Notes under the pieces: generated by a model
The model's input: only the letters and a program-made list of their open reading frames with translations
What the model was told of the DNA's origin: nothing
Database searches by the model: none
In this document: piece after piece, positions 1-64,000 of the stretch
Layout of the letters: every line of letters starts with the position of its first letter
Position numbering within the stretch: position 1 is the first letter of the stretch
Made by a program: the position numbers and the translations under genes
Source: Topomyia yanbarensis
Taxonomy: Eukaryota; Arthropoda; Insecta; Diptera; Culicidae
Assembly (NCBI RefSeq): GCF_030247195.1
Contig: NC_080672.1
Span: 183,083,234-183,147,233, forward strand
Length of the DNA stretch: 64,000 nt
Direction: 5' to 3'

Positions 1-271
1 ATTAACCTAAAAATTTTGATTCTACGATATTGCTTTCTTAAACTACAGCAAAAAATACAACGGGCGAAACTGTATTTTGTTTGTTTATTTAAAGTTTCGC
101 CCTCCACGCTCCTTACAAACAAACAGGGCGATACTTTTTTTGCTAGCAGTTTTGAGGCGAAACTGTTTTTTCGTATTTTTTAGGAATATTAAGCTGATAC
201 CAGCTGTAAATAGTAACAATGATCGCTATTGAAAAAAACCCGGACGAAATCGGTGGTGTAAAACGTTAGTT
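1..271. other. AT-rich DNA with short GGGCGA-type motifs
   Basis: No coding region is recognised. Motifs of the form gggcgaaac and gggcgatac occur in both orientations between about 60 and 170. They resemble motifs in the adjacent dispersed repeat, so this may be a decayed part of the same repeat. Confidence 0.4.
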
Positions 272-1007
272 ATTGTAAAAAAAACGTAAGGGCGATACTT
301 CAATGCTGATAGGTGGGACTGAAAAGGTAAACAATCGCCAAAGGGGCGATACTATCATTTTGTCAATTTGAATAGCAAAAACAAATTTTAATTTAATAAT
401 TTCAAATACTTTATAAAGTTTTGGGTTTCGATCACTGAATCATGCAATCAAGAATGTAAAAAAACACAATAGCTCCTAAATAGGAAATAAAACCAAGTCT
501 GGAAATATTCACTGTTGATTTTCTTTGAATGGTATCACTGCTAGTATCGCCCTTTTCAAGAAAAAGCGTAGATTTCTTAGTTCTCAGTCGCGTTGGAAAT
601 TTGAGTAAAGAATAAACTTCAAAACAATAAAAAAATCGATTTTTTTGGCTCAGTACAATATATAACCCCTTTAGGAAAATTCAGTTTTCCCACCACAATG
701 CATTGATTGAGGAATTTAGATATTTTATTAACAGAGCATTAGCAATAATTCGTTTGTATGTCTATTTTATGGGCCATTTTTTCGCTTTCCCATTGCTTTG
801 GTTTGAGATTTCTAGCACTGATGTTGTCCTATGCTGATTTGAGCGATTCTCTGAGTCCTGCCACTATCCCATGTAGTATGTGTTATCAAAAACATCACGA
901 AGCATCAAGCTCTAAATGTTCTCAAACGATATAATATCCGAAGAGAGTGATAAGAGTTATAAGAAATGTCTCATCACACTGTTAGGTGGATTAAAAGCGT
1001 TTTTTTC
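272..1007 (+). repeat. Dispersed repeat, copy 1 (direct partner at 12486-14921)
   Basis: This segment is almost the same as 12486-12920 followed by 14636-14921. Shared landmarks are the aagggcgatacttcaatg start, the ccacaa...tttagatattttatt middle and the gtggattaaaagcg end. It ends with a terminus that, read on the minus strand, starts AATCCACCTAACAGTGTGAT. The same terminus recurs at 26901-27133 and 42366-42436. No protein coding is seen. It is probably a non-autonomous element, and this copy shows the uninterrupted state of the site occupied at 12921. Confidence 0.75.
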
Positions 1008-2640
1008 CTATTTTCGGCCTGGGCAACTTATGCGCATCTTATGTACATTTTAGTTAATAAATTGCTTATCCTAAACACTAGTAGCGCACTCTGAAAATAA
1101 GACAATAAACAAAGAACAAGTTCACTATCTCGCTTTTCAATGCAATCAGAATACTCTTCCTTTATGGACTATTCTTTAAATGCATTTTTTTAGCTTCCTA
1201 CAGTTAATTATATAGCTATTTGAGTGCTTTTCGTGTTGGGTCTACTAAAAAGGTCTATATGTACTCGTCTCAATGCTTCAGGCATTAATTGAGATGAAAC
1301 CAAAACTGTTATTAGCATTTATAATTTAAGTTTGATTCGGTGGTAAGTAGTTTCTTCAAAATTGTTCGCGCTTTTGAAGATTCAAAATTTGAATATCTCA
1401 TCTTCAGTTCGGTGTTTTCCGCACAACTGAACGGTCAGTTAATTTTTTCAATTGATAGTTCAGCAACGTGGCTTCAATTTACTGATTTTCAGTAATATAT
1501 TTTCCGAGTTTCAGCAAAACAAACGTCACTTGTACTTAGATCTTGGTTAGCTCGGCTGCATAAAACTTGGTAAAAAGTTGCGGAAAAAGTGAGAGTCGAA
1601 AGAACACAATTAGTGGTGTAGCTTCCAATCTGCTTATTTCGTTGACGTTGGAAAATGCCTGTATATTTTTTATGAAAATATAAGGTAATGAGCAGATTTT
1701 CTCCTTGTTTCTATTATCACCCTACCTGTTAGATCAGAAAAGCACCTAAGCCTAAACAAACAGTATATTTACTGTTGGAAAATAATTCAAACAATAATAT
1801 GTTCAATGTTGCTGATGTATACCAATCACTTAAGGGACCATAGATGTTTTTCTACGTTTTCTGACCCGTCTTAAAAAAAATCATCGAACACGAGAATGTA
1901 AAATATATTGAGGTCTCTTGCGTAGTTAAAACACACTTTAGTGTTTAAATACAATATTTAGCGACATGCAAAAACTGCTTTACTGCCCCTCTTCGGTACC
2001 TTGAAATTTTTTAGGCAAAACAGATAAAAAGCGCAATAGTTGCAATGCTATTTTGAAAATACTTTCGAGAGTCCACAGAGTTCCAGAACAAAGAATAAGC
2101 CAGCGGTCACTGCTTGATGAATGTAAAATTCACAAATTTTACATTAAATGCGGTGTTGTTTTTGTCGAAAGGAATTTTTTAACTTTAATTGGAACTAATT
2201 GGAATTTGAATTCGAGTTTGTGTAAAATTGGTCAATTCATATTCTAGAACTTATATGGACCTTAATAACAGTCACCAGTATATATTAATATCAGTAAATC
2301 TACTAAAAATGCTTCCGAAAAAAAACTCTGAGTTTTAGTACTGGATTCATGAAGTTTCAATCTTATTTTAGTTGTGATTTTATACAAGCTTTAAAAATTA
2401 GTATAAAGGTTTTAAATCAGTTTTATCGATTGACCACATTATCTTTGTACAGTATTATTGAGGCCACACATGATCAACTTCGGCACCGATTCGTGTTGGC
2501 CAACCGCATCAAAGACATTATTTACCAAACTCTGAATTTCTAACAAACAATTTGGTTTCAAAAACATTTAAATATGGCTTTAAATAATTTTGAATTATTT
2601 GTTACAAAAATGTTACACCTAACGAATGGCTAACATTTTT
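1008..2640. other. AT-rich intergenic DNA, nothing recognised
   Basis: Only short open frames without family resemblance are present. No terminal repeats, RNA gene or coding signature is visible. Confidence 0.5.
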
Positions 2641-3678
2641 CTCGTTGTTTCACTTCATATAGTTTCGTAGTAGGTAGGGGAAACTGGTCGGTTGCCGTCA
2701 CTGGTCGGTTGTCGACAATTGATTCGTAGGTTCTGTACTACAACCAAAATATTTGTTGAACAAGTGAAAACCTGCTTAAAATTTTTTTGATTATTTGCTG
2801 AGTATTATAGAAAGAAGCAGATCGATCGAAAAAGTATGCCCATAGAATATTTACGAAGTGAATTAATTTTATATTGTGGTTCAAAAATTGAATGCCACTG
2901 AAACGTTCGCCACAATTGTTTTTATTTATTTTACCCCATTTTTGTGGCAAATGCTTAATTCTCTCTAACCTAATCAATATGGGTATTTTCGGAACAGGCT
3001 TTACGAGTAGATACCAGAGATCGATTTTGGACGCAATTCTGAAAACCAAGATGGCAACTTCTGGTGAACCGTTTTTGATAATTTACATGGGAAAAGCCTA
3101 TGGGTCGTGTTTTCACCGCTGGGTAGCACTTTATACACCAAATTGTCACGACCAGAGAGACAAGAAGCCATTCATTAACCACGTAGACCACAATTTGAGA
3201 ATTTGATTGCATTGCTTGAAAATATCCCATCACGGTATTACACTTAAATGAGAGCAACAGGAGCACGTCTTACCTGTGAGGCGATCGTAAGCAAAAAGAT
3301 GGCCGGTCGCGGTTGCTGCGAGCCCTTTGGCTCGTCGTTGCTAACGCTGGTGTGCGTATACGAGCAATGCATTAATGACTCAAAAAAATCATGTTGCTCA
3401 AGGCATTTAGCTAAATACAATGCGATCGTCCTGATCTGCCATGCCAAGCTTTGTAGCGGTAATATTTTATGCTGGCGGCCATTTTGTTTTAGTCTTACGA
3501 TTGAGTATATGCAATTATGCGATGTTATTATGTTAGAACAAAAGTAAAACTATTTGTTTTGTGATTTAAATATAATGTGGTTATCCCGAACCGTCATGCT
3601 TAGTTTTCATTGCGGCAAGGTATTTTTGCTGATATTTATGCGCGAGCTTTTTTATTCAATTGCGATGTGGCGTACTGT
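2641..3678. other. Unclassified DNA with a relic of the 116-bp repeat
   Basis: Around 2970-3080 the order 'tatgggtattttcgga ... taccagagatcgatttt ... aaccaagatggcaacttc' resembles one degenerate unit of the 116-bp family at 15.0-16.0 kb, in the opposite orientation to its main array. The rest of the stretch shows no recognisable gene. Confidence 0.4.
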
Positions 3679-4685
3679 AAGGGGCCGTTTATTTACCACG
3701 TGGACAAAAAACCCCTCTTTTCTGACCCCCTCGTGGACAAGTGTGGACGATTCATAAACCCCTACCCCTCCCTACGGTGTCCATGTGGACTTTCAAAAAA
3801 ATGGGTAGTTTCATAAAAATGGGATTTAGAAAATTTTCCCATGTGGAAGACTAATATGAAGCAAACCTTATGAAAATCGTTCAAATCTCAACGACTTATG
3901 ATATTTTATATTTACATTTCAAAGATTCATCACAAATAACCTTTGAATTCTTGAATTGGTTCGTTGGTTTCAACCTCTAGCTATGAAATCCAAAACTGAT
4001 GTGATTAGACCATGTTACAGATGGTTGCATCAAGTGATTTAGGGTAGACGAGCCCTTATTCATCTCATTAAACAGGATATCACACTATTTCGTTGATAAC
4101 TCGACTTAGAGTTAGTGGATTGCGCTTAAATAGGTATCATCATCTTTGCTTCGTTCCTAAGAAGTTTAAAAAATTTTCCTGGGAAATGTAAAATACTCGC
4201 GTTTGAACGAAGCGAAAAGTCGAGCACAACGTACCCTTATTCATCCTACCATTTGAGCTAATGCGTTGAATAGAGATAGCAGATACTGCTCTAACTAATG
4301 TGTTCAAATGGGTGAAATGAATAGAGGTGCTAAGATGAATTAGGGAGCAGTTATCCTAGATAAAAAATTCTGATTCTTTTTCGTGCGAGTTCTTATGATT
4401 TTTTCGATGATAGTCTTCATACATGTTTTCAATTTTCACACGTGATGCACACGCATATACTATGCTGTTATAAGCACTTGGACTATTTAAAAATCTTGAA
4501 AAAATTTGAATATAACCGCTCACACCAATGACAATACAAATTTGTTTCATTTTTATATAAAAGACAAAAATATGACGACGTGGACATTACCCATACCCCC
4601 ACCCCCATCCCAATGGACAAGCATGGACTTTCTCGTGACCTCTACCCTTTCCTAAATTGTCCACGTGGTATATGGATGGCCCTTA
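3679..4685. mobile_element. TIR element with ACCACGTGGAC termini
   Basis: The left end (3679-3705) begins AAGGGGCC and ends ACCACGTGGAC. The right end (4659-4684) is its imperfect reverse complement (GTCCACGTGGT ... GGCCCTT). Variants of the GTGGAC motif recur just inside both ends, in g(t)ggacaagtgtggac-type runs. No transposase is seen, so it is non-autonomous (MITE-like). A second repeat at 4037-4350 lies inside it. No clear target-site duplication was found. Confidence 0.6.
4037..4350. repeat. Nested dispersed repeat, inverted partner of 22523-22855
   Basis: One end reads agggtagacgagcccttatt and the other gaattagggagcag. The same features appear in reverse order and orientation at 22523-22855, with 'ctaattcatcttagcacctc' at one end and 'agggctcgtctacc' at the other. 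Shared internal words include 'atgcgttgaatagaga' and 'actaatgtgttcaaatggg'. A more distant relative lies near 30280-30380. It is probably a short non-autonomous element. Confidence 0.65.
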
Positions 4686-5489
4686 AGGCGATTTTTGCGA
4701 AATATAATATATGCATGCGGCTGCTGAGTTTTTTCTTTGCAGGCTACATAGCAGCCATTTTCATGACAGGCGACCAAGCAGCAATTTTGCTAGTATGAAA
4801 AGGCACGTGGTTTACACGCTTTCACAATTCTTTTTTCTTTCGAGTCGCCATATTGTTTTTGGGAAGCCTTTCAGTTTACACGCTTTCACTCTTTCCTTAC
4901 TTGATTTAACCGCGTGGGGGATTCTAACTGGATTCTTTTTACAATAACCGGCAGGATCGCCAATGTAAGAATTTGATTTTGCCAATGCTCAATCTACTAT
5001 TAAATTTATTCTATATCATTTTCACATCAATTTGAAAACACGCTTGTTTGGAATTATTATTTTTTTCATTTGTGATCATTTATCATTATTCCCGAAAATG
5101 TGGTGGGGGAGTGGAGTTACCCTTTAGACTCCCTCTCCTTCCCTCTGGCTACGTGCCAGCGTGGACTTAAGTCTGATTTGTCCTAATCTTTAGTTAAAAT
5201 ATAGGTTGCCTGAAACTCACTCAATCGCAATGAATTGCGATCCGCCAGTGCAATAGTAGTACGTAATACTCGCACCAGTTTTTCACATAGGTACATATAT
5301 TGTGCATCTAATGAAGAATGATGTTCAAAATGCCTTTGATGGTAGTTGAAATGAATAAATTTCCTTTTTTAATGCAAAAGACTTAGATGTTTTTCTGAAA
5401 AAAAATTCTGTCCTTTGAAATGCAAAGAACTTAGAAGAATTTTGGCAGTTTATTTTTTGCGTGGATTTCGAAATTAACACGGTTTTACA
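4686..5489. other. Unclassified AT-rich DNA
   Basis: Nothing coding is recognised. At 5370-5480 the words 'aatgcaaaagacttaga' and 'aatgcaaagaacttagaag' match the family whose better copy spans 14937-16400, so a fragment of that foldback family probably ends here. Confidence 0.4.
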
Positions 5490-5924
5490 TTTCTTATAAA
5501 AGAAATGTATAGAATTCGCTCAAACTTTCAAGATTTTTTCCGAGGCCCGGAGGGCCGAGTCTTATATACCAATCGACTCAGCTCGACGATTTGGGACAAT
5601 GTCTGTGTATGTGTTCTTTTTTTTTTTTTTACAATGGAGAAGACCTTTATGTCCTAGCCCAGTACACGTGCTAACGGTAGGGTCCAATCTACCACACGGG
5701 GTGCACTGGGGGCGTGTCGGACTCGAATGGTGACCAGCCATTAATACCGACTAAACTCCATTGGGCTCCGCCATCATTCCTCCCAGGAACTACCTCTCGG
5801 TATTACTTCCGGGGGGATGGCTGTACTAAATGTACTCATTCACTCTCACTCACGCGATCATACATCCTGTATGAGGCTTACTTGGGTGCTCTCTCAATCA
5901 CACTTTGATTCACTCTCAAACACT

Positions 5925-6190
5925 CCCACATGAGGCTGACTTTTGTGCTCACCTTTTACGTTCCATGCGAGGCTGACTTGTGTGCTCACCTTACTCATTC
6001 CTTGCTAGGCTTACTTTTGTGCTCGCCCTACCCATACATGTGAGGCTGACTTGGGTGCTCACCCTATCACCTGATTCACTCTCGATCGTGCCACTCTATT
6101 GTACCTTTGTCACTCCCTCTGGCATCCCATGTGGGACATTTTTCTTAGGCCCCACTTCTGACATACCATGCGAGGCTGACTTTTATGCCC
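5925..6190 (-). repeat. Degenerate ~36-bp repeats in the 3' UTR of copy 1
   Basis: On the plus strand the phrase gaggctgacttttgtgctcacc, with variants (gaggctgacttgtgtgctc, aggcttacttttgtgctcgcc), recurs about every 36 bases. Copies 2 and 3 have the same block with more units, so it belongs to the element's 3' UTR. The deletion in copy 1 ends within this block. Confidence 0.75.
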
Positions 6191-7987
6191 TTTTCTGACC
6201 GGCATCGGTCTCGTATATCAGTACGCGGTTTTGGAAGTAACTTTCCAGGATCCGGTACAGACCCACCGGTAGGCTAAGCCGGTGTAACGAGAGCGCGATG
6301 GCATCCCAGCTTGCGCTGTTGAATGCGTTCTTCACGTCAAGTGTCACTAACGCACAGTATCGAATACCTCGCCTTTTTCGTTGGATCGCTATCTCGGCAG
6401 TATTTATCACTGAGTTGAGAGCGTCCACTGTGGACTTACCCTTCCGAAAGCCAAACTGGTTGCTTGACAGACCGTCCGTACCTTCCGCGTACGGGGTGAG
6501 CCTGTTGAGGATGATCCTCTCAAGCAGTTTGCCAGTCGTGTCTATCAGACAGATTGGTCTGTACGCCGATGGGTCGCCTGGCGGCTTCCCGGGCTTCGGC
6601 AACAGCACCAGTTTCTGCCTTTTCCATCTATCGGGGAAACGGCGCTCGTCAAGGCATCTCTGCATAGCTAGCCTGAACATGTTCGGGTTCGCTATGATCG
6701 CTGCCTTGAGAGCGTTGTTCGGAACTCCATCCGGCCCTGGAGCTTTGTTCATTGCTAGGGATTTAGCCACTGCGAGTAGTTCTTCGTTCGTCACTGGAGC
6801 CACCATTTCGACCGTGCCCGCACTGTCTCGTAGTGCAGGTGGCCAGGGGCTTGTGGCTCGAGACGGGAAGAGTACTTCGATAATCGTTGCCAACCGGTCC
6901 GGAGACCGTTCTGGGGGTAGGAGCCCCCTTTGGTCTTGGCCATCACAATCCGGTAGGCGTCACCCCACGGATTCGCGTTGGCACTCTCACACAGGTTGTC
7001 GAAACACGCTCTCTTGCTGCTTTTAATAGCCTTGTTAAGGGCTAATTTCGCAGCTCGAAACACTTCACGGCGGTTCTCTCTTGCATCCTCGGTGCGAGCT
7101 CTTTGCATCCTACGTCTAGCTCTGAGGCAGGCTGACCGTAGAGCTGCAATCTCGGCACTCCACCAGTATACCGGGCATCTACCGTTTCTTGGCAGTGTTT
7201 TTCTCGGCATAGTGGCGTCGCACGCGCGTGATAGAACAGCTACCAGCGCATCCCCGCTTAGACTGTCGGTGTTGGCCTCCAGTCCCAGGGCCGCGGTGAA
7301 AGCTTCGCTGTCGAAGTGATTGGACTTCCACCCGCGTACCTGACAGGGATCTCCCGCCCTCGGATGCTGCACACCATAGTTGATCTTAAAGCGGATTGCT
7401 AAATGATCACTATGGGTGTAGCCTTCGTCTACCCTCCATTCCATGCCTGGAGCCAGACTCGGGCTGGCAAAGGTCAAATCAATCCACGCCTCCACTCCGT
7501 TTCTACGGAATGTACTAGCGGAGCCATCATTAGCTAGCACAGTATCGAGTTTCGCAAACGCTTCCATTAGCGCTTGACCCCTGCTATTTGTACAGCGGCT
7601 GCCCCACTCCACTGCCCAAGCGTTGAAGTCTCCCGCTATTACTACCGGTTTCCGGCCCACGAGGTCCGACGAGAGCCTGTCGATCATCTGGTAGAACTGT
7701 TCTATTGGCCACCTTGGTGGGGCGTAGCAGCTGCAATAGAACACACCATTGATCTTGGCAATCGCCACACCCTCGGCGGAGGGGTGTATTACCTCTTGAA
7801 CCGGGAACCTTCCCGTTGTACAGATTGCCACCATTCCAGACCCGTCCGACACCCAATTGCCGTTGCCGGCAGGGATGCTGTACGGGTCTGATAAGAGGGC
7901 GACATCTGTCCTCGACTCCGAGACCGACTGCCACAGCAGCTGTTGGGCTGCTGCACAATGGTTAAGATTTAGCTGTGTGACTCTCAC
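6183..7987 (-). pseudogene. R1-clade ORF2 (endonuclease + partial reverse transcriptase), broken
   Basis: ORF2 encodes the APE-type endonuclease and reverse transcriptase that carry out target-primed reverse transcription. The N-terminal part shows LNLNHC near residue 6, GDFNAWAVEWGS near 119 and SDHLAI near 193. The RT shows APGPDGVPNNAL, LLPKPGKPPGDPSAYRPICL, GFRKGKSTVDAL and LVTLDVKNAFNSASWD. A 1-nt loss near 6919 (cgggggtaggagccc-type stretch, versus ggtgagga in copies 2 and 3) splits the frame between the two domains. The frame ends at 6183 after DAGQKRA, where the deletion joins the 3' UTR. The FADD catalytic box and the C-terminal zinc motif are gone, so this copy cannot encode a working RT. 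Confidence 0.9.
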
Positions 7988-9456
7988 GGCTTCTTCTTAT
8001 TTAACTCGCCGAAGGGACACGAAGGTCCGCCCATAGCATGTTTATGGGCTTGCTTCTTAGAGGTGCAGATAAGGCACTTATATGCCTTAGTGCACCCCCG
8101 CTCTTTATGCCCCTCCTCGCCGCATCGACGACATAGCTTGCTCCTGTCTATGCCTTTGCATTCGTAAGCTTTATGGCCGGATTCTAGGCACCGATAGCAC
8201 CTGTCCACTGAAGGCGGCTGGGGTATACTAATAGGGCATACCGACCAGCCGATCTTCAGCTTCCCTTTCTCGGTTACCTTTTTGGCATCCGCATTCAGTA
8301 GCCTGAGGTAGGCTACTTGGGTGCCAGAGGGTCCGTCCCTCAATCGCACAGAGGCCCGCTCGATTGTGACGCCGCATTGCTCCTTGACGGCTGCGACGAC
8401 GTCTTCCGCGGTCGTGAACTCGTCCAAGTGCTTGCACTGGAGAGTTGTTTCCGCACCTAGCGACCTGATTTGGGCGCCCTCACCAAGGACCTCTTGGGCC
8501 AAGGCCTTATATACTGCACTTGATTGTGCGCCTCGCTTCAGCACCAGGAGCATCTCTCCCGTATTGGTGCGTCTTACGCTACGCACATCCTGCCCAAGGG
8601 CCGAGAGACTTTCGGCCGCCTTCATCGATTTAAGGACATCGGCGTATTTGTCCTTGTCGGTTTTTAACCACAAGGCTTCGCCTCTGTCCTTGGCCTTCCT
8701 CGCAGGCCGCGGTACCTCCGGTTTCGGTGCCGGCTTTTTCTTGGTAACCAGCGTCCAGGGGTTTGAGCCCCCCTGCCCCGGTCGTGCCGGGTTGCTGGTA
8801 CCATCGCTCTCCACAGCGAGGTCACTCTCGCCCTCGCTTACCTCACCCAGGCGGCGTTTGACCTTGACGGTTGCACGCCGAGTGGTGTCGGTTTTGGCAC
8901 CCTCTCCTGGCGACTTCCTAGGGCGTTTCGCATTCGATGCCGTCTTGCGATTGCCCTTTCCTTTTCCCTTCGAGGGGAACTCGGTCGCCGCTCCGATCGA
9001 CGTGGCTGCTCCGTAGAAGGTAAAGGCCACTGTCTGTGAACCTCTATTGACCTTCTCTCTTTCCTCCCTATTGGAGGCCACTGTCTGGGTTTCTCTGTCG
9101 GGCCTCTCCCGACATTCCACCCTCTCAACATATGCCTGCTGTTCCTGTCTTGCGACACGAACAGCTTTCCGGAGCTCCAGAAGGCTCAACTTCAACTCCT
9201 TGGCTATGTTCTGCTTTGCGCTAGCGAAGTCGATTATAGCATCGAGTTGCTTCGCTACTTTGCGCATCGCAGCTATTGGCCCCTCCGATGCATTGGTAGG
9301 GGTATTGCCTACCGCTGCTGGGGGGTCACTGGTGCTTTCGAGTGCAGCACTCATCGTTCCACCACTCTCCCCACGGGGGGGAGACCTCGCCAAACCACCT
9401 CTTGCGAAGGGGTTTGGCACCTCCGTCTGTTTATTTTTATTTTTATTTGCCTCCAT
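7984..9456 (-). CDS. R1-clade ORF1 (Gag-like RNA-binding protein), copy 1
   Basis: This is an open frame of 490 codons, taking the first ATG at 9456. A longer frame would need a GTG start four codons upstream. The N-terminal half is charged and K/R/E/S/T-rich with a basic stretch. The C-terminal end has three zinc knuckles in series: CYRCLESGHKAYEC, CRRCGEEGHKERGC and CLICTSKKQAHKHAMGGPSC. This is the standard arrangement of ORF1p in R1, I and Jockey-type elements, where it coats the element RNA. The stop codon overlaps the start of ORF2 in GTGA. It is a transposon protein, not a host gene. The frame is intact although ORF2 of this copy is dead. Confidence 0.85.
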   Translation of the reverse strand: MEANKNKNKQTEVPNPFARGGLARSPPRGESGGTMSAALESTSDPPAAVGNTPTNASEGPIAAMRKVAKQLDAIIDFASAKQNIAKELKLSLLELRKAVRVARQEQQAYVERVECRERPDRETQTVASNREEREKVNRGSQTVAFTFYGAATSIGAATEFPSKGKGKGNRKTASNAKRPRKSPGEGAKTDTTRRATVKVKRRLGEVSEGESDLAVESDGTSNPARPGQGGSNPWTLVTKKKPAPKPEVPRPARKAKDRGEALWLKTDKDKYADVLKSMKAAESLSALGQDVRSVRRTNTGEMLLVLKRGAQSSAVYKALAQEVLGEGAQIRSLGAETTLQCKHLDEFTTAEDVVAAVKEQCGVTIERASVRLRDGPSGTQVAYLRLLNADAKKVTEKGKLKIGWSVCPISIPQPPSVDRCYRCLESGHKAYECKGIDRSKLCRRCGEEGHKERGCTKAYKCLICTSKKQAHKHAMGGPSCPFGELNKKKP

Positions 9457-9968
9457 GTGTAGTCCCACGAGTAGCGCGAGAAATATATGTCCGCCACGCC
9501 AGAGCTCCGCATTAGCGTGGTAAGGGACGCTTACTGTGGGGGTTGCCCAGGTACCCCACAGGCTCCGTTAACGATCGAGCATCTTTTTCACCCCCTCGAT
9601 CACTCATCCCTCGGCACGGGTCGCTTCACGCCTTGGAATTGGGGTTATGCCCTACCTTGCTTTACGTGGTGATCTCGGCCCGGATCATCACAACCATCCT
9701 CCTTTACCAGGGCTTTGGACCTGTAGCTCTGGATCTCAATAGTTCCAAGTACGTATGTTATTACAGACATACTACTATTGGGATCCGTCATTCGCTAGCG
9801 GAGTAGTCTGATGTCTGTGTGTGTGTGTGTGAGTGTGTGTGTGTCTGTGTCTGTGTGTGTGTATGTAACGGACAAATTCTCATTCGTGTTTCTCAGCAAT
9901 GGCTGAACCGATCTTATCCAAACCAATTTTAAATGAAAGAACTAAAAAACAGTATGAACGCTATTAAT

Positions 9969-9979
9969 TTGTTTTTGAT
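9969..9979. other. Uninterrupted site matching the ribozyme-array insertion in segment B
   Basis: ttgtttttgat occurs once here, within ...cgctattaatttgtttttgattctgatg. In segment B its reverse complement atcaaaaacaa flanks the 344-bp array on both sides. Segment A thus shows the pre-insertion state. Confidence 0.85.
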
Positions 9980-10762
9980 TCTGATGTTTAGTTTCCAAGA
10001 TATGAATGTTTAAATGTGTAAAAATGGCGTTTTTTGCAGTTTTTTTGGATTATCTGCCGAAATTGACAACATAGATTAACAATTTATATGTTTTTAGACA
10101 GCTTTAACGAATACCTTTCGAACAAGCTATAGATTGTTGAAATCGGACTATTATCATAAGAGATATTTAACATTAAATGCGGACGAAAGATTTTTATCAT
10201 TTCCCATTGTCAGAAATATGACCAAAAACATGTAATCTATTATTAACGCCAAAACGGCTTATTTTAGGTCAATAGTATCTTCGGAGAATTTAATGAAGGT
10301 AATATGCCCTTTCTTTTGGTATAGTGCTTTTGCTGATTGATCCCCCTATGAGTGAGATATTTTCACAAATTTTCTTGGAAGTGATTATATCGAAATAATA
10401 TCTTCAGCAAATTTGTAGCTCTTACTTTTGCGAATAACTTTACTAAAGACTTTAAATATCTATTTTGAATACTTTAAAAGTTATGGCTTGTTATTTGTTG
10501 ATTACTCTTTGTCGCCTATTTATTGTTCAATATAGTAATAATCCATTGAAATAAGCTAAACATTATTTCGATAAAACGAATTTTGTATTTCATTTTACTA
10601 TCTACAACCGCTAGAAATAATCACCGAATACTTCCAAGTTGTCTGGACGGAACTTATTAACTTATCAGTACAAAAATGTTCATTTGTGCGAACCTTCTGA
10701 CTGCAATTCGATCTGAAACATATCGGAAAATGAAAAGCGAAATAAATAATTCCGAGCAACGG

Positions 10763-12465
10763 CGTAGCCAAGAGAAGGTTTTGGGGTTTAACACAATACA
10801 ACCCCCTCCACACCACCCACCACCACATCCAAAAAAAAATTGGATTGAAGTTGAAAATTTATTGATGCAGATCATGAGGACTTTTGATAAATTGTCGGGA
10901 TGGTTCCTGATATGTCCCTGATCTATTGGTCTTGATTTCACAGTTGTCTAATTGCATCAATATCAAATTCCTGCCTGAGAACATTCCAATAGAAAATTCC
11001 AGAGTTCTGTAATCAATCATAATCCTCAGATTTATTTTCAAATTGATCTCGTTTTTGTAGAGATGTACTGTAATAAGGGTCTTTATTTAATAGGAAGCGA
11101 AGTTAAAATTGATTTAATGTCTATGAAACATAGAACTGCTCACCAAGAAAAATGCATAACTTTCAACATTTGCTAAAAATGTTTTTGCCTTTCTCATTCA
11201 CTCTAAAATTCGTCAATCTAATCCCGACCCGGAGAGCCGAGTGTCATATGCCAATCGACTCAGTTCGTCGAGATCGGAAAATGTCTGTGTGTATGTATGT
11301 GTGTGTATGTGTGAATGTGGAAAAAATTTGACCTCTGTTTCTCAGAGATGGCTGGACCGATTTGCACAAAGTTAGTCTCAAATGAAAGGTACAACCTTCC
11401 CATCGGCTGCTATTGAATTTTTTATTGATTGGACTTCCGGTTCCGGAGTTACGAGTTGAAGAGTGCAATCACACAGCAAATTCCCATATAAACTGAAATG
11501 AAAATTTTTCAAAATCAAATTTGTATTTTTGATGCCAAATGACTTTAAAATGCATGAAACATTGAGATGTTTGACAAAAATTGACTTTTTTGGACTTTGG
11601 TACATTTTTGCCTTTCTCATATAGAATGGTTATGCAATCACTCTAAAAATCGTCAATCATACCGGCCCGGAGGGAGTATGCAGTGAGGGGTTGCTACTTT
11701 AAAATTAAAACTAGTTTAAAATTTCTTAACAAGTTGAAAATTTTCAGCAGGACCTGGACCTCCCGGATCTTTCTCCATGATCCGCCGATGGTTTCAAGCG
11801 ATGTTTCAGTATCACATAGTATCTCAAGATCGTGGCTGTCGATCCATTGTATGTATGTTGCAAATCGTACTGAACATGTAATATTCATTTCCACCATTGT
11901 ATTGAACATAACCAGCCATGGAATCGTAGTCTGGACAAATGAGAAAAGCACAATTGCACCACTAAGTGGATTAAAACAGGTTTTTATTTTGGGAATGCGT
12001 CGAGTTGAGACGAAAACGTAATATGATTAATAACGAGGATAACACTTTCCAAATGTAGAGAGAAATTTATGAAAAAGGTTCTGATCGATTTTGATGAGCA
12101 TTTGATTTTTGTTGTATGACCAATTATATGTATAAGTCAAATGTTTAAAAACAGTAATTTAAGGTCAAGATAGCATCATTTTGAAACCGCCAATTTCGGA
12201 GGTTTAGTATCTTCAATGAGTTTTACAAACGTTAAACAGCGCATCATTTGACAAAATAATTTTGACGGTATATCGTCCAAGAAGTATTTATGGTGAATTT
12301 TCTCAGGTTAATATTCATGACTACAATAAAGTCTCAACAAATTCGCTAAAGACACGAACTCTGTTACTATTTTCTGAAAAATTAATTCTGCATAATTTTA
12401 AAACTTCAAAAATTACGGTTTCGGAATTATGCCGTTTGGGGAGTAAGATCGATTTTTACCAAACC
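10763..12465. mobile_element. TIR element with CAACGGCGTAGCCAA terminus (one end truncated), segment A
   Basis: The left end CAACGGCGTAGCCAA at 10763 corresponds to TTGGCTACGCCGTTG in segment B (32882-32896). The opposite end matches B up to ...atcgattttt(a/c)accaaa and then stops about 22 bp short of the expected terminus. The termini match the CAGTGGCGTAGCCAG element at 44737-46523. No transposase frame is seen. A C/T-rich stretch (accccctccacaccaccc) lies just inside the left end. An F1 repeat sits inside. Confidence 0.6.
11187..11980 (-). repeat. F1 family repeat with (ACAY)n, segment A
   Basis: On the minus strand it begins cctgttttaatccacttagtgg...caattgtgc and ends with tgagaaaggc. 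Internally it has the hallmark order of the family: ...gtaactccggaaccgg..., ...ttcaatagcagccgatggg..., ...aaatcggtccagccatctctgagaaa..., then a (ACAY)n tract (11279-11320 as TG), then ctcgacgaactgagtcg and cactcggctctccgggtcg. The matching copy in B is 31620-32406. Confidence 0.75.
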
Positions 12466-12920
12466 CCACCAATTGTAAAATTGGTATTGTAAAAAAACGT
12501 AAGGGCGATACTTCAATGCTGATAGGTGGGACCGAAAATCGCCAAAGGGGCGATACTATCATTTTGTCAATTTCAATAGCAAACACAAATTTTAATTTAA
12601 TAATTTCAAATACTTCATAAAGTTTTGGATGTCGATCACTGCATCATGCAATCTAAGATGTAAAAAACACAATAGTAAACACAACAATAAATGGGAAATA
12701 AAACCAAGACTGGAAATATTCACTGTTGATTTTATTTGAATGGTGTCACTACTAGTATCGCTTTTTTCAAGAAAAAGCGTTGATTTCTTAGTTCTCAGTC
12801 GCGTTGGAAATTTGAGTAAAGTATAAACTTCAAATTGATTCAAAATTTTTTTTGGCTCAGTACAATATATAACCCCTTTAGGAAAATTCAGTTTTCCCAC
12901 CACAATTTAGATATTTTATT

Positions 12921-14635
12921 TATTTATTCCTTCGTCTTTGGCTAATTCTGCCATACAGACTGTTACTTAAAATTATTTAACATGTACAGTAACAATATAT
13001 AACAACACAGACAATCGAGCAACAAGCAAAGGTAACAATACAGTATTCCAAACAAAATGTCAAACTTTTCGTGAAATTGTCGGAAACAGAGTCCTAATGG
13101 CCATGTTGATGGAGATAGTGCTATTTTTCTTAGCCTTGCGTCAATTCCTACTTTGAATGAAATGAACGGCATTAATGACTCGTCCTTCCATTCAGGTACG
13201 AGCTTCTTCACAATTGCAGCATTAGTTCCGAGTGATTCTGCGACCAGAGTAGCAATATCTTTCTCACTCACTGTGTTCTTGACACGCGTAAAGAATAGCC
13301 AACAAAGATTTGTAGAATTACTTGACTCCAAAGAACCAGCAACCCTACACCCTTGTTTCAATCGAGTGGACGACATTTGCGGGATTGATTGAGCTAGAGA
13401 TGAACTTGTTTCCGCCAAAGAAAAACGAGATTCAGCCATTTCGGTAATTGATTCACTCAGTATTCACATCGACAGCAACAGTAGCCGCATGCGCAGGGGT
13501 AAATGAAGTAGCGTCGGTGATCGCCTCGCGTGTATCTCGAAAAGCCTGCATCTTGCGAACGCCGTCCATGATCGTCGTACACGGGGTACACATCCACCAG
13601 ATATTCTTGTACCTGTTGCAGCAGGTGACCTCTGCAGTAGACTGCACAGCACATTCTGCATGATAATTATCCTGACCAAGGATGCAAAATGCCTACCTTT
13701 TCTGCGGCTGTAATGTTTCTGCCTACATTCTCGTTTCTCTTTCGTCGCTGCTGTCGTTCGCTATTGCAGGACGCCCAGCGCTGTACGGCAGTCTGTAAGC
13801 AAAGCAGTAACATGACAAAGAAATACTGCCCCCAGTACAACCACCAGACGCGAGCGGTACAGCTTCTCTTTCCTTATTTTACACTTTTTAATATTTTTGA
13901 TCTATTCAATATTTTCAATCACTAACGACAAAAATAAATGCGGTTCGTTTGCGCCACGACCGGCATCATCGCTTTCGTGTGCGGGCCTCTCCCTTTGACT
14001 ATGCTGAGAAAAGTGTACAAAGCGAGAGAACAAACTTTACTACGCCACACTCTCACCGAGCAGTCGGAGTACAGCAGCAAAACAAAAATGTATTCTACTG
14101 CTCTAAGGGAAAATGTACTCGGTTTGGCTACCTTTCTGGCAAGAGCTGTAGTGATGCGTCGCTGTAGCGGACTGTACGGCTTGTGCAAATGTAAATATAC
14201 CAAAAAAAATGTAGTTTACCAGTACCTTTGGCATCCCTGATCCTGACAAAATCCATCACAAGAAATGGTTACCCCTCCAGGCATGATAGGCAAGGCACAT
14301 TCGCAGCAAAACATCTTCAATCAGCACGACTTTCTCTTGTTCAATACAGCTGGTATGATGAAGAATAACGTTCTTTTGTTTTCGACTGTATAGAAGCGGT
14401 AGCACCGAAAGATAGAACAAACGGATAGTTTGTTTAATCGGGTGAATAATCGCCTTTTTATCTATAATATCACCAGCGATGTAAAATGTACGATCCGAAA
14501 ACAGCGCACTATAACTGATAAAAGCGAATGGCAGCAAAATACGATATGGAAATCGATCGCGCGACTATTTTCCACGAAAAAGCGAAAGCAGCTCAGCTGA
14601 CAAACAACCGGTCGGAGGGAATACACACAACTGAC
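12921..14635 (-). mobile_element. Internally deleted CR1/L2-like non-LTR retroposon
   Basis: The insertion is flanked by ttttatt at 12914-12920 and again at 14636-14642; the site occurs once in the uninterrupted copy at 272-1007. On the minus strand it runs from GTCAGTTGTG (5') through a roughly 0.9-kb leader and an ORF1 relic to a 3' end with AATAAATAAATA repeats. No endonuclease or reverse transcriptase coding is present: the ORF1 RRM-like domain is followed directly by 3' UTR-like sequence. It would depend on a partner element for mobilisation. Confidence 0.7.
12963..13704 (-). pseudogene. ORF1 relic: PHD-like zinc finger + RRM-like domain
   Basis: The upstream half (about 13700-13453) reads CILGQDNYHAECAV...CCNRYKNIWWMCTPC, a C/H pattern like the PHD-type fingers in ORF1 of CR1/L2-like elements. 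The downstream half (13439-12963) reads LCWLFFTRVKNTVSEKDI...LVPEW...PFISFKVGIDARLRKIALSPSTWPLG, the RRM-like nucleic-acid-binding region of such ORF1 proteins. The two halves are one base out of frame with each other. The tail after FRQFHEK is hydrophobic and looks like translated 3' UTR. Similar domains occur in the separate element at 49.4-51.3 kb. Confidence 0.65.
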
Positions 14636-14936
14636 TTTTATTAACAGAGCATTAACAATAATTCGTTGGTATGTCTATTTTATGGGCCATTTTTTCGCTT
14701 CCCCATTGATTTGGTTTGAGATTTCTAGCACTGATGTTGTCCTATGCTGATTTGAGCGATTCTCTGAGTCCTGCCACTATGCCATGTAGTATGTGTTATC
14801 AAAAACATCGCGAAGCATCAAGTTCTAAATGTTCTCAAACAATATAATATCCGAAGAGAGTGATAAGAGCTATAAGAAATGTCTCATCACACTGTTAGGT
14901 GGATTAAAAGCGTTTTTTAAAAAAAAAAAATATTTT

Positions 14937-16071
14937 GAGTCCTTTTGAATGCAAAAGACTTAGAAGATTTTCAGAAAGCTGGAAGACGCGGGTCTGGAAG
15001 ATTCCTTATAGCCCGCACCTCAACAATATGGATATTTTCGGAATGGTCTTGAAGTAGGTACCAGAAATTGATTTTAACGCCATTTTTAAATCTAAGATAG
15101 CGACTTCCGGTTTAGCGAAATTCGCTATAACCCAATCAGTATGGGATGTACAAATAGCTTTAATTAAGCAGTTGAATTTACTTGCATTTTAGTAATGTGT
15201 TTAATTTGAATCAATTAAAACCCCCAACTCACATTACATACATCTCTTTCTTCTCTCATTTCCATTCTCACCGCACTCTTCAAGATGCACACACAAAAAT
15301 ATTTTACATTTCGCTGGTTTATGATTAGATCTTATATTCGAGGATGTTTTGGATGATCGCCCAGATTTTCCATTCAGGAATTTCGGTTAACCGGAAGTCG
15401 CCATCTAGAATTTCAAAATGACGTCAAACATCGACATTTGTCTCCTGCTCGTCGAAAACCATTCCGAAAATATTCATATTGGTTAAGTTGTGGAGAATCT
15501 CGCTAAGCCGGAAATCACCATCTTGGATTTCAAAATGGCTTCCAAAATCAATTTTTCATGGACAACCTTGGGCTGAAGATGCTGATTTATTTATTTCTTT
15601 ATTTATTCCTGGCACCTGCTCGTTAACACCATTCCGAAAATACCTATATTGATTGGGTTACAGCGAATTTCGCTAAACCGGAAGTTGCCATCTTGGATTT
15701 CAAAATAGCGTCAAATATCAATTTCTGGCACCTACTCTTCAAGACCATTCCGAAAATACACATATTTATTGGGTTATAACGAATTTCGCCAAACCGGAAG
15801 TCGCCATTTTGGATTTCAAAATGCCGTCAAACACACATTTCTGGCACCTACTCATCAAGACTATTCTGACAATACCCATATTGCATGGGTTGTAGAGAAT
15901 TTCGCTAAACCGGAAGTCACCATCTTGGATTTCAAAATGACACCAAAAATCAATTTCTGGCACCTACTCGTCAAGACCATTCAGAAAATACCCATATTGT
16001 TGAGGTGCGGGACATAAGGAGTCCAGACCCGTCTCTTCCATCTTTCCGAAAATCTTCTAAGTCTGTTGCAT
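14937..16071. repeat. Foldback element built of 116-bp tandem units
   Basis: The outer ends are inverted: gagtccttttgaatgcaaaa...ggtctgg...cccgcacctcaacaatatgg (14937-15033) faces catattgttgaggtgcggg...cagaccc...tgcattcaaaaggact (15994-16071). The right arm holds units starting at 15634, 15750, 15866 and 15982, exactly 116 bp apart. Each reads ccgaaaatacc-atatt-gggtt--agcgaatttcgctaaaccggaagt-gccatcttggatttcaaaat, followed by ggcacctactcgtcaagacc. A more decayed unit lies near 15465. No coding potential is seen. Confidence 0.75.
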
Positions 16072-16400
16072 TCAAAAGGACTAGGCATATTTTTTTTGCA
16101 AAAAACGAGATAGTTGCGAAATCCGTGCAAAAAAACTGCCAAAATTCTTCTAAGTTCTTTGGATTTAAAAGAACTCAGCATTTTTGTAGGAAAAAGTCTA
16201 AGTCTTTTGCATTCAAAAGGACTTATTTTTGCAAAAACCGTATTAATTGCGAATTCCGTGCAAAAAAAAAACTTTTAAAAATATTCCAAGTCTAAATATA
16301 TTCTAAAAATATTCTAATATTCTAAGAATTAACGCGGCTTTTACGCGGATTTTCCAATTAACGCGGTACGTATCCCCCGCGTAAAAAACCTGAGTGTAAT
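16072..16400. repeat. AT-rich relic ending in an ACGCGG/CCTGAGTG terminus
   Basis: Two further versions of 'aagtctttt(t)gcattcaaaaggact' occur (about 16050 and 16190), followed by aacgcggcttttacgcgg and a terminal gcgtaaaaaacctgagtgta. That terminus is the same as one end of the small MITE at 21931-22068. Confidence 0.5.
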
Positions 16401-16830
16401 ACATTTTCATTATACATGACATGACAACTATATACAAGAAATCAATATTCGAGTTCTAAAATTTTGTAAAAGAAAAGACCGATCAAATCGATAACTTGAA
16501 CCAGTAATCAGCGGTTTGAGTTTAGTCGTCTAAACAGGATAATGTTCGCATAATGTATAGGAAGGATGCCCATATGATCTAAACACCAAAAATGGTTTGG
16601 TTAAAATCTCGATGTTTCATGCATTTTAAAGATATTTGTCATCCCAAATTCAAATTCTTAGATTTTTTTAGTTCCTTCTTCTATGGGAATTTCATGCGAC
16701 CGGACGATTAACAGTTTATATTTCCGGAACCATACAACGGATCCGTACGAAATTTTGTAGCAGGAAAACATACCTTTAATTTGAGGCATTTGTGATAATC
16801 GGCTAAACCATCACCGAGAAACTGATAATA
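16401..16830 (+). repeat. Decayed F1 family fragment
   Basis: The words 'acatgacaactatatacaa', 'attcgagttctaaaatttt', 'tttcatgcattttaaagat', 'atatttccggaaccatacaa' and 'atccgtacgaaattttgtag' follow in the same order as in the F1 copies at 23363 and 36786. The copy is more divergent and lacks the microsatellite and the terminal hairpin. Confidence 0.55.
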
Positions 16831-17924
16831 GCAAAAATAACCCGAGAATAGTGAAAAACTGTATTTGAGCGCAATGAAAACTTGAATGCCCTATTTATCA
16901 TACAACTGCACGCATCAATTAGCAACCATCCTACCAGATGCGAGCCCAGGAGCATACTGACGACAAAACTTCGTTGACGGTGGTACACGCATTCTTGAAA
17001 GAAGCTTATACAACAGGTAAAAGAAGCGAAAGAGATAGCATGCTGGGTGCCGACCACATGTTGTGAGAATGGGAATTTATTTCGGCCGACTGCATGTCCC
17101 CACCATCATTTCAAGAACGAATGAGAAGCGCGATTGATAGATCTGTATGCGTACCGCGCAGTGCTACCAAAAGTACAGATGTTTCTATAAAGCTGCAGAT
17201 TTTTTGAATTGTATAGGTACAGATTAAAATGATGTCTAAGGAAACTACAGCATGGTACATATTTTTGGAGATAAAATGGTAAAACAATAGTTTTATTTGA
17301 CATTTCTAATACCTAGTAATATTGAGAAAGTGTATATAGGACATATAAATTTAAGGAAACTGTTTTTCTTTGGTGTGTAATACAAATATATTTTGTAATT
17401 TGACTACTCCAAACAAATGATTTGCTGGCGAATGAACTTATTATTGAAACCTTAACAATAGAACAAATGATTTTTGCACTAAGAACTCAGTGTTTTTTTT
17501 ATTTATTATTGACGGAAAAATAAAGCGAGATTGGAAAGGTTGATGTATAAAACACCCAAATTAACCAAATATTATTCAACTAGCAAAACGTTTGCATTAA
17601 CTTATTGCTGTAAATTTCGGTACAAATTTTCTGAAAAAGTAGTGCGATTTTTTTTATTCCCGGTAAATAATATAAAATGTGGCATCACTGGTACCAGCTT
17701 ATTTTAGTTTCTCTTTGCCGCTCAGCAGCGAGAGGGGCATGGGTGTCGCAGCTCTCCAACGTGCAATGTTGCATCCGAAGTTTTGTATCACAACAGAGCA
17801 AAACTTTCTCTTTTGCTCACCGAAAAAAATCGCGGCGGCCATGTTTAACTCAACAATTTGGTCATCGATGACCAATTGTTGAGCAATGTTGAATTTCGAA
17901 ACACGCCTATTATGACAATTGATA
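16831..17924. other. Unclassified AT-rich DNA
   Basis: No gene is recognised. A near-perfect palindrome lies at 17849-17882 (caacaatttggtcatcg / atgaccaattgttg). The stretch 17690-17830 is less AT-rich and could be 5' sequence of the retrotransposon that follows, but I cannot show this. Confidence 0.4.
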
Positions 17925-17944
17925 TCTCTTCTCCCCAAACCATT

Positions 17945-18432
17945 CATGCTTCTCAGAGATTTTAATACGCATGGAACTACGTGGGGGACGCTGTAGATGA
18001 TACCAGGGCGCACACAATATATGATTTTTTAGATGAATTTAGGCTAACGATTTTAAACACTGGTGAAATAACCCGTATAGCTTTCCCTTTATCACAATGC
18101 AGTAGAGTTGATTTATCTTTATACACCTCTACATTAGCACTAAAATGCGTGACGAAGCATCCATACAACCCGATTTATGTAGACATATCGATTGGAAGAG
18201 ATATAGCACGATGATGGCGACTACGCTTAGTAATAGTGAACAAATACCTGCAAATCAAAAATATGATTACATATCTAATTTGATGACAAAGGTAGCTCAT
18301 CAAGCTCAAACAAAAAAAGTCTCTAATAATATTACTTATCACAAACCACCCACAGTATGGTGGGATGTAGAATGCTCGAAAATAGTTTCACAAATGTCGG
18401 ATGCATACAAACTGTTTAGGCAATTCGGTTGA
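17945..18432 (+). pseudogene. Endonuclease remnant of the I-clade-like element
   Basis: The fragment starts with MLLRDFNTHGTTWG, a version of the LLLGDFNAH-type endonuclease motif. It is frameshifted by one base into GDAVDDTRAHTIYDFLDEF and TILNTGEITR...SRVDLSLYTSTLAL, which corresponds to the endonuclease C-terminal part. A further frameshift (near 18145-18210) leads into the linker, with HKPPTVWWDVECSKIVSQ. The N-terminal half of the endonuclease is absent. Confidence 0.65.
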
Positions 18433-18529
18433 TTTGAGGATTTTTTAACTTACAAAAGGCCAAAACTAAACAAATCTTATAAGCAAAAAAGAAAAACTAC
18501 TGGAGGAATTTCGTAGTAACACTAACTCG

Positions 18530-21091
18530 AGAGACGGGCCATGTCGACTTTGTGGACGACGGCACGTAAATTACGTAATTTCGAGCCGAGTGCGTTTAAT
18601 CAGCAAGAGTTTGATGCAGACTGGATAGAAGGTTTCGCCAAGCTGTGCCTATCGACACCCCCTTATTTGTTGAAGAATCGAACTTGGTAAGTCAGCTCTC
18701 AACCGATTTTTCCTTAGCGGAAATGGAAAGTGCATTAGTTGCTTCCAATAATAGCGCCCCCGGACTGGATAACATTAAGTTTAATTTGATAAGAAATCTT
18801 CCTGCTTCGGGTAAATTATTGTTTTTGGAATCTTTCAATTGGATATTCAGGAACAACGTCATACCAGACGATTGGAAAGAAGTTAAGGTCATAGCGGCTC
18901 TGAAACCAGGGAAGAATCCCTCGCAACCTGAATCTCACCGCCCCATAAGATTGTTATCCTGTTTAAGAAAAACATTTGAAAAAATACTTCACCTAAGATT
19001 AGAATGCTGGGTGGAAAAAAAAACAAATTATTATCACCGTCTCAATATGACTTTCGTAAATCCCGCAGTACGAGGGACTGCCAGACCTTATTAGCCACTG
19101 ACATCCAACTTGCCATGCAATCAAAAGAGGAATTAACGGCGGTTTTCCTGGATATAAAAGGTGCGTATGACACGGTATTAATAGATATTATGTGTCGCAA
19201 ACTATTCCGTTTGGGTGCTCCAAACCAAATAACCTCAATCTATTTTCCCTTTTGTCTTTGAAAGTAATGCACTTTATACACAATAACGAAGTAAAGACAG
19301 TTCGTCATAGCTTTGCAGGTCTGACGCAAGGATCAGTGCTTGGCCCTCTACTATATAACATCTATGTTAGTGAAATTGACCAATGTATTCAAAACGGTTG
19401 TGTTCTGGTACAATATGCAGATGATAGTTGTTTATGGAGTACGGGCAAAAATGGTGAAATTATAAGACAACGCCTGCAGAGTTCTTTAAGAAAATTAGAG
19501 AATTGGGTGATGAATCTCGGCTTGGAATTCTCAGTAGAGAAGACCGAAATAGTTGTATTCTCAAGAAAGCATTCCCCGTCGTTAATAAACCTTTCATTAT
19601 ATGACCAGACACTCTCACATACTAATTGTTTCAATTACTTAGTGGTCTGGTATGACTCTAAATCTACATGGAGAGCACATGTGGAATACTTAGTTAAAAA
19701 ATGTCAAAAACGCACAAATTTCCTCAGAACGATCTCTAGTACATGGTGGGGAGCAGAACCAAAAGTTATGATTAAGTTATATAAAACCACTATATTATCT
19801 GTTACAGAATATGGTAGTTTCGTGTTTAAACAAACCGCAAAAACTCATTTCATAAAATTGGAAACGATACAATTTAGATGCTTGCGTATATGCTTAGGGT
19901 TAATGAGTTCTACTCATACTCAAACAGTTGAAGTACTGGCTGGTGTTTTGCCGCTACACATACGTCTTACTGAACTTAACAACCGATACCTTGTTAGTAA
20001 CCACATGTCCAATACCGAATTAATGGGAAAGTTAGATAAACTCTTCGAGCTAAAACCAGATAGTAGATTTCTGCATTCCTATCGGCAATGTTTACTGATA
20101 CCGTCAACTCCCTCGAGTATAGTGAGATTCTACGATCTAGAAATTTCAACTATAACCCTTCAGATACCCATCGATACCTCGCTTGTCAAAACATTGTCAG
20201 GTGTGGCAAAAAGTTTGCATTCTAATTATGCTAGAAATCTGTGTAGGCAAAAATTAGCTAACTACTCACTTGATAACATCTTTTATACTGATTTCTCAGT
20301 AATATACGATTCAGCGGGCTTTGGTGTATACAATGTCAAACACGAGGCATGTTTCCGTCTTGCCAATCCTTGTTCTGTATATATCTCCGAACTGAGCGCA
20401 ATTCTATACGTATGTGAGTTAATCAAATATCTATCTGTGGGAAACTTAATGATCTGTTCCGATAGCTTCAGTTCACTCGAAGCAATCGGGAACAATCGGG
20501 TTTCCAATACAAATAGCCAACTTATTTTAAAAATTAAGGACGCAATTCCACTTCTTAACGGCAATGATTATTCGGTATCTTTCCTTTGGATCCCTTCACA
20601 CTGCGGGTTAGTTGGCAATGAGGAGGCAGATTTAAGGTTCAAACGCGAAGCATTGCATGGCGAACCATACCACAGAGTAACGGAACCACAAGATTTCAAT
20701 CCATTATTGAAAAAAACTTCAATGACTTGTTGGCAGCAACAGTGGAAAGAGAGTCTAAAAGGACGATACTGCTTCAGTATCCTCACAAAAACAAATCTCA
20801 CTCCTTGGTTTACTTCGGTAGATGGCAATCGGATGTTTATAAAAAAATCATCTCGTTTGATTTCGAACCATTACACTCAAAACGCGCATCTTTATAGAAT
20901 CAATTTCATGGAATCATAGACACCTGGTATGGAAATGCGACAGATATGAATCCCAGCGACAACAGATGTCACATGCACTGCATCGGATTGGAAGACAGCT
21001 TTTTACACCAATTAGAGATGCTTTGGGTACCATGGATATGCCATTCATGAAGCTGCTTAATGCGTTCATCATTAGTTCAAAGGTTCAATCA
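18530..21091 (+). pseudogene. Reverse transcriptase and RNase H of the I-clade-like element
   Basis: RT motifs in order are SAPGLDNIKFNLIRNLP, ALKPGKNPSQPESHRPIRLL, QYDFRKSRSTRDCQT, AVFLDIKGAYDTVLID, GLTQGSVLGPLLYN and VLVQYADDSCLW, which has the catalytic Asp pair. The RNase H region follows with YTDFS, ISELSAIL, CSDSFSSLEAI and WIPSHCGLVGNEEAD, so the D-E-D-D/H residues are recognisable. The C-terminal WKCDRYESQRQQ stretch lies in another frame and ends near 21091. Frame changes occur near 18640, 19020 (in an A-run) and 19190-19260. The longest unbroken piece is 19192-20919, from late RT through RNase H. Confidence 0.8.
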
Positions 21092-21228
21092 TAATTTCAC
21101 AATTTCCTTCATATTTTATCATACTGTTATTTAAGATAAGTGTTGTAAATATTTAGTTTTAAAGAATATCCGGCTTCGTAATGGTTTACCAGTTAGCCTA
21201 TGTTATGTATATATGTGTAAATAAAAAA

Positions 21229-21430
21229 AAACCTATTTTAATCCACCTAGCGGTGCAATTGTGCCTTTCTCAATCATGAATCACGAGAATGTGTGCGTTG
21301 TTTATATTCATTAAAAGCTTTTAAATGCATATATTACATTTTATTATTATACATCACATGACAACTATATATAGGAAAATAATCATTATTCGAGTTCTAA
21401 AATTTTGAAAAAGAAAAAAAATTAAAGGGT
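21229..21430 (+). repeat. F1 family 5' fragment
   Basis: It starts cctattttaatccacctag and continues caattgtgcctttctcaatc, acattttattattatacatc and attcgagttctaaaattttg. This is the same leader as at 23363-23570 and 38623-38840. It stops without the internal or microsatellite part. Confidence 0.75.
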
Positions 21431-21930
21431 TGTGTACAGGACACGACCACGGTGACATTAAAAATGCAGCTTTTTTCAAGAGCGTGCAAATGTATTTTAT
21501 CTATCACACATATCGACTGAAGTTCTTGCTCACTCGCCTGTTTTTTTATGTTACAATTTGCTATATACCCTCCCCATTAAAACATAATTTATTGAAGGTC
21601 TTTTAACGGTAATCTATTAATTAATCAAGTATCTCACTAGGTGATTGGCATTATTTGGCTAATCCATCTAGTAAAAATAGGCTGGTCTGTCCAGAAAATA
21701 TATTTAAAAGAAAAGTTCCATATTTATGGATAAACTGGGAAAACAATTTTAAGTCCAGTAACGATTAAGACATGACTTGAATTTGAATCGAAAAAGAACA
21801 CCCGCCTAAACTGCTGCTAGGACGGTAAGTTCTGTTTTAAAATTTTCCGTTGTGTACAGTACGAAACAAAAGTGTTTGAAATTAGAAAACAAAAAGTTCT
21901 GCTGGGAATGTGATTGTTTCCGATGCAATT
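21431..21930. other. Unclassified AT-rich DNA
   Basis: No gene, terminal repeat or tandem repeat is recognised in this stretch. Confidence 0.5.
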
Positions 21931-22068
21931 ATACTCAGGTTTTTTTACGCAGGGGATACAGGCCGTGCAAATGAAAACCGCCTAAATTTAAAAAAAAAAC
22001 GCGTAAATGAAAACCGCGGAAATTTCAAAATTCGCGTAAAAAATACCGCGTAATAAAACCTGAGTGTA
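21931..22068. mobile_element. Small MITE with ACTCAGGT/ACCTGAGT termini
   Basis: The left end reads tactcaggtttttttacgc and the right end gcgtaataaaacctgagtgta, giving about 18 bp of imperfect terminal inverted repeat around roughly 100 bp rich in aaaaccgcg and acgcgtaaa words. TA at both outer edges could be the target duplication. It is non-autonomous. Confidence 0.65.
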
Positions 22069-22522
22069 CTCCCCTATATAAAATACTACGCTGATGAACA
22101 GTGCAATAACTACAGAAGCACGTTGTCAGATGCCTTACTGATAAAAAACATATAACCAAAATATGAAACATATGAAAACCAATAGGCTCTTTACCCTAGG
22201 CAGCTACAATGCGCCGTAAACATGGATTAACAAGTTACAACGCACACGCATGCATAAAAATAAATATATTTTATTCAAACGCAACACTCTTAAGCAGCAC
22301 ACACCGTATTGAATTAAATCCAAACCACCCCACCCACCCACTTTGCAAATCATTCTGTGACACCGTGCTGGTACCCGAAAAATCCGCACACGGCCACCGC
22401 TGCCGAAAATGCATAGCGTCTACCGCTTATTGTAGTGCCCACACGCTGCAGCCATCATCTTACCCGTTCGACATAAGAACAAAAACTGATTCAAACGGGT
22501 ACGCGTCACCTCTATTTATAAA
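22069..22522. other. Unclassified DNA; right part repeated at 22860-23005
   Basis: From about 22380 the words 'cgctgccgaaaatgcatagcg', 'cttattgtagtgccc', 'aacaaaaactgattcaaacgg' and 'cgtcacctctatttat' recur in order, diverged, at 22860-23005. The two copies flank the repeat at 22523-22855. No protein is recognised. Confidence 0.45.
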
Positions 22523-22855
22523 CTAACCGTAGGGTTACTGTGCCCTAATTCATCTTAGCACCTCTATTCATCTCACCCATTTGAACACATTAGTTAGAGC
22601 AGTGTCAGCTATCTCTATTCAACGCATTAGCTCATATGGTAGGATGAATAAGGGTGCGTCGTACTCAACTTTTCACTTCGCTCAAACGCGAATATTTTAC
22701 ATTTTCCAAGCTAGATCTTTTATGGAACTGTTTCTTAGGAACGAAGCAAAGATGTTAATACATATATAAGCGTAATCCAATCACTGTAAGCCGAGTTATC
22801 AGTGAAATAGTGTGTCAACCTGATTAATGAGATGAATAAGGGCTCGTCTACCATA
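22523..22855. repeat. Dispersed repeat, inverted partner of 4037-4350
   Basis: It carries the end words and internal words listed for 4037-4350, in the reverse orientation and at full length. It separates two related stretches (22380-22520 and 22860-23005), so it probably entered a duplicated sequence or was part of the duplication event. Confidence 0.65.
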
Positions 22856-23362
22856 TATGGTTTAGTCACATAGGCGCGAGTGTGTGCAAATGCCAACGTT
22901 GCCGAAAATCGATAGCGCTTATTGCATCGCCCGGAGACGATGTTGTTCGTATGAGACAAGAGCAACAACTGATTTAAACGGACATGCGTCGCTTCTATTT
23001 ATGACTTTTCGTCTTTCATTGAGTCACTAAGCTGCCCTCTTTTGACTGCTGTGTCTGAGAAATCTGCCTCACGAATGGTAATTTTCCCGTTTTTCGTGAA
23101 CTTTTTAATTTTACCAATTTCCAAAAGTCTACTTTTATTGGGGAGATATTAAATTATTACCAATATTTAAGTTAGGTGTTTCTGAATCGGTTGGTGTATG
23201 AATGATTAAAATCCATCTAGTAATATCGGAGTTATAAGCGTGCAAACCTTACATAGTTTCGTTACATGGAAGATAGTTTAGATTTTAGAATGACACCTAG
23301 CCCCAGATAGTGGAGTAAGACATTTTTAATGTCAAAACAGCCACGGTAATATTGAACTGAAA
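22856..23362. other. Unclassified DNA
   Basis: The first 150 bp resemble 22380-22520. No gene is recognised in the remainder. Confidence 0.45.
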
Positions 23363-24757
23363 AACCTATTTTAATCCACCTAGCGGTGCAATTGTGCCTT
23401 TCTCAATCATGAATCACGAGAATGTGTGCGTTGTTTATATTCATTAAAAGCTTTTAAATGCATATATTACATTTTATTATTATACATCACATGACAACTA
23501 TATACAGGAAAATAATCATTATTCGAGTTCTAAAATTTTGAAAAAGAAAAAACAGCCACGGTAATATTGAACTGAAAAAAGGTGCAAAATCGGCAAAGTC
23601 CCAAAAAGTCGATTTTTATAAAAAAAAATTTTTCGAGATAACATAAAATCTCGACGTTTCATGCATTTTAAAGATGTTTGGCATCAAAAATACGAATTCG
23701 ATTTCTGAAATTTCATGGGGTCCCCCCTTTGAAAAAAAAATTGAGTTCCGGCATATATGGGAATTTCATATGTGACCGGACGATTTAGTCTATATTTCCG
23801 GACCCATATAAGCAATCCGTACGAAATTTTATAGACATCTGTGGAGATATTATAGCTATCATTTGGGACTAAGTTTGTGAAAATCGGCCTAACCATTTCC
23901 GGGAAACTAATGCGAGTTCGTAAATTTTGAAAGATGGCCGGGCACTTCCGGAACCGTCTATGGTGGTCAATGTAGTCAACGAAAGTTTGGTTGGCCGTCA
24001 GTGACCTAGAACAGCAAATTTAAGTTGTTTGAGAGACATTTTAGCGAAATTTTTACCTTTTTTGCTTTCATCGGAGTATCGGTTTGAATCACAATTTGAT
24101 ATGTGATCGCACGCCCCAACCTGTAACTCCGGAACCGGAAGTCGGATCGGGATGAAATTAAATAGCCATTTACGGGGACGCAATACCTTTCATTTGAGGC
24201 CAAGGTCGACTAAATCGGTTTAGCCATCTCCGAGAAACCGATGTGACTGTTATTCTGAATTTAGATACTTCCGCCGGGGCTTCCGGAACCGATGACGGTG
24301 GCCAATGTGGCCAAATAGACTTTGAATGGATGTTAGTGACCCAATACTACCAATCGAAGCAGTTGTGGTCATATTTTGGAAAAAATTTCACCTTTATACA
24401 TTCATTGCAGAATTTATTAAAATCGACATTTTCTGCGTGTTCGTACTTATCATCCTGTAATTCCGGAACCGGAAGTCGGATTCATTAGAAATTCAATAGC
24501 AGCCTATGGGAACGTTGCACCTTTCATTTGAGACTAAGTTTGTCAAAATCGGTTCAGCCATCTCTGAGAAAAATGAGTGACATTTTTGGTCACATACACA
24601 CACACATACACACACATACATACATACACACACAGACATTTGCCGAACTCGACGAACTGAATCGAATGGTATATGTCACTCGGCCCTCCGGGCCTCCGTT
24701 AAAAAGTCGGTTTTCAGAGCAATTGCAATACCTTTCTATTGAGAAAGGCAAAAAGGT
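23363..24757 (+). repeat. F1 family repeat, long copy with (ACAY)n
   Basis: The copy begins cctattttaatccacctag and ends with the hairpin cctttctattgagaaagg. Between these, three diverged modules of about 333 bp follow each other, anchored at tatatttccggaccc (~23792), ctgtaactccggaaccgg (~24121) and ctgtaattccggaaccgg (~24455). A (ACAY)n tract (24594-24636), the phrase ctcgacgaactgaatcg and cactcggccctccgggcc come next. The copy split at 51373/61551 is the closest relative. No coding potential is seen. Confidence 0.75.
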
Positions 24758-24801
24758 GCGAAATCGGCAAAGTCCCAAAAAGTCGATTTTTATAAAAAAA
24801 A

Positions 24802-25397
24802 ACCTGTTTTAATCCACCTAGCGGTGCAATTGTGCCTTTCTCATTTCTCTAAACTATGGCACGGAGGCTTTTTATGTTCAACATAATTGTGGAAATGTCC
24901 ATTACATTCTTAGGACACTTTGCACTTATACACAATAGCATGCCAGCCACGAACTTGATGAGCTACGTGTCGACGGTGAAACACTTGAAACAAAAAAATA
25001 TCATACTCCATTAGCCTAATCAGCATTAGATCAATGTTATCTGCTTGCTAACTCATTTTGTCATGCGGGGATGGGTATGTGAGGAGGGCGAAAGTCCCAT
25101 GAACGAACGACTCCCCAGCTTAAATTGGTATGCTTTGTAATATAGTGGTGGTTTTAAGATGATGGGGTTGAAAGGGAGGGGTATGAGGTGGTGGTCTGAG
25201 GGGTGATTTAAGGAGATTTTTAAAGGAGGGGAGTGAACAGTAGAGGGGGGGTGTAACCCCTCTCCGTAAACCATCAACTACGCCCCTGTTAAAATCCAGA
25301 AACCCTATGCGAGTCGAAAAAAAATTTGGCCCTCCGGCCGGGATTAGGTTGACGTTTTTCAGAGTGATTGCATAACCTTTCTATATGAGAAAGGCAA
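24802..25397 (+). repeat. F1 family repeat, variant lacking the internal modules
   Basis: It has the standard start (cctgttttaatccacctag) and end (cctttctatatgagaaagg). The middle is replaced by unrelated sequence that includes a G-rich stretch (about 25140-25260). The microsatellite is missing. Confidence 0.65.
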
Positions 25398-26900
25398 AAA
25401 TGTGCAAAATCTAAAAAAGTGAATCTTCGTCAAATTTTTTTCGTGTTTGCATCAAATCTCGACGTTTTATGCACCTTGAATACATTTAGCATCAAAAATA
25501 AAAATTCTATTTTTAATTTTTCCTATAGTTTTTATGAGAAATTTCTGTGTGGCCGCACTCTGAAACCCGTAATTCCGGAACCAGAATTCCGATCGATCCA
25601 AAATTCAATAGCAGCCGATGGGAAGGTTGCACCTTTCATTTGAGACTAAGTTTGGGCAAATCGGTCCAGCCATCTCTGAGAAAAATGAGTGACATTATTT
25701 GACACATACGCACATACATACACACACACACATACACACACACATACACACACATACACACATACATACACACACACATACAGACTTTTTCCGATCTCGA
25801 CGAACTGAGTCGAATGGGATATGACACTCGGCCCTCCGGGCCGGGATTAGGTTGACGTTTTTCAGAGTGATTGCATAACCTTTCTATATGAGAAAGGCAA
25901 AAATGTGCAAAATCTAAAAAAGTGAATCTTCGTCAAATTTTTTTCGTGTTTGCATCAAATCTCGACGTTTTATGCACCTTGAATACATTTAGCATCCAAA
26001 ATATTAATTCTATTTTTAATTTTTCCTATAGTTTTTATGAGAAATTTCTGTGTGGCCGCACTCTGAAACCCGTAATTCCGGAACCAGAATTCCGATCGAT
26101 CCAAAATTCAATAGCAGCCGATGGGAAGGTTGCACCTTTCATTTGAGACTAAGTTTGGGCAAATCGGTCCAGCCATCTCTGAGAAAAATGAGTGATATTA
26201 TTTGACACATACGCACATACATACACACACATACACACACATACACACACATACACATACACACACATACACGCACACATACATACACACATACACACAC
26301 ATACAGACTTTTTCCGATCTCGACGAACTGAGTCGAATGGGATATTACACTCGGCCCTCCGGGCCGGGATTAGGTTGACGTTTTTCAGAGTAATTGCATA
26401 ACCTTTCTATATGAGAAAGGCAAAAATGTGCAAAATCTAAAAAAGTGAATCTTCGTCAATTTTTTTTGTGTTTGCATCAAATCTCGACGTTTTATGCACC
26501 TTGAATACATTTAGCATCAAAAATAAAAATTCTATTTTTAATTTTTCCTATAGTTTTTATGAGAAATTTCTGTGTGGCCGCACTCTGAAACCCGTAATTC
26601 CGGAACCAGAATTCCGATCGATCCAAAATTCAATAGCAGCCGATGGGAAGGTTGCACCTTTCATTTGAGACTAAGTTTGGGCAAATCGGTCCAGCCATCT
26701 CTGAGAAAAATGAGTGACATTATTTGACACATACGCACATACATACACACACACACATACACACACATACACACACACACATACAGACTTTTTCCGATCT
26801 CGACGAACTGAGTCGAATGGGATATGACACTCGGCCCTCCGGGCCGGGATTAGGTTGACGTTTTTCAGAGTGATTACATAACCTTTCTATATGAGAAATG
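25398..26900 (+). repeat. Three tandem ~500-bp units, each an F1 3' half with (ACAY)n
   Basis: The phrase tgtgcaaaatctaaaaaagt starts units near 25400, 25904 and 26426. Each unit contains tctcgacgttttatgcacc, cgtaattccggaaccagaat, ttcaatagcagccgatggg, a (ACAY)n tract of differing length, and gggattaggttgacgttttt followed by the cctttctatatgagaaagg hairpin. Outside the microsatellite the units are almost identical. Small open frames repeated in each unit (25419, 25922, 26468) are a by-product. Confidence 0.85.
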
Positions 26901-27133
26901 CAAAAACGTTTTTAATCCACCTAACAGTGTGATGAGACATTTCTTATAACTCATATCACTCTCTTCGGATATTATATCGTTTGAGAACATTTAGAACTTG
27001 ATGCTTCGCGATGTTTTTGATAACACATATTACATGGGATAGTGGCAGGACTCAGAGAATCGCTCAAATCAGCATAGGACAACATCAGTGCTAGAAATCT
27101 CAAACCAAATCAATGGGAAAGCGAAAAAATCGA
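26901..27133 (-). repeat. Terminal fragment of the 272-1007 dispersed repeat, inverted
   Basis: It reads tttttaatccacctaacagtg, gagacatttcttataactc and atgggatagtggcaggactc, ending ...caaatcaatgggaaagcg. This is the reverse complement of about 770-1007. Confidence 0.75.
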
Positions 27134-29300
27134 CTTTTTCCAAAGGTGACTTCCCAGTAGTATCCTTGATTTGAATTATTATCGCTAATCCTAATGCCAA
27201 AGAACAAATAAAAACCTCACGAAAACGAACCGTTTGGGAAAATCATCATCATTACTGGAATTTTCATTTTCACGAAACTTTTCGATAACCTTCCGTCACT
27301 TGCGTTAATGCAATGGGTGCACAGTAGAGTGGCCCAATGTTGTATGGAAAAAGTGCAAAGTTTGAAATTTCAAACCTTACCCCCCAAATTGATAGTTTGG
27401 GTCCCCAACAAGCTTTCCTGAAAATTTTAGCTCAATTGGTCCACTGCAAGGGGTTCCGCAAACTGCTCAAAGTTTGTATGGAAAAAAAGAGACCAAATGT
27501 ATGGAGAAATGCATCAGTTTCACATTTTCAGCTCTAGGTGGCGCCGTAATCGGTGAAAGTCTTTCGTGTGAAAAAATAAGAATCTTCGTGTAACAATAAA
27601 TCGACTCGTGAAAACCGGAGGTCAATCTGATGACAGCAGACAGAGTTATAAGCGCGCAAAGTTGAGGGTGTCATGAACTGCAGTTGGGGTGGCTCTGTCG
27701 AAAGTGCAAAAAAACCCTTGCTTATGAACGCACGAATTACATGAGGTAGAAAAACTCGATTACACGGTTTTACAACTTCTAATAACTCAAAATGCTGGCT
27801 ATTTGGAAGAGTGGTATCTTCGGCAAACTGGACAAGTATGTCAAGGGCTTTCCGGTAAAGACCTGAATAATTCAGAATTCTCTCACTAGGTGGCGCTAGA
27901 GCGAATAAAAATACCCTATACTTTTTTTTAATAGTGCTATAGCTCGTGATCGGAAACACTTGGCTGACCGTAGTCTTCTGCAAAGTAGATCATGAGGTCA
28001 AGGGCTTTTTAACTGAGAACAATTTAATTCCAAATTTTTCCTCTGGGCGGAGTTGGAGTGCCTGGAAAATTCTAACACTCTTTCATTTTATATTAGGCCA
28101 TATCTCGTGATGGGAATCATTTAATGGGGCGGAGTCTTCGGCGCAGTAGTACAATTTCTAATGGTGAACATAATTCTCGTACTAATCGACATCGACATTC
28201 GACGCGCTTCAAAGCACTGTAACTTTCAATCTATTTCTCGTATCTCTATAAAAAATTGGAAAAATATTCTTAAGCTGTTGTACTTTCAGATGATGTATTA
28301 AAAAAATTTCGAAAAAAAGGTATGTAACCCCTCACGTATTGTACAATGATCATTTGGTCGATGTTAAGTCAGGCCGGACTACGGGACATTGTATTGATTT
28401 CGAGAACAACGAGTTTAAAGTTTGAATCGCAGCATACTTTATATTTAAATTTGAAAAGAATTTACGCCATAATTCTTTCTTATGGCAACATTTTCAAATC
28501 TGGTAAAAGTCGAATGTAGCCGAAAAAATTCTTTATCCAATGCTACGTTTTGTAACTTTCAGCTTTCAGAAATTTCAGACCCCCCACAAAACCTTTTTCT
28601 GGATCTGCCCCTTCTTACTTTAAAAGCGAAAAAAACGTAAGTTGCAATCACGATATTACGATTTTCAACAGCAACCAGAGTAGTATAACAAGAAAGAACA
28701 ACTGAATGGCTAGCGTCCAAAAGGGGCTAACTCACATTTTGTATTTTTACAGGAAATGGAAAAAACTTCCGCATTTCCAAATTAACATTATCTTCATTGT
28801 AAAAATACATTATTTGATTAGTAGTTCATTGACCCATGCACAGTGCTCTGAAAATCTAGCGAAATCGTCTTAGGGCACCAACGGGTCTGTAAAGAATACT
28901 AAAAATTAATTTGTATTCCATAATTTTCAGTTCAGCAATTCGAGAGATCGTGCTCACCGCAAGCCATGAAAAATAGACTACGTTGTGAAGCGATGGTCAC
29001 TATTTATTAAAAAATCACGGTTAAATAAAAAATAAAACTAATAAAAAATTTCAAATAGTTTATAATTTTCACAAACTTATTAGGAAAAATTGTTTAATAA
29101 GCTTTCGTAATATTGTGTAGGAAATTTTTTTCAGTATTTTCTCTATCTGCAACATATAAACCCTTAAGTATACCAATTAATTGGTATACGAATTGGAATA
29201 GGTTCGCCAAATTTTGGAAGAAGTCTATAAAATAACCCCTTGAAAACTACCTAAAAATTGTTGTAGTTCGATGCAATAAAAAAATCTCCAAAAAAGAAAT
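27134..29300. other. Unclassified repeat-like DNA
   Basis: Non-coding in appearance. The phrases 'aggtggcgctagagcgaata', 'atagctcgtgatcgg' and 'atatctcgtgatggg' suggest internally repetitive old repeats. The region 28345-28440 (ttggtcgatgttaagtcagg ... gatttcgagaacaacgagttt) has an inverted relative at about 44570-44660. A 149-codon minus-strand frame at 27534-27983 resembles no family I know. Confidence 0.4.
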
Positions 29301-30666
29301 GTAGGGGAGACTGAGGAGACTTGATCCCCGGGGAGACTTGATCCCATCATTGTAACTCAAAGGCGGATCAGAATACATTAATCGAATATACTAGAAAGTT
29401 GCGTAGTTTTATCTAAACATAAATTTCATTAACACAGAAAAAAGAAATTAGACTTTTATGTAACCGAATTTTTACCGATTTAAAAAAAAGTCTCAGAAGA
29501 ACTGAAGAAGATTTATTTTTCAAATTTTCAAACTTTTATAAAATTGACAAAATCACCCATTACATACTCTACTTTTGCATACATAATTACAGGAGAATGT
29601 CAATTATATGAATACGTTATGATTGAGCTGATCCTTTTGTTCAACTATATTTTTACTAAAGTTTGCTGAAATAGATGCTATGGGTTCACTTAATCCCTTC
29701 AAATTCGTGGAGATTTGATCCCTTTCGCCATACTTCATACACACCACTGAAAATAACCAAATTCACACCAGAACAATTGAAGTCATTGTTGTCATAAAAA
29801 AATGTCAAAAATGAACGCTTCATCGTAAAGAAACATAACTGTAATTGTTTACTACAGTATACGTAGCAACCATTCATCCCACATTTGACGTTCCTCAACC
29901 ATAATAAAGACAGCTTTCAAATAATTGCACGGAGATTTGGGGAATTCGTAAAAAAATCAGGTGAGAGATGCGTAATATGTAGTAACAAAAATAACAATAT
30001 CTAATCATAACAATTTAATCAATACTACAATCCATGTATAAAATTGAAGGGGGTAATGTACCCGTTCTTGCCCTATTAAGAAGGGTACCACATTATTACT
30101 ACAATAATTTTATTATTTCAGCTTCTTTGATTTGTTATTAAGGTCCATTTTTTCATTTCGATTATAGAGGTTTTAACGTTAAGGTCATTCGCCTCTTATT
30201 AAGAGCCAATATAATAACAAAATTGTCTTGAGAATGGTGAAAATCTTCTGTTTGAGCGCAGCAAAATCTCTAATCGAGTACCCCCATTATCGCCATACCA
30301 TTTGAGTCAATGCGTTGAGCAAAGATGGCAGACGCTGCTCTAACCAAAGGCTTCAGATGGGTAGGATGATAGTAGAAACAGGGCAAAAATAGGCTTATTA
30401 CCCTACATGCTCTTTTAAACACGTTTTCATAAAGGAATCAAGTGTACTCAAATTAGGGATCGAGTCTCCACTAATCTAAGAATTTTCCATTTTTTGTTGT
30501 TTTCCAGAAATGCTCATAGCTCATGTCCAGTATAATATTTCCATGTAATTTTTTTATGATTATTAGTCATCCCTAGAAACAATATAAAACTACAAAAAAT
30601 ACATAGTTTTTTATCATTCCACGGAGTTAGACTGAAAAATAAAAAAGGGGATCAAGTCTCCCCTAC
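29301..30666. mobile_element. TIR element with GTAGGGGAGACTTGATCCCC ends
   Basis: The left end 29301-29329 is gtaggggagact, a 9-nt duplication, then tgatcccc. The right end 30647-30666 is the exact reverse complement of the 20-nt consensus. Internal shorter versions (gagatttgatcccttt near 29710, agggatcgagtctccac near 30455) lie in both orientations. No transposase is recognised and no clear target duplication is seen. Confidence 0.65.
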
Positions 30667-31082
30667 CTAATAATGTGAAACACAGCGAATAATACATACA
30701 ATAAAGACCAATTTTTATCAGTCTCATGGTGTATTTTAGGCTGACAAAATGGGGACATTGACTAAATCGGGCATTTTTTTTTCTTTATAATAAACTGAAG
30801 CTGTTAAAATATTCTTCTCGTCCCTTGATGTAGTCTGGTAACTACTTCTGATTATGATGAACTTTTTATTTTCGCACATTTCGCATATCTTCATGATAAG
30901 GAAAACATGTTCAAGAAAGGATTTACTCGAATTCAGACTTGTTCGTCCGCTAGAGCCCATCGAACATATGTTCATATTTGGCTGATAAAATCGGGGTTTC
31001 AATGTGTTATAATAGATATTCAGCATTCGAAGAAGTTTCTTTTGAACGAGTGTAGAACGACTTTGTTTCTACTTACCTGAAA
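30667..31082. other. Unclassified AT-rich DNA
   Basis: A 96-codon minus-strand frame (30736-31026) has no recognisable domain. No repeat partner is seen in this window. Confidence 0.4.
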
Positions 31083-32896
31083 TCAGCGGCGTAGCCAGAA
31101 ATTCAGTTTGGTGAAAATCGATCATACTGTCCAAACGGCATAATTCCGAAACCGTAATTTTTGAAGTTTTAAAATTATGCAGAATTAATTTTTCAGAAAA
31201 TAGTAACAGAGTTCGTGTCTTTAGCGAATTTGTTGAGACTTTATTGTAGTCATGAATATTAACCTGAGAAAATTCACCATAAATACTTCTTGAACGATAT
31301 ACTGTCAAAATTATTTTATAATTATAAATGACGCGCTGTTTAATGTTTGTAAAACTCATCGAAGATACTAAACCTCCGAAATTGGCGGTTTCAAAATGAT
31401 GCTATCTTGACCTTAAATTACTGTTTTTAAACATTTGACCTATACATATAATTGGTCATACAACAAAAATCATATGCTCATCAAAATCGATCAGGACCTG
31501 CTAGAGTCGAATTGAAATCGTCATTTTTCATAAATTTCTCTCTACATTCGGAAAGTGTTATCCTCGTTATTAATCATATTACGTTTTCGTCTCAACTCGA
31601 CGCATTCCCAAAATAAAAACCTGTTTTAATCCACCTAGTGGTGCAATTGTGCTTGTCTCATTTGTCCAGACTACGATTCCATGGCTGGTTATGTTCAATA
31701 CAATGGTGGAAATGAATATTACATGTTCAGTACGATTTGCACATACATACAATGGATCGACAGCCACGATCTTGAGATATTATGTGATACTGAAACATCG
31801 CTTGAAACCAGTGGCTGATCATGGAGAAAGATCCGGGAGGTCCAGGTCCTGCCGAAAATTTTCAACTTGTTAAGAAATTTTAAACTAGTTTTAATTTTAA
31901 AGTAGCAACCCCTCACTGCATACTCCCTCCGAGCCGGTATGATTGACGATTTTTGGAGTGATTGCATAACCTTTCTATATGAGAAAGGCAAAAATGTACC
32001 AAAGTCCAAAGAAGTCAATTTTTGTCAAACATCTCAATGTTTCATGCATTTTAAAGTCATTTGGCATCAAAAATACAAATTTGATTTTAAAAATTTTTGA
32101 TTTCAGTTTATATGGGAATTTGCTCACTCTTCAACCCGTAACTCCGGAACCGGAGGTCCAATCAATAAAAAATTCAATAGCAGCCGATGGGAAGGTTGTA
32201 CCATTCATTTGAGACTAACTTTGTGCAAATCGGTCCAGCCATCTCTGAGAAACAGAGGTCACATTTTTTTCTATATACACACATACACACACATACATAC
32301 ACACACAGACATTTTTCGATCTCGACGAACTCAGTCGATTGGCATATGACACTCGGCCCTCCGGGTCGGGATTAGATTGACGAATTTTAGAGTGAATGAG
32401 AAAGGCAAAAACATTTTTAGCAAATGTTGAAAGTTATGCATTTTTTTGGTGAGCTGTTCTATGTTTCATAGACATTAAATCAATTTTAACTTCGCTTCCT
32501 ATTAAATAAAGACCCTTATTACAGTACATCTCTACAAAAGCGAGCTCAATTTGAAAAGAAATCTGAGGATTATGATTGATTACAGAACTCTGGAATTTTC
32601 TATTGGAATGTTTTCAGGCAGGAATTTGATATTGATGCAATTAGACAACTGTGAAATCAAGACCAATAGATCAGTTACATATCAGGACCCCATTCCGACA
32701 ATTTATCAAAAGTCCTCATGATGTTTACAACAACAGGTTATCAATCTACGGATCAGACAATAGTTATTGTAACAATGAATTAAATCAGTCTGCATCAATA
32801 AATTTTCAACTTCAATCCAATATTTTTTTTTGGGTGTTGGGGGGGGGGGGGGGGGGTTGTATGGTGCTAAACCCCAAAACCTTCTCTTGGCTACGC
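31083..32896. mobile_element. TIR element with CAGCGGCGTAGCCAG / TTGGCTACGCCGTTG termini, segment B
   Basis: Fifteen-base imperfect terminal inverted repeats bound about 1.8 kb with no recognisable transposase. The termini are the same type as the element at 44737-46523, which has 8-bp duplications. The 8 bases outside the two ends here do not match each other. An F1 repeat (31620-32406) lies inside it, in both A and B. Confidence 0.6.
31620..32406 (+). repeat. F1 family repeat with (ACAY)n, segment B
   Basis: This is the counterpart of 11187-11980. It has the start cctgttttaatccacctagt, the microsatellite at 32271-32310, and the end gaatgagaaaggc. Confidence 0.75.
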
Positions 32897-33695
32897 CGTT
32901 GCTTGGAGTTATTTATTTTGCTTTTCATTTTCCGATATGTTTCAGATCAATCCGATGGTCATAAGTTAGAAAAATTGCAGTCAGAAGGTTCGCACAAATG
33001 AACATTTTTGTACTGATAAGTTATCAAGTTCCTTCCAGACAATTTGGAAGTGTTCGAAATCTAGCGGTTGTAGATAGTAAATTGAAATACAAAATTCGTT
33101 TTATCGAAATAATGTTTAACTTGTTTCAATGGATTATTATTATATTGAACAATAAATAGGCGACAAAGAGTAATCAACAAACAACAAGCCATAACTTTTA
33201 AAGTATTCAAAATTGATATTTAAAGTCTTTAGTAAAGTTATTCACAAAAGTAAGAGCTACAAATTTGCTGAAGACATCATTTCGATATAATCACTTCCAA
33301 GAAAATTTGTGAAAATATCTCACTCATAGGGGGATTAATCAGCAAAAGCACAATACCAAAAGAAAGGGCATATTGCCTCCATTAAATTCTCCGAAGATAC
33401 TATTGACCTAAAATAAGTCGTTTTGGCGTTAATAATAGATTACATGTTTTTGGTCATATTTCTGGCAATGGGAAATGATAAAAATCTTTCGGCCGCATTT
33501 AATGTTAAATATCTCTTTTGATAATAGTCCGATTTCAACAATCTATAGCTTGTTCGAAAGGTATTCGTTGAAGCTGTCTAAAAACATATAAATTGTTAAT
33601 CTATGTTGTCAATTTCGGCAGATAATTTAAAAAAACTGCAAAAAACGCCATTTTTACACATTCAAACATTCATATCTTGGAAACTGAACATCAGA

Positions 33696-33706
33696 ATCAA
33701 AAACAA
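33696..33706. other. Target-site duplication, left copy (ATCAAAAACAA)
   Basis: Eleven bases adjoining the ribozyme array. They are identical to 36537-36547 and present once in segment A. Confidence 0.85.
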
Positions 33707-33830
33707 TATGCTATATTTCACCCTAAGGAGGAAAATTTGGTAAAAACCAAAATTTCTCACTAGGGTGAAAATTTGTTGGTAAAAACCAGTCTTTGTACAG
33801 GAGGGCACAAATCCTTATTTCATACTATGT

Positions 33831-33905
33831 TGCGTTTCGGCTTCGCCTCATCAGAAACCGACACTAACACATTGTCGGAATAGATTAGCGCCGGCTTGAC
33901 GCAAA
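33831..33905 (-). ncRNA. Hammerhead ribozyme motif (left arm, unit 1)
   Basis: The motif is identical in sequence to the right-arm motifs but encoded on the minus strand. Its predicted cleavage site follows the C at 33899. Confidence 0.8.
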
Positions 33906-34173
33906 TCCCTTAAAACTAAAACACACTATGTGTTTCAATCAAACGACTGGTCAAACGTGATGTCCCGTTCGAGCAGAAGTTCTGTTTATGCCGATGAGAC
34001 ACAAGTGAAGCCGAAACTTGTCTTGGCTTAGCAGGCCTATGCGAAAGCACTATGCTATATTTCACCCTAAGGAGGAAAATTTGGTAAAAACCAAAATTTC
34101 TCACTAGGGTGAAAATTTGTTGGTAAAAACCAGTCTTTGTACAGGAGGGCACAAATCCTTATTTCATACTATG

Positions 34174-34248
34174 TTGCGTTTCGGCTTCGCCTCATCAGAA
34201 ACCGACACTAACACATTGTCGGAATAGATTAGCGCCGGCTTGACGCAA
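34174..34248 (-). ncRNA. Hammerhead ribozyme motif (left arm, unit 2)
   Basis: Minus-strand copy with all core and stem bases unchanged. It lies 343 bp from the previous one. Confidence 0.8.
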
Positions 34249-34517
34249 ATCCCTTAAAACTAAAACACACTATGTGTTTCAATCAAACGACTGGTCAAAC
34301 GTGATGTCCCGTTCGAGCAGAAGTTCTGTTTATGCCGATGAGACACAAGTGAAGCCGAAACTTGTCTTGGCTTAGCAGGCCTATGCGAAAGCACTATGCT
34401 ATATTTCACCCTAAGGAGGAAAATTTGGTAAAAACCAAAATTTCTCACTAGGGTGAAAATTTGTTGGTAAAAACCAGTCTTTGTACAGGAGGGCACAAAT
34501 CCTTATTTCATACTATG

Positions 34518-34592
34518 TTGCGTTTCGGCTTCGCCTCATCAGAAACCGACACTAACACATTGTCGGAATAGATTAGCGCCGGCTTGACGCAA
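34518..34592 (-). ncRNA. Hammerhead ribozyme motif (left arm, unit 3)
   Basis: Minus-strand copy nearest the inversion centre, all core and stem bases unchanged. The flanking unit carries one private substitution (caataaaacg for caatcaaacg). Confidence 0.8.
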
Positions 34593-34735
34593 ATCCCTTA
34601 AAACTAAAACACACTATGTGTTTCAATAAAACGACTGGTCAAACGTGATGTCCCGTTGTCCCCCTGCTCGAACGGGACATCACGTTTGACCAGTCGTTTG
34701 ATTGAAACACATAGTGTGTTTTAGTTTTAAGGGAT

Positions 34736-34810
34736 TTGCGTCAAGCCGGCGCTAATCTATTCCGACAATGTGTTAGTGTCGGTTTCTGATGAGGCGAAGC
34801 CGAAACGCAA
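34736..34810 (+). ncRNA. Hammerhead ribozyme motif (right arm, unit 1)
   Basis: Self-cleaving RNA motif. Stem III pairs TTGCGT (34736-34741) with ACGCAA (34805-34810), and C17 follows at 34742 in the triplet GTC. Stem I pairs AAGCC with GGTTT. The core box CTGATGA comes next, then stem II GGC-GAA-GCC, then GAAA leading into stem III. All the nearly invariant hammerhead core bases are present. Because both ends of the motif lie in stem III, it is a type III arrangement. Cleavage is predicted between C34742 and A34743, and in a tandem transcript it would release 344-nt monomers. The loop of stem I can itself pair CCGACA with TGTCGG. Confidence 0.85.
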
Positions 34811-35079
34811 CATAGTATGAAATAAGGATTTGTGCCCTCCTGTACAAAGACTGGTTTTTACCAACAAATTTTCACCCTAGTGAGAAATTTTGGTTTTTAC
34901 CAAATTTTCCTCCTTAGGGTGAAATATAGCATAGTGCTTTCGCATAGGCCTGCTAAGCCAAGACAAGTTTCGGCTTCACTTGTGTCTCATCGGCATAAAC
35001 AGAACTTCTGCTCGAACGGGACATCACGTTTGACCAGTCGTTTGATTGAAACACATAGTGTGTTTTAGTTTTAAGGGAT

Positions 35080-35154
35080 TTGCGTCAAGCCGGCGCTAAT
35101 CTATTCCGACAATGTGTTAGTGTCGGTTTCTGATGAGGCGAAGCCGAAACGCAA
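35080..35154 (+). ncRNA. Hammerhead ribozyme motif (right arm, unit 2)
   Basis: Exact repeat of the unit 1 motif. The predicted cleavage site follows C35086. Confidence 0.85.
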
Positions 35155-35423
35155 CATAGTATGAAATAAGGATTTGTGCCCTCCTGTACAAAGACTGGTT
35201 TTTACCAACAAATTTTCACCCTAGTGAGAAATTTTGGTTTTTACCAAATTTTCCTCCTTAGGGTGAAATATAGCATAGTGCTTTCGCATAGGCCTGCTAA
35301 GCCAAGACAAGTTTCGGCTTCACTTGTGTCTCATCGGCATAAACAGAACTTCTGCTCGAACGGGACATCACGTTTGACCAGTCGTTTGATTGAAACACAT
35401 AGTGTGTTTTAGTTTTAAGGGAT

Positions 35424-35498
35424 TTGCGTCAAGCCGGCGCTAATCTATTCCGACAATGTGTTAGTGTCGGTTTCTGATGAGGCGAAGCCGAAACGCAA
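35424..35498 (+). ncRNA. Hammerhead ribozyme motif (right arm, unit 3)
   Basis: Exact repeat. The predicted cleavage site follows C35430. Confidence 0.85.
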
Positions 35499-35767
35499 CA
35501 TAGTATGAAATAAGGATTTGTGCCCTCCTGTACAAAGACTGGTTTTTACCAACAAATTTTCACCCTAGTGAGAAATTTTGGTTTTTACCAAATTTTCCTC
35601 CTTAGGGTGAAATATAGCATAGTGCTTTCGCATAGGCCTGCTAAGCCAAGACAAGTTTCGGCTTCACTTGTGTCTCATCGGCATAAACAGAACTTCTGCT
35701 CGAACGGGACATCACGTTTGACCAGTCGTTTGATTGAAACACATAGTGTGTTTTAGTTTTAAGGGAT

Positions 35768-35842
35768 TTGCGTCAAGCCGGCGCTAATCTATTCCGACAA
35801 TGTGTTAGTGTCGGTTTCTGATGAGGCGAAGCCGAAACGCAA
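35768..35842 (+). ncRNA. Hammerhead ribozyme motif (right arm, unit 4)
   Basis: Exact repeat in the unit with two private substitutions outside the ribozyme. The predicted cleavage site follows C35774. Confidence 0.85.
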
Positions 35843-36111
35843 CATAGTATGAAATAAGGATTTGTGCCCTCCTGTAGAAAGACTGGTTTTTACCAACAAA
35901 TTTTCACCCTAGTGAGAAATTTTGGTTTTTACCAAATTTTCCTCCTTAGGGTGAAATATAGCATAGTGCTTTCGCATAGGCCTGCTAAGCCAAGACAAGT
36001 TTCGGCTTCACTTGTGTCTCATCGGCATAAACAGAACTTCTGCTCGAACGGGACATCACGTTTGACAAGTCGTTTGATTGAAACACATAGTGTGTTTTAG
36101 TTTTAAGGGAT

Positions 36112-36186
36112 TTGCGTCAAGCCGGCGCTAATCTATTCCGACAATGTGTTAGTGTCGGTTTCTGATGAGGCGAAGCCGAAACGCAA
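36112..36186 (+). ncRNA. Hammerhead ribozyme motif (right arm, unit 5)
   Basis: Exact repeat. The predicted cleavage site follows C36118. Confidence 0.85.
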
Positions 36187-36455
36187 CATAGTATGAAATA
36201 AGGATTTGTGCCCTCCTGTACAAAGACTGGTTTTTACCAACAAATTTTCACCCTAGTGAGAAATTTTGGTTTTTACCAAATTTTCCTCCTTAGGGTGAAA
36301 TATAGCATAGTGCTTTCGCATAGGCCTGCTAAGCCAAGACAAGTTTCGGCTTCACTTGTGTCTCATCGGCATAAACAGAACTTCTGCTCGAACGGGACAT
36401 CACGTTTGACCAGTCGTTTGATTGAAACACATAGTGTGTTTTAGTTTTAAGGGAT

Positions 36456-36530
36456 TTGCGTCAAGCCGGCGCTAATCTATTCCGACAATGTGTTAGTGTC
36501 GGTTTCTGATGAGGCGAAGCCGAAACGCAA
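36456..36530 (+). ncRNA. Hammerhead ribozyme motif (right arm, unit 6, terminal)
   Basis: Exact repeat. The array ends only six bases after stem III, at the right target duplication, so this last motif is complete although its unit is not. Confidence 0.85.
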
Positions 36531-36536
36531 CATAGT

Positions 36537-36547
36537 ATCAAAAACAA
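36537..36547. other. Target-site duplication, right copy (ATCAAAAACAA)
   Basis: Identical to 33696-33706. After it, segment B resumes with attaatagcgttcatactg, colinear with segment A. Confidence 0.85.
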
Positions 36548-36785
36548 ATTAATAGCGTTCATACTGTTTTTTAGTTCTTTCATTTAAAATTGGTTTGGAT
36601 AATATCGGTTTAGGCATTGCTGAGAAACACGAATGAGAATTTGTCCGTTACATACACACACACACAGACATTGTCCCAAATCGTCGAACTGAGTCGATTG
36701 GTGTATAAGACTCGGCCCTCCGGGCCTCGGAAAAAATCTTGAAAGTTTGAGCGAATTCTATACATTTCTTATATAAGAAATGTAA

Positions 36786-38622
36786 AAATTTTTCGAGATA
36801 ACATAAAATCTCGACGTTTCATGCATTTTAAAGATGTTTGGCATCAAAAATACGAATTCGATTTCTGAAATTTCATGAGGTCCCCCCTTTGAAAAAAAAT
36901 TTGAGTTCCGGCTTATATGGGAATTTCATATGTGACCGGACGGTTTAGTCTATATTTCCGGAACCATATAAGCGATCCGTACGAAATTTTATAGACATCT
37001 ATGGGGATATTATAGCTATCATTTGGGACTAAGTTTGTGAAAATTGCCCAACCATTTCCGGGAAACTGATGTGAGTTCGTAAATTTTGAAAGATGGCCGC
37101 TTTTCCCGGGCACTTCCGGAACCGTCTATGGTGGTTAATGTAGTCAACGAAAGTTTGGTTGGCCGTCGGTGACCTAGAACAGCAAATTTAAGTTGTTTGA
37201 GAGACATTTTAGCAAAATTTTTACCTTTTTTGCTTTCATCGGAGTATCGGTTTGAATCACAATTTGCTATGTGATCGCACGCCACAACCTGTAACTCCGG
37301 AACCGGAAGTCGGATCGGGATGAAATTAAATAACCATTTACGGGGACGCAATACCTTTCATTTGAGGCCAAGTTTAGTCGAATCGGTCTAGCCATCTCCG
37401 AGAAACCGATGTGACTGTTATTCTGAATTTAGATACTTCCGCCGGGGCTTCCGGATCCGATGATGGTGGCCAATGTGGCCAAATAGACTTTGAATGGATG
37501 TTAGTGACCTAATACTACAAATCGAAGCAGTTGTGGTCATATTTTGGAAAAAATTTCACCTTTATACATTCATTGCAGAATTTATTAAAATCGACATTTT
37601 CTGCGTGTTCGTACATATCACCCTGTAATTCCGGAACCGGAAGTCGGATCCATTAGAAATTCAATAGCAGCCTATGGGAACGGCGGCGACGCAATACTCA
37701 ACTGCATATTTTGCCTTCCATTTGAGACTTGGTTTGAGAAAATCGGTTCAGTCATCACCGAAGAACCGATGTGGCTTTAATTGTGGAATATGCCCGGAAT
37801 TTCGGACTTCCGGAATCGTCGATAGTGGATAATATATTCAAAGAATGTTTGATTGGCAATCAGTGATCTAGATCTGCGATTAGAAGTAATTTGGTGACCA
37901 TTTCAATAGCTTTTAGCCTCTGAGGCATTACGATTGTACCGATTTATATGGGAAATTCCAGTGTATCCTTACTAACACCCCTGTAACTCCGGAAGCAAGA
38001 GTCAGAACCGAGTGAAATGCAGCAGCAGTCAATGGCATTACTGTATCTTTCATTTGAAATCAAGTTTGTAAAAATCGGTAGAGAATTCGTTGGGGAATGG
38101 GTGTGATATAAGCTTAGGAACTTGGCGGGTTCCCCGGAGGCGTCATGAACCGTCATAGGTGGCCAATGTGGTCAAAGCTGCTTTGATTGATCATTAGTGA
38201 TCCAGACCCGCAAACTAGAGTAATGTTACATCAATTTTAATATGTTTTACATCATTTGAACATCATGGTGGTACTAGTTTATATGGGAATTTGCTGTGTG
38301 ACCGCACTCTTTAACCCGTAACTCCGGAACCGAAAGTCGGATCAACAAAAAATTCAATAGCAGCTTATGGGAGCGTTATACCTTTCAGATGAAACTAAGT
38401 TTGCAAAAATCGGTTCAGCCATCTCTGAGAAAATTTTGTGAGTTTAAATGACACACACACATACACACACATACACACACACACATACATACACACACAC
38501 AGACATTTGCCGATCTCGACGAACTGAATCGAATGGTGTATGACACTCGGCCCTCCGGGCCTCGGTTAAAAAGTCGATTTTTACAGTGATTGCATAGCCT
38601 TTCTTTATATGAGAAAGGTAAA
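36786..38622 (+). repeat. F1 family repeat, five-module copy with (ACAY)n
   Basis: Modules are anchored at tatatttccggaacc (~36953), ctgtaactccggaacc (~37288), ctgtaattccggaacc (~37622), ctgtaactccggaagc (~37981) and cgtaactccggaaccg (~38318), so the spacing is about 334-359 bp. Each module carries its own 'catttgagactaagttt...aaatcggt' segment. The (ACAY)n tract lies at 38450-38503. The copy closes with cactcggccctccgggcc and a cctttctttatatgagaaagg hairpin. It starts directly after the terminal hairpin of segment B. Confidence 0.75.
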
Positions 38623-38842
38623 ACCTATTTTAATCCACCTAGCGGTGCAATTGTGCCTTTCTCAATCATGAATCACGAGAATGTGTGCGTTGTTTATATT
38701 CATTAAAAACTTTTAAATGCATATATTACATTTTATTATTATACATCACATGACAACTATATACAGGAAAATAAATCATTATTCGAGTTCTAAAATTTTG
38801 AAGAAGAAAAAACAGCCATGGTAATATTGAACTGAAAAACCT
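38623..38842 (+). repeat. F1 family 5' fragment
   Basis: It has the same leader as 21229-21430 and 23363-23570, ending ...ggtaatattgaactgaaaaa. It directly abuts the next F1 copy. Confidence 0.75.
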
Positions 38843-39799
38843 GTTTTAATCCACCTAGAGGTGCAATTGTGCCTTTCTCATTTCTCCAAACTATGGTTCG
38901 TACAATATAACATTATGGAAATGTCTTTCATTCTTATTACACCTTTTTGCATTCATCGCGGTATCGGTTTGAATCGGAGTTTTCTATGTGATCGTACTCC
39001 ACAACCCGTAACTCCGGAGCTGGATGGAGATGGAATTTAATATCAGTTTCCGGGGACGCAACACCTTTAATGTGAGACTAAGTTGATCAAATCGGTCTAG
39101 CCATTTTCGAGAAACCAATATAACCGTTATTCTGCATTTGGATGCTTCCGGATCCGTCGATGGTGGCCAGTGTGGCCAAAGAGACTTTGAATGACTGTTG
39201 GTGACCTAGATCTACAAATATTTTAGCAACATGAATGTGTTTACATTTTGGAAAAAATTCACCTTTTTACATTCATCGCAGAATTCGTTAGAATCGGGAT
39301 TTGCTGCGTGATCGTGCGTATCACCCTGTAATTCAGGAACCAGAACTCGGATCCACACAAAATTCAACAGCAGCTGATGGACCTTTCATTTAAAATCAAG
39401 TTTGTCAAAATCGGTTCAGAAAATTCCGAGAAACCGATGTGGACAAATCAACAAATTTTGTTTTGTAACCATACTCTTCAACTCGTAATCCGGAACAAGA
39501 TGTCGGTTGAAAATGAAATTCAATAGCAACAAATGCGAATATTATACCTTTCATTTGAATCTTAGTTTGTAAAAATCGGTTCAGCCGATGTGGACATTTT
39601 GTTAACAAATCCGCACATGCACATACATACATACATACATACATACATACATACATACATACATACATACATACATACATACATACATACATACATACAT
39701 ACATACATACATACATACATACATACTTACATACATACATACACACATACATACATACATACATACATACATACATACCTACATACATACATTCATACA

Positions 39800-39833
<34 letters not shown>

Positions 39834-39975
39834 CATACACTCATACATACACACAGACATTTTGCGATCTCGGCGAACTGAGTCGAATGTTATATGAGAC
39901 TCGGCCCTCCGGGCCTCGGTTAGAAAATCGGTTTTTGGAGCTATGCAACCTTTCTAAATGAGAAAGGCAAAAGAA
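38843..39975 (+). repeat. F1 family repeat with a very long (ACAT)n
   Basis: It starts cctgttttaatccacctaga and ends aacctttctaaatgagaaagg. Two or three decayed ~330-bp modules are visible (ccgtaactccggagc ~39005; ctgtaattcaggaacc ~39325). The microsatellite is far longer than in the other copies. Confidence 0.75.
39612..39848. repeat. (ACAT)n microsatellite, about 235 bp
   Basis: Almost uninterrupted acat repeats with a few variant units (cttac, cacac, cctac, cattc, tatat). Frames of MYVC/HTYI type in it are translation artefacts. Confidence 0.95.
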
Positions 39976-40215
39976 TAATATTTATATAGCTTAATCAGCA
40001 TGAGTTCAATGTTATCTTCATGTGATTATATTTTGAAATGTTGGTGGAATGGGTTTGAAAGTGTAGGGAATGGGGGATTAGTAGAGTGGGAGTGGAGGAT
40101 GCGTCAGAAATCCTTCATCTTATTTCGGTATACGGGGTGGATGAAGGAAATGCGGGCGTGAGGGTGGTCCAAGGGGAGGGGAGTGATGAAGGAAGGAGGT
40201 GTAAGAGCAAGGCGG
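39976..40215. other. Unclassified purine-rich stretch
   Basis: G/A-rich DNA (gggaatgggggattagtag, ggaggggagtgatgaaggaa). It resembles the G-rich middle of the F1 variant at 24802-25397 (about 25060-25260) read on the other strand. No gene is recognised. Confidence 0.4.
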
Positions 40216-41150
40216 GGGGGGAGGGGCGGCGACACAATACTCAACTGCATATTTTGCCTTCTATTTGAGACTTGGTTAGAGAAAATCGGTTCAGTCATCA
40301 CCGAAGAACCGATGTGGCTTTAATTGTGGAATATGCCCGGAATTCCGGACTTCCGGAATCGTCGATAGTGGACAATATATTCAATGAATGTTTGATTGGC
40401 AATCAGTGATCTAGATCTGCGATTAGAAGTAATTTGGTGACCATTTCAATAGTTTTTAGTCTTTGAGGTATTACGATTGTACCGATTTATATGGGAAATT
40501 CCAGTGTATCCTTACTAACACCCCTGTAACTCCGGAAGCAAGAGTCAAAACCAAATGAAATTCAGCAGCAGTCAACGGTATTACTGTATCTTTCATTTGA
40601 AATCAAGTTTGTAAAAATCGGTAGAGAATTCGTTGGGGAATGGGTGTGATATTAGCTTAGGAACTTGGCGGGTTCCCCGGGGGCGTCATGAACCGTCATA
40701 GGTGGCCAATGTGGTCAAAACTGTTTTAATTGATCATTAGTAATCCAGATCCGCAAATTAGAGTAATGTTACATCAATTTTAATATGTTTTACATCATTC
40801 TAACATCATGGTGGTACTAGTTTATATGGGAATTTGCTGTGTGACCGCACTCTACAACCCGTAACTCCGGAACCGGAAGTCGGATCAATTAAAAATTCAA
40901 TAGCAGCTTATGGGAGCGTTATACCTTTCAGATGAAACTAAGTTTGCGAAAATCGGTTCAGCCATCTCCGAGAAAATTGTGTGAGTTTAAATGACACACA
41001 CACATACACACACACATACATACACACACACAGACATTTGCCGATCTCGACGAACTGAATCGAATGGTGTATGACACTCGGCCCTCCGGGCCTCGGTTAA
41101 AAAGTCGATTTTTACAGTGATTGCATAGCCTTTCTTTATATGAGAAAGGC
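40216..41150 (+). repeat. F1 family repeat with (ACAY)n, 5'-truncated
   Basis: Starting ggcggcgacacaatactcaa, it matches about 37681-38620 of the five-module copy. It holds two modules, a microsatellite at 40994-41035 and the terminal hairpin. Confidence 0.75.
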
Positions 41151-42365
41151 AAAAAGGTGCGAAATCGGCAGTCCCAAAAAGTCGATTTTTTATAAAAAAA
41201 TTTTTTTCGAGATAACATAAAATCTCGACGTTTCATGCATTTTAAAGATGTTTGGCATCAAAAATGCGAATTCGATTTCTGAAATTTCATGGGGTCCCCC
41301 CTTTGAAAAAAAAATTAGAGTTCCGGCTTATATGGGAATTTCATGTGTGACCGGACCGTTCAGTCTATATTTCCGGAACCATACAAGCGATCCGTGCGAA
41401 ATTTCACAGACATCTGTGAGGATAATATAGCTATCATTTGGGATTAAGTTTGTGAAAATCGGCCCAACCATTTCCGAGAAACTGATATGAGTTTGCTAGT
41501 TATGAAAGATGGCCGCTTTTCCCGGGCACTTCCGGAACCGTCTATGGTGGTCAATGTAGTCAACGAAAGTTTGTTTGGTCGTCGGTGACCTAGAACTGTA
41601 AAGTTAAGTTATTTGAGGGACATTTTAGCGAAATTTTTACCTGTTTTGCTTCCATCGGAGTATCGGTTTGAATCACAATTTGCTATGTGATCGCACGCCA
41701 CAACCCGTAACTCCGGAACCGGAAGTCGGTTGGGGATAAAATTTAATAGCCATTTACGGGGACCCAACATCTTTCATTTGAGACTAAGTTTGGTTGATTC
41801 GGTCTAGCCATCTCCGAGAAACTGACGTGACTGTTAGTCTGAATTTGGATACTTCCGTCGGGGCTTCCGGAACCGATGATGGTGGCCAATGTGACCAAAG
41901 AGACTTTGAATGGCTGTTAATGACCTAGTACTACAAATCGAAGCAGTTGTGGTCACATTTTGGAAAAATTTTCACCATTATACATTCATTGCAGAATTTC
42001 TTAAAATCGACATTTTCTGCGTGATCGTACTCATCACCCTGTAATTCCGGAACCGGAAGTCGGATCCATTAGAAATTCAATAGCAGCCTATGGGAACGTT
42101 GCACCTTTCATTTGGGACTAAGTTTGTAAAAATCGGTTCATCCATATCTGAGAAAAGTGAGTGAGATTGTGTTCGCGTACACACACACAGACGCACATAC
42201 ACACACACATACATACATACATACACACACACATACATACACACACAGACATTTGTCGAACTCGACGAACTGAATCGAATGGTATATGTCACTCGGCCCT
42301 CCGGGCCTCCGTTAAAAAGTCGGTTTTCAGAGCAATTGCAATACCTTTCTATTGAGAAAGGCAAA
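41151..42365 (+). repeat. F1 family repeat with (ACAY)n, 5'-truncated
   Basis: It begins ggtgcgaaatcggcagtcc and carries modules at ~41369, ~41706 and ~42040, a microsatellite at 42178-42252 and the cctttctattgagaaagg end. It matches 23577-24757 most closely. Confidence 0.75.
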
Positions 42366-42436
42366 ACGTTTTTAATCCACCTAACAGTGTGATGATGCAT
42401 TTCTTATAACTCTTATCGTTTTCTTCGGGTATTATA
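42366..42436 (-). repeat. Terminal fragment of the 272-1007 dispersed repeat
   Basis: cgtttttaatccacctaacag and catttcttataactcttatc repeat the terminus seen at 26901. Only about 70 bp remain before the next element begins. Confidence 0.6.
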
Positions 42437-43382
42437 GGGCAATTTGGGGAGAGATGCCGCACCTTTCTAAAAATCAATCCTGCATCAAAGTAAACTATTC
42501 AATAATTAATAAAATCATTTTTCTCAATTGGGACAAGTTTCTAAAATACTGTGAAATGGTTTTTATCTTGGAAAAAAATCATCAAATTTCCATGAACATT
42601 TTACGAAAAGGTCATTGCGGGAGAGATGCCGCATGTGAGGGTGAGACGCCGCACCGTGGTCACAAACTGAAAAATGGTGAACAAAAGTATTTTTTAGTTC
42701 TCATTGATGTTTTTGTGATTAAGTGTCTTCAGCTGATTTTCATGAAGTTTGATTACACATATAAATCGGCTTGCTCCTTCACTTTTCTTAAGGGGGTACT
42801 TCCGTTTCCAGAAACATTTTTTTATTCTACATTTTAAAAATATTTTTCTTTCGCAACCTTGTGTAACGGTTAAGTTGGGGTAACTTAATTGAGGGCACTA
42901 TTTATCTATATGTTTGTACGAGTGATATACATATCTATGTGTTGGTAGCAGTTCCTTAAAAGCAGTGTTCGGCTGTTTCTCCAAACAATGAATTTATACA
43001 ACTTAGGTTTGTTCTAGAAAGATTCATTTTGAAAAAGCATCAATTCGTTCAAATTTTCGCTTTTATCCAAATATTGACATCACTATAAATCAATGCGTTC
43101 ACGAAAATTAGTGCCTGAAACTTTTAAGAATAACCCGAAGTAACTAGTACTTAGATATATATCGCCCGTTTAAATATATAGATCAATAGGATCATAATAC
43201 TATATGTCACTGAGTTAGGTCCGTTAGTTTGTGGATATACCTTATTAAAAACCTATACGTGACGCAAATGATCATTTAATGACATTCCGAGGTGAAAAAA
43301 ATACATTTTAGCTATGCATCCTCCTCCATCGAGTGCGGCATCTCACCCGCAATTTTTATGCAGCATCTCTCCCAATTGTAGG
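42432..43382. mobile_element. MITE-like element with GGGGAGAGATGCCGC ends (first of two)
   Basis: The left end is gcaatttggggagagatgcc and the right end gcagcatctctcccaattg, an inverted pair. Internal forward copies (gggagagatgccgcatgtg, gtgagacgccgcacc) lie near 42630-42660 and an inverted one (gtgcggcatctcaccc) near 43332. It has no transposase. Confidence 0.6.
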
Positions 43383-43915
43383 GGAGAGATGCCGAACGAC
43401 GACATTTGCCTCTGAAATTATGGATGATCGTGCTTATGATCACAATGCCTTCTAAAAGGTTCCATCTTTTCAACCGATTCATGATTTCCAAAAAAATCAA
43501 ACTATTTAAAAAAACGAAATTGTAATGCGGAGCTGAAAAATTTTCGGCACTCCGTGCTGCAATTGAATGCACTTTTGCCTCTGAAATTATGGATGATCGT
43601 GCTTATGATCAGAATGCCTTCTAAAAGGTCCCATCTATTCAACCGATACATGATTTTAAAAAAAAATCGAACGATGTAAAAAAACGAAATTTTATTGCGG
43701 CGCTGAAAAATTTTCGGCACTCCGTGCTGCAACTGAATGCACATAATCAATAATAAAGTTTTTGTGAGTAATTAAAAAGGATGATTTTACATCTTTAGTG
43801 TTATAATTCTTCGAAAGACAAACTCACAATATCATATTACCGTATAAAAGTCACCCCATATACGAGATATAGAGAGTGCGGCATCTCTCCTGACGCGGCA
43901 TCTCTCCCGAATTAA
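43383..43915. mobile_element. MITE-like element with GGGGAGAGATGCCG ends (second of two)
   Basis: It begins gtaggggagagatgccgaac, directly after the first element, and ends gcggcatctctcccgaatt. A direct 169-bp duplication fills most of it. The two elements lie end to end. Confidence 0.6.
43405..43742. repeat. Direct 169-bp tandem duplication
   Basis: Units 43405-43573 and 43574-43742 both read tttgcctctgaaattatgga ... ttctaaaaggt ... ttttcggcactccgtgctgc. They differ at roughly a dozen or more positions. Confidence 0.85.
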
Positions 43916-44736
43916 ATGCGAAAACAGCTGTGTAGTTGAAAGAACGGAACTTATTGAATCAACGATACATAAATTGGCTTGTCTCAGGTCAGCTAATTTC
44001 GAATTCTCGTTTTCACACGGTTTCAAAGATGGAGTGGGGTGAATTTGTACCCCATTTACTGTATTGATAGAATATGATCTCAAATTACGGTTTGTGTATA
44101 ATTTGTGAGCAATGTATCAATGAATAAGTAGAATTCACAATTTAACCTTAAGCTGTCCGTCTTGCCTTTCATTCCGCTATAGAGAGCACTAGTCTATTCA
44201 GTCAATTTACATTTCATAATTTGATAATGCAATATTTTTTCTTTGTCACATCATTCCAAGTTTTTTACAAATCAATTGTTGTTATTTTTACAATACCCGA
44301 CACTTCTTTACCGAAAATCGGATTTTTGACTTCAAAATGCTACCAAATTTTCAAAAAAACGAAAAAGGGAAAAGTTTCCGTTGTTAAATGGGAAATTATG
44401 TGGACAAATACTGTAGAAAATTTCAAAATTGTTGGTATAATAGATTTTGAGTTAGGATGGCGCGTCCGAAAAAGTCGTAAAATGTTCAGTATTAAATGAA
44501 TGAAATATGTAATATATAAACAAGAATTATGGCAAAAAATAATTTCCAATTATAACGTAGAGGATGCTGCGATTCAAAATTTAAACCCGTTTTTCTCGAA
44601 ATCAATATTTTGTTACTTGGTCCAGTCTGACTTAACACCGACCAATTGCAACTAGAACATTTATTTTAATTATTGGAATTATCCATAATTACATCTTTTA
44701 TCTAAATAAGTAGCATTCAAGCATCAGTATCCAAAG
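43916..44736. other. Unclassified DNA with a dispersed-repeat relic
   Basis: At 44570-44660 the sequence (tttctcgaaatcaatatttt ... gtctgacttaacaccgacc) is an inverted relative of 28345-28440. A 92-codon plus-strand frame (44221-44499) shows no recognisable domain. Confidence 0.4.
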
Positions 44737-45107
44737 CAGTGGCGTAGCCAGAAATTTGGTTTGGAGGGGGTTTTGATGAAAATCGCAAATTTTTTGTCAT
44801 CACCACTGTAAAGTAGGATAAATGATCTAAAAAATTTTCAACGTTCAAGATCACCTAATATAATAATCCTTGACTTTGAAGGTTTGACAACTTCGGGAAG
44901 TTATCAACATAAAACAGCGCCTGCTTTGATATAGAAATTTTAGTGATTAACTCTCATAGAGGTAATTATGGTGAGTTAATTTTTCAAAAATATTAAGAGA
45001 CATGGTGCCTTCAGCAAAGTTCTTGATAATGTCATTTCAAACAATTTTGTTGTAAATATGAAGGTTACATGAATTCAACATATAGGGATTTCAATGGACT
45101 GGGCCTG

Positions 45108-45400
45108 CTATATTTCTTTTTAGTGAAGAAAAATTTAGGTGAAAACTATTTTTTTCTGCGCTACGGATAAAATTGTTTGAAACAATCATTGCGAGTTGAT
45201 AACACAAAACCTATAACTAAATTATGGATGGATGGAACTGAAACTTGCGTTTCGACTTCATCTCATCAGAATCCGACACTAACTTGGTGGGCGGACTAAG
45301 CTAGCGCCGAATTGATGCTAGCTCCTGAAAATGGAATCACTCTTTGTGTTTTTGAGTCCTTTTAATATCTGGGAATTATTTGTTTTAAATCCAGTTCCCT
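45108..45400 (-). repeat. Diverged single monomer of the 344-bp ribozyme family
   Basis: In the same order as an array unit read on the same strand it has gcctgctatatttc, a gtgaagaaaaattta stretch, ttgcgtttcgacttcatctc, gaatccgacactaac, agcgccgaattga and cactctttgtgttttt. It is a single, old copy. Confidence 0.65.
45245..45320 (-). ncRNA. Diverged hammerhead ribozyme motif with compensatory stem changes
   Basis: On the minus strand the core boxes CTGATGA and GAAA are intact. Stem II is GAT-GAA-GTC instead of GGC-GAA-GCC and still pairs (one G-U). Stem I is AATTC/GGATT instead of AAGCC/GGTTT and still pairs. Stem III has decayed: TAGCATC faces ACGCAA, so the cleavage triplet is ATC and at least two pairs are lost. 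It is probably inactive or weak now, but the paired changes indicate past selection on the fold. Confidence 0.65.
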
Positions 45401-45746
45401 TATTTTTTTTTGTAAGCTTCAAAGGCACCTTGAACGCAATGTGAATTTATTATTTAATTATCGCAGAAGAGATTTATCAAATACAGTAATTTCAGAATAG
45501 CTTGTTGTAAAGGTTTTCTACTACTATATTTCGATACTCTGAATATGTGGGATATTTATGTCATTGACAAAGTTGTTTGAAATAGCACTTTCGAAAACTT
45601 TGCTGGAGACATTAAGTCTCGACCCAAATTTGGTTGAAGAGTAATTCTTGTGTATAATTACTTCTAGGAAGATTAACCGTCAAAATTATTCTATCAGCAG
45701 ATGAACAGTTTTACGTTTTGAAATTCTTTAATGTTACTTAACATCG

Positions 45747-45817
45747 AAATTTGGCAGTTTCGAATGAATGTGATCGTTTAACGGTCACGATCACATTCAT
45801 TCGAAACTGCCAAATTT
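45747..45817. repeat. Perfect 30-bp inverted repeat with an 11-nt loop
   Basis: The left arm 45747-45776 (aaatttggcagtttcgaatg...) is the exact reverse complement of 45788-45817. It lies inside the TIR element. It is a local inverted duplication, since the same sequence is not otherwise repeated in the window. Confidence 0.9.
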
Positions 45818-46531
45818 TAACGGTCAAATTTATCGAGCATTAATTTTACTTTTCTTCATTAGTCAACCTCGCAACTTGCAGTACTAGTACGTAGCACACA
45901 AAATTTTAGTACGCCATTCATTGCATCCTGCTAAGAGGCTATTCATATAGTTGATAATACAACAAAAATCCAATGCTCATAAAACCGATCCTGACCTGCT
46001 AGAGACAAAATTACATCAGCTTTCAACTAGTTTCTGAAATGTTATTCTTGTTGTTAACCATATTGAATTGTTGTCTAAACTCTACACAATCTAAAAAAAA
46101 TACATTTTCAGCAAATGTTGAAATGTATGTAAGTTTTCGGTAAACAAGCTTATGTTTTATATGCAATCAACCTATTCAAATTTAGATTCCCATTCGAAAA
46201 ATTGTCTCTAATCCATATTTTGAAGCATCTTTCCAAAAATAAGCTCATAATAATTCAAACAGTTATTTTATTTTACATTGAAGTAATTTGACAACTATGG
46301 GATTTTGGCTAAGAGATAAGTTACAAGATCCCACAATTGTCCAAAAGTTCTCATGACGCTTTAAACACAGTTCTCAATGTAGTGATCAGAGAATATTTTT
46401 CCAAAAATATTTTGTGGAATATTTAATTAAATTCGTCAGCATCAATTTTTTTTTCAATCCAATTAATTTTGGTTGGGGGGGGGGTTTAACCCCAAACCCC
46501 CCCCTCCCCTGGCTACGCCACTGATCCTAAG

Positions 46532-46882
46532 TAAAGTTGGCTGTAGTAACATATGTACATTCAAAACCGCAAATAAAATTCCATTTGAAAAGTATAGTAG
46601 TCGGTTCTCACGCTAAAGAGGCATGTTTGTGGACTTGACTGATTCGTAGTTATGCTGTCTAAGCTCGATCCCCATCGACATAAGACAAAAGTAAGCCCGT
46701 AAGATATTAAGCCTGCCACTTCTAGTTTTCCGATCTGTACCCAGTAATCTCTAGCTAATTAAATGTCGTTAAAATGTAAAAAATATACATATAGGAAGCT
46801 TGAAATTGCGCGCTATAAATAATAAATCAATTAAAAAACCAGGCGAAATAATGCACAAGAAGTGAATTGAGAGGTTACTTAC
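46532..46882. other. Unclassified DNA / intron
   Basis: This stretch is downstream of the exon at 46883-47032 on the minus strand, so it is intron if that exon is real. The part 46600-46720 (ccatcgacataagaca...aagcctgcc) weakly resembles the cttgtgtctcatcggcat part of the 344-bp unit. Confidence 0.4.
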
Positions 46883-47032
46883 ATGATTCTAAGAGTCCTT
46901 TACTATCTGTTCGATTCCCTTCAACTGATAGCAATTCCACCGAAAGCCCTAGGCTTGGATTTTTCCTTATGTAGCTCAAAGCTACGTCAACTGCGACTTG
47001 TGCCAAATCATTTCCGACTTCATTGACGAATA
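46883..47032 (-). CDS. Ir25a: Putative exon of ionotropic receptor co-receptor Ir25a
   Basis: This 150-bp exon encodes FVNEVGNDLAQVAVDVAL, SYIRKNPSLGLSVELLS and VEGNRTDSKGLLES. It matches my recollection of the N-terminal (amino-terminal domain) part of insect IR25a, where Drosophila has a FINEVDNEPAAKAVEV-like stretch soon after the signal peptide. On the minus strand it is preceded by the acceptor ttttaaaattacag and followed by the donor gtaagta. Both splice junctions are phase 1, so the exon can be skipped or kept in frame. IR25a is a membrane co-receptor of ionotropic receptors for odour, temperature and humidity sensing. No other exon was found in the window, so the flanking introns are long and repeat-filled. 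It is the only host gene segment I can support. Confidence 0.7.
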
Positions 47033-47527
47033 CTGTAATTTTAAAAATATAGTGCATCTATTATTAATAGTACCATGATAAGGATTGCTACTAACGTGGC
47101 GTGTAATATGTGGTAGGGTAATATCAAAGACATAACCGGAGCGAAGTGGAATACACTTCGCCCTGTCAATTCGGTTGCAACAATGGTTAGTGTCTTCTGG
47201 ATGGTTGTATAAAACTCTACTACACTACAATAATCACAAAGATTTAATCTTTCAAATTAGATTTTAGAATGAACATTGTACAATACGTTTTGCGTCAAAA
47301 ACTCATTCAATGATCATCAGTTTTGGTGGTTAAATTTGGTTTGAAATGATGTTAAGTTTAAAATTAACATGAAATTGAAACTAATTTAAAATTTGTCAAC
47401 AAGTTGAAAATTTTCGGAAGAGGTCCGGACCCCCAGGACCCTCCCGCTGGATCCGCCAATGTATGGTACACACCAGCAGCGGCAAGTGATTTCAACGTTA
47501 ACTCACCCATGCAAATCCATTCCCAAA
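47033..47527. other. Intronic or flanking DNA with a repeat relic
   Basis: At 47375-47460 the words 'aaactaatttaaaatttgtcaac', 'aagttgaaaattttcggaag' and 'ggatccgcc' resemble the 'aacaagttgaaaattttcag ... atgatccgcc' part of the F1 copies in segments A and B. No further exon is seen. Confidence 0.45.
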
Positions 47528-48583
47528 CTATTCGAATAGCTAGGATAGGATCCGCCAGCTCTGTCTTCTGTTTTTGAACCAATTCTGAACCAGCTCGTGA
47601 TTGGACGAAAGTGACATAGGCAAACCTTCGGCTTGGAAACTAAAAGTACAAAAGGGCTGCTTGGAAGTGTTGTCATATTGTGATATCAAACATAAAACGA
47701 CGATTGTTTACCGTGTTGATTTTTTTGTTTTCTCGAGATACCGCTTTCTTTCTATAACATCCGTCTGTAATTATGAAGTGCAGGCATTATTTGGCAGACG
47801 AAATCAAACATATTATCCAGAACTGAAATTCCCGAGAGATCCGGTAGCGCGGTTATCGTGGATTCTGTTCTGTGTGCGGAGTAATGCGGAAATGCCTCTT
47901 TTCGAAATCAACAGGCTGTGTAGCGTAAGTATGAAAATATTTTGAACATCATGTAAAAATTGTCTTTGTTCCAGTACCGAGTAAATTGGAAGTACTGAGC
48001 AAACAGGGAGAAAGTTATCCCGGAAGTCGCTTCTTGTTCTTCCTTTGGTATTATCGATACAGTTGAATTTTACAGTTTTCAACTGAATCGATCATCGGTG
48101 TAAATAGGAGAGTGTATTTTCTACTGCTGTTTTCTCCGAAACAATCACATGTAAAAACCTATACATTCCTCCAAAACAAAAATTAAACCTTGCAGAAAAG
48201 TAGTTTTAGAATATTTAAAATAAATCCGAACAGAGAAAATTATTCTTGTGACAGAGGTTGCTTGACTCAGAAAGCAACTTACAAAAATGAAGAGGCGTGA
48301 AGATATTTTTCGTAATGTCCAACAACGAATATATATTATTTTGTTTTGCTGTATTCCGATGAAAAAAAACGTTATGATCGTTTAAATGCGGATATAAAGA
48401 CTAAATCTTTGATTTTTCCATGAAATTGGTACATAATATAGAATATTTTAATCAGAACAAATATACGACCGAAACAAAACAAATATTTTGGCAACATTGG
48501 TCGAGTGGGGGTATGTCGTTTTCAACAGGGATTAGTAAAATATAAGAAGAAGCCAGCTGGCGGATCCTATCCTAGTCGAATAG
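47528..48583. mobile_element. Putative element bounded by ~29-bp imperfect inverted repeats
   Basis: The left repeat 47528-47560 (ctattcga + atag + ctaggataggatccgccagct) and the right repeat 48555-48583 (its reverse complement without the 4-nt atag) enclose about 1 kb that contains a THAP-like coding fragment. No matching duplication was found outside. A direct tandem pair (aggtacaatggtacatagaa) lies just beyond the right end. THAP domains are DNA-binding domains of P-element-type transposases and of some host proteins. Confidence 0.4.
47766..47924 (+). pseudogene. THAP-like zinc-finger fragment
   Basis: The frame reads CNYEVQALFGRR, YYPELKFPRDPVARLSWILF, then NAEMPLFEINRLCS. The FP.D...R..W core, the P and the RLCS near the end fit a THAP domain. 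A gtaagt donor follows RLCS at 47925, and ttctttgttccag-type sequence ends at 47974, so a 50-nt intron is possible. After splicing the frame reads only YRVNWKY before a stop, and the final His-Phe is missing. The second Cys of the usual C2CH set is also not visible. It is best read as a decayed THAP domain; a chance match is possible. Confidence 0.4.
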
Positions 48584-48627
48584 GTACAATGGTACATAGA
48601 ATACAATAGGTACAATGGTACATAGAA

Positions 48628-49369
48628 TAATACACCGAGATAAAATAACTATCGAAATCCATAAAAACTACTTATGAATTTGCGCCACAAGGATCCCACA
48701 TAGAAATCATAAGTATGTCTTATGATTTAGAGGGGAAGTTGGCTATTGGATAACTTACGAATGTCATAAGCCATACTTATGAAATTCTGAGGATGCTCTT
48801 ATGATTTTCATAGCATTATACTTATATTATTCATCTTGGTAAGAGATTGTAAATAAGAACACCTGTTATATTTCTTTTTTCTAGTCATATATTTTTAAAA
48901 TCATTGAACATAATTTACATACGTTTTCAAACAAGTCTCCAGTTCACCTACTTGGAAGCCCTTAGTTTCTGAAGCACTATGGTTCGGCTAAGTATCCATC
49001 GTAAAAGTCAGTCATGCCACAATATTGCTTAGGTGCTGTCAAATATATACAAAGAATATGAGATGGTCAATGGTCAATGAAAACAAAATAAATACTCACA
49101 TTTACTTTTCACTCGTTTGAAACAGCTAGTTTAGTTCAATTTCAACACACCTAACTTGGAGCTAATCCCATCAATTTTGTTTTAACTTATGACATTTTCA
49201 CAATACTAATGTTTATAATAAACTTAAGACTCGTCTACGGATTCAATAATGCGAACTTATGAAATTCATGTATTCGCTTATGGAATACATAAGCGTCTAA
49301 TGAAATCACAATTGCGCAGGTTCATAAGTTGTGACTTATGAAATTCTTAGGTGCTTTTTCCTCAGTGTA
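48628..49369. mobile_element. MITE with TACACYGAG termini, rich in CTTATGA words
   Basis: The left end taCACCGAGATAAAAta and the right end ttTTTCCTCAGTGta are inverted, with TA at both edges as a likely target duplication. Inside, cttatgaa, cataagt and similar words recur in both orientations near each end (48670-48840 and 49240-49350), giving long imperfect foldback arms. No transposase is present. It lies next to the start of the ORF1 relic of the CR1/L2-like element. Confidence 0.6.
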
Positions 49370-49568
49370 CCAGTTACTTTCACACATTCGTTCGGGAATT
49401 TTGAGAACGCACAATTAAAACTTGCACATCAGGGTGCAAATCGCACGATAAACTTTATACAGCAAGAACATGAGTGCGGGTTGAACTCGCACACGAAAAA
49501 AAATCGAAATCTGTCATGGTTTGTCACCCCTGCCAGAAGATCGTGAAAGATAAAATTCGAAATCGGTC

Positions 49569-51280
49569 ATGGTTTGTCACCGCTGCCAGAAGATTGTGAA
49601 AGATAAAGAGGCTGTGATATGTAACGGCTACTGCGATGTAACCTTCCATGCAGTTTGTGCCAATGTTCATGGGATATGTTCATGGTCCTTGATAGGACCA
49701 GATGAGGAATTACAAAAACAACGTATTTTGGATGTGCGACGGTTATGCTCTTCTTTTCTCTAATGCGCACTTTCGCTAATTGATGACCAGTTTCGACGAC
49801 AAATTTGCAAATTTGCCTACCGCTATTCAATCCATGCAAACGGAGATAGAAAAATTGCACTCAGGATTTGAATCACCGACTGCAAAAGTAGACTCCAAAT
49901 CGAGTGCGCCTTCTCCCTTTGTTACACCGATTTTCTGGCCAAATGTAAATTGCTTCGATATACCTAACAACACACCAAAACGTCACCCCAGTAAAGTTCA
50001 GCCGGAAATGAACCGGAATTCTGGCTGGTTCCAGTTCGTACACGGGCTCCAGTGACACAACCGATTCTAACTAGAATCTGTTGTGTCACTGGAGCCGGAA
50101 TGCGAACTGGAACCAGCCAGAATTCCAGTTCATTTCCGGCTGAGCTTAACTGGGACAGAGCAAACAATGGGAACTCATTTAGCTTCCCCGCCTTTACGAA
50201 TAATGTAGGTACGAAGGCACCAAATGTGATCAAGACTGTGAATCGCAACCGTCGTGCTGATGATCAGTTGTTTTAGATATATTTGCTTTTCATCCGGCTA
50301 CTTAAGAGAACCAGATTGCCTCACTGATTAGTGAATGCCCCGATCTGTCGAACGTAACACCCAAGGTAGTTAAATTAGTACCCAGAGGAAAAGACGTTAG
50401 CTCGCTTCAATTTGTGTAATTCAAAGTTGGCATCGATGAAAAATTCAAAGACAGCTCTTTCAAATGAATCATGGCCAGAAAATGTTCGATTTCGTGAATT
50501 TGAAGATAGCCGATCAAAAAACCGGTGTGCAAATTGTCAGGTTAACATCGGCGGTACCGTTGAAAAGGAAACCCACGTCGCATATGGAGCCGTCACATTT
50601 GGACGTTTAGAGTTGGCAGTCTTATCTTCACCGGGACGCACTAAAAACCGCATGGTGGAAGCCCCTTCCGACCCCGTAACTGCCGATCCATCAGCTGCCA
50701 CCATCTTTCAATGCTCCGACACGTTTTCAAATCTGTTTGATCTTCAAGCATCCAGCGTTACCCCATTAGTATGCAGCATTACTCCGTTAGGTAACCTTAG
50801 CATCAGTATATGTCCTGCTGAAGCTTCGGCTGGTACTGCTCGTCTTTTAAGTAATTGTACCTTCCAGGCGTGTGTGACGTCACCCGATTATCAATGCTTT
50901 GTCGCTTCATCGAATACATTTCGTCTTCAAGCATGCAGCGTTATTCTGTCAGTGTGCTGCGTTACTCGGTCAGTTAGCATTAGCAGCAGTATATGTCCTG
51001 CTCAAGCTTCGACTGGTACTGTTCGCCTTTTAAGTAGTTATAACTACCAGGCGTGTCCGTTCATCAAAGCTTCGACACGTTTTCAAATCTGTCTGACCTT
51101 CAAGCAGCAGTATATGTCTTGCTGAAACTTAGACTGGTACTACTTTCCTTTTAAGTAGTGATAACTTCCAGGCATGCGTGACGTCATCCTATCATCAAAG
51201 CTTCGTCGCTTCATCAGATCTGCTTGGTCTTCAAGCCTGCAGCGTTACTCCGTCAGGTGATCATCTTTGGAGTGATGTGA
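49569..51280 (+). pseudogene. ORF1 relic with PHD-like finger, RRM-like domain and coding repeats
   Basis: From the 5' side: a PHD-like finger (CHRCQKIVKDKEAVICNGYC, then FHAVCANVH; 49572-49680), a probable coiled-coil stretch (AIQSMQTEIEKLHSGFES) and a long inverted duplication (49988-50153). These are followed by an RRM-like part with NVTPKVVKLVPRGKDVSSLQF, a stop, FKVGIDEKFK and, one frame over, SWPENVRFREFEDS (50345-50515). About 50706-51260 consists of three to four diverged units of some 125-180 bp repeating F.LQACSVTPS and ICPA(Q/E)ASTGTVRLLSS-like peptides. Frameshifts and stops make it non-functional. Confidence 0.65.
49988..50153. repeat. Long hairpin: ~80-bp inverted duplication in ORF1
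   Basis: The left arm cccagtaaagttcagccgga ... ccagtgacacaac and the right arm gttgtgtcactggag ... tccggctgagcttaactggg are inverted copies with a few mismatches. The centre (gattctaactagaatc, about 50063-50078) is also palindromic, so pairing runs almost without a loop. Confidence 0.9.
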
Positions 51281-51324
51281 AGGAATTTGAGGAATTGACT
51301 CTAGGCGCAGACTTGAATGGTAAA

Positions 51325-51372
51325 CTGACGATTTGTTACCAGAACGTCCGAGGCCCACGCACAAAAATCAAT
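51325..51372 (+). pseudogene. Start of ORF2 endonuclease (LTICYQNVRGPRTKINIF)
   Basis: The peptide fits the first strand of the APE-type endonuclease in CR1/L2/Jockey-type elements (ICYQNVRGLRTK-type). The frame is cut after NIF by the F1 insertion. The continuation, LAISSSHYDIIVITETWLDD, appears at about 62817. Confidence 0.8.
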
Positions 51373-51829
51373 ATTTTTGCCTTTCTCAATAGAAAGGTAT
51401 TGCAATTGCTCTGAAAACCGACTTTTTAACGGAGGCCCGGAGGGCCAAGTGACATATACCATACGATTCAGTTCGTCGAGTTCGGCAAATGTCTGTGTGT
51501 GTATGTATGTGTGTATTTTTTTTTTTTTTTTTTTTTACAATGGAGAAGACCTTTATGTCCTAGCCCAGTACACGTGCTAACGGTAGGGTCCAATCTACCA
51601 CACTGGGTGCACTGGGGGCGTGTCGGACTCGAATGGTGACCAGCCATTAATACCGACTAAACTCCATTGGGCTCCGCCATCATTCCTCCCAGGAACTACC
51701 TCTCGGTATTACTTCTGGGGGGATGGCTGTACTAAATGTACTCATTCACTCTCACTCACGCGTTCATACATCCTGTATGAGGCTTACTTGGGTGCTCTCT
51801 CAATCGCACTTTGATTCACTCTCAAACAC

Positions 51830-52215
51830 TCCCACATGAGGCTGACTTTTGTGCTCACCTTTTACGTTCCATGCGAGGCTGACTTGTGTGCTCACCTTAC
51901 TCATTCCTTGCTAGGCTTACTTTTGTGCTCGCCCTACCCATACCATGTGAGGCTGACTTGGGTGCTCACCCTATCACCTGATTCACTCTCAATCGTGCCA
52001 CTCTATTGTACCTTTGTCACTCCCTCTGGCATCCCATGTGGGACATTTTTCTTAGGCCCCACTTCTGACATACCATGCGAGGCTGACTTTTGTGCTCACC
52101 TTTTTCATTCCTTGCTAGGCTGACTTTTGTGCTAGCCTCTACCAACCTGTGAGGCTGACTTTTATGCTCACCCTTAACATGCAGTGTGAGACTGACTTGG
52201 GTGCTCACCCTTTCA
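51830..52215 (-). repeat. ~36-bp degenerate repeats in the 3' UTR of copy 2
   Basis: About nine versions of gaggctgacttttgtgctcacc are spaced some 35-45 bases apart, the full complement seen in this window. The 3' UTR of R1-type elements is the likely recognition region for the element's own RT; whether the repeats contribute is unknown. Confidence 0.75.
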
Positions 52216-52456
52216 CTCCTCTGCCACGCCATGAGGCATCGATAGCTTAGTTCCAACATACTACGCTACGACCCTCCCGTCTTGGCATGAGGCAGTCCAC
52301 TTATACGCCTATACACTCACTCTTCTGTCTTGCTTCGGGGTGGCTGGGTTTACCCCTTACGCGGTTGCCATTCGCTGCGCCAACCTGCCTCGGCATGAAC
52401 AGACCATTCACTCTCTTATTTTGCGCTTGGCCTTTTTCGCTCCAGCTAACCAATCA

Positions 52457-55390
52457 CTAGTTAGCCGTGCCCGCCGTCTGTTGCTCGGTTCGCCAGATTA
52501 CCTGTAGCCTACTGGCAATCTGGATGGTAGCAGCCGAGACTGCGTTCCACTTCTCCACCGTTTGACACATCCGCTGAATAAGGGTATCCGGGGTTGTGTC
52601 CCAGCCACAGACGTCAAGCATTGCTCTTCTTTCGACGTCGAACCGATGACATACGAACAGTATGTGTTCGGCAGTTTCATCTACACCTGGGCAGTCCGGG
52701 CAGACTGGGACCTCCGCGTGCCCGAACCTGTGGAGGTACTGACGGAAACAGCCATGGCCTGACAGGAATTGTGTCAGGTGGAAGTGAACTTCCCCATGGG
52801 GTCTTCCCACCCAGCTCGATATGCTAGGTATCAGCCGGTGGGTCCACCTACCTTTCGAGGAGTTGTCCCACTCACGCTGCCATCTGGCGACCGAGGTCAC
52901 CCTGGTGCGCTCGCGGGCTCCCCTATTTCCACGTAGCTCAAAGCACTCCTCATCTTCCCGAATGACCAGTCCGACTGGCATCATGCTCGCTATCACGCAG
53001 GATGCATCGTGTGATACCGTGCGGTAGGCTGATATCACTCTGAAGCACATCACGCGGTAGGTGCTCTCCAGTTTCTGTAGGTAACTGGTTACCCTCAGTG
53101 CTCTTGACCATGACGGGCCGCCGTACCTGAGGATAGATACGGCAACGCCTGCCAGTAACCTACGTCTACTGGCGCACACCTTTGAGCTGTTGGACATCAT
53201 TCTCGATAGTGCCGCAACAGCAGTCGACGCTCTCTTGCACGTATAGTCGACATGGCTGCCGAAGGTCAGCTTGTCGTCTATAATGACTCGGAGAGACTTC
53301 AGACTTCGCTGTGAAGTGATCGCGACTTCTCCCACATGGATAACTGCATGTTGTGCCGACTTGCGGTTGTTGACGATAACTACCTCCGTCTTATGATGAG
53401 CGAGCTCCAGGCCTCTCGCGCTCATCCATTCAGGAATTGACTCCCCGTAGACCTCCAAGGTTACGTCGTCGGCAAAGCCGACGATCTTGACCCCAGGAGG
53501 GAACTTCAGTCTCAGAACCCCGTCATACATGAGGTTCCATAGCACCGGGCCTAGGATCGAGCCCTGCGGGACTCCGGCGGTAATCGGAACTCTTTTCTGA
53601 CCGGCATCGGTCTCGTATAGCAGTACGCGGTTTTGGAAGTAACTTTCCAGGATCCGGTACACACCCACCGGTAGGCTAAGCCGGTGTAACGAGAGCGCGA
53701 TGGCATCCCAGCTTGCGCTGTTGAATGCGTTCTTCACGTCAAGTGTCACTAACGCACAGTATCGAATACCTCGTCTTTTTCGTTGGATCGCTATCTCGGC
53801 AGTATTTATCACTGAGTTGAGAGCGTCCACTGTGGACTTACCCTTCCGAAAGCCAAACTGGTTGCTTGACAGACCGTCCGTACCTTCCGCGTACGGGGTG
53901 AGCCTGTTGAGGATGATCCTCTCAAGCAGTTTGCCAGTCGTGTCTATCAGACAGATTAGTCTGTACGCCGATGGGTCGCCTGGCGGCTTCCCGGGCTTCG
54001 GCAACAGCACCAGTTTCTGCCTTTTCCATCTATCGGGGAAACGGCACTCGTCAAGGCATCTCTGCATAGCTAGCCTGAACATGTTCGGGTTCGCTATGAT
54101 CGCTGCCTTGAGAGCGTTGTTCGGAACTCCATCCGGCCCTGGAGCTTTGTTCATTGCTAGGGATTTAGCCACTGCGAGTAGTTCTTCGTTCGTCACTGGA
54201 GCCACCATTTCGACCGTGCCCGCACTGTCTCGTAGTGCAGGTGGCCAGGGGCTTGTGGCTCGAGACGGGAAGAGTACTTCGATAATCGTTGCCAACCGGT
54301 CCGGAGACCGTTCTGGGGGTGAGGAGCCCCCTTTGGTCTTGGCCATCACAATCCGGTAGACGTCACCCCACGGATTCGCGTTGGCACTCTCGCACAGGTT
54401 GTCGAAACACGCTCTCTTGCTGCTTTTAATAGCCTTGTTAAGGGCTAATTTCACAGCTCGAAACACTTCACGGCGGTTCTCTCTTGCATCCTCGGTGCGA
54501 GCTCTTTGCATCCTACGTCTAGCTCTGAGACAGGCTGACCGTAGAGCTGCAATCTCGGCACTCCACCAGTATACCGGGCATCTACCGTTTCTTGGCAGTG
54601 TTTTTCTCGGCATAGTGGCGTCGCACGCGCGTGATAGAACAGCTACCAGCGCATCCCCGCTTAGACTGTCGGTGTTGGCCTCCAGTCCCAGGGCCGCGGT
54701 GAAAGCTTCGCTGTCGAAGTGATTGGACTTCCACCCGCGTACCTGACAGGGATCTCCCGCCCTCGGATGCTGCACACCATAGTTGATCTTAAAGCGGATT
54801 GCTAAATGATCGCTATGGGTGTAGCCTTCGTCTACCCTCCATTCCATGCCTGGAGCCAGACTCGGGCTGGCAAAGGTCAAATCAATCCACGCCTCCACTC
54901 CGTTTCTACGGAATGTACTAGCGGAGCCATCATTAGCTAGCACAGTATCGAGTTTCGCAAACGCTTCCATTAGCGCTTGACCCCTGCTATTTGTACAGCG
55001 GCTGCCCCACTCCACTGCCCAAGCGTTGAAGTCTCCCGCTATTACTACCGGTTTCCGGCCCACGAGGTCCGACGAGAGCCTGTCGATCATCTGGTAGAAC
55101 TGTTCTATTGGCCACCTTGGTGGGGCGTAGCAGCTGCAATAGAACACACCATTGATCTTGGCAATCGCCACACCCTCGGCGGAGGGGTGTATTACCTCTT
55201 GAACCGGGAACCTTCCCGTTGTACAGATTGCCACCATTCCAGACCCGTCCGACACCCAATTGCCGTTGCCGGCAGGGATGCTGTACGGGTCTGATAAGAG
55301 GGCGACATCTGTCCTCGACTCCGAGACCGACTGCCACAGCAGCTGTTGGGCTGCTGCACAATGGTTAAGATTTAGCTGTGTGACTCTCAC
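52457..55390 (-). CDS. R1-clade ORF2 (endonuclease-reverse transcriptase), copy 2
   Basis: An open frame of 977 codons. Endonuclease: LNLNHC (~6), GDFNAWAVEWGS (~119), SDHLAI (~193). RT: APGPDGVP (~416), LPKPGKPPGDPSAYR (~463), GFRKGKSTVDAL (~513), TLDVKNAFNSASWD (~549), AGVPQGSILGP (~605), GFADDVTLEV (~638). The C-terminal zinc motif CPDCPGVDETAEHILFVCH lies near 905. There is no ATG at the start. The frame opens with GTG, which overlaps the ORF1 stop (GTGA); the first Met is about residue 52, inside the endonuclease. Compared with copy 3, 14 residues (SEVELTAEHAISTVE to P, near 652) are deleted in frame just after the FADD box. The usual YRPI motif reads YRLI. Activity is therefore doubtful although the frame is open. 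Confidence 0.9.
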   Translation of the reverse strand: MRVTQLNLNHCAAAQQLLWQSVSESRTDVALLSDPYSIPAGNGNWVSDGSGMVAICTTGRFPVQEVIHPSAEGVAIAKINGVFYCSCYAPPRWPIEQFYQMIDRLSSDLVGRKPVVIAGDFNAWAVEWGSRCTNSRGQALMEAFAKLDTVLANDGSASTFRRNGVEAWIDLTFASPSLAPGMEWRVDEGYTHSDHLAIRFKINYGVQHPRAGDPCQVRGWKSNHFDSEAFTAALGLEANTDSLSGDALVAVLSRACDATMPRKTLPRNGRCPVYWWSAEIAALRSACLRARRRMQRARTEDARENRREVFRAVKLALNKAIKSSKRACFDNLCESANANPWGDVYRIVMAKTKGGSSPPERSPDRLATIIEVLFPSRATSPWPPALRDSAGTVEMVAPVTNEELLAVAKSLAMNKAPGPDGVPNNALKAAIIANPNMFRLAMQRCLDECRFPDRWKRQKLVLLPKPGKPPGDPSAYRLICLIDTTGKLLERIILNRLTPYAEGTDGLSSNQFGFRKGKSTVDALNSVINTAEIAIQRKRRGIRYCALVTLDVKNAFNSASWDAIALSLHRLSLPVGVYRILESYFQNRVLLYETDAGQKRVPITAGVPQGSILGPVLWNLMYDGVLRLKFPPGVKIVGFADDVTLEVYGESIPEWMSARGLELAHHKTEVVIVNNRKSAQHAVIHVGEVAITSQRSLKSLRVIIDDKLTFGSHVDYTCKRASTAVAALSRMMSNSSKVCASRRRLLAGVAVSILRYGGPSWSRALRVTSYLQKLESTYRVMCFRVISAYRTVSHDASCVIASMMPVGLVIREDEECFELRGNRGARERTRVTSVARWQREWDNSSKGRWTHRLIPSISSWVGRPHGEVHFHLTQFLSGHGCFRQYLHRFGHAEVPVCPDCPGVDETAEHILFVCHRFDVERRAMLDVCGWDTTPDTLIQRMCQTVEKWNAVSAATIQIASRLQVIWRTEQQTAGTAN

Positions 55391-56859
55391 GGCTTCTTCT
55401 TATTTAACTCGCCGAAGGGACACGAAGGTCCCCCCATAGCATGTTTATGGGCTTGCTTCTTAACGGTGCAGATAAGGCACTTATATGCCTTAGTGCACCC
55501 CCGCTCTTTATGCCCCTCCTCGCCGCAGCGACGACATAGCTTGCTCCTATCTATGCCTTTGCATTCGTATGCTTTATGGCCGGATTCTAGGCACCGATAG
55601 CACCTGTCCACTGAAGGCGGCTGGGGTATACTAATAGGGCATACCGACCAGCCGATCTTCAGCTTCCCTTTCTCGGTTACCTTTTTGGCATCCGCATTCA
55701 GTAGCCTGAGGTAGGCTACTTGGGTGCCAGAGGGTCCGTCTCTCAATCGCACAGAGGCCCGCTCGATTGTGACGCCGCAGTGCTCCTTGACGGCTGCGAC
55801 GACGTCTTCTGCGGTCGTGAACTCGTCCAAGTGCTTGCACTGGAGAGTTGTTTCCGCACCTAGCGACCTGATTTGGGCGCCCTCACCAAGGACCTCTTGG
55901 GCCAAGGCCTTATATACTGCACTTGATTGTGCGCCTCGCTTCAGCACCAGGAGCATCTCTCCCGTGTTGGTGCGTCTTACGCTACGCACATCCTGCCCAA
56001 GGGCCGAGAGGCTTTCGGCCGCCTTCATCGATTTAAGGACATCGGCGTATTTGTCCTTGTCGGTTTTTAACCACAAGGCTTCGCCTCTGTCCTTGGCCTT
56101 CCTCACAGGCCGCGGTACCTCCGGTTTCGGTGCCGGCTTTTTCTTGGTGACCAGCGTCCAGGGGTTTGAGCCCCCCTGCCCCGGTCGTGCCGGGTTGCTG
56201 GTACCATCGCTCTCCACAGCGAGGTCACTCTCGCCCTCGCTTACCTCACCCAGGCGGCGTTTGACCTTGACGGTTGCACGCCGAGTGGTGTCGGTTTTGG
56301 CACCCTCACCTGGCGACTTCCTAGGGCGCTTCGCATTCGATGCCGTCTTGCGATTGCCCTTTCCTTTTCCCTTCGAGGGGAACTCAGTCGCCGCTCCGAT
56401 CGACGTGGCTGCTCCGTAGAAGGTAAAGGCCACTGTCTGTGAACCTCTATCGACCTTCTCTCTTTCCTCCCTATTGGAGGCCACTGTCTGGGTTTCTCTG
56501 TCGGGCCTCTCCCGACATTCCACCCTCTCAACATAGGCCTGCTGTCCCTGTCTTGCGACACGAACAGCTTTCCGGAGCTCCAGAAGGCTCAACTTCAACT
56601 CCTTGGCTATGTTCTGCTTTGCGCTAGCGAAGTCGATTATAGCATCGAGTTGCTTCGCTACTTTGCGCATCGCAGCTATTGGCCCCTCCGATGCATTGGT
56701 AGGGATATTGCCTACCGCTGCTGGGGGGTCACTGGTGCTTTCGGATGCAGCACTCATCGCTCCACTACTCTCCCCACGGGGGGGAGACCTCGCCAAACCA
56801 CCTCTTGCGAAGGGGTTTGGCACCTCCGTCTGTTTGTTTTTATTTTTGTTTATCTCCAT
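55387..56859 (-). CDS. R1-clade ORF1 (Gag-like), copy 2
   Basis: 490 codons from the ATG at 56859, the same length as copy 1 and over 95% identical by eye. It is basic and low-complexity in the middle (KGKGKGNRKTASNAKRPRKS), with LWLKTDKDKYADVLKSMK beginning a folded domain near residue 260 and three zinc knuckles at the C-terminus. Its product would package the element RNA. It is intact, so it could act in trans for other copies. Confidence 0.88.
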   Translation of the reverse strand: MEINKNKNKQTEVPNPFARGGLARSPPRGESSGAMSAASESTSDPPAAVGNIPTNASEGPIAAMRKVAKQLDAIIDFASAKQNIAKELKLSLLELRKAVRVARQGQQAYVERVECRERPDRETQTVASNREEREKVDRGSQTVAFTFYGAATSIGAATEFPSKGKGKGNRKTASNAKRPRKSPGEGAKTDTTRRATVKVKRRLGEVSEGESDLAVESDGTSNPARPGQGGSNPWTLVTKKKPAPKPEVPRPVRKAKDRGEALWLKTDKDKYADVLKSMKAAESLSALGQDVRSVRRTNTGEMLLVLKRGAQSSAVYKALAQEVLGEGAQIRSLGAETTLQCKHLDEFTTAEDVVAAVKEHCGVTIERASVRLRDGPSGTQVAYLRLLNADAKKVTEKGKLKIGWSVCPISIPQPPSVDRCYRCLESGHKAYECKGIDRSKLCRRCGEEGHKERGCTKAYKCLICTVKKQAHKHAMGGPSCPFGELNKKKP

Positions 56860-57207
56860 GTATAGTCCCACGAGTAGCGCGAGAAATATATGTCCGCCAC
56901 GCCAGAGCTCCGCATTAGCGTGGTAAGGGACGCTTACTGTGGGGGTTGCCCAGGTACCCCACAGGCTCCGTTAACGATCGAGCATCTTTTTCACCCCCTC
57001 GATCACTCATCCCTCGGCACGGGTCGCTTCACGCCTTGGAATTGGGGTTATGCCCTACCTTGCTTTACGTGGTGATCTCGGCCCGGATCATCACAACCAT
57101 CCTCCTTTACCAGGGCTTTGGACCTGTAGCTCTGGTTCTCAATAGTTCCATGTACGTATGTTATTACAGACATGCTACTATTGGGATCCGTCATTCGCTA
57201 GCGGAGT
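56860..57207 (-). promoter_or_regulatory. 5' UTR / putative internal promoter region of the R1-clade element
   Basis: The 348 bp upstream of ORF1 is also present, nearly identical, in copy 1 (9457-9804). Both end at the same base (ACTCCGCTAGC on the sense strand), so it is a true full-length 5' end. Non-LTR elements of this type carry their promoter in the 5' UTR; no specific box can be pointed out. Confidence 0.5.
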
Positions 57208-58152
57208 TTGTATGTGTGTATTTTTTTTTTTTTACAATGGAGAAGACCTTTATGTCCTAGCCCAGTACACGTGCTAACGGTAGGGTCCAATCTACCACAC
57301 GGGGTGCACTGGGGGCGTGTCGGACTCAAATGGTGACCAGCCATTAATACCGACTAAACTCCATTGGGCTCCGCCATCATTCCTCCCAGGAACTACCTCT
57401 CGGTATTACTTCTGGGGGGATGGCTGTACTAAATGTACTCATTCACTCTCACTCACGCGATCATACATCCTGTATGAGGCTTACTTGGGTGCTCTCTCAA
57501 TCACACTTTGATTCACTCTCAAACACTCCCACATGAGGCTGACTTTTGTGCTCACCTTTTACGTTCCATGCGAGGCTGACTTGTGTGCTCACCTTACTCA
57601 TTCCTTGCTAGGCTTACTTTTGTGCTCGCCCTACCCATCCATGTGAGGCTGACTTGGGTGCTCACCCTATCACCTGATTCACTTTCAATCGTGCCACTCT
57701 ATTGTACCTTTGTCACTCCCTCTGGCATCCCATGTGGGACATTTTTCTTAGGCCCCACTTCTGACATACCATGCGAGGCTGACTTTTGTGCTCACCTTTT
57801 TCATTCCTTGCTAGGCTGACTTTTGTGCTAGCCTCTACCAACCTGTGAGGCTGACTTTTATGCTCACCCTTAACATGCAGTGTGAGACTGACTTGGATGC
57901 TCACCCTTTCACTCCTCTGCCACGCCATGAGGCATCGATAGCTTAGTTCCAACATACTACGCTACGACCCTCCCGTCTTGGCATGAGGCAGTCCACTTAT
58001 ACGCCTATACACTCACTCTTCTGTCTTGCTTCGGGGTGGCTGGGTTTACCCCTTACGCGGTTGCCATTCGCTGCGCCAACCTACTTCGGCATGAACAGAC
58101 CATTCACTCTCTTATTTTGCGCTTGGCCTTTTTCGCTCCAACTAACCAATCA

Positions 58153-61129
58153 CTAGTTAGCCGTGCCCGCCGTCTGTTGCTCGGTTCGCCAGATTACCTG
58201 TAGCCTACTGGCAATCTGGATGGTAGCAGCCGAGACTGCGTTCCACTTCTCCACCGTTTGACACATCCGCTGAATAAGGGTATCCGGGGTTGTGTCCCAG
58301 CCACAGACGTCAAGCATTGCTCTTCTTTCGACGTCTAACCGATGACATACGAACAGTATGTGTTCGGCAGTTTCATCTACACCTGGGCAGTCCGGGCAGA
58401 CTGGGACCTCCGCGTGTCCGAACCTGTGGAGGTACTAACGGAAACAGCCATGGCCTGACAGAAATTGTGTCAGGTGGAAGTGAACTTCCCCATGGGGTCT
58501 TCCCACCCAGCTCGATATGCTAGGTATCAGCCGGTGGGTCCACCTACCTTTCGAGGAGTTGTCCCACTCACGCTGCCATCTGGCGACCGAGGTCACCCTG
58601 GTGCGCTCGCGGGCTCCCCTATTTCCACGTAGCTCAAAGCACTCCTCATCTTCCCGAATGACCAGTCCGACTGGCATCATGCTCGCTATCACGCAGGATG
58701 CATCGTGTGATACCGTGCGGTAGGGACGATATCACTCTGAGGCACATCACGCGGTAGGTGCTCTCCAGTTTCTGTAGGTAACTGGTTACCCTCAGTGCTC
58801 TTGACCATGACGGGCCGCCGTACCTGAGGATAGATACGGCAACGCCTGCCAGTAACCTACGTCTACTGGCGCACACCTTTGAGCTGTTGGACATCATTCT
58901 CGATAGTGCCGCAACAGCAGTCGACGCTCTCTTGCACGTATAGTCGACATGGCTGCCGAAGGTCAGCTTGTCGTCTATAATGACTCCGAGAGACTTCAGA
59001 CTTCGCTGTGAAGTGATCGCGACTTCTCCCACATGGATAACTGCATGTTGTGCCGACTTGCGGTTGTTGACGATAACTACCTCCGTCTTATGATGAGCGA
59101 GCTCCAGGCCTCTCGCGCTCATCCATTCCTCCACCGTGCTAATCGCGTGTTCTGCGGTTAGTTCTACCTCAGAAATTGACTCCCCGTAGACCTCCAAGGT
59201 TACGTCGTCGGCAAAGCCGACGATCTTGACCCCAGGAGGGAACTTCAGTCTCAGAACCCCGTCATACATGAGGTTCCATAGCACCGGGCCTAGGATCGAG
59301 CCCTGCGGGACTCCGGCGGTAATCGGAACCCTTTTCTGACCGGCATCGGTCTCGTATAGCAGTACGCGGTTTTGGAAGTAACTTTCCAGGATCCGGTACA
59401 GACCCACCGGTAGGCTAAGCCGGTGTAACGAGAGCGCGATGGCATCCCAGCTTGCGCTGTTGAATGCGTTCTTCACGTCAAGTGTCACTAACGCACAGTA
59501 TCGAATACCTCGCCTTTTTCGTTGGATCGCTATCTCGGCAGTATTTATCACTGAGTTGAGAGCGTCCACTGTGGACTTACCCTTCCGAAAGCCAAACTGG
59601 TTGCTTGACAGACCGTCCGTACCTTCCGCGTACGGGGTGAGCCTATTGAGGATGATCCTCTGAAGCAGTTTGCCAGTCGTGTCTATCAGACAGATTGGTC
59701 TGTACGCCGATGGGTCGCCTGGCGGCTTCCCGGGCTTCGGCAACAGCACCAGTTTCTGCCTTTTCCATCTATCGGGGAAACGGAACTCGTCAAGGCATCT
59801 CTGCATAGCTAGCCTGAACATGTTCGGGTTCGCTATGATCGCTGCCTTGAGAGCGTTGTTCGGAACTCCATCCGGCCCTGGAGCTTTGTTCATTGCTAGG
59901 GATTTAGCCACTGCGAGTAGTTCTTCGTTCGTCACTGGAGCCACCATTTCGACCGTGCCCGCACTGTCTCGTAGTTCAGGTGGCCAGGGGCTTGTGGCTC
60001 GAGACGGGAAGAGTACTTCGATAATCGTTGCCAACCGGTCCGGAGACCGTTCTGGGGGTGAGGAGCCCCCTTTGGTCTTGGCCATCACAATCCGGTAGAC
60101 GTCACCCCACGGATTCGCTTTGGCACTCTCGCACAGGTTGTCGAAACACGCTCTCTTGCTGCTTTTAATAGCCTTGTTAAGGGCTAATTTCACAGCTCGA
60201 AACACTTCACGGCGGTTCTCTCTTGCATCCTCGGTGCGAGCTCTTTGCATCCTACGTCTAGCTCTGAGACAGGCTGACCGTAGAGCTGCAATCTCGGCAC
60301 TCCACCAGTATACCGGGCATCTACCGTTTCTTGGCAGTGTTTTTCTCGGCATAGTGGCGTCGCACGCGCGTGATAGAACAGCTACCAGCGCATCCCCGCT
60401 TAGACTGTCGGTGTTGGCCTCCAGTCTCAGGGCCGCGGTGAAAGCTTCGCTGTCGAAGTGATTGGACTTCCACCCGCGTACCTGACAGGGATCTCCCGCC
60501 CTCGGATGCTGCACACCATAGTTGATCTTAAAGCGGATTGCTAAATGATCGCTATGGGTGTAGCCATCGTCTACCCTCCATTCCATGCCTGGAGCCAGAC
60601 TCGGGCTGGCAAAGGTCAAATCAATCCACGCCTCCACTCCGTTTCTACGGAATGTACTAGCGGAGCCATCATTAGCTAGCACAGTATCGAGTTTCGCAAA
60701 CGCTTCCATTAGCGCTTGACCCCTGCTATTTGTACAGCGGCTGCCCCACTCCACTGCCCAAGCGTTGAAGTCTCCCGCTATTACTACCGGTTTCCGGCCC
60801 ACGAGGTCCGACGAGAGCCTGTCGATCATCTGGTAGAACTGTTCTATTGGCCACCTTGGTGGGGCGTAGCAGCTGCAATAGAACACACCATTGATCTTGG
60901 CAATCGCCACACCCTCGGCGGAGGGGTGTATTACCTCTTGAACCGGGAACCTTCCCGTTGTACAGATTGCCACCATTCCAGACCCGTCCGACACCCAATT
61001 GCCGTTGCCGGCAGGGATGCTGTACGGGTCTGATAAGAGGGCGACATCTGTCCTCGACTCCGAGACCGACTGCCACAGCAGCTGTTGGGCTGCTGCACAA
61101 TGGTTAAGATTTAGCTGTGTGACTCTCAC
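58153..61129 (-). pseudogene. R1-clade ORF2, copy 3, frameshifted
   Basis: The first 827 codons are open (58646-61129) and include endonuclease and RT with all boxes; YRPICL, FADD and the 14 residues missing from copy 2 are present. One extra base near 58725 (ggtagggacgata versus ggtaggctgata) shifts the frame in the C-terminal domain. A TAG stop (HGCFR-stop, near 58435) follows in the restored frame. The C-terminal zinc motif remains further on. The first lesion lies after the RT core, so the catalytic part could still be translated. Confidence 0.9.
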
Positions 61130-61550
61130 GGCTTCTTCTTATTTAACTCGCCGAAGGGACACGAAGGTCCGCCCATAGCATGTTTATGGGCTTGCTTCTT
61201 AGCGGTGCAGATAAGGCACTTATATGCCTTAGTGCACCCCCGCTCTTTATGCCCCTCCTCGCCGCATCGACGACATAGCTTGCTCCTGTCTATGCCTTTG
61301 CATTCGTAAGCTTTATGGCCGGATTCTAGGCACCGATAGCACCTGTCCACTGAAGGCGGCTGGGGTATACTAATAGGGCATACCGACCAGCCGATCTTCA
61401 GCTTCCCTTTCTTGGTTACCTTTTTGGCATCCGCATTCAGTAGCCTGAGGTAGGCTACTTGGGTGCCAGAGGGTCCGTCCCTCAATCGCACAGAGGCCCG
61501 CTCGATTGTGACGCCGCATTGCTCCTTGACGGCTGCGACGACGTCTTCTG
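61126..61550 (-). pseudogene. R1-clade ORF1, copy 3, C-terminal remnant
   Basis: Only about 140 C-terminal codons remain (from DVVAAVKEQCGVTIERASV through the three zinc knuckles). The 5' part is replaced by microsatellite. The overlap with ORF2 (GTGA) is the same as in copies 1 and 2. Confidence 0.88.
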
Positions 61551-62812
61551 TATGTGTGTATGTAAGTATGTGTGTGTATATGTGTGTGTATGTGACCAAA
61601 AATGTCACTCATTTTTCTCAGAGATGGCTGAACCGATTTCGACAAACTCAAATGAAAGGTGCAACGTTCCCATAGGCTGCTATGGAATTTCTAATGGATC
61701 CGACTTCCGGTTCCGGAATTACAGGGTGATGAGTACGAACACGCAGAAAATGTCGATAAATTGTGCAATGAATGTATAAAGGTGAAAATTTTTCCAAAAT
61801 ATGACCACAACTGCTTCGATTTGTAGTATTAGGTCACTAACATCCATTCAAAGTCTATTTGGCCACATTGGCCACCATCATCGGTTCCGGAAGCCCCGGC
61901 GGAAGTATCTAAATTCAGAATAACATTCACATTGGTTTCTCGGAGATGGCTAGACCAATTCGACTAAACTTGACCTCAAATGAAAGGTATTGCGTCCTCG
62001 TAAATGGCTATTTAATTTCATCCCGATCCGACTTCCGGTTCCGGAGTTACAGGTTGTAGCGTGCGATCACATAGCAAATTGTGATTCAAACCGATACTCC
62101 GATGAAAGCAAAAAAGGTAAAAATTTCGCTAAAATGTCTCTCAAACAACCTAAATTTTCTGTTCTAGGTCACCGATGGCCAAACAAACTTTCGTTGACTA
62201 TATTGACCACCATAGACGGTTCCGGAAGTGCCCGGGAAAAGCTGCCATCTTTCAAAATTTACGAACTCACATCAGTTTCCCGGAAATGGTTGGGCCGATT
62301 TTCACAAACTTAGTCCCAAATGATAGCTATAATATCCCCACAGATGTCTATAAAATTTCGTATGGATCGCTTATATGGTTCCGGAAATATAGACTAAATC
62401 GTCCGGTCACATATGAAATTCCCATATAAGCCGGAACTCAATTTTTTTTTCAAAGGGGGGACCCCATGAAATTTCAGAAATCGAATTCGTATTTTTGATG
62501 CCAAACATCTTTAAAATGCATGAAACGTCGAGATTTTATGTTACCCGAAAAATTTTTTTTTAAAAAATCGACTTTTTGGGACTTTGCCGATTTCGCACCT
62601 TTTTTCAGTTCAATATTACCGTGGCTGTTTTTTCTTTTTCAAAATTATAGAACTCGAATAATGATTTATTTTCCTGTATATAGTTGTCATGTATAATAAT
62701 AAAATGCAATATATGCAATTAAAAGCTCTTAATGAATATAAACAACGCACACATTCTCGTGATTCATGATTGAGAAAGGCACAATTGCACCGCTAGGTGG
62801 ATTAAAATGGTT

Positions 62813-63328
62813 TTTTCCTAGCAATCTCTTCCTCGCATTACGACATAATTGTTATCACCGAGACATGGTTAGATGACAGAATTCATTCTCGTCAGCTTTT
62901 TGGCGATACATATGTTGTTTTGTAGAAACGATCGCAGTTGTCTACCACATTCAACGATGTGTTTGCGGATTTCGATTTCAACGTGTAATCCACTACTTTC
63001 AAGAACCGGTTGCTAAGGAGTTTCTGACTTGACAGATATTTACCGACGACATTTTAATCTGTAGTTTTATTTGATGCTTTTCTTTTATCATTTTTAATTT
63101 TGTTTACTTTTTTGTATTTTTCTGTTTTGTTTATTTTTTTTCTTTTATTTTTATTGTTAAGTTATTATTGTTTTTTTGTTAAGTTGTATATTCAATTGAA
63201 AAGGTATGGGGTTTTTATGCCAATTTGAGAGAAGAGTTAATGTTTCGCTCAAATTGGCTTTTCCCCATCTCCATATTCATTAAGACCAACTAGGTCAGAT
63301 GATAAATAAAATAAAATTAAAAAAAATC
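62813..63328 (+). mobile_element. CR1/L2-like element, 3' part (endonuclease fragment + 3' UTR)
   Basis: It continues the endonuclease with LAISSSHYDIIVITETWLDD and RIHSRQLFGDTYVVF, then in a shifted frame RNDRS, and stops being coding-like near 62960. The rest is 3' UTR-like, ending gatgataaataaaataaaa and a short poly(A). The reverse transcriptase is missing entirely, so the element was internally deleted before or after the nested insertion. Confidence 0.7.
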
Positions 63329-64000
63329 AGTGGACTGATACAATCAGTGGATTGATCCAACCACTCATTGCGGAAAGCTGTACCATATTATCTCTCATCA
63401 ATTACCTTCCATTGCCCATCAAAAATTAAACACTCCATAGCACCATAATCCATTCGTTTTCTAGCTCTCGGTCGATACACAAATGCTTTTTTCCAGTCCG
63501 TGCTGTGTATAGCAACAAAGAATTGTGCTAATCCGCGTTCAAGGTTATTTATATCCATTTCGGTTCGGTCCTCAGTCTTTTGTTCGCGTGTGAGGACTAA
63601 ACTGAATCTTCTACAGATTTCTTAAGACCTGCCAGATCTCGACTGTGACCGAAATTTCAAAGGTCCGCTCGGACAAGATAAGAGTGTTGCTAGCCAACTC
63701 AAAGCAGGCAAACGATGTTGCTTGCTGTAAGCACTTCACGCGGGATTATAACGGGTACACAACAGTCAAAAGTTTAAGTTCGCTAGTTTTTTTGTTATTT
63801 TACATAATTTAGTGGCTTTCTCGGAAAACTTTGTCAAGCACATGAGTCTTGACTATATTATGTTGCTACACGCTACTGGTCAGAGTGTACGAAAGGGTTT
63901 GATGCATTTAGATGACGCATAGATCACATACTAACTAGTTATGACAGGTTGTATTCTTTCAATGCGTCGAGCACATAATACGTGTAACATCTTAGTGCTC
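63329..64000. other. Unclassified DNA
   Basis: A short direct pair (cagtggactgatacaat / cagtggattgatccaac) lies at 63330-63365. No gene is recognised. Confidence 0.45.

Follow-up and report, generated by a model that had tools for sequence, protein, structure and literature searches.

What is a 344-bp tandem repeat with nine hammerhead ribozyme motifs doing in the genome of the mosquito Topomyia yanbarensis, and how did it get there? The array lies in a stretch of 64,000 nucleotides of contig NC_080672.1, called here the window, and the host genome (1.17 Gb) is contained mostly in three large contigs (218, 470, and 429 Mb). The locus is probably best explained as a recent insertion of a non-autonomous, retrozyme-type element with a type III hammerhead, copied by a reverse transcriptase most likely of the Penelope-like kind; the retrozyme part of this explanation, taken alone, is very probable.

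The 2830 bp of the insertion are organised in two arms that face outward from the middle and meet head to head across 6 extra bp (table). The coordinates first given for the array, 33707-36536, are correct. With TRF, 344-bp repeats were called at 33700-34657 and at 34664-36542, both with 99% matches. The tandem 344-bp units described in the initial annotation are present, but not as the single array it proposed, since the inverted arms had been missed and three motifs lie on the minus strand and six on the plus strand. Units are near-identical, and differences were found only at 34628, 35877, and 36067, in one unit apiece. The unit has a GC content of 42%, and the ends possess no long direct repeats besides the units themselves. 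No protein encoded by the element was identified, and no relative was found for an 80-aa reading frame of the unit.

Table. Coordinates of the insertion, its parts, and related features, numbered from the first base of the window
Feature	Position	Strand	Remark
Left target duplication, 11 bp, ATCAAAAACAA	33696..33706	+	single copy in empty paralog
Whole insertion	33707..36536	.	about 8.2 units of 344 bp, two inverted arms
Minus arm, 2.76 units	33707..34657	-	outer end unit 198 (site B), inner end unit 280
Hammerhead motif 1	33828..33906	-	79 nt including 2 flanking bases per side
Hammerhead motif 2	34172..34250	-	
Hammerhead motif 3	34516..34594	-	
6-bp filler, head-to-head junction	34658..34663	.	
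Plus arm, 5.44 units	34664..36536	+	inner end unit 273, outer end unit 81 (site A)
Hammerhead motif 4	34734..34812	+	
Hammerhead motif 5	35078..35156	+	predicted cut after C35086
Blocking segment, unit 232-258	35311..35337	+	predicted partner of core (unit 51-71) in circle; one unit shown
Hammerhead motif 6	35422..35500	+	
Hammerhead motif 7	35766..35844	+	
Hammerhead motif 8	36110..36188	+	
Hammerhead motif 9	36454..36532	+	
Right target duplication, 11 bp, ATCAAAAACAA	36537..36547	+	
Paralogous unoccupied target site	9846..10368	-	contiguous across insertion point
Divergent hammerhead relative	45243..45322	-	pairing kept in stems I and II, lost by decay in stem III; within high-copy repeat

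The window contains nine exact copies of CTGATGAGGCGAAGCCGAAACGCAA, where none is expected from 100 shuffles, and the nine motifs are identical. Each contains a 6-bp stem III, the cleavage triplet GTC, a stem I, CTGATGA, a 3-bp stem II with a GAA loop, and GAAA, so that the CTGANGA ... GAAA core and an NUH cleavage triplet are present in 9/9. Stems I and II are closed by loops and stem III is open, which is the type III topology. Our structural descriptor recovered nine complete type III motifs in the window; in 60 first-order Markov windows, scanned on both strands, it matched one type III and one type I motif, and no match combined a stem I of at least 5 with a stem III of at least 6 pairs. 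The exact count and the descriptor confirm the nine motifs first proposed and support their type III layout and GTC triplet, and stems III and II agree with those first given. The 5-bp stem I with one G-U given at that time corresponds to the lower part of the helix, which has 14 unbroken pairs, four of them G-U.

Recognition by covariance model, suggested in the initial annotation as a check, was not obtained. The Rfam search at gathering score gave no match to the motif, RF00008 reached a relaxed score of 18.7 bits versus the 48.5 required for gathering with stem III in the wrong register, and none of four loci with older or sister copies matched a hammerhead. The relaxed Rfam matches were dismissed as wrong in register or due to chance. 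No match was obtained when viral contigs, bacterial genomes, and archaeal genomes were scanned with the pattern. The minimum free energy (MFE) structure of the 76-nt motif region is the hammerhead (z -2.5). With two more bases per side the MFE structure is already another fold and the centroid retains the hammerhead stems, and a 131-nt stretch is not folded as a hammerhead. The usual loop contact may be missing, because no internal loop interrupts stem I near the core.

Conservation of the stems was assessed on 36 distinct genomic motifs, which had been preselected for partial pairing and are related to one another (36/39 distinct motifs, three near-identical variants from locus L031 being omitted). 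Standard pairs occupy 90.7% of the 827 pair cells, versus 29-43% with the structure slid, and five pairs changed on both sides. The covariation score exceeds 500/500 shuffles, although relatedness alone can give such a score. A paired change in stem II also separates two subfamilies at the loci read, a young one with GGC/GCC and an older one with GAC/GTC. Pairing and covariation over the 36 motifs support, without proving, a real hammerhead. The motif could instead be hammerhead-like yet inactive, within a SINE-like retroelement that needs no ribozyme; the missing Rfam match, the lack of a predicted loop contact, and the 40/89 motif instances that failed the whole descriptor (49/89 passed) agree with this. 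We consider it improbable, since paired changes preserve the stem pairs, and since 5′ ends at the predicted cut and multi-unit arrays from one template, both described below, also argue against it.

A tenth place similar to CTGATGAGGCGAAGCCGAAACGCAA, with 3 mismatches, was found at 45245-45269. As it is enclosed by a high-copy repeat whose termini are 15-bp inverted repeats, this copy was rejected as an insertion of the 344-bp family and is regarded as a captured relic. Its stem I and II pairs are intact (17/17) despite 8 substitutions; the chance of this outcome is 0.013% for random bases placed randomly, and 2.2% for the same substitution types at same-base positions. The relic served as a test of stem conservation of moderate strength.

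The segment 33707-36536 is one recent retrotransposon-like insertion. It is identified as such by its 11-bp target duplication and by an unoccupied paralogous site in the same window. The duplicated ATCAAAAACAA directly abuts both array ends, and for random point pairs in the window the probability of a repeat of 11 bp or longer is 1.5e-5. The joined flanks align with 10368-9846 over 523 contiguous bases at 96.6% identity, with one repeat copy. Ordinary satellite DNA, grown by unequal exchange and carrying its hammerheads as decoration, would account for 344-bp units that are 99% alike, and hammerheads have long been known in animal satellites according to the available text of PMC7229834. The target duplication and the empty site contradict this origin, as do the dispersal of copies over several contigs and their fixed 3′ ends; it is extremely improbable as an explanation of the family, and at the window locus, given the empty site, it is largely refuted unless that site arose by deletion.

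Further copies of the element are numerous, as the initial annotation had anticipated. With the unit as query, 123 matches were obtained from the 40 candidates scored out of 450, and with an older two-unit copy, 86 matches from the 40 scored out of 3369; the 38 further loci that were read comprise all remaining clusters from the unit search. Target duplications were sought at 35/39 loci (L043, L049, L054, and L064 were omitted), with a null rate of the test of up to 0.12 (L058). They were detected at 9/35 loci and not found at 26/35. The positive loci represent seven independent insertions with duplications of 10-12 bp, as L061 was discounted because its repeat is internal to the unit, and L032 and L033, whose flanks are 99% identical, were counted once. 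L032 and L033 lie inside a paralog of the repeat hit by the insertion in the window, beside the same ATTAAT. The early suggestion of a retrozyme-like mobile family is supported by these data, and its mobility strongly so, by the target duplication, the empty site, and the dispersed copies.

The orientation of the copies is not symmetrical. Among the 70 clusters of both searches combined, which are the best-scoring copies and not a random sample, 52 were single-orientation, 18 head-to-head, and none tail-to-tail; the head-to-head clusters are not all independent, as L034 and L035 share a junction. Their arms are at most 54 bp apart in 17 clusters and 606 bp apart in one. The outer 3′ ends fall at unit 70-90 (site A) or unit 198-205 (site B) in 42/48 cases from 39 loci, and in 35/39 when likely copies of the same insertion are counted once, with end windows chosen post hoc and copies collapsed by judgement. 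In older site-A copies the true end is located about 10 bases past the end of the local alignment, which falls short because the array interior continues differently. The window insertion and L031, L034, L035, and L060 possess one end at A and the other at B, L036 and L067 have A at both ends, and L055 and L066 show one fitting end only.

The 5′ ends of the single-orientation insertions, after collapsing, are located at unit 8-19 in 8/21. This interval directly follows the predicted cut 7|8, so that these ends lie within 12 nt of it; the probability of such a cluster is 3e-7 under a uniform distribution and about 9e-6 allowing for 29 windows. The accumulation of 5′ ends near the predicted cut points toward cleavage, and these ends resemble a trace of ribozyme action left in the genome. 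Four copies (L037, L046, L056, and L058) are about 1.2 units long, which requires that the 7|8 joint was unbroken and was passed once before copying stopped at it, on a template that would have been a later-opening circle or a partly cut multimer.

Variants private to single insertions bear on the template. In L034 a change at unit 55 is present in 5/5 copies covering this position, in both arms, and in L036 three private changes are common to both arms; these patterns fit several rounds of copying on one circle. The exception is L035, in which the arms differ at several positions, and one minus-arm copy has the L034 variants while the next copy lacks them at unit 55. L034 and L035 possess the same inverted junction in unrelated flanks. 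Twin priming in a single event does not explain these two loci, and they count against the preferred explanation. As a partial account, a template already bearing the junction may have been copied, or the two loci may have exchanged sequence.

Two other modes of movement were considered for these copies. The same type of element could be mobilised by an ordinary LINE (R1, Jockey, RTE, or similar) through target-primed reverse transcription and twin priming, and LINEs do occur in the window. They include an R1-type reverse transcriptase, among whose best 120 relatives those with a species name come from Anopheles, Aedes, and Culex (40-58% identity) and a Trichogramma wasp (39%), and those without one include the closest, at 66%; these relatives fit a mosquito host. 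Single-orientation copies with a fixed 3′ end and varying 5′ ends, and duplications of variable length, are also as a LINE would leave them. Twin priming is expected to begin the second strand at varied places, whereas the inverted copies have both ends at the same two sites. The 18/70 inverted clusters, all in one direction, are better accommodated by the behaviour of Penelope-like elements, as far as it is described in the available parts of PMC11167929 and PMC3846280, and mobilisation by a LINE appears unlikely. Alternatively, the inverted copies could move as DNA, in a foldback-like manner and without RNA, by a transposase that cuts the ends CTATG...CATAG. The junction common to L034 and L035 and the outward-facing CATAG-type ends of inverted copies are compatible with such movement; single-orientation copies have only one such end, the duplications range from 10 to 12 bp, and 5′ ends cluster at the ribozyme cut, which makes it very improbable.

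A reverse transcriptase of the Penelope-like kind, the preferred mobiliser, is encoded in the same genome. Five GIY-YIG loci were found (150/439 candidates scored), and one 465-aa ORF joins RVT_1 and GIY-YIG in the Penelope-like layout; no complete copy was recovered among them. Type I hammerheads that contain one additional base were detected in 2/5 GIY-YIG loci and in none of 150 Markov versions, and at L074 a Penelope-like copy is arranged head-to-head. The sequence AACATAGT lies some 34 nt upstream of the Penelope-like 3′ end, and the 344-bp unit showed no homology to the 3′ region of the host's Penelope-like element. According to the available text of PMC11167929, a lizard Penelope-like protein cuts and extends both strands, and its cDNA begins at two internal RNA sites non-homologous to the target; PMC3846280, in the part available, describes Penelope copies that are head-to-head with duplications of 8-10 bp. 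Similar to the elements in these accounts, the copies of the 344-bp element bear the signature of fixed internal cDNA starts with extension of both strands, head-to-head arrangement, short duplications, and AT-rich targets. Unlike those elements, the 344-bp element has no identifiable protein. By analogy, the one-way inversion and the fixed 3′ ends resemble the published Penelope-like behaviour.

In the circular form the unit is predicted to fold with -114.9 kcal/mol (z -6.6 versus 100 shuffles). Core bases 51-71 pair with 232-258 in the modelled circle, and imposing the ribozyme fold costs 10.4 kcal/mol, so the ribozyme core is predicted to be blocked. For modelled transcripts starting at unit 273 or unit 8, the ribozyme lies 3-5 kcal/mol above the optimum before the blocker of its own unit is made, and 10-13 thereafter. 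In transcripts starting from site A, upstream of the previous blocker, the ribozyme was disfavoured by 7-11 kcal/mol at every length tried. At no length of the modelled growing transcripts was the ribozyme the best fold, and 10-14/23 of its pairs were present in the MFE structure. The blocker does not covary with ribozyme stem II; its pairing is retained, partly by G-U, and selection for it is not demonstrated by the alignments. Read backwards, the blocking segment resembles a hammerhead core. The possibility that the opposite strand carries a second ribozyme was rejected, as no matching stems were seen by eye and GATAA replaces GATGA in 19/25 aligned loci, and the core-like segment is regarded as a blocker only.

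From these observations we infer cleavage, circles, their timing, and a Penelope enzyme as mobiliser. The ribozyme would cut array transcripts before the blocker of the same unit, about 155 nt later, is made; the 344-nt monomers would be ligated into circles, in which the blocking segment keeps the core shut. A reverse transcriptase, most likely Penelope-like, would then nick AT-rich DNA, and cDNA would be started on both nicked strands at the fixed RNA sites A and B. The enzyme would make one or several turns of the circle, and the cDNAs of both strands would be joined head to head. A more specific proposal is that the type III hammerhead of this insect retrozyme can be switched in the manner of viroids and that a Penelope-like element copies the retrozyme in trans; cDNAs would begin on both nicked strands at the same two internal sites, turn round the circle several times, and stop where the ribozyme reopens it. 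We judge this proposal evenly poised between right and wrong. If true, one mechanism would cover the tandem copies, the inverted copies, and those of whole units plus 0.2.

Comparison with known systems relies on the available portions of the cited papers. Similar to metazoan non-LTR retrozymes (PMC7229834), the element consists of non-coding tandem repeats of a few hundred bp with low GC and no LTRs, possesses one hammerhead per unit, and is dispersed in the genome; its unit length also falls within the published range of about 150-450 bp. However, the metazoan retrozymes described carry type I hammerheads that are mostly free in the circle, whereas here the ribozyme is type III and predicted to be blocked (PMC7229834). 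Owing to its type III ribozyme, the element is classed as a variant of the described animal retrozymes, which are type I, and does not belong among them. A type III hammerhead with a complementary segment that blocks the core in the circle, in our case by prediction, is shared with plant LTR retrozymes and hammerhead viroids (PMC7229834, PMC11722881); viroids and plant retrozymes are blocked by such pairing and most animal retrozymes are not (PMC7229834). Plant retrozymes possess LTR, PBS, and PPT, their ribozymes are spaced about 700 bp apart, and their duplications measure 4 bp (PMC7229834, PMC11722881), in contrast to the 344 bp between hammerheads and the 10-12 bp duplications of the element.

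Type III hammerheads have been reported in termite and fly genomes (PMC7936874). These HDV-like ribozymes share with the element the type III topology, a long helix I, and their occurrence in insects including Diptera; they differ in having a 5-bp stem followed by an internal loop, which forms base pairs with the loop of helix II (6 bp), whereas the element has 14 uninterrupted stem I pairs and a helix II of 3 bp. In termites the motifs are isolated, unlike the array, and the available portion of PMC7936874 reports no array or insertion structure for the fly ones. Hammerheads of another mosquito, Aedes aegypti, also lie within interspersed repeats (PMC3088659), and the one figured is described with a loop III and a dimer form, hence a closed stem III as we read the legend. 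The precedents first put forward, newt, Schistosoma, and cave cricket, do not apply to a type III ribozyme, as the newt and Schistosoma hammerheads are termed type I (PMC7229834, PMC6155905) and stem III of the cricket hammerhead is closed on itself (PMC2837043). On the portions consulted, the termite and fly type III hammerheads (PMC7936874) are closer precedents. No description of the 344-bp family was found in the open-access papers searched; relatives may be covered by unpublished work on type III hammerheads of flies, to which PMC7936874 refers.

The mobiliser of metazoan retrozymes is only proposed in PMC7229834, and LINEs or Penelope-like elements are named as mere candidates in the available text of both PMC7229834 (2020) and PMC11722881 (2024). 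With the end positions, the inversions in one direction, and the target duplications described here, the Penelope hypothesis of retrozyme movement becomes directly testable. Furthermore, a type III hammerhead predicted to be blocked in an insect retroelement narrows the gap between animal retrozymes and plant viroids or HDV-like circles.

The same ATTAAT adjoins two insertions of the retrozyme-like family, the window's own copy and that at L032 and L033, two loci counted as one insertion. The flanks of L032 and L033 and those in the window (33307-33706 and 36548-36660) are paralogs of one repeat. For a Penelope-like endonuclease, a preference for ATT is described in PMC11167929.

The decayed hammerhead relative at 45243-45322 lies inside a repeat of very high copy number in the genome search (40 of 9842 candidates scored), with termini that we take to be hAT-like in look. 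The entire 2.8-kb query 43800-46600, including this repeat, has a second copy with 99% identity ~195 kb away (G000:C3:182932208-182935017), and the sequences point to a likely recent duplication. Two tandem relatives of the 45.2-kb type adjoin the Penelope-like copy at another locus, L074, and are perhaps a second unit type of the retrozyme-like family. At the same locus, the weak inverted motif pair directly adjoins the Penelope-like 3′ end. Among the R1-type copies in the window, one possesses a long second ORF (977 aa).

Repeats and hammerhead-like motifs in the window and at L074
Feature	Location	Strand	Details
Repeat, ~1.8 kb	window 44737-46523		15-bp terminal inverted repeats CAGTGGCGTAGCCAG
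Hammerhead relatives, 45.2-kb type	L074:714-789, L074:1234-1313	-	tandem, ~520 bp apart
Weak hammerhead-like motif pair	L074:1723-1882		inverted; 21.3 and 17.7 bits
R1-type (Waldo-like) retrotransposon	window 6183-9468, 52457-56871, 58646-61608		three copies
Tandem repeat, 116-bp unit	window 15605-15999		3.4 copies, 85% matching

The inverted junction is identical in two further family copies, L034 and L035, with unrelated flanks, and variants are mixed in L035. In the window, the inverted junction forms a near-perfect hairpin (34635-34693), which gave weak scores against microRNA families. RNA transcribed across this junction would be long double-stranded RNA, possibly serving as a source of small RNAs.
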